DNA from: Candidatus Methanocorpusculum faecipullorum
GTDB lineage: Archaea; Halobacteriota; Methanomicrobia; Methanomicrobiales; Methanocorpusculaceae
Direction of reading: 5' to 3'
NCBI GenBank assembly: GCA_018883755.1
Contig: JAHLFR010000042.1
Coordinates: 1 to 38,927 of the forward strand
Length of the DNA: 38,927 bases
A program made the position numbers and the translations under genes. Below are positions 1 to 38,927 of this stretch, in pieces. Within the stretch, counting starts at the first letter, position 1. Each line of letters opens with the position of its first letter. The notes below the pieces were generated by a model. The model ran no database searches and was not told the DNA's origin. It worked only from the letters and a program-made list of their open reading frames with translations.

Positions 1-459
1 GTCCTGCGGAACAAGCGCGTACTCGAGAACCTCCTCGATTCTCGTAACCGGAATGATCGTAACCATCTCTTTGTACCGCTCCTCAATCAGCACATCATCC
101 AGATTTGACTGCGGGATAATGACTGTGTGGATACCGGCTTTTGCTGCAGCCTCAATCTTATAGGTTACACCTCCGATCGGAAGCACATCGCCACGAACAG
201 AAAGCGAACCCGTCATCGCCACGTCCTGGCGGACAGGAATATTCTCAAGAGCACTGATTACCGCAGTTGCCACCGTGACCGATGCGGAGTCTCCTTCAAC
301 ACCATTGTAGGTTCCGATGAACTGCACGTGAATATCCACCTTGCGAATATCGGTTCCGGAGAACTTCTTGATCAAAGCACTGACATTCTTAATGGACTCC
401 TGTGCAATCTCCTTCAGAAGACCGGTCGCAATAACAGTACCTGCTCCCTGCGATGGTGT
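1..459 (-). pseudogene. lonB: LonB C-terminal protease segment, out of frame with its N-terminal part; runs off the left edge
   Basis: This minus-strand frame encodes the serine-lysine protease domain of archaeal LonB. It is open from the duplication junction to the window edge, so the true end is outside. The catalytic serine is visible in a GDSAS motif (codon at 286-288) and the catalytic lysine in a TYKIEAA motif (codon at 157-159). Together with the ATPase part at 414-1958 it would make one normal LonB of over 600 residues. A 26-bp tandem duplication at 460-511 puts the two parts in different frames, so this part has no start of its own. Deleting one copy restores the expected reading [13 protein letters not shown]. 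The domain itself shows no other damage, which suggests either a very recent mutation or an assembly error. Confidence 0.85.
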
Positions 460-1958
460 AACCTCTGCTGTGATCGGGAGGATTGAACCTCTGCTGTGAT
501 CGGGAGGATTGAACCTGCATCGTTTCCAACAACCGCAAGACCGTTCACACGACCGACAAGCGTTCCGGAAACGATCGTCAGATCATAATCACGGGTCCTC
601 CTGATGTACTCGTCCGAGATCTGATCCTCAACTGAGCGGGCAATCTGTTTTGCATCCACCACGTGCTTCATCGTGGTTGCGGGATCCCCAGCCTGACGTG
701 CAAGATCTCCCGCAACCCGAACAAGACCACCAAGATCACGGAGTTTCAGCGTGAGGTGGCCCTTGCGGCCGGACCGGCGGCGTGCTTCGCGGAGAATTTC
801 AGAGACCGCAGACGGATCGAAGTGCGGAATCTTTCCATCGTTTTGTACCTCCTGAGCAACAAAGCGAACAAGACGTGCACGGTTTTCTGGAGTATCATCC
901 ATCGTCTCGCTCATGTACACCTCGTAACCATATCCGCGGATACGGCTGCGAAGTGCCGGGTGCATACCCTGCATTGCATCCAGGTTTCCTGCCGCAATCA
1001 TAATGAACCGGCAGGGAACGGGCTCCGTTCTGACCATTGCACCAGACGATCTGTCGCTCTGACCGGTGATCGGGAACTCACCCTCCTGCAGTGCAGTCAG
1101 CAGACTCTGCTGTGAGGAAAGCTCCAATGTATTGATCTCATCGATGAACAGCACACCTTTGTGGGCGCGGTGAATAGCACCTGCCTCAACACGATCGTGT
1201 GCCGGAGTCTCAAGACCTCCCGACTGGAACGGATCATGGCGGACATCGCCGAGCAACGCTCCTGCGTGGGAACCGGTTGCATCAACAAACGGAGCTTTCG
1301 AGTCCGGTTTGTTGGAGACGATCAGTTTCGGAACCATCGCTTCATCCCGCGGCATCATCGTCCGGAACGCCATCAGGAGAATGATCACGATAAACAAACC
1401 CATTAAGATCTGACCGCTGAAAAACGCAAACAGGAGAATACCCAGGATGAGAACCATCAGCATCGTGTTTCTTGAAGAAACACGCTTGCGTGCCTCTGCA
1501 CGGTGGGCTGCAACAATCTCCTTACCGCGTCCTGCCGGAACCACACGAATGATCGGGTTGTTGTTGTCCTCGGCATTCGGATAGGTGAGAATATCCTGCA
1601 TCTCCTCTTTGGGCAGGAGCTCAGCCATTGCCTTGGCAAGCATTGACTTTCCCGTACCGGGACTGCCGATCATCATCACATGGCGGCGCTGGGTAGCCGC
1701 TTTCTTAATAACCTCAACCGCGTGCTCCTGACCAATCACCTGATCAATGAGCGACGGCGGTATCGCAATGTCAGCTGTTGTATTAAACTGAATGCCGCCG
1801 AAGAACTCCGGATCGAAACTGTCCGATGCGTATGTCCTCGTGACAGCAGGCTCTTCCCGCGCAGGAGTTTCCGGCTCCTGTACTCCAGGGCTGATAACCG
1901 GTGCAGTCCCCAAATCCGCACCGCCAGCGTGTCCTGCCGTAGTATCTGTATCATCCAT
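414..1958 (-). CDS. lonB: Archaeal Lon protease LonB, N-terminal ATPase part (frameshifted)
   Basis: This encodes the AAA+ half of the membrane-anchored archaeal Lon protease, which unfolds substrates for degradation at the inner face of the membrane. A Walker A motif (GSPGTGKS) lies near residue 100. Two adjacent hydrophobic segments (about residues 164-200) are inserted inside the ATPase domain, the hallmark of archaeal LonB. A Walker B motif (LFIDEIN) and a [14 protein letters not shown] stretch that leads into the protease domain follow. The last 25 or so residues are out-of-frame sequence after the 26-bp duplication, so this product lacks the catalytic Ser and Lys. The ATG at 1958 has an AAGGAAAT ribosome site about six bases upstream. 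The gene is divergent from prs. Identity is certain; whether the frameshift is real is not. Confidence 0.9.
460..516. repeat. 26-bp perfect tandem duplication inside lonB
   Basis: Positions 460-485 and 486-511 are identical 26-mers, and a third partial copy of five bases (AACCT) follows at 512-516. The unit length is not a multiple of three, so it shifts the lonB frame. A single-copy ancestor would have had AACCT at both ends of the unit, a plausible substrate for replication slippage. Confidence 0.95.
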
Positions 1959-2053
1959 AGTTATTTCCTTACTCGCCTTACTCGAGAGTGTTAATATTGT
2001 GCTTGATGATGGTTTAAGTAGTTTCAGTAAAAGATAGAAGAAGGAGAGTACTG
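1959..2053. promoter_or_regulatory. Divergent promoter region between lonB and prs
   Basis: On the plus strand a TTTAAGTA box (about 2013-2020) lies about 27 bases before a likely start near 2042, and GGAGAG at 2043-2048 is the prs ribosome site. On the minus strand an AATATTAA box (about 1991-1998) is placed to give a very short lonB leader. Box assignments are by eye. Confidence 0.5.
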
Positions 2054-2899
2054 ATGAAAGTTATCTATACCGAAAAAAGTCAGCTGCTGGCCTCACGGGT
2101 GGCCCGTCACCTCGGATGCAGAGTTGCTGAGGTCAAATACAACACATTCCCCGATGGAGAACAGTATGTACGAGTGATGGACCTCGATGACGACATGGTT
2201 ATCGTTGCAAGTACGGTGGATTCCCAGTCGGTTCTTCAAGCAATCCTGATGCTGGATGCCTGCGAGGGAAAGAACACCACACTGGTTCTTCCCTACATGG
2301 GCTATGCAAGACAGGATAAGCGGTTCAACGAGGGAGAGCCAATCAGCGCACGGGCACTTGCACGTGCTCTTTCCGAAGGCGCAGATCAGATCTTTACCGT
2401 AAACATTCACGATCCGTCTGTACTCAGCCACTTCAAATGTCCGGCCGAGAACCTCACCATCGCGCAGGAGATCGGCAAGTACATCCAGACGATGAACCTC
2501 GAGAACCCGCTGGTGCTTGCACCGGATGACGGAGCATGGGAGTTTGCCAAAGGTGTTGCATCCGTTGGCAACTGGGACTGTGACCATCTCGACAAAACGA
2601 GACTGTCCGGATCTGAAGTGAAGATGGCGCCAAAACATCTGGATGCAAAAGGACGCGACTGCATTATTGTGGATGACATCATTGCAACAGGCGGTTCCAT
2701 GGCTACAGCGGCAGGAATGTTAAAGGACCAGGGTGCCAGCAGTGTTCGTGCAGCAGGTGTTCACGGTGTATTTGCAAGTGGCGGCTATGTAAAGCTGATG
2801 CAGGCAGGGCTTGCGGATATTGCTTCCTCTGACACCATTGAACGTGCATGCAGCAAAATCTCAGCATCAGAAGTCATTGCAAACGCGGTCCGCCGATAA
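2054..2899 (+). CDS. prs: Ribose-phosphate pyrophosphokinase (PRPP synthetase)
   Basis: Makes phosphoribosyl pyrophosphate from ribose 5-phosphate and ATP in the cytoplasm, feeding nucleotide, histidine and, in methanogens, methanopterin synthesis. At 281 residues it has the short archaeal length. The FPDGE motif near residue 34, the PYMGYARQDKRF ATP-binding segment near residue 80 and the PRPP loop IIVDDIIATGGSM near residue 205 are all present. The ATG is set by GGAGAG five bases upstream. The nob1 start follows the stop by five bases, so the two are probably cotranscribed. No anomaly was seen. Confidence 0.96.
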   Translation: MKVIYTEKSQLLASRVARHLGCRVAEVKYNTFPDGEQYVRVMDLDDDMVIVASTVDSQSVLQAILMLDACEGKNTTLVLPYMGYARQDKRFNEGEPISARALARALSEGADQIFTVNIHDPSVLSHFKCPAENLTIAQEIGKYIQTMNLENPLVLAPDDGAWEFAKGVASVGNWDCDHLDKTRLSGSEVKMAPKHLDAKGRDCIIVDDIIATGGSMATAAGMLKDQGASSVRAAGVHGVFASGGYVKLMQAGLADIASSDTIERACSKISASEVIANAVRR

Positions 2900-2904
2900 C
2901 TTTC

Positions 2905-3375
2905 ATGCGCTATATATTAGATGCATCCTTTTTTTTCGGGGAGTACCCGTTTTGCGGAGAGTTTGCAACAACGCCCGAGGTGGTTGCAGAGCTCAGGGAT
3001 GTAACCTCAAAGATGCGGTTTGAGGTGATGCAGTCAAGAGGACTGGTAATCTCTGATCCGGAACCCGCAGCAGTGACAAATGTCCGTGATGCCGCAAAGC
3101 GGTCCGGTGATTTACGGGTACTTTCAGAGACGGATATCTCAGTGATAGCACTGGGACTCAGTCTTTCCGGAACGGTTGTCTCGGACGATTTTGCAGTGCA
3201 GAATGTCTGCCGCCATCTGAAAATTCCGGTACAGAACATGATGCAGAAAAAGGCAACACGCCGCATCTGGAAAAAAATCTGCAGCGGATGTGGTGCGGAG
3301 ATTCCGGCAGAAGATTTGGAATGTCCAATTTGCGGATCTCCGCCGGTAAAGCGCGGGACCGAAAAGAGAAAATGA
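2905..3375 (+). CDS. nob1: Nob1-type rRNA maturation endonuclease (PIN domain plus zinc ribbon)
   Basis: Predicted endonuclease that trims the 3' end of 16S rRNA during small-subunit assembly. From the ATG at 2905 it is 156 residues. An N-terminal PIN domain carries acidic residues in LDAS (residue 6), PEVVAEL, SETD and VSDDF, the usual metal-binding set. A C-terminal zinc ribbon has CSGC and CPIC knuckles. The reading frame stays open upstream of 2905, but the added residues overlap prs and do not resemble the family, whose members begin close to the LDAS motif. It lies five bases after prs. Confidence 0.88.
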
Positions 3376-3487
3376 TCTGACAGAAGATGCATCAGATCCG
3401 ATCACATGGGCAGTTCCGGCAGGCAGGATGGAACAAAACCCAGAAAACCCAAAAGTAATAATTCCTGCAACCCGAATATTTTATCAC

Positions 3488-4084
3488 ATGTCTTCCCTTG
3501 AAGAGCTTATGGCAAAAGCAAAAGACCTGCGTGCCGACGGTCACTCCGCAGGTCAGATCGCCGACGAACTGAGCCTCTCCGTGGACACGGTTACCTGGCT
3601 GTTAACACAGAGCAAAACAAACATGGCCGTTCCCAAAGATGTGCACATCGACTGGACGGTTGTCAGCTCGGATGCCACACTTCTTGGCGGTATTGCATCC
3701 ATGCTCTCCGCACGGTTTGAGGCTGCGACTGGTGGTGAGGAGGAAGTGGATGCAATCGTTGGTATCTCCATCTCCGGTGTACCGCTTGCAACGCTGATTG
3801 CCGCAGAAGAGGGACTCAATCTCTCCGTCTACCATCCCTCCAAACACAACACAGACTCCGGTACCGGATGCATCTCCGGAAACTTCAGCAAGATAAGCGG
3901 AAAACGCTGTATTCTCGTTGATGACGTCATTACATCAGGCAACACCTTAACCGAACTGGTCGGATACCTCCGCAGACACAATGCAACGCCTGTCGCAATT
4001 CTGGTCATCTTCGATAAGCGCGGCATGACCGAAGTCGACGGAGTACCGGTGTACTCGCTGTTCTCTATTCGGCTTATCGACTGA
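3488..4084 (+). CDS. gfcR: GfcR-like regulator: HTH fused to an orotate-phosphoribosyltransferase fold
   Basis: 198 residues from the ATG at 3488. Residues 1-45 form a helix-turn-helix ([20 protein letters not shown]). The remainder is a type I phosphoribosyltransferase fold with the PRPP loop [12 protein letters not shown]. This architecture matches the archaeal PyrE-like family whose haloarchaeal member GfcR regulates sugar catabolism genes; members are often mislabelled orotate phosphoribosyltransferase. A start at 3428 is possible but adds 20 residues unlike the family. No Shine-Dalgarno site precedes 3488; an AAAGTAATA box about 33 bases upstream would fit a leaderless transcript. Its ligand and targets here are unknown. 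Confidence 0.8.
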
Positions 4085-4099
4085 GGGAAGATCCGAATA

Positions 4100-4153
4100 C
4101 ATATATTTTATATAGAAGTTCAATTCCATTTTTATCACACGAGTACAGGAGAT
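4100..4153 (+). promoter_or_regulatory. Thermosome promoter and ribosome binding site
   Basis: A strong TATA element of alternating A and T lies at about 4100-4115, and AGGAGAT at 4147-4153 is spaced ten bases from the thermosome ATG. Transcription probably starts near 4135. Confidence 0.65.
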
Positions 4154-4163
4154 AATAGATTTC

Positions 4164-5750
4164 ATGTCAAGCAGATCAGGACAACCTGTCGTTATTTTAC
4201 GGGACAACGTTGAGCGCGTGCCTGGACAGGAGGCGCTCCGCTCCAATATCATGGCCGCAAAGGTCCTTGGAAACACTGTTCGGACCACTCTTGGCCCCCG
4301 CGGTATGGATAAGATGCTGGTTACGCAGGGAAGCGATGACATCGTCATCACCAATGACGGCGCAACCATCCTTCACCAGATTCACGTACAGCACCCCGGT
4401 GCAAAACTCGTTGTTGAGGTCGCAGAGACACAGGATGACGAGTGCGGTGACGGAACCACAACCGCGGTTGTCATGGTAGGATCCTTCATGGAGCAGGCCG
4501 AGAACCTTATCGACGCAGGTGTTCACCCGTCAGTTATCGCAAAAGGGTACAACCTTGGTATGATGAAGGCACTTGAGATCCTCGATACCCTCGCAATCGA
4601 AGTTACTCCGAAAGACACCGCAATGCTCAAGCAGATTGCAAAGACAGCAATGACCGGTAAGTCCATTGAGATGATTATGGACAAGGCCTGTGATGTTGTT
4701 GTGGAGGCGGTCAGCAATGTTGCGGTTACCTCCGGCAAGAAGACGACGGTCAACGAGGACGACATTCTTGTCAAGACAAAGCGCAGCGAGACGATGGACG
4801 CTGAGATGATCAAAGGTGTCTTAATTGACAAGACCAGACTTGACGCACTGATGCCGAAGAAGATTAAGGGCGTAAAGGCTGCATTCATTGCAAACCCGCT
4901 TGAGATCACCAAGACCCAGACCAAATCAAAGATCAAGATCACTTCCCACGAGCAGCTTGAGGCATTCTCCGTTGCAGAGCGTGAGACACTCCGCGCAATG
5001 GCCGAGAAGTTTGTGGAAAACGGTGTCAATGTAGTCCTCTGCCAGAAGGGAATTGCAGATCCGGTGCAGTACTACCTTGCCGAGAACGGTATCTATGCAC
5101 TTGAGTTTGTGCCGGAGAAGGATCTGAAGTATGCTGCAAAGGCACTCGGCGGACAGATCGTCAACAAGCCAGAGGATCTCAGCCCCGATGTGATCGGAAC
5201 CGCAGGAAACCTTGAGATGCTTGAGGACATTGAGATGACCAAGCTCTCCGGATGCAAGAACCCGCAGGCGGTAACTATTCTTCTGCGCGGATCTTCCCAG
5301 CACCTCGTGGACGAACTGGAGCGTGCAATTGAGGATGCAACCCGTGTGGTTCAGGATGTCGTTGAAGACGGAGCATACCTGATCGGCGGCGGATCCGTTG
5401 AGACAGAACTCGCCCTGCGTCTCCGTGAGTACGCAGCAACCGAGGGCGGCCGTGTACAGCTTGCAATCGAGGGATACGCAAAGGCATTTGAGATCATCCC
5501 CAAGACACTTGCAGAAAACTCAGGTTTTGATACAGTTGACAAGGTCATTGATCTCCGCCAGGCACACGCAACCGGCGAGAAGTATGCAGGTCTGAACGTG
5601 TTTACCGGAAAGGTTGTTGACATGAAGTCGGAAGGCGTTGTGGAGCCGAAGCGTGTAAAACGCCAGGCGATCCAGAGCGCATCCGAGACGGCAATGCTGC
5701 TGATCCGTGTGGATGACATGATGATCAGCAAAGGCGCCGACCAGATGTAA
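4164..5750 (+). CDS. thsA: Thermosome subunit (group II chaperonin)
   Basis: Cytoplasmic ATP-dependent protein-folding chamber subunit, 528 residues. It shows the group II signatures [10 protein letters not shown] near residue 43, NDGATIL near residue 63 and the ATPase motif GDGTTT near residue 94, then the long apical domain and a C-terminal equatorial half with [18 protein letters not shown]. The protein stops at SKGADQM soon after the conserved DDMM segment, so it lacks the Gly-Gly-Met-rich tail found in many thermosomes. It stands alone with its own promoter, ribosome site and a T-run after the stop. Which paralogue (alpha, beta or other) it is cannot be told from one copy. Confidence 0.95.
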
Positions 5751-5767
5751 TACCAAAAAACACTATC

Positions 5768-5773
5768 TTTTTT
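5768..5773 (+). terminator. T-run terminator after thermosome
   Basis: Six consecutive T residues, 18 bases after the thermosome stop and preceded by an A-rich stretch, match the U-tract terminators used by archaeal RNA polymerase. Confidence 0.45.
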
Positions 5774-5881
5774 AGACCACAAGTCGATGTGTATAGGCAG
5801 TAAAGTGTTGCGAGAGATCATGTCTTGCTGTCATTGGCGAAGAACTGGTCGCGCATACTGTTTTGAGTGCTAAACGGATGT

Positions 5882-5965
5882 GCCGAGGTAGTCTAGTCCG
5901 GAAGGGCGGTGGCCTCGAAAGCCTCTGGTGGTAACACCTCGGGAGTTCAAATCTCCCCCTCGGCG
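5882..5965 (+). tRNA. tRNA-Ser(CGA)
   Basis: An 84-base class II tRNA. The acceptor stem pairs GCCGAGG (5882-5888) with CCTCGGC (5958-5964), with discriminator G at 5965. The anticodon loop CTCGAAA (5914-5920) gives anticodon CGA, which reads serine UCG. A long variable arm (TGGTGGTAACACC) is the serine hallmark, and the T arm is GGGAG-TTCAAAT-CTCCC. The anticodon stem appears to contain one U-U mismatch. There is no encoded CCA and no intron. Confidence 0.95.
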
Positions 5966-6033
5966 TCGTTATTTTACAAAATACTACGAGTACATCGGGA
6001 ACCTGTCATATTCCTGTGTCAGCATCAGTTACC

Positions 6034-6118
6034 GTCGAACAGAAATTCGACATAATAACAAGGAAAACAGATAGGGACTTTGCAAAATTATGCGCAAAAT
6101 TTGACGACATCATTTATA
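6034..6118 (+). promoter_or_regulatory. Hairpin, direct repeats and TATA box upstream of the small orphan gene
   Basis: The spacer after the tRNA holds a perfect inverted repeat GTCGAA-N6-TTCGAC (6034-6051). It also holds two direct GCAAAATT repeats (6082-6089 and 6094-6101, spaced 12 bases) and a TTATATA box at about 6111-6118. The repeats sit just upstream of the TATA box, where activators or TFB recognition elements lie. No gene was seen between the tRNA and 6195. Confidence 0.4.
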
Positions 6119-6194
6119 TAGGATAACAATATATCATCAATTGCGAAACCGCAGAGTTATCAGAAAAACCCAATCCAGAACGGAGAAAGAGAAC

Positions 6195-6458
6195 ATGGAC
6201 TCATATACGATCCGAAAAATCGACGCGCGAAGGTTTACGGTAACCGTAACGAGCCCAAGCAAACAGTCCTGGCGGACACTGGAGTCCGCGGGACTTTCAG
6301 TGACGGATGAGAAACGCGCGTCGTACAAGGGTGGCGAGTGTTATTCCTGGACGGTTCAGGCGATACAACCAGGCATTTATGAACTAAAAATGATTCAGCA
6401 GAGTGATGACGGGGCATACCGCAAAGTGGTTATCCCAATCATTGCGGAAGCTTCCTGA
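6195..6458 (+). CDS. Small protein of unknown function (87 aa)
   Basis: I do not recognise this protein. The ATG at 6195 is chosen because GGAGAA lies seven bases upstream; a longer reading would need a TTG at 6141. The sequence alternates hydrophobic and polar residues (RFTVTVTSPS, CYSWTVQAI, GIYELKMIQQ, RKVVIPII), suggesting a small all-beta domain of immunoglobulin-like type. There is no signal peptide, membrane segment or cysteine pair. The layout loosely recalls chagasin-like protease inhibitors, but their NPTTGY loop is absent, so I do not assign that function. It is a single gene with its own promoter and a T-run downstream. Confidence 0.6.
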   Translation: MDSYTIRKIDARRFTVTVTSPSKQSWRTLESAGLSVTDEKRASYKGGECYSWTVQAIQPGIYELKMIQQSDDGAYRKVVIPIIAEAS

Positions 6459-6483
6459 TGCATATCGGGGCATTCACCCGATC

Positions 6484-6489
6484 TTTTTT
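6484..6489 (+). terminator. T-run after the small orphan gene
   Basis: Six T residues, 25 bases after the stop, follow a short GGGG...CCCG region and are consistent with a U-tract terminator. Confidence 0.35.
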
Positions 6490-6539
6490 GATTGTGACAA
6501 ACATTTTACGGGACCCGTGCGGACCGGAAAATAGAAAAT

Positions 6540-6547
6540 AAAAAAAA
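6540..6547 (-). terminator. U-tract terminator for the helicase gene
   Basis: A run of eight A on the plus strand, hence eight U in the minus-strand transcript, lies 12 bases after the helicase stop codon. Confidence 0.45.
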
Positions 6548-6559
6548 TATCAGGGGAGT

Positions 6560-9256
6560 TCACTGTTTCTTCTTTTTCACCACACCAGTCGGCTGACGTT
6601 TGGCAGGAGCGTCCGCATCAATGTCCACGGTAATTCCAATAAGATAGGCGTTCATCCGATCAATCGCCTCGCGGTTCCGAGTGTCTGCCGCTGCTGCACG
6701 CTGATAGCAGGAGTAAGCCGTATCGCGATCACCGCGGAGATCATACACCTTGCCAAGCTCGGTCAGTGCACGACTGTCAGAAGGATGATCCGCAACGTAA
6801 CTGCCGAGGATCTTCAGTGCATCGTCATATTTTCCGGCACGGCGCTGATCAATACCTGCTTCAATTGCATCCCACTCATCAGTCTTCTTTCGTTTTGGAG
6901 CAGGGATAAATGATGCCGCCTCACGCTTCTTACGCTCGATCCGATCCTCTAGTTCCTTGCTTGCACGACGCGGTGCTTTTACCTCGGTGGTGCCGACTTC
7001 ATGTTCACGCCGGAGTTTTCGCTCCGGTTCAGTTTTGCCGGAACGGAGTTTACGATCACTCTCATGTTCACGTTTCGCCGCAACGATCGCAGACTTCCGT
7101 TCGGCAACCCAGGCAGGAGGAGCATCACTGCGTATCTTCTTCTCAGACGACGGGGCAGACGAAGTTTTCTTTCCAGCCATCCAGTCGGACTCCTTCTTCT
7201 CGGTCATCCTGCGATCGGCACGTCGTGCCTCTTTATCACGCTCCTCTTCGGCACACTCAATCTCTGCGATCAGTTCCAGCGGATCATCCATAATCCGAAC
7301 GAGCCGATCAATCTCAAGGAGTTTCTCCATGCCGATGAACTGCTCGGCCATCACACGTCCAAGCGGAGAGAGTTCCAGAACTCCTCCGTTCTTCCGGACG
7401 AGTTTGTGACGCAAAAGTTCCGGCAGCGGATCCTCACCACAACCCACCATACTCTCACCGACCTTCACAATATCTGCTTCACGTCCGCGGCACACGATCG
7501 CGTTCGCCGCAAACTCTTCCGAGGTCTCTTCAATGTCGTAGACAGGAGCAACTTCTTCCATGTCGCCTTTGAGAAGGCGGATGGCAACCTCTTCCTCAGT
7601 CAGTTTCGTCTCGCGTGAATACGATGCTCCCGGCTCTGCAAGAACAACCACGCGGCCAATATCATGAAAATCAGGACGACCTGCACGGCCCATCATCTGA
7701 TGGAACTCCTGTACTGTCAGCCAGTTGATCCCCATTGCAAGTGCGTCAAAGATCACCTGTGATGCAGGGAAGTCCACACCCGCTGCAAGCGCCGCAGTTG
7801 TTACAACACAGGCAAGTTTACCATCCTCGAACTGTTTTTCAACTGCACGCCGTTCCTGCGAAGTAAGACCGGCATGGTACGGGGCAGCAAGCTTTCCAAT
7901 GGCATCAGCTATCGTATGGCAACGTGTACGGGCATTCGTGAAGATGATACTCTGACCGCGGTACCCTTTTGATGAAGTTTTATTGTACTCCTCAAACACG
8001 AGTTTCTTAATGTAGGGAACCTTCGCATCCTTTTCTGTGAAGATGAGATGTCGTTCAAGAGCGACCGGCCGATCAGCATACGAGACCAGGGTGGCTCCAA
8101 GCTTTTTCGCAAGCAGATGAGGGGATCCAATCGTTGCCGAAAGATACAGAAACTGAGCTTTGGGGGCAGCATACTTCAGTCGGGCAATAAGGCCGTCAAG
8201 ACGATGCCCGCGTTCCGGATCCTCGAGCATCTGTACCTCATCGATAACGATTGTACCGATGTTGTGAAGACCGGACCCTTTGCGGAGAAGATTGTCCACA
8301 CCCTCATACGTTCCGACCACAATGCCGCCACCCGCCCCGCGGTTACCGACAGGCCTTGTCTCCGGAAGATTGATGCGGGAGATACCCGTCATTACCGAGG
8401 TTGTTACAACACTCTCATATTTTCTGGAAAAACGATCGTACTTCTGGTTTGCTAGAGCAACCAGCGGCACAAGGAAGAGCATACGACCACGCTTTTCCAG
8501 ATAATTTTTCAAACCAGCCATCTCGCCGATGAACGTCTTTCCTGAAGCAGTTGCCGCAACCACCAAAAGATCCTTTCCAAACAATAGTCCTGCCTCAACA
8601 GCACGCTGCTGGGCAGGCATAAGGGTCTCGACCCCGCAGATATCCACAAACTCACGCGGCAGCGGAAGGTTCTCGATACGTTCCGTCGGCGTCTGTTCGT
8701 GTGCTTCCAGCCGGTCGAACATTGTTTTCTTCGTGTCAAGCGACTCCGGCTGAAGAATTGCCAGTACCATATCAAGATCGCGGTACTCCTCCAGCAGATC
8801 CTCGATGTGGTTCTGGGTCCGTTTGCCAAGCCGTTTGATGTGCGCAAGCTCGCGGCGGAGCTCACGCTTTGCACAGTCCAGACAGACATACTCCTGACCG
8901 CATTTGATACGAGTTGCCCCCGACAGCGGCGTAAGCCGATCATCAAACATGCAGGTCCGGCAGAGCGTCACCTTTTCCCAGGGGATCTGCATACTTCGCA
9001 GGAAATCCTGAAACTCCGGCAATGTCTCGGTCAGCTGTACCATACCGTTTGCACGAAGGACTGTGATAAGCTCCTTTGTCGGAGTTTTCTGGGCATGAGA
9101 TGTCCCGGGACGCCGTACGAAGAACTCTGAAGGGCGGATACCCTTAGAGGTCTCCTCCAGTTCAACAGTTCCGACGTGTTTTATTTTTCCATTTTTTGAA
9201 TCGTCACAAAAATAGACTTTGTACCCTTTTTTATAGGGTTGGACAACGGTCACCAC
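6560..9256 (-). CDS. Ski2-like DEAD/DEAH-box helicase with N-terminal zinc finger and C-terminal TPR
   Basis: An 898-residue superfamily 2 helicase, presumably acting on RNA or DNA. A Cys-rich motif precedes the motor (C99, C102, C119, C125, C128). The core has Walker A (AATASGKT, residues 234-241), a DEVQ box in place of DEAH, SATIG, YHAGLTSQER, TTAALAAGVDFPA and QMMGRAGRP, placing it with Ski2/Hel308-like enzymes. A long, highly charged Lys/Arg/Glu linker follows. The last 110 or so residues contain a tetratricopeptide-like segment (AGKYDDALKILGSYV, GDRDTAYSCYQRAA). The start is GTG, directly abutting the stop of the upstream HTH gene, so the two are cotranscribed and probably translationally coupled. 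Hel308 itself lacks the zinc finger and TPR, so this is a separate subfamily. Confidence 0.88.
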   Translation of the reverse strand: MVTVVQPYKKGYKVYFCDDSKNGKIKHVGTVELEETSKGIRPSEFFVRRPGTSHAQKTPTKELITVLRANGMVQLTETLPEFQDFLRSMQIPWEKVTLCRTCMFDDRLTPLSGATRIKCGQEYVCLDCAKRELRRELAHIKRLGKRTQNHIEDLLEEYRDLDMVLAILQPESLDTKKTMFDRLEAHEQTPTERIENLPLPREFVDICGVETLMPAQQRAVEAGLLFGKDLLVVAATASGKTFIGEMAGLKNYLEKRGRMLFLVPLVALANQKYDRFSRKYESVVTTSVMTGISRINLPETRPVGNRGAGGGIVVGTYEGVDNLLRKGSGLHNIGTIVIDEVQMLEDPERGHRLDGLIARLKYAAPKAQFLYLSATIGSPHLLAKKLGATLVSYADRPVALERHLIFTEKDAKVPYIKKLVFEEYNKTSSKGYRGQSIIFTNARTRCHTIADAIGKLAAPYHAGLTSQERRAVEKQFEDGKLACVVTTAALAAGVDFPASQVIFDALAMGINWLTVQEFHQMMGRAGRPDFHDIGRVVVLAEPGASYSRETKLTEEEVAIRLLKGDMEEVAPVYDIEETSEEFAANAIVCRGREADIVKVGESMVGCGEDPLPELLRHKLVRKNGGVLELSPLGRVMAEQFIGMEKLLEIDRLVRIMDDPLELIAEIECAEEERDKEARRADRRMTEKKESDWMAGKKTSSAPSSEKKIRSDAPPAWVAERKSAIVAAKREHESDRKLRSGKTEPERKLRREHEVGTTEVKAPRRASKELEDRIERKKREAASFIPAPKRKKTDEWDAIEAGIDQRRAGKYDDALKILGSYVADHPSDSRALTELGKVYDLRGDRDTAYSCYQRAAAADTRNREAIDRMNAYLIGITVDIDADAPAKRQPTGVVKKKKQ

Positions 9257-10057
9257 TTATTGACTCACCAGTTCATGTATCGTATAGGAGAGACCTGCGG
9301 TCTCAAGTCTTTTAAGGAAGTCTGTGAACTCTTCATCCACAATAAGGATCAGGCAGTGCATCCCGTGGAACGCTGCTTCAATGACACCTTCCCGTGCACC
9401 AAAAAACATGTCAGGATTGATCTTGGCATTTTTCAGTGCAAGGTAAGCTTCAAGACCGACAGCACCGACTATATCTGCTTTTTTCACCAGAGGAAGAAGT
9501 TTATCCGGCGAGATCATCTTCGAACCGCCGCGTTCGATCCGCGGTACTTTAGCGACGTCCACTTTGCCCTCAGTGTGGTCGATGATACCCGCAAGACGGG
9601 CAACGCCGACATCCATCCCTGCATTTGCGTCCGCAATTACCATGCCCATTGCTGTCTGCGGCTGACGGCCTGCATACAGCCATCCGTTTTTCATATACAC
9701 ACCGACAGAGTCCCCCGTTTTAAGGTCAGAATCGGCAATTGCAGCCCAAGTTGCAACCTGGTGAATAATATCCCTGCGGACATGCCGAGCATAGGCCTCA
9801 AGGACCTCAGCGTTGTTTAAGACCCACTCAACGCCTTTGTGTGTGACGTAGTAACGACCGCGTCCCTCCGCACTAATGAAGCCGTCTTCGGCAAGGTCAC
9901 GGACATACTCGGAGATAGCCTGAGGGGTGACACCAAGTTTTTCGGCGATCTCCTGCTGGCGGATGGAGGGTTGATGTTCCGCGACTTCTACGAGGACTTG
10001 AAAGCGTGTGGTCTCACGCTTACTTCTAAGTATATTGGATAAGGGATCGTCGGGCAT
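9257..10057 (-). CDS. Winged-helix transcriptional regulator, archaeal MarR-like
   Basis: A 266-residue protein with an N-terminal winged helix-turn-helix (QQEIAEKLGVTPQAISEYVRDLAEDGFI, about residues 34-61, followed by the wing GRGRYYVT). The larger C-terminal part has no motif I recognise; it alternates helices with Gly-rich strands (GDSVGVYMKNGWLYAG, ADANAGMDVGVARLAG) and may bind a ligand. It resembles conserved methanogen HTH proteins of unknown target. It is the first gene of a two-gene unit with the helicase and is divergent from hypF, with an inverted repeat at its presumed transcription start. Autoregulation or control of hypF is plausible but inferred. Confidence 0.8.
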   Translation of the reverse strand: MPDDPLSNILRSKRETTRFQVLVEVAEHQPSIRQQEIAEKLGVTPQAISEYVRDLAEDGFISAEGRGRYYVTHKGVEWVLNNAEVLEAYARHVRRDIIHQVATWAAIADSDLKTGDSVGVYMKNGWLYAGRQPQTAMGMVIADANAGMDVGVARLAGIIDHTEGKVDVAKVPRIERGGSKMISPDKLLPLVKKADIVGAVGLEAYLALKNAKINPDMFFGAREGVIEAAFHGMHCLILIVDEEFTDFLKRLETAGLSYTIHELVSQ

Positions 10058-10068
10058 AGTTTCTTCCT

Positions 10069-10123
10069 GGTTTCTGGTGCAGAAACCCTACACTTATATT
10101 GGTTGTAATTCTATAATGGTTTT
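10069..10123. promoter_or_regulatory. Divergent promoters with an operator-like inverted repeat
   Basis: GGTTTCT-GGTGC-AGAAACC (10069-10087) is a perfect inverted repeat with 7-base arms. A plus-strand TATA box (ACTTATATTG, about 10090-10099) serves hypF. A minus-strand box (CATTATAGAAT, about 10112-10122) would start transcription of the HTH gene near 10090, right at the repeat. Confidence 0.5.
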
Positions 10124-10134
10124 CGAGTGAGTAA

Positions 10135-12369
10135 ATGCGTTGCGGCAGAATCATCGTGCGCGGTATTGTTCAGGGCGTGGGGTTCCGCCCCTTTGTGTAT
10201 GCAGCAGCTGTGCGGCTCGGCATTGCAGGATCAGTAATTAACCACGGAAGCGAAGTGGAGATTACCGCCTGCGGTGATCGGTTTGATGAGTTCTGCCGGG
10301 AGGTATCGAAAGGTCCGAAGATGTCGGTTATCGACTCAGTAACGGTCGAACCTTTGTCAGAGGGGGACGTAGATACATCCGGATTTTTCATTCTCCCCAG
10401 TGCTGACGGAGCCCGTACCGGTTTCATTCCAGCAGATATTGCAACCTGTGATGCCTGCCTTGCTGACATTATGGATCCATCAAGCCGGTACTATGGATAC
10501 TGGGCAACGTCATGTACAGACTGCGGACCACGGTACAGTATTATCCGTGCAGTACCCTACGATCGGGAACGGACATCAATGGAGGCGTTTTCCCCCTGCA
10601 ATGACTGCCTTACTGAGTATCAAAGTCCTGAGAATCGTAGACACCATGCCCAGACGATTGCTTGTAGAGACTGCGGACCTAAGCTTTCGCTCTTAACCTC
10701 ATCAGGGGAACCAGTTGTGACAGATGATCCTATCAAAACAACTGCAGAACTCCTTGATGCCGGCTACATTGTTGCGGTTCGCGGAGTTGGAGGATACCAT
10801 ATCTGCTGTATCGAGGAGCAGGCAGGTCGTCTGAAACGCCTGCTTGGGAGACCGCATCAGTCACTTGCAGTGATGATGCAGCCGGAGTCGCTCGCGGAGT
10901 ACGTAGTTCCGCTGACAGATGCAGAACGGGAGATGCTGACCGGGCCCGTGCACCCGATAATGATTCTGGATAAAGTTGATCCGGAAGCACACAGAGAGTT
11001 GTCAGAGCTACATAACCTCGGAGTGATGCTCCCCTATACAGGCCTGCATCATCTGTTGTTCACCCATTTGCAGCACCCGCTGCTGGTGATGACGAGTGCA
11101 AACGCACCAGGGACGCCGATGATTACGAAGACCTCATACATTTCCGAGCGAATGGGAGATGTTGCAGAGTATATCCTGTCACATGATCGGGAGATTGTAA
11201 ACCGGTGCGATGATTCTGTGGTGAGGGACGGATACATTATTCGCTTGTCACGGGGTCTTGCGCCACTTCGGACGGCAATGGATTTGGGAGATAGACAGAT
11301 CCTTGGAGTCGGACCGGAACTAAATGCAAACGCAACAATCTATAAGGGAGGGTTTGTGGTGACATCACCACATATCGGAAATATCCGCAATCCACCTACT
11401 GTTGCATATCTGGAAGAGACAATTGAAAAGCTTACGTCCCTGACAGGAGCAAAACCTGGGATTATTGCCCATGATCTGCATCCTCAGTTTCTCAGTACCC
11501 GGCTTGCCCACACCCTCGCAGAGGAGTGGGGAGCGGTTCTCTGTCCGGTTCAGCACCACAGGGCTCACATTGCATCGGTGACCACCGAAGAGGTGGTTGG
11601 TATTGCAATCGATGGTGTGGGTTACGGTGATGATGCAACAATCTGGGGAGGAGAAATTTTAACGGGATCTCCCGGAGAGGGATATACGAGAACAGGACAT
11701 CTGGAACAGGTTCTGATGCCGGGCGGTGATCTTGCAACAAAGTTCCCGGAGCGAATGCTGTATGGTATCCTTCCGGATGCAGAAACACTATCCCTATTGT
11801 CGGAACGCGGATGGGATGATACATCGCTTCGTGTACTTGAACAGCAGACAGAAAAGCGGTTCAACTGCCCGGCAACAACATCAACAGGCCGCGTACTGGA
11901 TGCGGCAGCGGCACTTCTCGGGATCTGTCGTGAACGGACCTACGATGGTGAGCCGTCGATGGTTCTTGAGGCATACGCCGCACGCGGAACCCCGCAACCA
12001 CTTGAGGTACGGATTGTATCCGGCAGGAACGGGGCTGATGTTCTGCTGACCTCGGAAATTCTTCGGGAGGGACGGGCAATGATCAAACGCGGTGTTTCGG
12101 TTCCCTACACTGCGGCTACAATGCAGACAGCACTCGCAAAGGGAATCGCAGAACTCGCACTCCGATCGGCAGAGAAAACAGGCATTTCAACGGCTGCATT
12201 ATCCGGAGGTGTTGCCATTAACCGATCGATCCGCGAGACAATTCTTGCGGAACTGGCAGATGCAGGAGTGCGTTGCTTGACCAATCCCCGATACCCGTTT
12301 GGTGACGGGTGCATCTCCTGCGGCCAGGTAATAACGGCAGGTATCCTTGCAAAAGAAGGAAAATTGTGA
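10135..12369 (+). CDS. hypF: Hydrogenase maturation carbamoyltransferase HypF
   Basis: Transfers a carbamoyl group from carbamoyl phosphate to HypE, providing the cyanide ligands of [NiFe]-hydrogenases. All family domains are present over 744 residues. These are an acylphosphatase domain (VQGVGFRPF near residue 12), two zinc knuckle pairs (C105/C108 with C127/C130, C155/C158 with C177/C180), a YrdC-type domain (about 195-380) and a Kae1-like carbamoyltransferase domain with the HHRAH metal motif. No other hyp or hydrogenase structural gene lies in the window apart from mvhD. It is monocistronic as far as can be seen and is read divergently from the HTH regulator. Confidence 0.96.
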   Translation: MRCGRIIVRGIVQGVGFRPFVYAAAVRLGIAGSVINHGSEVEITACGDRFDEFCREVSKGPKMSVIDSVTVEPLSEGDVDTSGFFILPSADGARTGFIPADIATCDACLADIMDPSSRYYGYWATSCTDCGPRYSIIRAVPYDRERTSMEAFSPCNDCLTEYQSPENRRHHAQTIACRDCGPKLSLLTSSGEPVVTDDPIKTTAELLDAGYIVAVRGVGGYHICCIEEQAGRLKRLLGRPHQSLAVMMQPESLAEYVVPLTDAEREMLTGPVHPIMILDKVDPEAHRELSELHNLGVMLPYTGLHHLLFTHLQHPLLVMTSANAPGTPMITKTSYISERMGDVAEYILSHDREIVNRCDDSVVRDGYIIRLSRGLAPLRTAMDLGDRQILGVGPELNANATIYKGGFVVTSPHIGNIRNPPTVAYLEETIEKLTSLTGAKPGIIAHDLHPQFLSTRLAHTLAEEWGAVLCPVQHHRAHIASVTTEEVVGIAIDGVGYGDDATIWGGEILTGSPGEGYTRTGHLEQVLMPGGDLATKFPERMLYGILPDAETLSLLSERGWDDTSLRVLEQQTEKRFNCPATTSTGRVLDAAAALLGICRERTYDGEPSMVLEAYAARGTPQPLEVRIVSGRNGADVLLTSEILREGRAMIKRGVSVPYTAATMQTALAKGIAELALRSAEKTGISTAALSGGVAINRSIRETILAELADAGVRCLTNPRYPFGDGCISCGQVITAGILAKEGKL

Positions 12370-12460
12370 GCGAATTAACGTCGAGGAAGCAGGACCCGCG
12401 TGAAAAGATCGAATTGAACTAAACCAAAAGAGAATATGTTCCAGAAAAAACCAAGAGAAG

Positions 12461-12634
12461 TTAATCCTCGATTTTTCTGAAAAGACCTGGTTTGCTCTTT
12501 GGAATCATACAGGTTGGACACTTCCAGCTGTCCGGAATATCCTCATATTTTGTTCCTGCCGGAATCCCATGCTTTGGATCGCCCAGATCCTCATCATAGA
12601 TATACGCACAGAAAATGCACAGATATTTTGCCAT
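12461..12634 (-). CDS. Rubredoxin with altered metal knuckles (57 aa)
   Basis: A short gene encoding a one-iron electron carrier. The product has the rubredoxin layout: CIFC near residue 6, a YIYDEDLGDPKHGIPAGT segment, DSWKCPTC near residue 39, and aromatic residues at the usual sites. It is odd that the glycine normally following each CxxC is replaced, by Ala in the first knuckle and Met in the second. AGGTGAT lies about nine bases before the ATG. The gene follows the GYCLCG protein on the same strand, with a 38-base gap, and probably shares its transcript. This suggests a redox partner role for the sulfur island (inference). Confidence 0.88.
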   Translation of the reverse strand: MAKYLCIFCAYIYDEDLGDPKHGIPAGTKYEDIPDSWKCPTCMIPKSKPGLFRKIED

Positions 12635-12672
12635 ATACTCATATCACCTGACAGAAATAAATATCCTCGGTT

Positions 12673-13248
12673 TCAGGCACTCTTTGCCTTTTCCTCCATC
12701 TCCTCACGGATCTCATCAATATACATAATATCATCATAGTGCTTACCGCACAGACAATACCCATGTTTATCCACAGCATACACCGGATAACGGACAACAT
12801 CCTCTGGAACTGGCACTGCAGTCAGGCGGTTCATGTTCAGAAGATCCTCGGGACGGTAGCCAATCGTTTTACACACATGATTGAAGTCACGAATCCAACC
12901 ACGGAGATCACGCACGTCATTCATATCCCACTTAAAGATCTGATAAAGCAGCATGTACGCATCACGCTCAAGAATCACCTGCGATAACTCCTGGCTCTGG
13001 GTGAAATAGAAATCAAGGAATGTTCTCACGTCCCGTACCTGCTGTGCCGACTCATATGTTGCAGCCCGCATCTCGCGTGCAGTACCAATGCGGTCTTCAT
13101 CTTCCAGCTTTCCTCCAAGACGCCCAACCTCTTTGGAAATATCCTTCAGATCCAACTCAATATTCTCCAAATCCCCAAGAACATCTTCGAACTTTTTATA
13201 CAGCTCAACGCCGAAGAATGCCTCCATGTATTCACTGTGCTTCGTCAT
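12673..13248 (-). CDS. GYCLCG-motif protein A (unrecognised family, 191 aa)
   Basis: I do not recognise the family. Residues 15-90 are strongly helical and charged and may form a coiled coil. The C-terminal 100 residues contain WD..DVR.L..WIR, then PVPEDV..YPV and finally GYCLCG (163-168) followed by YIDEIREEM. A paralogue at 20052-20609 matches without gaps over residues 94-184, about 41 of 91 identical by eye. The CxC pair in a fully conserved hexapeptide suggests metal or sulfur chemistry, but no catalytic family is evident. A TTTATATAG box about 28 bases upstream suggests a leaderless transcript. Rubredoxin follows on the same strand and the sulfur genes lie divergently. Confidence 0.75.
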   Translation of the reverse strand: MTKHSEYMEAFFGVELYKKFEDVLGDLENIELDLKDISKEVGRLGGKLEDEDRIGTAREMRAATYESAQQVRDVRTFLDFYFTQSQELSQVILERDAYMLLYQIFKWDMNDVRDLRGWIRDFNHVCKTIGYRPEDLLNMNRLTAVPVPEDVVRYPVYAVDKHGYCLCGKHYDDIMYIDEIREEMEEKAKSA

Positions 13249-13393
13249 TGTAGAGATATTTAACTCATAATTCTATATAAACCATTACTTCGGAGATATC
13301 GGCAGAAATAAATATAGATTCAGGGATTATTACCTAACATATAAGATAAGTTGTAACCTTTATAGAGAAGAAAAACCAAAATCACCACTACTA
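13249..13393. promoter_or_regulatory. Divergent promoters: GYCLCG protein A (minus) and cysteine desulfurase (plus)
   Basis: The minus-strand TATA element is at about 13271-13283. Plus-strand candidates are ACATATAAGAT (about 13337-13347) and CCTTTATAGAG (about 13358-13368). No Shine-Dalgarno site precedes the desulfurase ATG, so a short leader is likely. No inverted repeat was seen. Confidence 0.45.
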
Positions 13394-14602
13394 ATGCCTT
13401 CCTTTGATCCCGACACAATCAGATGCGACTTCCCTATCCTTGAGAGACTAATATACCTCGATAATGCTGCAACTTCCCTCTCCCCACGTCAGGTAATTGA
13501 AGCACAAGTAACGGCAGAGTACAATTACCGCGCCAATGTAGGCCGAGGTATTCATCGCCTCTCCCGTATGGCAACTCACCAATACCAAGAAGCACGCGAG
13601 ACGCTCAAAAAATTTCTCGGCGGTGAACATGGAACCCTTTCATTCACAAAAAATACTACTGAATCAGCAAACATTGTTGCACAAGGGATCCATTGGAAGA
13701 AAACCGATCGGATCGTCACCGTTCTTCAGGATCATCACTCAAATCTGCTTCCGTGGTACAGGTTAAAAAATGATGGTCTCATTGAAGACATTGATGCTGT
13801 AACCACCGTCTCCGGAATCCTCGATCCCGCAGAGATTGAAACCTGTATCACCAGAAATACACGCCTCGTCGCCCTTGGCCATGCCTCAAATGTCTTTGGC
13901 ACCATTGCACCAGTAAAAGAAATTGCAGACATATGCAAAGACAAAGAAGTACTGCTCCACATTGACGGCGCGCAAACCGCACCCCACCTTCCACTTGAAC
14001 TTGAAAAGATAGGATGCGACTATTTCTCATTCTCCGGCCACAAGATGCTCGGGCCCATGGGAACCGGTGGACTCTGGATCAGTCCCGATGTTTCTGGAGA
14101 CGATGTTCCAGTACCACTTTGTGCCGGGGGTGGGATGGTACAAAGTGTCAGAGGTACAACCTTCGCTACAGTTGACGGACCTGGACGTTATGAAGCAGGA
14201 ACTCCAAACGTTATTGGTGCAATTGGATTAGCCGAGGCTGCGCAGTATCTCACCAGGCTTGGTATGAAAAATGTTGCAGACCACAGTGCAGCACTTGCAC
14301 GCCGAATGATAGAGGGTCTTGCGGAGATCCCCGGTGTCCGAGTTTATACACCGGCAGATGCACCGCTCATCGGAACAGTCTCTTTTACCGTTGACGGTGT
14401 ACATCCCCATGAAGTTGCCTACCTCCTTGATGAGGCTGCAGGCATCATGGTCCGGTCCGGCGAACACTGCTGCCAGCCGCTCATGCACGCCCTCTGCCTG
14501 AACGGAGGAACCGTCCGTGCAAGTGCCTACTGCTATAACACTGAAGACGATGTTGACCTGCTTATTGCAACAACCGAAGAAATTGCCGGAATGGTGAAGT
14601 AA
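13394..14602 (+). CDS. Cysteine desulfurase, group II (SufS/CsdA type)
   Basis: PLP enzyme that removes sulfur from cysteine as an enzyme-bound persulfide; some relatives act on selenocysteine. The 402 residues cover the whole fold. The PLP lysine is K217 in SGHKMLGP, the cofactor aspartate lies in HIDGAQ, and the acceptor cysteine is in RSGEHC (C359), the group II signature. An extra Cys follows directly (C360). It is the first gene of a plus-strand unit, with the FdhD-like gene two bases after its stop, so the carrier for its sulfur may be that protein. Most methanogens make cysteine-derived sulfur little use, which makes a dedicated desulfurase here notable. Confidence 0.93.
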   Translation: MPSFDPDTIRCDFPILERLIYLDNAATSLSPRQVIEAQVTAEYNYRANVGRGIHRLSRMATHQYQEARETLKKFLGGEHGTLSFTKNTTESANIVAQGIHWKKTDRIVTVLQDHHSNLLPWYRLKNDGLIEDIDAVTTVSGILDPAEIETCITRNTRLVALGHASNVFGTIAPVKEIADICKDKEVLLHIDGAQTAPHLPLELEKIGCDYFSFSGHKMLGPMGTGGLWISPDVSGDDVPVPLCAGGGMVQSVRGTTFATVDGPGRYEAGTPNVIGAIGLAEAAQYLTRLGMKNVADHSAALARRMIEGLAEIPGVRVYTPADAPLIGTVSFTVDGVHPHEVAYLLDEAAGIMVRSGEHCCQPLMHALCLNGGTVRASAYCYNTEDDVDLLIATTEEIAGMVK

Positions 14603-14604
14603 TC

Positions 14605-15279
14605 ATGAACCAACCAATAAACGAAACTCCAGTACAGATTATCATTAATGGCCGCGCCGCAATGACCATCATGACCTCTGCAGAAGATCCGACAGATCTC
14701 GTAGTTGGGCAGCTCTACACAGAACGTGCTATTGAAACATATGCAGATATCAGTTCAATGCACACGGACGGCCCTCAGACAAGTGTTGTCACCACAAATC
14801 CATTCGAAATCCTGCTTTCCCGCAAAACTGTTCTTGCAGGATGTGGAGGAGCGTCCTCTTTCCTTGACTCAGGCAGACTTGGAAACATTACCTCTGATCT
14901 TGCAGTATCAGCAGAACAGATACAATCGTCTGCTGCACATCTCCCAGAAACCTGCTGGCACAGCGGTGCATTATTCACAGAGGAGGGAAGACTCCTTGTT
15001 GCAGTAACTGATCTCACCTCCCAGAATGTGGCAGACCAAATTATAGGATGGGGACTTGCACACAGCACAATTTTTGAAAAAACGTACCTACTTATCTCAG
15101 GAAATATTGTTGCAGAAACGGTGAGAAAAGCAGTTATTGCAAAAATACCTCTTCTCATAACAGATGCAGAGATAACAACAGCGGCAGTTGCAGCTGCGGA
15201 TGATGCAGGGATGACACTCTGTAAGCTCGTGGAGGATACCGTTATCCCTCATACCAGATCCAATCACTGTATTCTCTAA
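14605..15279 (+). CDS. Divergent FdhD-like sulfurtransferase
   Basis: 224 residues aligned by eye along the FdhD family: an NG..AMTIMTSAEDPTDLVVG start, a mid-protein R..LAGCGGASS motif, then GALFTEEGRLL, IIGWGL, LLISGNIVAE and IPLLITDAEITT. FdhD takes sulfur from the desulfurase IscS and passes it to the molybdenum cofactor of formate dehydrogenase. Here the usual CGxC pair keeps only one cysteine (C80 in CGGA), and the EDVGRHNA motif is replaced by TDLTSQNVA. A further Cys is at 117. It is shorter than E. coli FdhD. It sits two bases after the cysteine desulfurase, and no formate dehydrogenase is present in the window. Function is probably sulfur transfer to another acceptor. Confidence 0.75.
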   Translation: MNQPINETPVQIIINGRAAMTIMTSAEDPTDLVVGQLYTERAIETYADISSMHTDGPQTSVVTTNPFEILLSRKTVLAGCGGASSFLDSGRLGNITSDLAVSAEQIQSSAAHLPETCWHSGALFTEEGRLLVAVTDLTSQNVADQIIGWGLAHSTIFEKTYLLISGNIVAETVRKAVIAKIPLLITDAEITTAAVAAADDAGMTLCKLVEDTVIPHTRSNHCIL

Positions 15280-15443
15280 CCATCTATTTATTTCAGGCAG
15301 GCTAAAGCCAGAACCGCGAGTCAATATAAATTAGTTGTGATAGTTTTATTAACAATAACAAAGTGAAATGTCCAAAGACATGGAACTATAAAATCATTTC
15401 TACCAACATTGATATTGCATCCATTCGAATAGGAAATACAGCT
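15280..15443 (+). promoter_or_regulatory. Promoter region of the transporter-TusA-OsmC unit
   Basis: CAATATAAATTAG (about 15323-15335) is a good TATA element and AGGAAAT (about 15431-15437) is the ribosome site for the ATG at 15444. The frame is open upstream to 15363, but the added residues are polar and unlike the transporter family. Confidence 0.5.
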
Positions 15444-15974
15444 ATGGTAGCTAATAGTTCTGATGAAAAAAAAGGGCTGGACTCTTATCTTAAGATGCCG
15501 CTCGTTGGTGGAGCCGTGATTGGCTTTGCCGCAGCACTTATCCAAGCTCTCCTGTTTGCCGCAGGTGGACCGCAGGCTTACGGTTTTTGTGTTGCATGTC
15601 ACAGTCGTGACTTGATCAACTATGTGTACAACTCTCTCACCGGAAGCAACCTTTTCCTTGCACCATTCTCTGCAAATGCGGTTGCTGCAGGAACACTGCC
15701 TGTCTTAACCATCATCGGTGTTCTTATTGGTGCAGTTGCTGCAGCAGTTCTCTACAAAGAGTTCCGTGTCAAGAAAGGTGATGCGAAAGGTTATGTAGCA
15801 TATGGAATCGGCGGTATCCTCTTTATGATCTTTGCCCTCTGTATGGGAGCATGCCCATACCGCCTTGCACTTCGTATCGGCTACGGTGACCTCGTTGCAG
15901 TCTTTGGACTTATTGCAATCATTATCGGTGTCCTCATCGGTATTAAGATCGCCCTGAAGAGAATGGAGGCATAA
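15444..15974 (+). CDS. YeeE/YedE-family transporter, N-terminal half protein
   Basis: A membrane protein of 176 residues with four or five hydrophobic segments. Two conserved cysteine sites fall at helix ends: YGFCVACHSRD and MGACPYRLALR. These match the first half of the YeeE/YedE sulfur-transport family, whose members import thiosulfate (YeeE/TsuA) or are proposed to import a selenium species (YedE). In bacteria the protein is usually a single chain about twice this length. The second half is the next gene, two bases later, so the two probably pair in the membrane. Confidence 0.8.
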   Translation: MVANSSDEKKGLDSYLKMPLVGGAVIGFAAALIQALLFAAGGPQAYGFCVACHSRDLINYVYNSLTGSNLFLAPFSANAVAAGTLPVLTIIGVLIGAVAAAVLYKEFRVKKGDAKGYVAYGIGGILFMIFALCMGACPYRLALRIGYGDLVAVFGLIAIIIGVLIGIKIALKRMEA

Positions 15975-15976
15975 TA

Positions 15977-16498
15977 ATGGTTGACGGATTTTTAATTCCC
16001 AAAGAAACCGCAGTCCTCCTTGTTCCAATCGCAACTCTTATTCTGGGTCTTGTAATTGGGTGGCTCGGTCAGAGAAGCGGATTCTGTTCTATTGGAGGTA
16101 TCCGTGATTATCTGCTCTTCCGGCAGACACGTCTTCTGAAAGGATATGTAGCACTCATTATCTCTGCATTTGTCTTCTACTTGATCTTTTCACTGCTTGT
16201 CCCCGCGGCAATTCCAAGTTTCCCCTGGTGTATCCAGGATGGACAGTTACTCACTGCAATTGGCGGAGCGCCAGCTGTTAGTGCAGCAGGTGTAATCATC
16301 CTCATGATCATTGGCGGTATCTTCATAGGACTCATTGGAACGCTTCTCGGAGGATGTCCACTCCGCCAGCTTGTCATGACCTCTGAAGGAAACATCAAGT
16401 CCCTGGTATTCGTAGTTGGCATGCTTGTTGGAGCAGTTATCTTCACAGCAGTCGTCTCCCCCTGGATCATTGAAGTCTTCACAGCAATCGGCCTCTGA
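15977..16498 (+). CDS. YeeE/YedE-family transporter, C-terminal half protein
   Basis: 173 residues with about five hydrophobic segments. Conserved cysteine sites are SGFCSIGGIRD and LGGCPLRQLVM; the latter closely resembles the GGCPxRQL motif of the YedE putative selenium transporters. The protein mirrors the preceding gene, with one FC...RD site and one CP.R site each, as expected for two halves of an internally duplicated channel. It is followed 12 bases later by a TusA-like gene, the usual partner of this family (YeeE-YeeD, YedE-YedF). Confidence 0.82.
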   Translation: MVDGFLIPKETAVLLVPIATLILGLVIGWLGQRSGFCSIGGIRDYLLFRQTRLLKGYVALIISAFVFYLIFSLLVPAAIPSFPWCIQDGQLLTAIGGAPAVSAAGVIILMIIGGIFIGLIGTLLGGCPLRQLVMTSEGNIKSLVFVVGMLVGAVIFTAVVSPWIIEVFTAIGL

Positions 16499-16510
16499 GG
16501 TGAACAAACC

Positions 16511-16735
16511 ATGACTAACAAATTAGATATTACCGGGAAAGTATGTCCGTTCTGTCTTTTGGCAGTTGATAAAGAGTTGAAAAAACTCCCATCGGGCGCA
16601 GAACTCGTTGTTGTGTGTGACCATGCACCCGCAGCAACAGCGTCAATTCCCGAATATTGTGGAAACAGAAACATCAAGTGCAGTGTCAAACTGATTGAAA
16701 ACGGACTTTGGGAAATCACTATCACTAAGAACTGA
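16511..16735 (+). CDS. TusA-like sulfur carrier with a CPFC active site
   Basis: A 74-residue protein with the TusA/SirA fold: LDITGKVCPFCLLAV at the start of the first helix, then a beta strand (AELVVVCD) and a closing WEITITK strand. TusA proteins carry persulfide sulfur on the Cys of a CPxP motif. Here the second proline is a cysteine (CPFC), giving a possible dithiol site. A third Cys lies in VVCDHAP. The neighbouring YeeE/YedE halves suggest it receives the imported sulfur or selenium species. Confidence 0.85.
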   Translation: MTNKLDITGKVCPFCLLAVDKELKKLPSGAELVVVCDHAPAATASIPEYCGNRNIKCSVKLIENGLWEITITKN

Positions 16736-16753
16736 GAAACCAAATGAGTTAGG

Positions 16754-16972
16754 ATGATCCCTGACTTCCGTGATGAATCGTGTACCTATCTGATGCTGAG
16801 GCTGAAAGTAGCCCTGAAAAAAGAAAAAGGAGCATTCAGCTTTCTCGGGACATCAACACAGGTAAAAACAGTGGAAGGAGCATTTCCAAAATCAGGATAT
16901 GCTGTTGATGTAATCACTCAGGATGAGAAAGACACATATCTCATTACATTAACACCTTCCGTACAAAAATGA
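16754..16972 (+). CDS. Small TusA-like protein without the CPxP motif (72 aa)
   Basis: Same length and apparent secondary structure as the preceding TusA-like protein: an opening DFRDESCTYLMLRLKVALKK helix, GTSTQVKTVEG in the middle and a closing TYLITLTP strand. The active-site position reads SCTY, so a single Cys remains but the following proline is lost. I infer a diverged TusA-fold protein; direct similarity is weak. The ATG at 16754 has only a poor ribosome site. Its position between TusA and OsmC in a tight unit supports a carrier or accessory role. Confidence 0.6.
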   Translation: MIPDFRDESCTYLMLRLKVALKKEKGAFSFLGTSTQVKTVEGAFPKSGYAVDVITQDEKDTYLITLTPSVQK

Positions 16973-16981
16973 GACAGAAAC

Positions 16982-17503
16982 ATGTTGAACAATATTGATC
17001 TCGCACAGGTAAAGCAGTACGAAGCCGAAATTAAGGCTGACGATAATGAAGCGCTGTTCACGACCAGGATGACTGGAACCTGGCAGTTCGATGAGAACGG
17101 ACCACAGTTTACAGCAGATGCAAAAACTGATGCCGGACCGGTTAGATTCGCGTTGACCCACCCGAACTTTGAAAAACTTGGAAACTATCCATCCCCAATG
17201 GCATATGGTCTGTTCTGGATCTGTGGGTGTGCTTCAGCAACTTTCATGACCGCTGCAGCAAAAAGAGGAATCAAGATCGATGCCCTGCACACCGACATCG
17301 AAGCAGACCTCGATTACCACGCACAGTTCCAGCTCGGAACACAGCCTCTGGTTGGTGCATACAGAGTTACCTTCAATGTAACCAGCGCACAGGCAACTGA
17401 TGAAGAGATCGAAAGCCTCAAGGAAGCAGCATATAATGGGTGCATGGCACTGTTTACGGTAAGAAATGCAATCCCGTTAACCGTCTCTGCAAAGAGAGCA
17501 TGA
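16982..17503 (+). CDS. OsmC-family protein
   Basis: A 173-residue OsmC/Ohr-type protein, a family of thiol-dependent peroxide or persulfide-handling enzymes in the cytoplasm. The two typical cysteine regions are present, FWICGCASATFMTAAAKRGI near residue 79 and NGCMALFTVRNAIPL near residue 152. It lies nine bases after the TusA-like gene and overlaps the next gene by four bases (ATGA), so all are cotranscribed. In this setting a role with organic or inorganic persulfides is more likely than a general osmotic response (inference). Confidence 0.85.
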   Translation: MLNNIDLAQVKQYEAEIKADDNEALFTTRMTGTWQFDENGPQFTADAKTDAGPVRFALTHPNFEKLGNYPSPMAYGLFWICGCASATFMTAAAKRGIKIDALHTDIEADLDYHAQFQLGTQPLVGAYRVTFNVTSAQATDEEIESLKEAAYNGCMALFTVRNAIPLTVSAKRA

Positions 17504-17979
17504 CACTCCCTTCCTATTTTTCAATCCCAGATACACTCGACAGTGCACAATTAAAAGTTCAGGCAGAAGAACTTTTCAACAGCGGACAATTTTATTGCTC
17601 GGAAGCAGTAGTAAAAATAATCAGAGACACATTCTGCCCATCAGTTCCGGATGCAATCATCGCCACAGCTTCAGGGTTCCCTGTAGGTATGGGCGGAGGT
17701 GGATGTACATGCGGGGCAGTGGCAGGAGGAGTAATGGCTCTTGGACTTGTCTTTGGCAGAACCAAACCCGAAGAAAAAGTACAGTCCGCAGAGTGTATGA
17801 AATATGCACGCGAACTACACGACAGATTCCGGAAAGAAAACAAAGCAATCTGCTGCAGGATACTGACAAAAAATATGCTTGAGGACTCATCAGAGCACAA
17901 AAAACAGTGTGCAGAACTTACCGGGGAAGTTGTTGAAATTGTTGCCGAGATTATTCTCAGGGAAGCCAGAGCACAGTAA
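17500..17979 (+). CDS. C_GCAxxG_C_C-family putative redox protein
   Basis: 159 residues from the ATG at 17500, which overlaps the OsmC stop. The family's spaced cysteines are visible: YCSEAVV near residue 32, then GGGCTCGAVAGGVMALGLVFG near residue 69, ECMKY, ICCRIL near residue 126 and KQCAELT near the end. The family is named for this pattern and is thought to be redox-active, but no reaction is established. The central motif here is CTCGAVAGG, close to the consensus GCAxxG. It ends the plus-strand transport unit; a 118-base gap precedes the first siroheme gene. Confidence 0.85.
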   Translation: MTLPSYFSIPDTLDSAQLKVQAEELFNSGQFYCSEAVVKIIRDTFCPSVPDAIIATASGFPVGMGGGGCTCGAVAGGVMALGLVFGRTKPEEKVQSAECMKYARELHDRFRKENKAICCRILTKNMLEDSSEHKKQCAELTGEVVEIVAEIILREARAQ

Positions 17980-18026
17980 AAGAAGTCTCTGAGAGTCATC
18001 TTCGCTTTGCTATTTTTCAACCAGAA

Positions 18027-18070
18027 CAAACTGTTTGAAACAGGTGCTGCAAAGACAATTCTTTTATTAT
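18027..18070 (+). promoter_or_regulatory. Overlapping palindromes and TATA candidate before the first siroheme reductase
   Basis: CAAAC-T-GTTTG (18027-18037) and CTGTTT-G-AAACAG (18031-18043) are two perfect palindromes that overlap. A T/A-rich box (CTTTTATTAT, 18061-18070) follows. GAGGT at 18086-18090 is the ribosome site for the ATG at 18098. The palindromes could bind a dimeric regulator. Confidence 0.45.
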
Positions 18071-18097
18071 CCCCTCTCCAATGATCGAGGTACAACA

Positions 18098-19003
18098 ATG
18101 GCAGATCCGAACCTCTATCTAAAAGGCGGAGTGATCCCAGAACGGGATAACGAACACTATATTATCCGGCTCAGAACACCTGCCGGTATGCTTGGTGTGG
18201 ACGCTCTTGCAGGAATTGCCGAGATCGCAAAGAAATACGGAATTCAGGACACTCACTTAACAACAAGACAAACAATTGAGTTGCTTCACGTAGGCCCTGA
18301 AATTCTCGATGATCTCCTTGCGGATCTTGAGAAAAACGGGACTCCGATCGGTGCAGAACGTAATGAAGTCGTAAATGTCACTGCATGCCTTGGAAATGCA
18401 AACTGTAAGTACTCCGTTATCGACACCATCTCACTTGCCAAAAAACTTGATGAGAAACATTTCGGAAAGGAGATGCCTGTGAAAGTTCGCATTGCGATCT
18501 CCGGCTGCCCGAACGGGTGTACGAGTGAACGATTAAATGAGATTGGCATTACCGGACTCCGTCGGCCAGTACGTAATGAGGGGCTTTGTACTGGATGCGG
18601 AACCTGCGGATACTACTGCCGGGAACATGCAATCCTGATTGAAAACGGAAAACTTCGGTTAAATCAGGGAGATTGTATGCTCTGTGGATTCTGCATTCAC
18701 GCATGTCCTTTCCAGTATATTAATTTCGAGGATCCTCTCTATCTAATTACACTTGGTGGTAGACGCGGACGTCATCCAAAGATCGGAAGAACATTCTATA
18801 TCGCACGCTCCGAGGACGATGTTGTGGAAATCGTGGGAAAGATCATCTACTGGATTTTCAGAAGTATCGCATCAGATAAAATGCTCCCAGAACAACTTAC
18901 TGATGAGGAGTTTGCTGAGTTCCGCGAAAAAGTTGTGAAGAGTTTGAAACCGCTTGGCATTGACGGTGTGGATCCAACTAATGCTTACTGTATGCAAAAT
19001 TAA
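18098..19003 (+). CDS. Siroheme sulfite/nitrite reductase-like protein with ferredoxin domain (Dsr-LP type), copy 1
   Basis: A 301-residue protein. The N-terminal ferredoxin-like half domain has HLTTRQTIELLH. The siroheme-[4Fe-4S] site is C97-X5-C103 and C137-X3-C141 (SGCPNGC). Two inserted [4Fe-4S] ferredoxin motifs follow (C164, C167, C170, C174; C193, C196, C199, C203), then a conserved TLGGRRGRHP segment. This matches the small dissimilatory sulfite-reductase-like proteins of methanogens, whose substrates are mostly unproven, and lacks the F420H2-oxidising domain of Fsr. Electrons probably come from ferredoxin. It has its own promoter region and ribosome site. A paralogue follows at 19159. 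Reduction of sulfite or a related oxyanion is the likely role. Confidence 0.85.
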   Translation: MADPNLYLKGGVIPERDNEHYIIRLRTPAGMLGVDALAGIAEIAKKYGIQDTHLTTRQTIELLHVGPEILDDLLADLEKNGTPIGAERNEVVNVTACLGNANCKYSVIDTISLAKKLDEKHFGKEMPVKVRIAISGCPNGCTSERLNEIGITGLRRPVRNEGLCTGCGTCGYYCREHAILIENGKLRLNQGDCMLCGFCIHACPFQYINFEDPLYLITLGGRRGRHPKIGRTFYIARSEDDVVEIVGKIIYWIFRSIASDKMLPEQLTDEEFAEFREKVVKSLKPLGIDGVDPTNAYCMQN

Positions 19004-19017
19004 TATCTTTCACCATC

Positions 19018-19025
19018 TTTTTTTT
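19018..19025 (+). terminator. T8 terminator after siroheme reductase copy 1
   Basis: Eight consecutive T residues lie 15 bases after the stop codon, fitting an archaeal U-tract terminator and separating the two siroheme genes into different transcripts. Confidence 0.5.
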
Positions 19026-19090
19026 CAGACAATTATCCCTGACACGTTACATGTATCAAAAATATAGGACCAGTCTCCATCATATTATGG

Positions 19091-19158
19091 ATAAATATAT
19101 ACTAGGGGAAAAGTACTCAGAACTCACCTTAATAAATACAGCATACAAATATAAATAG
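19091..19158 (+). promoter_or_regulatory. Promoter region of siroheme reductase copy 2
   Basis: ATAAATATATAC (about 19091-19102) and TTAATAAATAC (about 19128-19138) are both TATA-like. No Shine-Dalgarno site precedes the ATG at 19159, and the second box is spaced for a short or leaderless transcript. Confidence 0.45.
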
Positions 19159-20040
19159 ATGAAATCCGACTCCAAAATATACGAAATGGGAGGAGTAATT
19201 ACCGAAGCAGACGGGGAACACTGTACTGTCCGGTTACGAATGCCTGCGGGGATCGCAACAGCTGATCAGCTTATTGCCGCAGCGGAGCTCGCCAAAAAAT
19301 ACGGAACAGACGAACTTCACTTCACCACCCGGCAGACACTCGAGATCCCGCATATCCCTGCGGACCAGCTCCCATCATTTTACGAGGAGCTCATTGCCGC
19401 AGGAAATGATGTTGGTGCCGAACGCGGGGAAGTTGTAAACATCACTGCCTGCCCCGGAACCCACCGCTGTAAATTTGCCAACATCGATTCGGTCGGCATG
19501 GCAAAGAAAATTGATGCCAAATACTTCGGCAAGGACATGCCCGGAAAAGTCCGTATTGCCATATCAGCATGCCCGAATGCCTGTACTAGTGAAACCCTGA
19601 ATGAAATAGGCATCACCGGTATCTGTACACCAATCCGCCAGCCAGGCTACTGTACAGGGTGTGGGACATGTGTACAGTACTGCCAGGAAGAGGCACTAAC
19701 AGTTCGCGAAGGGAAAATCGTCATGGACGATGACGCATGTCTTGACTGCGGAACCTGCGTCCGCTCCTGTATCTACGGAATTCTTGAGTCACAACCCCAG
19801 TCCTACCGCATTACCCTTGGCGGCAGACGCGGACGTCACCCCAAAGTAGGCATGCATCTTATCACCGTCAACACTGAAGATGCCGCAGTCCAGGTGATCG
19901 ATAGTATCATTGACTGGATCTATCGGTACGCAAGATTTGATACCCCCATCGTTCAACAGATCGGACAGGAACTCGATATGGAAGATCTCAAAAAGAATCT
20001 GCAGAAGAACATCCCCGCAGAACAGATTGTAGTGCTGTAA
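19159..20040 (+). CDS. Siroheme sulfite/nitrite reductase-like protein with ferredoxin domain (Dsr-LP type), copy 2
   Basis: A 293-residue paralogue of the preceding gene with the same order: HFTTRQTLEIPH, siroheme-[4Fe-4S] cysteines C98-X5-C104 and C138-X3-C142 (SACPNAC), two [4Fe-4S] ferredoxin motifs (CTGCGTCVQYC, CLDCGTCVRSC) and the shared TLGGRRGRHPK segment. The active-site loops differ (CLGNANC in copy 1, CPGTHRC here), so substrate preference may differ. It has its own promoter and ends 11 bases from the convergent GYCLCG protein B. There is no sign of damage. Confidence 0.85.
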   Translation: MKSDSKIYEMGGVITEADGEHCTVRLRMPAGIATADQLIAAAELAKKYGTDELHFTTRQTLEIPHIPADQLPSFYEELIAAGNDVGAERGEVVNITACPGTHRCKFANIDSVGMAKKIDAKYFGKDMPGKVRIAISACPNACTSETLNEIGITGICTPIRQPGYCTGCGTCVQYCQEEALTVREGKIVMDDDACLDCGTCVRSCIYGILESQPQSYRITLGGRRGRHPKVGMHLITVNTEDAAVQVIDSIIDWIYRYARFDTPIVQQIGQELDMEDLKKNLQKNIPAEQIVVL

Positions 20041-20051
20041 AAACAAAAAAA

Positions 20052-20609
20052 TTATTTTTCTGCCATCAGATCGCGGACTTCATCGATGTAGCGAATCTCG
20101 GCAAGATCCATTCCGCAAAGACAGTAACCCTGACGGTCCAGCACAAACACAGGATATTTCTCTACATCTTCAGGAATCGGCTCCGTTGGAATCTGTTTCA
20201 CATGCAGAAGATACGGGACATCAAGGCCGATGTGTGATGTAAGCTCTTTTAATTCCCGAATCCATCGTGCCAGCTGACGAACATCAACACGATCCCATTG
20301 AAGAATCCGCACCAGCGTCTGATACGTATCCCGCTCATACACCAGATGATTTCCTTTCAGCTTCTCATTCACTGCATCCTCATAGGTCGTGGTCCACTTC
20401 TCCAGATCGTCAGTGGGGCCAAGGGCTGCATCCGCATAGAATCTCAACTCCTTTTCCCGTTCAGGATCAGAACATTTGGATGCCGCATCCTCCATGTTGC
20501 GGATAACAGCAGTGATCTCATCATGAATTCTCCGCAGATCATCAAACGCATGGTCAAGATCATCATGGAGATGGGTACTAAAGAAAACCGGCTTTTCATT
20601 ATCAGTCAT
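20052..20609 (-). CDS. GYCLCG-motif protein B (unrecognised family, 185 aa)
   Basis: Paralogue of the protein at 12673-13248. The N-terminal 80 residues are helical, charged and not alignable by eye with copy A. The C-terminal half aligns without gaps: ERD.Y..L, WD..DVR.L..WIR, P.PEDV..YPV and GYCLCG (161-166), then YIDE.R..M. Its stop faces that of siroheme reductase copy 2 across 11 bases. The two copies thus lie at either end of the sulfur island, both on the minus strand. Function is unknown; the invariant CxC suggests metal or sulfur binding. Confidence 0.75.
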   Translation of the reverse strand: MTDNEKPVFFSTHLHDDLDHAFDDLRRIHDEITAVIRNMEDAASKCSDPEREKELRFYADAALGPTDDLEKWTTTYEDAVNEKLKGNHLVYERDTYQTLVRILQWDRVDVRQLARWIRELKELTSHIGLDVPYLLHVKQIPTEPIPEDVEKYPVFVLDRQGYCLCGMDLAEIRYIDEVRDLMAEK

Positions 20610-20643
20610 AAAAATCTCTCAAAAAATGTTTGATCTGAGAAAG

Positions 20644-21240
20644 TTATTTCTTCAGATAGAGGTTCACATAGACCGTCTGGCCTTTTGATGTCGGGTGGCG
20701 CTCACCAAGATCGCCGATGTAGTGGGCAAAGACAGCCTTTTCTCCGTCAACCTCGGCCTCAACATCGTCAACGTATCTGTATCCGGGCATCATATACTCA
20801 ATCTTGCCGAAAACATAGACGTCACCCTTTACTGCCTGACCGCCGACACGCCCCTCTACATTTCCTTTGATGATGATGGTTCCACCCTCGCCGTGGGTCA
20901 GAACGTGAATAAACACATCGCCCTCGATGATGATGGTTCCACCGCGCATAAAGGTACCTACATCGTTACCTGCATTGCCGATCACGCGGAAGACACCACC
21001 GGTCATACCGCGCCAGTCGCCGCGGCATGCACAGCCGACGTGATTCTGCGCACTGCCGTTTACCGTAAGTTCTCCACCAGCCATTGCAATACCAGTGAAG
21101 GAGTCAACGTTACCGTTTACGGTAATCTTGCCGCCCTTCATCCAGCCGCCGGTGTACATATCGGCGTTGCTGTTGATCACAATCTCACCAGCAGTCATCT
21201 GCTGGCCGATACGCTTTACACGAGTCCAGTCGCCGTTCAA
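20644..21240 (-). CDS. FwdC-like beta-helix protein lacking the normal N-terminus
   Basis: 198 residues homologous to the formylmethanofuran dehydrogenase C subunit encoded at 21435-22241. It has the same Gly-rich beta-helix repeats (GEIVINSNADMYTGGWM, GGTIIIEGDV, GGTIIIKGNV) and the same ending IGDLGERHP.SKG. The only usable start is TTG at 21240. Similarity continues about eight codons further upstream (AETKIV against DETKID) in an open frame with no ATG or GTG. About 65 N-terminal residues of a normal FwdC are missing. U-tracts after fwdC suggest separate transcription. It may be a degenerating copy or a real shortened paralogue; the intact repeats and ending argue for retention. Confidence 0.7.
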   Translation of the reverse strand: MNGDWTRVKRIGQQMTAGEIVINSNADMYTGGWMKGGKITVNGNVDSFTGIAMAGGELTVNGSAQNHVGCACRGDWRGMTGGVFRVIGNAGNDVGTFMRGGTIIIEGDVFIHVLTHGEGGTIIIKGNVEGRVGGQAVKGDVYVFGKIEYMMPGYRYVDDVEAEVDGEKAVFAHYIGDLGERHPTSKGQTVYVNLYLKK

Positions 21241-21387
21241 GACGATCTTGGTCTCAGCTGCAGTACCAGCCCAAACTGACTGTGAGGAAACATCCGAACT
21301 ATTACTACCACATAGAATGGGGCAGAGTTAGAAAGTGTGGCATCTCCACATACAGATCTCTGTCCTATTCTTCTCTGCACTTGATGC

Positions 21388-21428
21388 AAAAAATCTGTTT
21401 TTAAAACAAGAATACAAAAACTGAAAAA
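21388..21428 (-). terminator. U-tracts after fwdC
   Basis: Three A-runs on the plus strand (21388-21393, 21416-21420, 21424-21428) give successive U-tracts in the minus-strand transcript just after the fwdC stop. The 194-base gap 21241-21434 otherwise holds only the open but startless lead-in to the FwdC-like gene and an A/T box near 21400 that could be its promoter. Confidence 0.45.
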
Positions 21429-21434
21429 GGAGAG

Positions 21435-22241
21435 TTACTCCTTCAGAGTGTAGATGTGGCCGTAAACAACCTCACCTTTGCTCTTCGGGTGGCGTTCGCC
21501 AAGATCGCCGATGAACACATTAAACATGTGGGTTTCACCGTCAACCTCAATCTCTCTCTCCTCAACCTTCTTGAAACCAGGCATCATCACATCACAGCCG
21601 TGGAAGACATAAATCTCACCTTTCACCATCTGACCGCCGACACGGCGATGAGCTTTGCCCTTAATGATGATTGTTCCACCCTCTGCGTGCGTACCAATGT
21701 GGATATCAGCATTACCTTCAATAATGATGGTTCCACCGTTCATGAACGTAGCGACATCAGAGCCTGCGTCACCCTTAATACGAATGAGACCGCCCTGCAT
21801 TCCACGCCAGTCACCACGGTATGCAGCACCAAGGTAGTTCCATGCTCTGCCTTCAACTAGCATTTCTCCGCCCTTCATCTGAAGACCGGAGAAAGAACGA
21901 ACATCTCCCTTCACATGGAGCTTTCCACCTTCCATCCATGCACCAGTGAACATATCTGCAGTTCCGTTGACAACAACTTCACCTGCAGTCATCCATGCAC
22001 CGAAATACTTACACTTGGAGGTTCCAGGACCATAGACGTCGATCTTTGTCTCATCAGCAGTCGCCCCGGCTGCACCGGAGATCTCAAACCAGTCGCCAAG
22101 CGTGTAATTACGCTTACCTTCCGAACACGGAAGTGCTGCAATCTCCTCAAGAGACTTGCCAGCAAACTTGTCCGGCGTAACACTCTCACACTCAAGGTAG
22201 AGGTCTGGGACTTTCTTTAACTTAATAGTTACCGTGTTCAT
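21435..22241 (-). CDS. fwdC: Formylmethanofuran dehydrogenase subunit C
   Basis: A structural subunit of the enzyme that reduces CO2 onto methanofuran, 268 residues and full length. A short N-terminal domain (LKKVPDLYLECESV) is followed by a right-handed beta-helix of Gly-rich repeats related to the glutamate synthase C-terminal domain (GEVVVNGTADMFTGAWM, GGTIIIEGNA, GGTIIIKGKA), ending in IGDLGERHPKSKG. It lies three bases after fwdA. It is the last gene of the continuous fwd-hdr unit before the U-tracts. Confidence 0.95.
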   Translation of the reverse strand: MNTVTIKLKKVPDLYLECESVTPDKFAGKSLEEIAALPCSEGKRNYTLGDWFEISGAAGATADETKIDVYGPGTSKCKYFGAWMTAGEVVVNGTADMFTGAWMEGGKLHVKGDVRSFSGLQMKGGEMLVEGRAWNYLGAAYRGDWRGMQGGLIRIKGDAGSDVATFMNGGTIIIEGNADIHIGTHAEGGTIIIKGKAHRRVGGQMVKGEIYVFHGCDVMMPGFKKVEEREIEVDGETHMFNVFIGDLGERHPKSKGEVVYGHIYTLKE

Positions 22242-22244
22242 CTC

Positions 22245-23954
22245 TTACACCTCGATAATCTCCTGGTGCGGAGCATAGTGATCAACAACCTCATAGTTGC
22301 CAAGGTTGACACTGTAGTACTTCAGGAACTTCTCAGTAATGTCGTGCATAACCTGCTTGTTCTCTGGCACTTTTGCATCAACCCAATAGGTCTTCTTGAC
22401 AACCGGGTCAGCATCCAGCACAACACCATCTTCAACAACCTTCACACCATCCTTGAAGAAGTATGCAGACTTTGCAAACGCATTCTCAAGGTCAACACCC
22501 TTGGGCATATTGTCCGGGTTGATGTTGTAAACAGCAAGGTTTGCTTTCATACCCGGTGCAAGACCGCCCATGGAACCGGACAGACCAAGTACCTGTGCAG
22601 GTCCAGCACGGGTCATCTGAGACAGCTCATAAAGGTTGATCTCACGATCAATCTCAGCGAGGTAAGTTGCATCAATAACCTTTGTTGAATACTTGAAGCT
22701 GTTCAGGAGATTGTCACGATACTGCTTGTCCATCAGCCATGCGTAGATACGCGGGTAGCGGGTGAATGGTCCTGCATTCGGGTGGTCAGTAGTGATCATC
22801 GTCCGCATCGGATCCTTTGCAAACAGCGGGATTTCCAGACCGATAGCCCACTGAATGTCGCAAACTTTCACGTTCGGGCTGTAGACATACGGAACGACAC
22901 CGGAAGATGTCTCAAGCTCCACATCTACGTTACCCCACTTGAGGTGGTTTAAGGCACCAAGGTGATACTCAAAGGGACCGTCAGCAGTCATTGTGGTGGT
23001 CTCATCAAGAGTAACGCTACCAGTATCGACAGAGATCTGAGGAGTACTGTTCACATAGTCCATAACCTCCTTCGACTTGGACTCAAAGTCACCCCATCCG
23101 GTTCCGCCATAAGAGTGGAACTGAATGTGTGTGTGGTGCAGGACTGTCTTACGACCAAGATTATTGTTCGGTTTGAAGTCCTCTGCAATCTTCAGAGAGT
23201 CAAGGGTGGTCGTATAGTTTCCGGGATTACCCAGGTTGTTGGAGTGCAGGTGCACTGAGTGCGGCAGGTGCAGCTCTTCATTGGTGGTAATAAGACCAGC
23301 AATGATCTCTTTCGGGGTAATTTCGAAGTACGGGACTGGGTCATTGATGGTCATACAGTTCAGACCCCATGCCCAAGCCTCGGAACCTCCTGGGTTCACA
23401 CACTTGATACCATATCCTTTGGTCTGGCGAAGCATCCATGCAACATATGCTGCTGCATTGTCGATTTCACCGTTCTTCAGATACTCGAACATGAACCAGT
23501 TATTACCAAACACCGGCATTGCTGCTTCATCAACGATCGGAGTGTCGCGGATCTCCTCGTGCACATGACGGGAGTAGAGAGGCGGCATTGCTGCTTCCAT
23601 CAGGAAGCCGAATCCCATACGGGCATACTCATATCCGGTCTTGTAGACTGTCGGAATTGAGAAACCTCCCTCAATCTTGGTCTTCGGGTTGATCTTTGCC
23701 GAGCAGCGCTCACCAAGGCGGAACTTGTCTTCTGGGCGGTACCAGCGGCCAAGGTTCACCTTTGGACCTGCAACGTGGGTGTGCACATCAAGTGCACCGG
23801 CCATGACAGTCTTGCCGGTTGCATCAATGACGGTTGCAGCATTGCTGACTTTGTCAACAAACTTTCCGTCCTTAATACAAACATCAGCGACATCGCCTTT
23901 CAGACCGGTAACAGCATCAAAGACGTGACCATTCTTAATGATAATCTCAGACAT
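22245..23954 (-). CDS. fwdA: Formylmethanofuran dehydrogenase subunit A (amidohydrolase)
   Basis: Binuclear metal amidohydrolase subunit that joins formate, produced by FwdB, to methanofuran. Full length at 569 residues. Metal-binding motifs are DVHTHVAGP near residue 55, the histidine-rich stretches PHSVHLHSN and LHHTHIQFHSYGGTGW, and TTDHPNAGPF near residue 390. It lies between fwdB and fwdC with two- or three-base gaps, so translation is probably coupled. Confidence 0.96.
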   Translation of the reverse strand: MSEIIIKNGHVFDAVTGLKGDVADVCIKDGKFVDKVSNAATVIDATGKTVMAGALDVHTHVAGPKVNLGRWYRPEDKFRLGERCSAKINPKTKIEGGFSIPTVYKTGYEYARMGFGFLMEAAMPPLYSRHVHEEIRDTPIVDEAAMPVFGNNWFMFEYLKNGEIDNAAAYVAWMLRQTKGYGIKCVNPGGSEAWAWGLNCMTINDPVPYFEITPKEIIAGLITTNEELHLPHSVHLHSNNLGNPGNYTTTLDSLKIAEDFKPNNNLGRKTVLHHTHIQFHSYGGTGWGDFESKSKEVMDYVNSTPQISVDTGSVTLDETTTMTADGPFEYHLGALNHLKWGNVDVELETSSGVVPYVYSPNVKVCDIQWAIGLEIPLFAKDPMRTMITTDHPNAGPFTRYPRIYAWLMDKQYRDNLLNSFKYSTKVIDATYLAEIDREINLYELSQMTRAGPAQVLGLSGSMGGLAPGMKANLAVYNINPDNMPKGVDLENAFAKSAYFFKDGVKVVEDGVVLDADPVVKKTYWVDAKVPENKQVMHDITEKFLKYYSVNLGNYEVVDHYAPHQEIIEV

Positions 23955-23956
23955 CT

Positions 23957-25318
23957 TCAGGCCTCCATCTTTGCAAGGTACTCGGATGCATCTTTACATC
24001 CGTTTTCTGCAAGGATCTCATCAACACGTGCACTAATGCGGTTGAAGAGCTCTTCATCTGTCAGGACTCCTTCAGGTGCATCGATACACTTACGAGTCTC
24101 GATTGGAACGTTGTCCATACGATAGCAGCATCCACCAACCTCAACACCAACGATAGCAACCGGGATATGAAGGTCCGAAAGTTCAGTCGACATACTGATG
24201 TGCGGATCGATGGTAATCGTCGGGATGTGTGCCATGGTACGGGTTGCTTCGAACGGGAAGTGGGCAGCGAGATCACTTGCAATGACGACACATGCATCAA
24301 CTTCCTTACGGACTAAGAGATCGACAGAGGTTGTTTCTCCGGGGTTGTGGCGTGCCATAGTAAGTCTGGACAGATCACATGCGAATGGGAAACCATACTG
24401 CCATCCAAGAACCTGACCAGCACCCGTGACGTTGTAGTGACCACGCATTGCAATGAGTACAGCTTTCGTGTAGTCGTTTAAGTCACGGATGAAGTTGATA
24501 CCTGCGTCGATGTTGTGGTTTCTTCCAAGAGTGTGAGTCAGACCCATTCCGAAGAAGAGCGTAACGAAACGTCCTGATTTGCAGATGTCGATGACTTCCT
24601 GAAGCTTCTCCTTTGGAACGCCGCCAACTTCATCAGGGATATCTTCACCGCGAAGGAGAGTTCTGAGTGCATCGAAGATTTCGTAGTCATAGCTCTGCTT
24701 GATGCGGACAAAGGTGTCTGCAACTTTTGCAGTGTCGGTTTCACGGCAGTCAACACAGATAATCTTTCTTCCTTTCTGTCCCTTTGCAGAGAAGAAACCA
24801 CGTGGGAAGATAGAATATCTAGACATGTGCCGCGGGTGAGCGTGTGCCGGGTTGCATCCCCAGAAGATAACACGATCGGCACGGTTCTTGACTTCTCCTA
24901 ACGTACAGGACGGGACACCCGTATCCTGGATTGCAAGGAGGGAGGAGCCGTGGCAGACAGTTGCACAGTTATCAATGACACCACCAGTCTTCTCTGCAAG
25001 AACATTTCCTGCTGCAATTGCTTCACAGTTGGTGGATGACCATCCGTAGAATAACGGTTTCTTTGCTTTCAGGAGTGTCTTTGCGGCGAAATCAATTGCT
25101 TCGTCGTAGGAAACATCCTTATAGGTACCGTCAGCCTGACGCATACGTGGAAGAACAACACGTCCTGGATTGCTGACGTGGAGATATTTCTCTGCGCCAA
25201 TTGCACAAGCATTTCTGACCGTTACAATCTTCTTTTCGTCGTCAGTGACGTCGACTTCAAGATCATCGCAAAGAGTACCGCAGAATGTACAGATTACGTT
25301 TTTAATTGTTTTAGTCAT
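23957..25318 (-). CDS. fwdB: Formylmethanofuran dehydrogenase subunit B (Mo/W catalytic)
   Basis: Catalytic subunit reducing CO2 to formate at a tungsto- or molybdopterin centre. An N-terminal [4Fe-4S] site is visible (CTFCGTLCDD). The metal ligand near residue 115 is an ordinary cysteine (ATVCHGSS), so this is not the selenocysteine form. The ATG at 25318 is preferred over the GTG at 25330 because AGGTGA lies eight bases before it; it overlaps the fwdD stop by eight bases. Whether the metal is Mo or W cannot be decided from sequence. Confidence 0.95.
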   Translation of the reverse strand: MTKTIKNVICTFCGTLCDDLEVDVTDDEKKIVTVRNACAIGAEKYLHVSNPGRVVLPRMRQADGTYKDVSYDEAIDFAAKTLLKAKKPLFYGWSSTNCEAIAAGNVLAEKTGGVIDNCATVCHGSSLLAIQDTGVPSCTLGEVKNRADRVIFWGCNPAHAHPRHMSRYSIFPRGFFSAKGQKGRKIICVDCRETDTAKVADTFVRIKQSYDYEIFDALRTLLRGEDIPDEVGGVPKEKLQEVIDICKSGRFVTLFFGMGLTHTLGRNHNIDAGINFIRDLNDYTKAVLIAMRGHYNVTGAGQVLGWQYGFPFACDLSRLTMARHNPGETTSVDLLVRKEVDACVVIASDLAAHFPFEATRTMAHIPTITIDPHISMSTELSDLHIPVAIVGVEVGGCCYRMDNVPIETRKCIDAPEGVLTDEELFNRISARVDEILAENGCKDASEYLAKMEA

Positions 25319-25883
25319 AGTGTGGGTCACCTACATATTTCAAACCGCACTTTTCGTGCAGAAGTTTTACTGCATTTTCTATTTTCTCTTCGGGTGCCGG
25401 TTCGATGAGGCAATCGAAACCACAGAAACATGGTTCACCAGTGGAGTAAGTGTATGCCGGAACAACCATGTTTGCCCAAGGTCCCATTGGAATGTGGGCA
25501 AGTCCGGGATACAGACTCTGGGTTGTAACAACTGCCTTTAAGATAACACTGCCAGCTGCACTGGTTACTCTGACATTAGTGTTTTTGTTAATGCCAAGAG
25601 CCTTGAAATCGTCCTCATGGAGTTCAATGATTGAACATGCATTGAAGTACTGTGGAGATGTTTTACCGGTCTCAATTGCAATACCCTGCTTGATTTCAGT
25701 ACAGGTGACAACACTGACAATGATACCGTTACCATATTTTCTCTGATCGCCTTTCTGCATCTTCTGCAGTTCGAGAAGTGCAGAATACTCAGTGGTATCC
25801 CCTACGAGATGGGGTTTAGACCAGTCATCAAAGTCTTCCTTCTGGAAAAGGGAGACTAAAGGGGAGGGATTTCCCGTAGTCAT
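25311..25883 (-). CDS. fwdD: Formylmethanofuran dehydrogenase subunit D (molybdopterin-binding)
   Basis: 190 residues from the ATG at 25883. The core (GNGIIVSVVTCTEIKQG, NACSIIELHEDDFKALGI, VRVTSAAGSVILKA) is the molybdopterin-dinucleotide-binding barrel that completes the FwdB active site. An N-terminal extension of about 45 residues and a Cys-containing C-terminal tail (GEPCFCGFDC) make it longer than FwdD proteins of about 130 residues. The longer upstream reading runs over mvhD and is rejected. It starts two bases after the mvhD stop. Confidence 0.93.
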   Translation of the reverse strand: MTTGNPSPLVSLFQKEDFDDWSKPHLVGDTTEYSALLELQKMQKGDQRKYGNGIIVSVVTCTEIKQGIAIETGKTSPQYFNACSIIELHEDDFKALGINKNTNVRVTSAAGSVILKAVVTTQSLYPGLAHIPMGPWANMVVPAYTYSTGEPCFCGFDCLIEPAPEEKIENAVKLLHEKCGLKYVGDPHYD

Positions 25884-25885
25884 AT

Positions 25886-26320
25886 TTATAATCCTCTTCT
25901 CTTTCTTTCTGCTGCAATCGGGCTTGGTCCGATCTCTTTCACGGTGTTGATCACATCGTTGATCACCACTGCCCACTTTGCTCCTTCGGATGCAGAAACA
26001 AAGGTCATACGGAATCTTCTGTGTTCCAGACCCATGTTCTGCATAATGCTCTTTACGAGGAACATTCTCTTTGCTGCCTTGTAGTTTCCTGCAAGGTAGT
26101 GACAGTCACCGAAGTGACAGCCGGATACAAGCACTCCGTCTGCTCCGTCAGCGAATGCCTTCAGCACAAAGAGCGTGTCGATACGTCCGGTACACATCAC
26201 ACGGACGATTCTGACGTCCGGCGGGTACTGGGTACGGGCGGAACCCGCACCGTCTGCTCCGGCGTAGGAACACCAGTTGCAGATGATACCGATAATCTTC
26301 GGTTTCCACTCATCAGCCAT
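25886..26320 (-). CDS. mvhD: MvhD-type [2Fe-2S] electron-transfer subunit
   Basis: 144 residues. MvhD passes electrons from a hydrogenase or formate dehydrogenase to HdrA. Conserved cysteines lie in IICNWCSYAGAD, VMCTGR and SGCHFGDCHY. The start overlaps the hdrA stop by one base (TAATG). Neither the hydrogenase subunits MvhAG nor formate dehydrogenase subunits are encoded nearby, so the donor must come from elsewhere in the genome. Confidence 0.93.
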   Translation of the reverse strand: MADEWKPKIIGIICNWCSYAGADGAGSARTQYPPDVRIVRVMCTGRIDTLFVLKAFADGADGVLVSGCHFGDCHYLAGNYKAAKRMFLVKSIMQNMGLEHRRFRMTFVSASEGAKWAVVINDVINTVKEIGPSPIAAERKRRGL

Positions 26321-28365
26321 TACTGTTCACCTCCCAGGAAGAATGCATCAATCTGGGCAAGAATCTGCGGGCTCGTGAAGTGCTGCATGCGGATAGCACC
26401 GCCGGGGCAGAAACCGCCGCACGTACCGCAGCCTTTACACTTGGCAGCAGTGACGCTCATGACCGTTCTGCCTTCGTCGTTGATGATCATCGACAGAGCG
26501 GAGTAGGGACACTGACCGACACACATACCGCAGCCGGCACACAGGGATTCAACGCACTGGGCATAGTATGGCTCAAGTTCGACCTGACCTGCGTGGATGG
26601 GGATGGAGGCAGCGGAGGCAGCACCTTCGGCCTGGGCGACGGTGTCAGGAATGTCTTTGGGACCCTGACAGACACCGGCAAGGTATACACCGGCAGTGGT
26701 GGTACCGCACGGGTCAAGCTTCGGGTGGGCTTCAAGCAGCCACTTGTCGGCAGAGCAGGAGACACCAAACAGTCTCCGAACAACTTCTGTCTCAGCGGTC
26801 GGCTGGACAGCAGCGGCGAGAACGACCAGTTCAACCTCGATTTCGACCGGCATGCCAAGAAGGGTGTCTTCGGCAACGACGATGAGGTTCTTGTTCGGGA
26901 GTTCCTGAACCTGGGCGACACGGCCGCGGATGAACTTGGCGCCTTCGTGCTGGATACGGTAGTAGAACTCTTCGTAGGCTTTGCCGAAGGAGCGGATGTC
27001 CATGTAGAAGATGTAGGCTTTACAGCCGGGGATCTTTTCAATGACCTGGTGGGCGTGCTTCAGCGAGTACATGCAGCAGAACCGGGAACAGTACGGTTTG
27101 CCAATGCCGGTGTTGTCACGGGAACCTGCACAAAGGACGAAACCAACGGACATCGGGGTTTCGCCGTCGGAAGGACGGACTAAGTGACCTACGGTTGGAC
27201 CGGATGCGCAGATTAAACGCTCGAACTCAAGGGAGGTGATGACGTTGTCGTAGAGTTTGTAACCCCACTCTTTCTTCTCCTCGATCGGGAAGGTTTCGTA
27301 ACCGGTGGCAAGGATGACAGTGCCGACCTTGACGGTGAAGAGTTCGTCTTCCATGTTGAGGTCGATGGCTTTCTTGGTGCCGCAGGCGGTTTCACAGAGA
27401 CCGCATTTGACACAGGCGGAGAAGTCGATCGTGTAGATAAGCGGGACGACCTGGGCGTGCTGGATGTAGATTGCCTTGCGCGGGGACATGCCGAATTCCC
27501 AGGTGTTCGGTTTGACAACCGGACAGACCTGGGCACAGTCACCGCAGCCGGTACAGCCGCCGCCGACGATGCCTTTGGCAGCAGCTTCGGCAGGGGTCAG
27601 GACACCGCGGGCGTGACGGCGAACGGTGACGTCAAAGTTACCGATGTAACCTTCAACGGCTTCGACTTCAGCGAGGGTGTACAGTTTGATGCCGGGCATG
27701 CGGCCGGCTTCGGCCATCTTCGGAGACAGAATGCACTGGGAACAGTCAAGCGTCGGGAACGTTTTGTCCAGCTGGGACATACGACCGCCGATGGTCGGTT
27801 CTTTCTCGATGAGGTAGGTTTCAATGCCGGCTTTGGCGAGGTCCATGGAGGTCTGGATACCGGCTACACCGGCACCGACGACCATGGCACGGTGCTCGAC
27901 GGGAACGGCCATCGGGTACAGGTCTTCCAGAAGGGCGGCTTTGGCGACGGCGATACGGACGGCGTCTTTGGCTTTGGCGGTGCCGCCTTCCCAGTCGTGC
28001 ATGTGGACCCAGGAGCCCTGGTCACGGATGTTGGCCATCTCGAAACGGAACGGGTTCAGGCCGCCGTTGGCGGTGGCGGTACGGAACGTGGGTTCGTGAA
28101 GACGGGGAGTACAGGCAGCGACGACGACACCGGTAAGGTGTTCTTTTTCGATGGCGTCGTGGATCATGTTCTGACCGGGGGTAGAACACATGTACGCGTA
28201 GTTTTCGGCGACGACTACGTGAGGTAAGGTTTTGGCGTAGTCTTTGACGGCAACGACGTCAAGGGAGCCGGCGATGTTCGTTCCGCAGTGGCAGATGAAG
28301 ACACCAATTCGGGGTTCTACAGGAACTTCGCCGCCTTCTAATGCTTTCTTTCCACTATAAACCAT
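26320..28365 (-). CDS. hdrA: Heterodisulfide reductase subunit A (flavin-bifurcating)
   Basis: 681-residue FAD subunit that splits electron pairs between ferredoxin and the CoM-S-S-CoB heterodisulfide. It shows an N-terminal Cys-containing domain (FICHCGTNI, MCSTPGQ), an FAD-binding motif (VVGAGVAGIQTSMDLA near residue 163) and the DCSQCILSPKM cluster motif. [4Fe-4S] ferredoxin motifs occur in mid-protein (CTGCGDCAQVCP, CVKCGLCETAC) and at the C-terminus (CAGCGMCVGQCP, CKGCGTCGGFCP). All expected Cys codons are ordinary; no in-frame TGA was needed. It is tightly packed between hdrB and mvhD. Confidence 0.97.
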   Translation of the reverse strand: MVYSGKKALEGGEVPVEPRIGVFICHCGTNIAGSLDVVAVKDYAKTLPHVVVAENYAYMCSTPGQNMIHDAIEKEHLTGVVVAACTPRLHEPTFRTATANGGLNPFRFEMANIRDQGSWVHMHDWEGGTAKAKDAVRIAVAKAALLEDLYPMAVPVEHRAMVVGAGVAGIQTSMDLAKAGIETYLIEKEPTIGGRMSQLDKTFPTLDCSQCILSPKMAEAGRMPGIKLYTLAEVEAVEGYIGNFDVTVRRHARGVLTPAEAAAKGIVGGGCTGCGDCAQVCPVVKPNTWEFGMSPRKAIYIQHAQVVPLIYTIDFSACVKCGLCETACGTKKAIDLNMEDELFTVKVGTVILATGYETFPIEEKKEWGYKLYDNVITSLEFERLICASGPTVGHLVRPSDGETPMSVGFVLCAGSRDNTGIGKPYCSRFCCMYSLKHAHQVIEKIPGCKAYIFYMDIRSFGKAYEEFYYRIQHEGAKFIRGRVAQVQELPNKNLIVVAEDTLLGMPVEIEVELVVLAAAVQPTAETEVVRRLFGVSCSADKWLLEAHPKLDPCGTTTAGVYLAGVCQGPKDIPDTVAQAEGAASAASIPIHAGQVELEPYYAQCVESLCAGCGMCVGQCPYSALSMIINDEGRTVMSVTAAKCKGCGTCGGFCPGGAIRMQHFTSPQILAQIDAFFLGGEQ

Positions 28366-28367
28366 GG

Positions 28368-29294
28368 TTACTGACCTCCGTTCATTTTGTCGAGGAATGG
28401 TTTGCAGGATATCTGGTGCAGGTCAAGGCCGAGTTCGACTGGGCTCATGCCCTGTGCGAGACCGAGCATTTCACAGAAGTGAAGGACCGGAAGGTTCCAC
28501 TCAACGCCGAATTTGTCTTTGATTTCAGCCTGACCGCGGTCAAACTGCAGCTGGCAGAACGGGCAGGTGTCGACGATGGCTTCTGCACCGGCGTCGGTCA
28601 TGTTGACCAGTTTTTCGTTGGTGATGTCAAGGGCGTGAGCGATGTCGTAACCGCGGACACCTCCGCCGGCACCGCAGCACTGCATTTTGTTCCGGTATTC
28701 GACGGCTTCGGCACCAAGGGCTTCAACGAGTTCTTCGAACCACGTCGGGTGTTCGGTGTCACCGATGACGTCGCCGGCGAACTCACGGTCTTTTCTGGGT
28801 TTGAGAAGGTGACAGCCGTAGTGGCAGGCAACTTTGACGCCGGTTAACGGGGTGTTGACGCTGTCTTTCAGTTTGTCAAGACCGCAGACTTCGTCGTTGT
28901 AATACAGTTCGGCAAGGTGGTAGACGTTGACCGTGCCTTTGTATTCCATGTCAACTTCTTTTAAGACTTCGTTGACGCTGGCACGCAGTTCGTCGTTGTG
29001 CTTTAATTTGTGGTTGACTTCCCAGATGGATTTGTAGCAGCCGTTGCAGATTAAGGCGATGTCCATGCCCATCTGTTCGGCGAGGACGAGGTTGCGGGCT
29101 GCCATGGCATACCAGACGTTGAGGTCGATACTGCCGAAGGCACCGGGAGCGGGACAGCAGCTGGCGCCTTTTAAGGGGACTAACTCGATGCCGAGTTTTT
29201 TGCCGGTACGGATGGCGGCAGCTTCAATGCCGGGATACCGGTTCGGGGCGATGCAGCCAAGGAAGAAGGCGTATTTGTGTGTGTCGCTGGACAT
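28368..29294 (-). CDS. hdrB: Heterodisulfide reductase subunit B
   Basis: Catalytic subunit cleaving the CoM-CoB heterodisulfide, 308 residues. Two Cys-rich CCG domains hold the noncubane iron-sulfur clusters, visible as C...GASCCPAPG with CNGCYKS, and CHYGCHLL...MQCCGAGGG with CPFCQLQFD. The start overlaps the hdrC stop by one base (TAATG); hdrA begins two bases after its stop. Confidence 0.96.
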   Translation of the reverse strand: MSSDTHKYAFFLGCIAPNRYPGIEAAAIRTGKKLGIELVPLKGASCCPAPGAFGSIDLNVWYAMAARNLVLAEQMGMDIALICNGCYKSIWEVNHKLKHNDELRASVNEVLKEVDMEYKGTVNVYHLAELYYNDEVCGLDKLKDSVNTPLTGVKVACHYGCHLLKPRKDREFAGDVIGDTEHPTWFEELVEALGAEAVEYRNKMQCCGAGGGVRGYDIAHALDITNEKLVNMTDAGAEAIVDTCPFCQLQFDRGQAEIKDKFGVEWNLPVLHFCEMLGLAQGMSPVELGLDLHQISCKPFLDKMNGGQ

Positions 29295-29878
29295 TACTGA
29301 CCCTCCGCAAGGACTTTGTCTGCGAGCTGTTTGGTGCCGTAGGCTTCGAGGATCTTACGGATAGCAGGCAGGTATTCAGGGTATTTGCTCGTTGTTTCAG
29401 GTTCGGGGTCGAGGCCGAGCTTGATACGGGCGGCACGGTTGGCGTCGCTGTTCGGTACGCCGTGACCGGTCTGGTAGATGAAGTTCACCGTGCCAAGGAA
29501 GTTCTTCGGGACGATGCCGCGCTGGGCAGCCATGTTACGCATGGCCATGATGACGTCGGTCGGAATAAGGTCACGGGGGCAGCGGTCACTGCACGTGTAG
29601 CACGTGGTGCACAGCCAAAGGTCGGGGTCAGTTAAGCTGACTTCCTTTAAGCCGAGGTTGGTTCGCCGCATGAAGTTCCGGATACGGTAGCTGCTGCGGG
29701 GAGCAGACGGACAGGAGCCGGTACACGTGCCGCACTGGTAGCAGATGTGTGCTTCCGTGCCGCTGATACGCTCAACGTCACCGACAAACGTCGGGTCAGA
29801 GTCCTGCGCAGGCCGATAGTAACGGTCTGCAAGGCGGGCGGATAAGCTCGCGTCTTTGTATGCTTTTGCACTTGCCAT
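29294..29878 (-). CDS. hdrC: Heterodisulfide reductase subunit C
   Basis: 194-residue electron-transfer subunit with two [4Fe-4S] motifs, CYQCGTCTGSCP near residue 46 and CTTCYTCSDRCP near residue 90, passing electrons between HdrA and HdrB. It begins six bases after fwdF and is coupled to hdrB. Confidence 0.96.
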   Translation of the reverse strand: MASAKAYKDASLSARLADRYYRPAQDSDPTFVGDVERISGTEAHICYQCGTCTGSCPSAPRSSYRIRNFMRRTNLGLKEVSLTDPDLWLCTTCYTCSDRCPRDLIPTDVIMAMRNMAAQRGIVPKNFLGTVNFIYQTGHGVPNSDANRAARIKLGLDPEPETTSKYPEYLPAIRKILEAYGTKQLADKVLAEGQ

Positions 29879-29884
29879 TCTTTT

Positions 29885-31054
29885 TTACTCCAGCGGTTTT
29901 AACTCGACCTGGCCAAATGTGTCTTCCCGAATCTTGGAGGAACGCGGAACACACAGCTTGGCGGCGATGCTCTTGTAGAGAGAGGTCTCGGGGCCTTTGA
30001 CGTGGATGCCGGTACGCTTAATCGTGATGACATCCTCGGACGGGCAGGCGTTGACACAGGCACCGCACAGGATACAGAGATCCTTGTTGACTGCAATCTT
30101 CGGCTCGATGCTGTCCTTCTTCAGCTGAAGAGCGGGGACAGGGGTCGGGAGGTAGATTGCATTGCACGGGCAGATCTCAACACAGGTGGAACAGCCGCCA
30201 GGGCATTTGTCAGCGTTGAAGATGATCTCACCATCGAAGAATTTCTTGATAGTGACGGCTTCTTCGGGACAGACCTGTTCACACCAGCTGCAGGTGACAC
30301 AGGTGTCTTTGTCGATACTGACTTTACCGGCAAGTTTGCTGCCTTCTTTGACAACACGCTCGACAGTGATGGCGTGTTCCGGACAAGCAGATGCACAGAC
30401 CTGACAGGCGTTACACAGGGATTCATCCCAGACGACCTCACCGGCAGAGCCGACTTTCTCAGCAGTGAACGGAATACGCTTGATCTTCAGAGCAGGACAG
30501 AGCGAGGCACAGATACCACAGACATTGCACTTCTCTTTGTCGACAACCAGCGTGGTCTCAGCGTCAAGAGCAGTCTGGCGCTTGGCACCATCGGCGACCT
30601 CACCCTCGTAAACAGGGACATCGCGGACGATTGCATCGCGGGGACAGGCTTCACTGCAGGTGGTGCAGCGGACGCATTTGTTTTCATCAATCTCAGCGGT
30701 GAAGTCATACTCGGGGAAACCTTCCTGTTCCTTGATTGGAAGGCTTGCTTCACCGTCAACTCTGACCTCAAGTGCGTCAAACGGACACAGAATCGTACAG
30801 ACACCGCAGTATGAACATTTTGCGGGGTCAACAGAGATCGCGGCTTCGCCTTTGACGGCACCGCGGCGGACAGCACCGACAAGACCAAGGACAATTGCTT
30901 CCTTGGGACAGACTTCGGAACAGATACCGCATCCGGTACATTTGGTCGTGTTTAACACGAGGTTAGACACCTTCTTCAGGAGACGCTGCTCCATAATGAC
31001 GGTGTCTTTCTCCATCTTCGTGGAGTATTTTGGATACATTGTGCTCATTGCCAT
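29885..31054 (-). CDS. fwdF: Polyferredoxin FwdF with eight [4Fe-4S] motifs
   Basis: 389-residue polyferredoxin that wires electrons within the formylmethanofuran dehydrogenase complex. Eight CX2CX2CX3C-type motifs can be counted; the seventh is irregular (CPGGCSTCVEIC, three residues in the first gap). GAGGAT six bases before the ATG at 31054 supports this start. Its place between fwdG and hdrC would let it connect the Fwd and Hdr halves. Confidence 0.93.
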   Translation of the reverse strand: MAMSTMYPKYSTKMEKDTVIMEQRLLKKVSNLVLNTTKCTGCGICSEVCPKEAIVLGLVGAVRRGAVKGEAAISVDPAKCSYCGVCTILCPFDALEVRVDGEASLPIKEQEGFPEYDFTAEIDENKCVRCTTCSEACPRDAIVRDVPVYEGEVADGAKRQTALDAETTLVVDKEKCNVCGICASLCPALKIKRIPFTAEKVGSAGEVVWDESLCNACQVCASACPEHAITVERVVKEGSKLAGKVSIDKDTCVTCSWCEQVCPEEAVTIKKFFDGEIIFNADKCPGGCSTCVEICPCNAIYLPTPVPALQLKKDSIEPKIAVNKDLCILCGACVNACPSEDVITIKRTGIHVKGPETSLYKSIAAKLCVPRSSKIREDTFGQVELKPLE

Positions 31055-31082
31055 GTATGAATCCTCAGTTCTCCAAGCTTAC

Positions 31083-31364
31083 TTAGTGGGTGGCTCCATC
31101 AGCAGCTTTTGCTGCAACAGGTCCATCCTGCGGTCCTACCAGTCGAATAACTTCGTATGGGCATGCTTCGACGCACACACCGCAACCGGCACACAGCTCG
31201 TGATTGATGTCAAGGATCATAGCCTTGCCGTCCATCACAGCATAGATCTTGTCAGTGGAGACAGGATCTACAGTGTTAAGTTCCAGTGCGTTTACCGGGC
31301 AGGCGACCACACAATTGTTACAACCGGTACATCGCTCCATGTTGATATGCATTGCAAATGCCAT
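31083..31364 (-). CDS. fwdG: FwdG-type ferredoxin subunit
   Basis: 93-residue ferredoxin with two [4Fe-4S] motifs (CTGCNNCVVACP near residue 12, CAGCGVCVEACP near residue 58), typical of FwdG. It is the first gene of the minus-strand fwd-hdr unit, with fwdF starting 28 bases later. Upstream lies a leader with a small hairpin. The ribosome site is weak. Confidence 0.88.
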   Translation of the reverse strand: MAFAMHINMERCTGCNNCVVACPVNALELNTVDPVSTDKIYAVMDGKAMILDINHELCAGCGVCVEACPYEVIRLVGPQDGPVAAKAADGATH

Positions 31365-31385
31365 TGCTTATATGCACCAGCCTAT

Positions 31386-31401
31386 ATCGATCGAAATCGA
31401 T
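31386..31401 (-). promoter_or_regulatory. UUCG-loop hairpin in the leader of the fwd-hdr operon
   Basis: The minus strand reads ATCGAT-TTCG-ATCGAT, a perfect six-pair stem with a TTCG loop ending 22 bases before the fwdG start codon. Confidence 0.45.
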
Positions 31402-31422
31402 TACTGAAATGGTTGTGGGAGA

Positions 31423-31446
31423 ATATAGATAAAGTTTCTTAATAAA
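31423..31446 (-). promoter_or_regulatory. Promoter candidates of the fwd-hdr operon
   Basis: On the minus strand TTTTATTAAG and CTTTATCTATATT are TATA-like, giving a leader of roughly 35-50 bases that would contain the hairpin. Confidence 0.45.
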
Positions 31447-31675
31447 ATGGAAGCCGAAATATGGCGTATTTTAGACATAGTTAGCATAAAAAAATTAACA
31501 ATATAATTTTGTAAATATAATAATAATGAATTGAAAGGGAAAGAATGCCCAGAAACCTAATATGGACAAGAACAAAGGATCGTAATCAGATTTCCATATA
31601 CTCGATGTAAAGTGGATATTATTTGAGATAATCTCATTTGCGCGCGTATTTGAGACAGAATTCACAGGGTCAAAA

Positions 31676-31694
31676 ATGTTGAATAGATCAACAT
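31676..31694. promoter_or_regulatory. Inverted repeat in the fwd/mmp11 divergent region
   Basis: ATGTTGA-ATAGA-TCAACAT is a perfect inverted repeat with 7-base arms, located mid-way in the 520-base gene-free region 31365-31884. No protein gene or structured RNA was recognised in that gap. Confidence 0.45.
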
Positions 31695-31756
31695 ATTAAC
31701 AATCTTTGGTTATCCACACAACCTGAGATTATCAGTGGGTTTTGTATAAGAATATG

Positions 31757-31799
31757 AATATATTATAACAGTGTATCTCCACACCCGAAACTGTTTCGG
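31757..31799 (+). promoter_or_regulatory. Promoter and start-site palindrome of the IDDTD-radical SAM operon
   Basis: AATATATTATAAC (about 31757-31769) is a good TATA element. CCGAAA-CTG-TTTCGG (31785-31799) is a 15-base palindrome lying at the expected transcription start. The leader to the ATG at 31885 would be about 90 bases, with GCAGGAT as ribosome site. Confidence 0.5.
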
Positions 31800-31884
31800 T
31801 ATCGATTACCTCTTATACTCTCATCACCGATATTTCTGTTAACGAAAATTCCGGTATCAAACCCGGACAGTATGCAGGATATCC

Positions 31885-32838
31885 ATGATTACCTTAACCC
31901 CTGAGCAGGTAAAAGAACGGTTCGGACCGTTATTCTGCCATCGCCTGCTGGTGATGACCGATGAAAAGGAAGGAATTGCTGAACTTCACGAACAGTGTCA
32001 TGCCCGCGGGCCCATTGAATGGGATCACATGAACCGCAGGCGTGCGGGTGGAGCACTTCTTTCTGCAAAGACAGAAGGAACCACTATGACCATGACAGCA
32101 AAGATCGGATCCTACCCCATCCGGTTCGGACCGTCCGATACAGAACTAGGTGGCCAGGCACTGGAAGCGGTCATCGTCAATGGGAACGAAGTGGAAACCC
32201 GCTGGGCAGGTGCCGCAGGTGCGGGAATCGGCATTGCAGCATGTCTGGCACAGGCCCCCGGCGTGATAAGAGTTGAGTACAACTCAGAGGATGACCTGCA
32301 TGTCGGCGGAGCACACATCTGCCGGAGCACCATTATCCTTCCAAAGTACGAAAAGATCACCTTCGGTATTGACGACACCGACACCAAGGAAAGCGGGGCA
32401 ACCTGGGTACTCGCCATGAAATGCGGGGAAGCCTGCACTATTGACGGGGCAATATTCCTTGGCATGAGAATCATACAGCTCAACCCCAAAGCACCTGAGA
32501 AGACGACCAACTGTACGGGATCTGTCATCACATTTGCAGTGAAACCGGAAAAGAAAGAAGAGCTGATTCAGTTCGTCAGAGCATTCGTTGAAGAACGGTC
32601 AACCAGTACTGATACCGGCATCTGTTACTGGAGCGGAATCAAACTTCCGGACTCGCCCTATGCAAAACGGATCAAAACAGAACTGCTGACAAAAGAAGAT
32701 GCAGAGACCGAAGCAGCACGTATCGGAGTTCCATTTGTGGACTCGGCAAATGGAAAAGGACGTATCGGTGCTCTTGGAGCACTCCTGTGGGCAAACGGAG
32801 GTGTGGAAGTTGCAGGGCTATATGGCGAATCTCCATGA
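31885..32838 (+). CDS. IDDTD-motif protein related to methanogenesis marker 11
   Basis: 317 residues with IDDTDTKESGATWVLA at 162-177, followed by QLNPKAPEKTTNCTGS and a Gly-rich end (GKGRIGALGALLWANGG). The motif and layout recall TiaS, the archaeal tRNA(Ile2) agmatidine synthetase, but the enzyme-specific parts are absent. It is homologous throughout its second half to the next gene, including the AGAAGAGIG segment before the IDDTD motif. It overlaps that gene by 17 bases. I infer a methanogen-specific paralogue of marker 11; its reaction is unknown. Confidence 0.75.
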   Translation: MITLTPEQVKERFGPLFCHRLLVMTDEKEGIAELHEQCHARGPIEWDHMNRRRAGGALLSAKTEGTTMTMTAKIGSYPIRFGPSDTELGGQALEAVIVNGNEVETRWAGAAGAGIGIAACLAQAPGVIRVEYNSEDDLHVGGAHICRSTIILPKYEKITFGIDDTDTKESGATWVLAMKCGEACTIDGAIFLGMRIIQLNPKAPEKTTNCTGSVITFAVKPEKKEELIQFVRAFVEERSTSTDTGICYWSGIKLPDSPYAKRIKTELLTKEDAETEAARIGVPFVDSANGKGRIGALGALLWANGGVEVAGLYGESP

Positions 32839-33709
32839 TCCCTATCAGGCACCCTACCAGGAGATCATCGCAATTGCATCCCAGGACGGAAAACAGATCG
32901 AGTTAATCGAGTGTTTCGACTGCATCGGCGGAGGCATGTGGGTGGCAAAACATTACGCACAAAGTCCTTTGGTAACCAGTGTCCGAAAGGTCGGAACCAC
33001 CATCCGCTATCACCTCACCCCGGGATCGGTGGAACTCCAGCTTGCAGGATCAAAGTTCCCCGCAGGAATCTCCGGAGCAGAAGTGTCCGAGACTGAGATC
33101 GCAGTATCATATCTTGGAATGGGCGGCGGAGGGGTTGGAGCATCCATCTGTCGTGCAGGGGCAAAAGGTGTCCTCCGGGCCGAGACCACACCCTGCGGTG
33201 GAGGAAAACTTGCAGGATCAACACTTCACCTCCGAAGAATGGAACGGGTCATTATCGGTATCGACGACACTGACACCCCAGAAGTTGGAGCGACCTGGGC
33301 ACTGACACACAACATTGCCCGCGAAGTGGAAGATGACAACTCCCGTTACCTCTCGCACACCATCACCCAGCTCTTCCCGGTTGCACAGCGGACCAAAAAC
33401 TGTGTTGCAGTGGCAATTGAGTTTGCCACAACCGAGCCGGACATGTTGATCGACAAGGTCCAAAAACTTGTGGAAAAATACACCCTCTCCACCAAGACGG
33501 GGATGGTAGCCTTCCGCGGATTTGATCCCTCACCACTGGAAGAGTACGCATGGATGGTCAAACGTGGAGAAATAACGCTGGAAAAAATGGAATCGATCAA
33601 ACATCTTCTCGATATCCGCATCGGCGGATCGGGAATCATCGGCGCAGCTGCGGCAATCCCGCTCTACACCAGATTTGACGAGGCACTGGAGTTATGTGGG
33701 AATCCCTGA
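32822..33709 (+). CDS. Methanogenesis marker protein 11 type (IDDTD motif)
   Basis: 295 residues from the ATG at 32822. The beginning DPYQAPYQEIIAIAS followed by ECFDCIGGGMW, and IDDTDTPEVGATWAL at 147-161, match my recollection of methanogenesis marker 11, a family restricted to methanogens and of unknown reaction. QRTKNCVAVAIEF and IRIGGSGIIGAAAAIPL correspond to segments of the preceding gene. The frame is open further upstream, but those residues overlap the preceding gene and are unlike the family. It overlaps both neighbours by 16-17 bases, giving strong translational coupling. Confidence 0.8.
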   Translation: MANLHDPYQAPYQEIIAIASQDGKQIELIECFDCIGGGMWVAKHYAQSPLVTSVRKVGTTIRYHLTPGSVELQLAGSKFPAGISGAEVSETEIAVSYLGMGGGGVGASICRAGAKGVLRAETTPCGGGKLAGSTLHLRRMERVIIGIDDTDTPEVGATWALTHNIAREVEDDNSRYLSHTITQLFPVAQRTKNCVAVAIEFATTEPDMLIDKVQKLVEKYTLSTKTGMVAFRGFDPSPLEEYAWMVKRGEITLEKMESIKHLLDIRIGGSGIIGAAAAIPLYTRFDEALELCGNP

Positions 33710-34659
33710 AAGCACAACTGCTTGAAGTCGGCACTGCACAGCTCACCGGAGCTGATGCATCCGAGTACGAATCAAAATCAACCGCAGGCCCAGGGGCCGG
33801 TGGACGCGGATCAGTGTTTTTCAGCTACGAAGGACACCGCGTACGCCTCAATGTGGCAGATGATTCCCCCATTACCCTCCGCCACATTGGCGGCGGAACG
33901 GTGATGCTGACCTACGGGTACATTGAGGTCCTTGGTAAACTCGAAAAACCGGGGAGCCACTGTCCGGGTCAGGCATACATTACCATCAGCGGGTCCTGTA
34001 TATATCACTGCAAATACTGTCCGGTACCAGCGAATGCTGCCCCGACAAAATCGGTGGATGAGATTCTCTCCCTTGTTCAGAATGCGGATGATATTCATGC
34101 AATCTCCCTGACAAGCGGGGTCGTAGGAAGCACAGAAGAGGAGGAGGAACGAGCCCTTGCAGTACTAAAAGCACTCAGGGAGTTCAATCTCCCCATCGGT
34201 GTTTCCATCTATCCAACCAGCGGTACCGCCCGCCGCCTTCATGAAGCGGGAGCCACCGAAGTGAAGTTCAATCTGGAGACAGCAACACCGGAGCTGTTTG
34301 CGGAGATGTGCCCAGGAATGGATCGCGACATTATCAACACAGAACTGGATGAGGCAGTAAAACTGTTTGGGAAAAACCACGTGTTCACAAATCTCATCAT
34401 CGGACTTGGGGAAACAGATGAGGAGATGAAAGCAGCAGTCAGCGATCTCTGTGCCCGCGGTATCATCCCGACACTCCGCCCGCTCTGTCCGGGAGGAGAA
34501 GTAAAAGATCTTCCGCGACCTGGTTTCAAACGTATCATGAATCTCTACAAACATCATCGTTCTGCACTTGCGGCAAACGGGCTCGATACCCGGGAAGCGA
34601 AAACGATGTGCATCGCCTGTACCGGCTGTGATATGGTTCCTGACCAGGACCAAAACTGA
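33694..34659 (+). CDS. Radical SAM protein coupled to the marker 11 pair
   Basis: 321 residues. The radical SAM [4Fe-4S] motif is C102-X3-C106-X2-C109 (CIYHCKYC), after an 80-residue N-terminal domain. The barrel continues with LTSGVVGSTEEEEERAL, IGVSIYPTSG, EVKFNLETATPELF and a biotin-synthase-like FTNLIIGLGETDEEM. Near the C-terminus three further cysteines (MCIACTGC) may bind an auxiliary cluster. The start overlaps the marker 11 gene by 16 bases. The substrate is unknown; tight coupling suggests it acts with the IDDTD proteins in one modification or cofactor pathway. Confidence 0.83.
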   Translation: MWESLKAQLLEVGTAQLTGADASEYESKSTAGPGAGGRGSVFFSYEGHRVRLNVADDSPITLRHIGGGTVMLTYGYIEVLGKLEKPGSHCPGQAYITISGSCIYHCKYCPVPANAAPTKSVDEILSLVQNADDIHAISLTSGVVGSTEEEEERALAVLKALREFNLPIGVSIYPTSGTARRLHEAGATEVKFNLETATPELFAEMCPGMDRDIINTELDEAVKLFGKNHVFTNLIIGLGETDEEMKAAVSDLCARGIIPTLRPLCPGGEVKDLPRPGFKRIMNLYKHHRSALAANGLDTREAKTMCIACTGCDMVPDQDQN

Positions 34660-34704
34660 TAGTCGGATTTAATTTGCAGCATAGCAATAGAATAGAGTAT
34701 CTGC

Positions 34705-35526
34705 ATGATCTTTCCAGCCGAATGTAAATACATCGGGAGTGCGGCAACAAAACCGTACGGCGACACTGTGTACTTCCTGACAAAGTATCTGATCCATCCA
34801 ACACCGGAGGGTTTTGAGATTCTGGAAGTTGAGCATGAAGGAGAGAGCGGTTACATGCGAAAGGTAAAATCAGTCCGCCGTCTCGTGGGACCGGAGGATA
34901 TTGCCGTGTGGGAAGGACCGATTACCCCGCATGACCGGACCGGCCTTATCAAAAAGGCACTGTCCACAAAAAAACGGTGTACCATCTTCGGTGCAAATGA
35001 CGAACACCAGACCTTTGTTCTGGACCCCGATCTCTCGGGGCTGGAAACGGTGCATGTGTATGACATCACCCCGCCGCGTGCAAACCTTTCAGAGAATCTG
35101 AAGATCCTTGAGGCACTGGGATTTTTCGGAACCCAAAATATTCAGTTTGAGCATCACGTCAGAGACATCAGAAAAATTCAGGCGGATGTGTATCCCTGCC
35201 GGGCGGGAGGGTTTGCAAAGACCCTTGACCGGAACACACTGCACGGAGGAGAGCATGTTGCCTGCTGTATGACCGGCCGCCACATCTGCGGCGAGTGTTA
35301 TGGTGATGATTTTGTGTTCGAGGATACCTGTCCGCTGTCGCAGGTCGCGGAAGAACCGTTCATTGCCAGATGCTGCCGAGCGGAACGGAGCGGGATCGGT
35401 ATCTACAACGGAAAGTTCGGTGCGGTCGTCCACTGGGGTTCATCACCCCGTGTGATGCTGGAGGCGGTTGATAAGATGCTTGTCGCATGGCGGAAAAAAA
35501 CAGAGGAGGAATCGTTGGATGGTTAA
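34705..35526 (+). CDS. Cys-rich methanogen protein of unknown function (273 aa)
   Basis: I do not recognise this family. The N-terminal 130 residues look like a mixed alpha/beta domain. The C-terminal half has a cluster of cysteines: YPCRAGGF, ACCMTGRHICGECYGDDF, EDTCPLS and ARCCRAE, suggesting an iron-sulfur or zinc site. It ends with a GIYNGKFGAVVHWGSSPRVM segment. An A/T box near 34668 may be its promoter. Its last eight bases overlap the endonuclease IV start. Confidence 0.7.
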   Translation: MIFPAECKYIGSAATKPYGDTVYFLTKYLIHPTPEGFEILEVEHEGESGYMRKVKSVRRLVGPEDIAVWEGPITPHDRTGLIKKALSTKKRCTIFGANDEHQTFVLDPDLSGLETVHVYDITPPRANLSENLKILEALGFFGTQNIQFEHHVRDIRKIQADVYPCRAGGFAKTLDRNTLHGGEHVACCMTGRHICGECYGDDFVFEDTCPLSQVAEEPFIARCCRAERSGIGIYNGKFGAVVHWGSSPRVMLEAVDKMLVAWRKKTEEESLDG

Positions 35527-36364
35527 GCTCGGATTTCATGTTTCGATCGCCGGAGCATTTTCAAATGCCGTGGAGCGGGCACAGGCACTCGGGTGTGACA
35601 CATTTCAGATATTTACCCGCAGTCCACGGGTATGGGCGGCAAAACCGATTGATGCAGCATCAGCAGACGCGTTCGTCAAAACCCTTGCCGCATCTGGCAT
35701 CGGCCCTGTGGTGGACCACATGCCCTATCTCCCAAACCCAGCGGCGGAAAAACCGGAGATCTATGAGAAGTCGGTAGCAACACTGACAGACGAACTGAAT
35801 CGGTGCAGCCAGCTCAAGATTCCCTACCTTGTCACCCACCTTGGGCACCACGGGGCTGAAGGGCACAAAAAAGGGCAGGAAAAAGTCATTGCCGCAATTG
35901 GCCAGGCCCTGGATAACGCTGCGGGCGACACGATGATTCTTCTGGAAAACACTGCAAACGAGAAGAACACCGTAGGAGGCACGTTCACGGATGTCGGAGT
36001 AATCGCCGACGGTCTTGGACGTGAGCCGCGGGTCGGGTTCTGTTTTGATACATGCCATGCGGCAGCAGCCGGGTATGATCTCAAAGGGCACGGGGCTGAA
36101 ACAGTATTTGGATGGTTTGCGGATGAAGCGGGAGATCTCTCACGGCTGAAGGTTATTCATCTCAACGACATGAAGGGGGGAATCGGTTCACACCTCGACC
36201 GCCACGAGCATCTCGGCCTCGGCACACTCGGGGAGGAGACGATTCGCGATGTCCTGACGTTTCCGAAAGTTTCCCACTGTGCATTCATAATGGAGACACC
36301 ATCCAACGAGATACGCGATGATGCGGGAAACATGGCGGTTGCACGACAGCTATCCGCAATGTAA
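35519..36364 (+). CDS. nfo: Endonuclease IV (apurinic/apyrimidinic endonuclease)
   Basis: 281 residues from the ATG at 35519. Zinc-dependent enzyme that cuts DNA at abasic sites. The TIM-barrel signatures are present: LGFHVSIAGAFSNAVERA at the start, LVTHLGHHGA, ILLENTAN, GFCFDTCHAAAAGYD, VIHLNDMKGGIGSHLDRHEHLG and a closing METPS, which supply the His, Glu and Asp metal ligands. AGAGGAGGA just upstream fixes the start; an earlier start would lie inside the preceding gene. Confidence 0.96.
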   Translation: MVKLGFHVSIAGAFSNAVERAQALGCDTFQIFTRSPRVWAAKPIDAASADAFVKTLAASGIGPVVDHMPYLPNPAAEKPEIYEKSVATLTDELNRCSQLKIPYLVTHLGHHGAEGHKKGQEKVIAAIGQALDNAAGDTMILLENTANEKNTVGGTFTDVGVIADGLGREPRVGFCFDTCHAAAAGYDLKGHGAETVFGWFADEAGDLSRLKVIHLNDMKGGIGSHLDRHEHLGLGTLGEETIRDVLTFPKVSHCAFIMETPSNEIRDDAGNMAVARQLSAM

Positions 36365-36388
36365 CAACACATCCCTGCAAACTATTTT

Positions 36389-37219
36389 TCAAAGAGATTT
36401 GCGGGTCAGCAGAGACAACAGTTCATCACTGCTGCTCACAACTTCTGCATCCATTTCCAGCATGAGATTCACCAGCTCATTATCACTGTATCGCCGGAAA
36501 TCCGTACGGATCGCAATCACCCGTTTGCCAAGCGCTGTGGCATACCCCATCTCCCACGCAGTACCCGAGTCGGCATCAGAACCGTCAATCACTGCAACAA
36601 CAATATCACTGCTCCGAAGGGCATCAAGATTCCATTGATAGATCAGCCTCTCACGGTTTTCACTCCGGGACGTTGCGGTGTCTTCGGCTTTCTGAGGCAG
36701 GTGGACCGCATAGTACTGGGACGTAAGAAGATCCGCAAGACCCGCATTGTAAACCCTCTGCGCCTCGGAGAACAACGGGGCTGCAAGATAGATGCGGTAC
36801 TGCGCAAAACGCCGGACATCTATCATCGGAATATCAGAGAACCGTTTGAGAAACACACCGGACCCTGCGGATTTTTCGTCACCATAATACGTGGTTGTGA
36901 CACCGCAGGTCGGAGAGGAGTTTACCCCGATAAGAGCAAGCGGCGGCTCTCCCCGCTCAGCTATCACTGTCCTAACCTCTTCCTCAAGACGATCAAGAAG
37001 CGTAGCAAACTCCGGAGTATTGAGCCGATCAAGGAAGGAACCGGGTTTTCGGGGAACTCCAAGATACAGCGTCTCCGGACACGGTAGCCGCACCATCTCA
37101 ATACCGAACCGCCGGCAGCGCTCGGCTGCGGCAGCCCACACAGCCCGGTCGGCATCGGTGGTAATTCCCTCTGCACGGAGTTTTTCGTTCAGAATACACG
37201 GGGAGACAAGGACATACAT
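36389..37219 (-). CDS. TudS-like putative desulfidase fused to a nucleoside 2-deoxyribosyltransferase-like domain
   Basis: 276 residues in two parts. Residues 1-135 resemble the DUF523/TudS-related family, whose studied members remove sulfur from 2-thiouracil using a [4Fe-4S] cluster on three cysteines. Here the three are C8 (SPCILN), C47 (PCPET) and C105 (SPTCG). Residues 141-276 are a nucleoside 2-deoxyribosyltransferase fold: YRIYLAAPLFSEAQ (Tyr144), VIDGSDADSGTAWEMGYA with D212 and the presumed nucleophile E223, and a KRVIAIRTD end. The fusion suggests combined base release and desulfuration in salvage of thiolated nucleosides; this is inference. It is a single gene convergent with nfo and divergent from tsr3. 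Confidence 0.72.
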   Translation of the reverse strand: MYVLVSPCILNEKLRAEGITTDADRAVWAAAAERCRRFGIEMVRLPCPETLYLGVPRKPGSFLDRLNTPEFATLLDRLEEEVRTVIAERGEPPLALIGVNSSPTCGVTTTYYGDEKSAGSGVFLKRFSDIPMIDVRRFAQYRIYLAAPLFSEAQRVYNAGLADLLTSQYYAVHLPQKAEDTATSRSENRERLIYQWNLDALRSSDIVVAVIDGSDADSGTAWEMGYATALGKRVIAIRTDFRRYSDNELVNLMLEMDAEVVSSSDELLSLLTRKSL

Positions 37220-37298
37220 TGGTACGTCTGTTAGAGGTTTGAGGAGATAAAGAACCCGAAATCAGAATAACCGTTCACGTACAAATAACAGTACAGCA

Positions 37299-37808
37299 AT
37301 GGTCCGGGACAAAATAGCACTCATCGCCTACCGTGACAACACCTGCGATCCGAAAAAATGCACCATGAAAAAACTGGAGCGGTTCGGGATGCTGAGAATA
37401 GTAAACCGCATCCCGCAGATTCCCAAAAGCACGCTGCTTCTGGATCCGACCGCAGGATTCGTGCTCTCTCCTGCAGATAGATCCTGGGTGCAGTCGGTAA
37501 CCGCCCTTGACTGTTCATGGGAGGTGCTTGACACCGCAAACCTCGGACCCTGGAAAGGACGAAGGGCACTGCCGTTCCTGGTCGCAGCAAATCCGGTCAA
37601 CTTTGGAAAACCTTTCACTCTGACCTCGGTCGAAGCAATTGCCGCAACACTGTACATTCTCGGAGAAGAAGATCAGGCAAAAGAGATTCTCGCAAAGTTT
37701 CACTGGGGACTCAACTTCCTTGCTCTCAATGAAGAGCCGCTTGCCGAGTATGCCGCAGCAAAAAACAGTGCCGAGGTCCTGAAGATCCAAAGTGAGTATC
37801 TCGGCTGA
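37299..37808 (+). CDS. tsr3: Tsr3-type 16S rRNA aminocarboxypropyltransferase (DUF367)
   Basis: 169 residues. Tsr3 transfers the aminocarboxypropyl group of S-adenosylmethionine to a pseudouridine in small-subunit rRNA. The family signatures are DPKKCTMKKLERFG near residue 17, LDPTAGFVLSPADR near residue 48, ALDCSW and RRALPFLVAANPVNFGKP near residue 88. Length and order are normal. The 79-base gap to the divergent fusion gene holds both promoters; no clear box could be assigned. Confidence 0.93.
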   Translation: MVRDKIALIAYRDNTCDPKKCTMKKLERFGMLRIVNRIPQIPKSTLLLDPTAGFVLSPADRSWVQSVTALDCSWEVLDTANLGPWKGRRALPFLVAANPVNFGKPFTLTSVEAIAATLYILGEEDQAKEILAKFHWGLNFLALNEEPLAEYAAAKNSAEVLKIQSEYLG

Positions 37809-37862
37809 AATAGCCAGCACCGAGACTATTAACATCTGAAACAACTAACTAACACGTATACA

Positions 37863-38927
37863 ATGGCAAGCGTAAGCATCCGGAGATATGGACAGATCTT
37901 TGATGTACTGGTAAAGTACGGATTCTCTTATTATCTCAACGAGATATTTCCCGGATTCATCAATACCAAAAAAGCTGCTCAGGACGATTTCAGTTCCTAC
38001 TCGATGTACGCCAGGGTCAGAATGGCTCTGGAGGAACTCGGGCCGACATTCGTAAAGTTTGGCCAGCTGCTGAGTACAAGAACCGAACTGTTTCCGCCGG
38101 AGATGATCGAGGAACTGTCCAAACTCCAGGACCGTGTGGGGGTCGTGCCGTTTGATGAAGTCATCCCGACGCTCGATGAGTACATTCCCGACTGGCGGGA
38201 TGTGTTCACCTCGCTCGATCCCAAACCGCTTGCCGCAGCCTCCATCTCCCAGGTGTACCGTGCCGTTATGCAGGACGGAACCGAGCTTGCCCTAAAGATT
38301 CAGCGCCCGAACATTCAGGAGCGAATCGAACAGGATATTGTTCTCCTCCGATCCCTTGCCGAGCGGATTGAGGAACGGAGACCGGATCTCAGAATCTACA
38401 ATCCGGTTGCCCTGGTGGACGACTTCTCGGTACAGATTAAAAAGGAACTGGACTTTACCCGTGACGGAATGAATGCCGAGCGGCTTGCACGGAATATGCG
38501 GGTATCCGGCATCCCCGGCATTAAAGTGCCAAAAATTTACTGGGAGTTCTCCGGAAAGTGTCTGCTTGCAATGGAGTTTGTATCTGGTGTCAGAAGTGAC
38601 GACGTGGATGCAATCGTTGCAATGGGCATGGACCCGAAAGAACTTGCAAGCCGGGGCCTGAAAGCATTCATGGTCCAAATCTTCCAGAACGGATTTTACC
38701 ACGGTGATCCGCATGCAGGAAATATCCGTGTATCCCCAAAAGGCGAACTGGTGTTTCTTGACTTCGGCGTCTGCGGCGTTTTAATGAAGGATACCCGGAA
38801 CAAATTCATCTCGCTGATGCTGGCTCTCTTTGCAGCAGATACGGATCTGACGATCCGGTACGTGAAAAATCTCGGTGTAAAGATTCCGTCAAGCGGGATG
38901 GATGAGTTCCGCGGAGAACTGTATCTT
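37863..38927 (+). CDS. UbiB/ABC1-family kinase-like protein, cut by the right edge
   Basis: An ATG at 37863 opens a frame that runs to the window end, giving 355 residues without a stop. The UbiB/ADCK fold is clear: the KxGQ motif in GPTFVKFGQLLSTR near residue 61, PLAAASISQVYRA (the Ala-rich loop), ELALKIQRPNI with the ATP lysine, KKELDFTRDGMNA and the catalytic GFYHGDPHAGNI with LDFGVCG. Members act in isoprenoid lipid or quinone metabolism; methanogens lack ubiquinone, so the substrate here is unknown. ACTATTAAC (37829-37837) is placed for a leaderless transcript. C-terminal membrane helices, if any, lie outside the window. Confidence 0.92.
   Translation, partial: MASVSIRRYGQIFDVLVKYGFSYYLNEIFPGFINTKKAAQDDFSSYSMYARVRMALEELGPTFVKFGQLLSTRTELFPPEMIEELSKLQDRVGVVPFDEVIPTLDEYIPDWRDVFTSLDPKPLAAASISQVYRAVMQDGTELALKIQRPNIQERIEQDIVLLRSLAERIEERRPDLRIYNPVALVDDFSVQIKKELDFTRDGMNAERLARNMRVSGIPGIKVPKIYWEFSGKCLLAMEFVSGVRSDDVDAIVAMGMDPKELASRGLKAFMVQIFQNGFYHGDPHAGNIRVSPKGELVFLDFGVCGVLMKDTRNKFISLMLALFAADTDLTIRYVKNLGVKIPSSGMDEFRGELYL

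Follow-up and report, generated by a model that had tools for sequence, protein, structure and literature searches.

The question raised by this locus is whether the sulfur-related genes gathered at 12461-20609 in Candidatus Methanocorpusculum faecipullorum (contig JAHLFR010000042.1, GCA_018883755.1; the window is the whole analysed stretch of 38,927 nucleotides) form one system, whether that system handles sulfur or selenium, and what it serves. All the genes that an initial annotation had named here were found to be present by profile matches and sequence comparison. They comprise a tight operon encoding a cysteine desulfurase, a divergent FdhD-like protein, a split YedE, TusA, a second TusA-fold protein (TusL), OsmC and a C_GCAxxG_C_C protein, together with two siroheme reductases (Sir), a rubredoxin and two uncharacterised paralogues (Para). 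The paralogues had been described as bracketing the set. Para A and Para B do lie near its two ends, but Para A has the rubredoxin on its outer side, and past 20609 the natural neighbourhood continues into genes for formylmethanofuran dehydrogenase (Fwd), which catalyses the first step in the reduction of CO2 to methane. These neighbours are fwdC2 (20644..21240, minus strand), a 5'-truncated remnant of a second fwdC of 198 aa (266 in relatives), and the convergent fwdC, fwdA and fwdB (21435..25330, minus strand), of which fwdC matches TIGR03122 with 231 bits and the other two were named from their translations; Hdr and FwdF follow further on. A second fwdB was not found in the organism's own genome, which is 80% complete. 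The fwd linkage lies beyond the part covered by the initial annotation and was missed there.

Linkage in relatives was counted over the 49 loci L032-L080, 48 of which provided a total of 50 Para genes, excluding the two Para genes of the window; L080 was scanned and gave no row (a fragment of <300 bases), and the 11 loci L081-L091, most of which had entered through remote and incomplete Para matches, were not counted. These tallies were recounted by script; the genome tallies for Para, YedE and Sir were made by eye from tables. A large part of the set is found again, in altered order, in Methanocorpusculum/Methanorbis, Methanoregula and Methanospirillum-type genomes, and the Methanospirillum-type loci (L049, L070) differ from the Methanoregula-type loci (L048, L051) in gene order, with content largely in common. 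A fwd operon stands beside 32 of the 50 Para genes, and 5 of the 13 loci from the genus Methanoregula carry the Para locus between two fwd operons. Within f6 (Methanoregula, the Methanospirillum type and two more genera), Sir was found within 147 bp of Para in 19/19 rows, with fwd in the stretch in 18/19 and YedE in 15/19. The view of the initial annotation that the genes constitute one integrated system is thus borne out by linkage that persists, with some rearrangement, across three groups of genera and by the conservation of relay cysteines, and we hold one functional system to be highly probable.

With regard to import, the two YedE halves correspond to an N/C split, judged by the TIGR04112 positions that they cover: 4-133 for YedE1 (203 aa; 15363..15974, plus strand) and 186-305 for YedE2 (173 aa; 15977..16498, plus strand). 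In 44/44 rows, C76, C79 and C164 of the N-half and C37 and C127 of the C-half are invariant. For this and the other cysteine comparisons, identity thresholds of 30-60% were applied by gene, and named duplicate copies of loci were excluded to avoid double counting. The island-type C-half is present in 45 of the 199 genomes of the order Methanomicrobiales. The stretches fetched from 16 of these 45 genomes, some of them short, lacked matches to Para and Sir and had no fwd match exceeding 24% identity, which indicates that the importer works without them.

The putative carriers follow directly. TusA (16511..16735, plus strand; PF01206, 57 bits) is encoded 12 bp downstream of yedE2, and both cysteines of its CPxC motif are conserved in 28/28 rows. 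TusL (16754..16972, plus strand) showed no family match by sequence. Its AF2 model (pLDDT 88.6) has the TusA topology, in the order beta-alpha-beta-alpha-beta-beta, with the SirA-like 3hz7 as best PDB match (TM 0.76/0.74; Foldseek E only 0.012) and E. coli TusA at rank 32 (TM 0.70); profile comparison with the TusA family was weak (probability 17, E 0.0015). Its active site reads CTxL instead of CPxP, and C10, the sole invariant cysteine, is found in 21/21 rows. OsmC (16982..17503, plus strand; PF02566, 58 bits) retains C83 and C154 in 27/28 rows, the remaining row not being aligned there. The C_GCAxxG_C_C redox protein (17500..17979, plus strand; PF09719, 108 bits; TIGR01909, 110 bits, above cut-off) starts with a 4-base overlap with osmC.

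The operon opens with a SufS/CsdA-like cysteine desulfurase of 402 aa (13394..14602, plus strand; PF00266, 370 bits), whose cysteine pair C359/C360 is kept in 12/12 rows (>=50% identity). It scored 378.3 bits against TIGR01979 (SufS), which is below the cut-off of 475.1 and still the top score among the NCBIfam models shown. The FdhD-like protein (14605..15279, plus strand) passes the PF02634 gathering score (110.4 vs 27.2 bits) and falls below both NCBIfam equivalog cut-offs (94.2 vs 269 and 79 vs 140.9 bits). Aligned to 4pde, it keeps the first loop cysteine (C80) in 11/11 rows and lacks the second in 11/11, and the stretch that follows is altered. FdhD itself, in which the loop has two cysteines and the first is essential, has been modelled as sulfurating the W/Mo cofactor of formate dehydrogenase (PMC10609526). 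The island protein shares with this sulfurtransferase its family and the first loop cysteine, and differs in the missing second cysteine, the altered stretch and the presence of additional FdhD-family genes elsewhere in the genome. No FdhD-like match was obtained in any of the 19 f6 rows.

Sir1 (18098..19003, plus strand; PF01077 and PF03460) and Sir2 (19159..20040, plus strand; 46% identical to Sir1) each carry CX5C, CX3C and two CX2CX2CX3C, the full cofactor motifs of a siroheme/4Fe-4S reductase with two ferredoxin clusters. Both possess the motif set by which group III Dsr-LPs are defined in PMC3448663, namely a coupled siroheme-4Fe-4S motif with peripheral and additional 4Fe-4S clusters. 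The 12 cluster cysteines of Sir1 occur in 35/35 rows (>=45% identity), and its best PDB match is Fsr (7np8). This architecture resembles the C-terminal half of Fsr; unlike Fsr, Sir is free-standing rather than fused, and several genera possess it in addition to a common copy. Candidate sulfite-binding Arg/Lys residues lie in TTRQT, GAER, CK and KVR. The rubredoxin (57 aa; 12461..12634, minus strand; PF00301, 72 bits) shares the strand of Para A and follows it at 38 bp, keeps its four cysteines in 13/13 rows (>=45% identity) and also adjoins Para B in L035 and L038.

Some Sir match is found in 188 of the 199 genomes of the order. At least two matches (E <= 1e-60) were obtained in 27/45 genomes with full-length Para vs 10/154 without, counted as matches and not genes, so that a gene split by contig breaks may have been counted twice (e.g. 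G130). The 45 full-length holders come from 54 genomes with Para matches, nine with only partial ones being excluded (G047, G053, G145, G149, G155, G163, G171, G177, G178). Within genera g13, g31 and g35, the extra copy accompanies Para in 17/18 genomes and occurs in 0/21 without it. The pattern fails in f2 (0/7 Para-holding genomes) and in the single g25 genome, and it is mixed in the organism's own genus (10/19).

The new element of the island is Para, which on sequence grounds is a previously undescribed protein family: neither paralogue has a Pfam or NCBIfam match at E <= 0.01. Para A (12673..13248, minus strand; AF2 pLDDT 80.6) is modelled as a helical bundle with a small C-terminal beta module. 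Para B (20052..20609, minus strand) is 31% identical to it and belongs to a separate clade (support 100/100); an alignment of 33 rows has 16 invariant columns, one of them Cys. Para B follows fwdC2 directly, at 35-52 bp, in 10/10 Methanocorpusculum-group rows, and a FwdC-like neighbour adjoins Para in 7/7 cases in f2. For Para A of the Methanocorpusculum group, fwd was found in the stretch in only 4/14 rows, many of which are cut by contig ends. In another family, the C-terminal module of Para stands directly after mobA in 10/10 fetched loci, which hints that Para may take part in maturation of the Mo/W enzyme Fwd; such modules occur in further contexts too.

We propose a sulfur import-and-relay island of Methanomicrobiales that would serve the cofactors of Fwd, with Para as a helper. 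As a whole, we give this explanation a chance somewhat short of even. YedE1 and YedE2 would pair in the membrane as a channel through which thiosulfate or another sulfane-sulfur compound enters. TusA, through its CPxC motif, would pick up sulfur at the inner face and pass it to TusL and OsmC, in a relay that, with the cysteine desulfurase, may lead to the FdhD-like protein. Freed sulfite would be reduced to sulfide by the dedicated reductases Sir1/Sir2 with electrons from ferredoxin or rubredoxin. These putative roles in transport, relay and sulfite reduction follow from family membership. The sulfur would be destined for the sulfur-rich metal cofactors of the adjacent Fwd, and Para could assist either Sir or Fwd. 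The W/Mo of Fwd/Fmd is reported to be coordinated by six sulfurs, one of them an axial sulfido ligand (PMC11656701). The island thus suggests a sulfur supply tied to the CO2-reduction pathway rather than a selenium system, yet Fwd as the destination is in itself doubtful. A stricter form, in which the island is dedicated to Fwd maturation, is more doubtful still: sulfane sulfur and the desulfurase would feed TusA and the FdhD-like protein to provide the sulfido ligand of W/Mo-bisPGD, and Para would be a new class of bisPGD-enzyme maturation factor, its C-terminal module being linked with mobA in one further family of the phylum. Several observations count against the import-and-relay explanation: the YedE genomes without Para, Sir or fwd, the uneven pattern of the extra Sir, the changes in the FdhD-like protein, the additional FdhD-family genes of the genome and the lack of FdhD-like matches in the f6 rows, the few Para A rows with fwd, four f6 loci with Para-Sir and no YedE (L046, L056, L057, L058), and the other contexts of the Para C-terminal module.

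The initial annotation had considered either a sulfur or a selenium species, and it is the sulfur part that very probably stands. SelD scored over cut-off in only 2 of the 199 genomes of the order (G043, G163), with none in the organism's own genus, in which its own genome is 80% complete and 12 members are at least 90% complete; the suggestion of checking whether presence tracks with selD led to a negative outcome, as none of the 45 genomes with the island-type YedE C-half has SelD. Given that SelD was found over cut-off in 2 of 14 control genomes, the search is able to detect it, and its near absence makes selenium unlikely. A system for selenium import and trafficking, as proposed for bacterial YedE/YedF, would agree with the naming of the models: TIGR04112 seleno_YedE, a putative selenium transporter, is the best NCBIfam model for both YedE halves, and the OsmC_like_Se and C_GCAxxG_C_C models likewise take their names from families that include selenoproteins. 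The halves nevertheless reach only 64.8 and 86.5 bits against the TIGR04112 cut-off of 200, a comparison in which a split gene is handicapped. The bacterial YedE neighbourhoods (PMC5322559) also favour selenium, as does Methanococcus maripaludis, in which, according to PMC11097638, the yedE transcript rises by 5.3 log2 units on selenium depletion, a response that counts against a sulfur island, and yedE deletion has a mild effect with selenocystine. The same source states that none of the transporters tested could be clearly linked with a selenium species. In the window, the expected Sec/Cys site of FwdB, read from the translation, is Cys. Taken together, we consider the selenium system very improbable.

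A different account restricts the island to assimilation and detoxification: YedE/TusA would import thiosulfate, Sir1/Sir2 would clear the sulfite that poisons methanogenesis, and the adjacency to fwd would reflect shared electron supply or expression rather than maturation. Methanogens are described as rich in Dsr-like proteins and as inhibited by sulfite in methanogenesis (PMC3448663), and bacterial YeeE with YeeD, of the TusA family, is reported to import thiosulfate and to split it, setting free sulfite and sulfide (PMC11073785); both agree with this account, and the second supports the import-and-relay explanation as well. The full cofactor motifs of the two reductases and the constancy of Sir as the partner of Para in f6 also fit the restricted account. 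It leaves unexplained why Para B follows fwdC2, why Para has a FwdC-like neighbour in f2 and why mobA precedes the Para module, and we regard it as possible but rather unlikely. An island for redox stress or reductive detoxification, with persulfide chemistry as sensor or buffer, is less probable again. It would combine rubredoxin, OsmC, C_GCAxxG_C_C, siroheme reductase and, in some relatives, double-cubane reductase. L051 encodes an NF040772 double-cubane reductase (495 bits, cut-off 350) with an activase, and f6 rows contain matches to this reductase in 9/19, OsmC in 15/19 and C_GCAxxG_C_C in 12/19; yet double-cubane reductase was matched in 0/24 Methanocorpusculum-group rows, and YedE, TusA and cysteine desulfurase would not be required. 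That the genes are chance neighbours with no common function might be read from same-genus genomes with neither a Para nor a Sulf_transp match (G030, G054, G078; 95-98% complete). Scattering in relatives, named in the initial annotation as grounds against a single system, was nevertheless not what was found: common content recurs in different order across several genera, and the linkage across genera and families already refutes chance, which we judge exceedingly improbable.

The initial annotation knew of no described system with this composition. In part this has to be revised, since Lin 2015 (PMC5322559) reported that bacterial YedE genes have SirA-like, Sec-lyase and activase genes as neighbours, with a 2-hydroxyglutaryl-CoA dehydratase gene around YedF, and that YedE is split in archaea; the first part of section 9 of that source does not mention links to siroheme reductase, Para or fwd. 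Like the bacterial neighbourhood described there, the island has YedE, an adjacent TusA (SirA)-like gene and a cysteine desulfurase, and Methanoregula-type loci add a DsrE domain, a desulfurase near TIGR01977, an activase and a double-cubane reductase. In contrast, SelD was not found in the island genomes, DsrE and HgdB were matched in 0/24 Methanocorpusculum-group rows, and siroheme reductases, Para, the FdhD-like protein and fwd linkage are added. TsuA/TsuB (YeeE/YeeD), for which PMC11073785 describes essential cysteines, likewise pair a membrane protein with an adjacent TusA-family partner. The island differs in its two half-size membrane proteins, in CPxC rather than CPxP, and in scores far under the cut-offs (18.7 and 16.4 bits vs 645 for TsuA, NF041049; 34.2 vs 147.5 bits for TsuB, NF041048). 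The half-size YeeE proteins PmpA/PmpB, as presented in PMC11582611, are similarly proposed to pair, and at about 130 aa they differ from the island halves with their greater length and their three and two invariant cysteines.

To our knowledge, the loading of sulfur into the Mo/W site of Fwd and the reason for several Dsr-like siroheme proteins in methanogens are open questions. By linking a sulfur importer, carriers, a dedicated siroheme reductase and Para to fwd, the island offers concrete, testable genes for both. A further suggestion is that genomes with a YedE/SirA neighbourhood do not necessarily use selenium; this bears on the annotation of seleno_YedE matches, given the name of the best model for both halves. 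Some Sulf_transp match occurs in 124 of the 199 genomes of the order, and a higher-scoring adjacent pair type is common elsewhere in it.

This analysis revealed a sulfur-handling island that includes a siroheme reductase and is conserved in genomes of Methanomicrobiales in which SelD was not detected. A literature search, judged by titles and the opening of abstracts, returned no published description of it. Every gene listed in the initial annotation was found in the window, which is contig 34 of a methanogen genome of 1.25 Mb (46 contigs, 80% complete). Eight codirectional genes (13394-17979; intergenic gaps of -4 to 83 bases) encode, in this order, a cysteine desulfurase, an FdhD-like protein, the N- and C-terminal halves of a split YedE (YedE1 and YedE2), TusA, a TusA-fold protein without CPxP (TusL), OsmC and a C_GCAxxG_C_C protein. 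Two siroheme reductases follow, Sir1 118 bases past this run and Sir2 155 bases further. The run is flanked on the left by divergent genes for rubredoxin and Para A (12673-13248, minus strand), a member of an undescribed protein family, and on the right by the convergent gene of its paralogue Para B (20052-20609, minus strand). Para B is followed by the formylmethanofuran dehydrogenase (Fwd) genes fwdC2, fwdC, fwdA and fwdB, beyond which fwdD, mvhD, hdrA, hdrB, hdrC and fwdF were named from their translations. The second fwdC, fwdC2 (20644-21240, minus strand; region 20644-21435), lacks about 55-68 N-terminal residues compared with its relatives, and no second fwdB to match it was found in the source genome, at its 80% completeness. 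Probably a second fwd operon was deleted (or an assembly join is present) and Para B was left behind the main operon. The hydrogenase maturation gene hypF (10135-12369) adjoins rubredoxin and Para A, as it does in L060, L062, L064 and L065.

Conservation of this neighbourhood among methanogens, on which the initial annotation had made a single system depend, was borne out by searches and locus scans in the order. Para B matched in 54 of 199 genomes, 45 of them with full-length matches by our own reading of the table, and 60 stretches around Para matches were fetched and scanned with the window proteins and extra queries. In L051, a locus of Methanoregula type, the order is fwdFDBAC, rubredoxin, a methyltransferase-like protein, d129, an SclA-type desulfurase, Sir1, Para A, YedE1, YedE2, TusA, DsrE, TusL, x160, an activase, a double-cubane reductase, C_GCAxxG_C_C, OsmC and a second fwdFDBA, d129 and x160 being unknown proteins. 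L048 and L044 carry this set minus a detected second fwdF, with rubredoxin relocated in L044. A large share of the set also surrounds fwd, in differing orders, in L049, L059 and L070 of genus g35, which resembles the named Methanospirillum contig L115; genus g13 is Methanoregula (L101, L110-L112). The Methanocorpusculum group has a SufS-type desulfurase and the FdhD-like protein in place of the SclA-type desulfurase. DsrE was matched in 17 of 19 rows of f6 (Methanoregula, the Methanospirillum type and two more genera) and the double-cubane reductase in 9 of 19, whereas neither was matched in the 24 Methanocorpusculum-group rows. A 3.3 kb contig labelled Bacteroidales (L123) bears Methanocorpusculum-type genes for Para B, rubredoxin and Sir2, and is probably a misbinned archaeal contig.

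With regard to linkage, 50 Para genes from 48 of 49 scanned loci were counted, the window being left out; since the rows are related genomes, the counts are not independent. Within the fetched stretches, Sir accompanied 37/50 Para genes, fwd 32/50, and fwd or a FwdC-like gene 39/50. All 19 f6 Para genes lie within 147 bases of a Sir gene, and their stretches also hold fwd (18), rubredoxin (17), YedE (15), OsmC (15) and C_GCAxxG_C_C (12). In stretches of up to 20 kb, fwd flanks Para on both sides in 5/13 Methanoregula loci and 6/19 f6 loci; by genus, fwd linkage is seen in three of the four f6 genera with full-length Para. In the Methanocorpusculum group, fwdC2 lies 35-52 bases from Para B in 10/10 cases (Sir in 7 stretches, YedE in 4), and the 14 Para A genes, many close to contig ends, are accompanied by YedE (10), Sir (10) and fwd (4). 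The seven Para genes of f2, comprising Methanomicrobium and its kin, all have a FwdC-like gene within 1.5 kb, with mcrB in six stretches, moeA in five (four within 4.4 kb) and Sir in one. In L118, L067 and L077-L079, from Methanomicrobium and its kin, the neighbours of Para are a FwdC-like gene and moeA genes, joined by mcrB on contigs that extend far enough.

The initial annotation had also considered selenium as the handled element and had proposed checking whether the island tracks with selD; the selenium reading was not sustained. SelD exceeded the cut-off in two of 199 genomes of the order (G043 and G163; controls 2/14), neither of which is among the 45 genomes with a YedE C-half of island type. 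A selenium role for the island is thus unlikely. Bacterial YedE is reported to co-occur almost always with SelD, and the archaeal YedE split is already in print (PMC5322559). For Slackia, that paper connects YedE with genes for SirA-like, Sec-lyase, activase and YedF proteins, and YedF in turn with a gene for a 2-hydroxyglutaryl-CoA dehydratase (PMC5322559). Compared with that neighbourhood, L051 has the same ingredients: a DsrE-domain protein, an acyl-CoA dehydratase activase (TIGR00241, 225 bits against a cut-off of 125) and a double-cubane reductase (NF040772, 495 against 350) at 11626-15471, and a desulfurase scoring 357 bits against TIGR01977, slightly below the 377 cut-off. With these ingredients present in L051, the island seems to be related to the bacterial YedE neighbourhood but independent of SelD. 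Evidence from the selenium user Methanococcus maripaludis is mixed: the yedE transcript rises on selenium depletion, and deletion has a mild effect with selenocystine, but the study's authors could not clearly connect it with any selenium species (PMC11097638).

The families present suggest that island proteins could import sulfur, relay it and reduce sulfite. The cysteines that such a relay would need are conserved in the compared rows: YedE1 C76, C79 and C164 and YedE2 C37 and C127 (44/44), TusA CPxC (28/28), TusL C10 (21/21), desulfurase C359/C360 (12/12), FdhD-like C80 (11/11), and OsmC C83 and C154 (27/28). TusL had no family match and compared weakly with the TusA profile; its model has TusA topology, the best solved match being a SirA-like protein. 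Aligned to E. coli FdhD (4pde), the FdhD-like protein keeps the first loop cysteine and has lost the second. The stretch past the second position, a conserved GRHN motif in FdhD, is altered. Further FdhD-family genes lie elsewhere in the source genome, two of the domains standing in tandem in a single 497-aa reading frame on contig 25 (L173 1486-2979).

Sir-like proteins are near-universal in the order (188/199 genomes, E <= 1e-60). At least two matches, counted by eye, occur in 27/45 genomes with full-length Para versus 10/154 without; the figures are 17/18 versus 0/21 for g13, g31 and g35 pooled and 10/19 versus 0/6 in the window's own genus, and among Para holders of f2 and g25 they are 0/7 and 0/1. 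From these group-wise counts, the island carries its own Sir copy in several genera, though not all. Sir1 and Sir2 each have a siroheme-4Fe-4S motif and two ferredoxin clusters, the architecture of group III Dsr-LP (PMC3448663). Among solved structures, Sir1 matches the F420-dependent sulfite reductase 7np8 best.

Sulfur from the island might also be delivered to Fwd. Pointing this way are the linkage, the published Mo/W site with six sulfurs, one of them an axial sulfido ligand (PMC11656701), a model for formate dehydrogenase by which FdhD adds sulfur to a cofactor of this kind (PMC10609526), and the mobA and moeA neighbours. Counting against it are 16 f6 genomes, of the 45 with a YedE of island type, whose fetched stretches show only YedE1-YedE2-DsrE and match neither Para nor Sir (L155-L167, L169-L171), the degeneracy of the FdhD-like protein, the weak Para A-fwd linkage in the window's own group, and same-genus genomes lacking the island.

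Para matched nothing in Pfam or NCBIfam, and a fold search gave no trustworthy match. Its predicted structure combines a long helical bundle and a small beta module at the C-terminus (mean pLDDT 80.6), and 33 aligned members share 16 invariant columns, one a cysteine. Para B forms a separate branch (support 100/100). The nearest named kin of Para A (88-96% identity) are in Methanocorpusculum sp. HAC020.1, M. petauri, 'Methanocalculaceae archaeon Hm464_bin161' and Candidatus Methanorbis basalitermitum. Scanning named genomes by pattern yielded 33 Para loci, of which 32 carry a methanogen or Euryarchaeota label and one is labelled Bacteroidales. Across the phylum, 48 of 392 genomes matched the Para profile: 22 belong to the order, 25 to family f8 (matching over the C-terminal part) and one, with a weak match, to f23 (positions 14-130). 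In g35 genomes a short Para homologue lies near a hycI-type protease, and elsewhere it has no recognisable context. In f8, mobA lies directly upstream of the C-terminal homologue, on the same strand, in 10/10 fetched loci (L145-L154).
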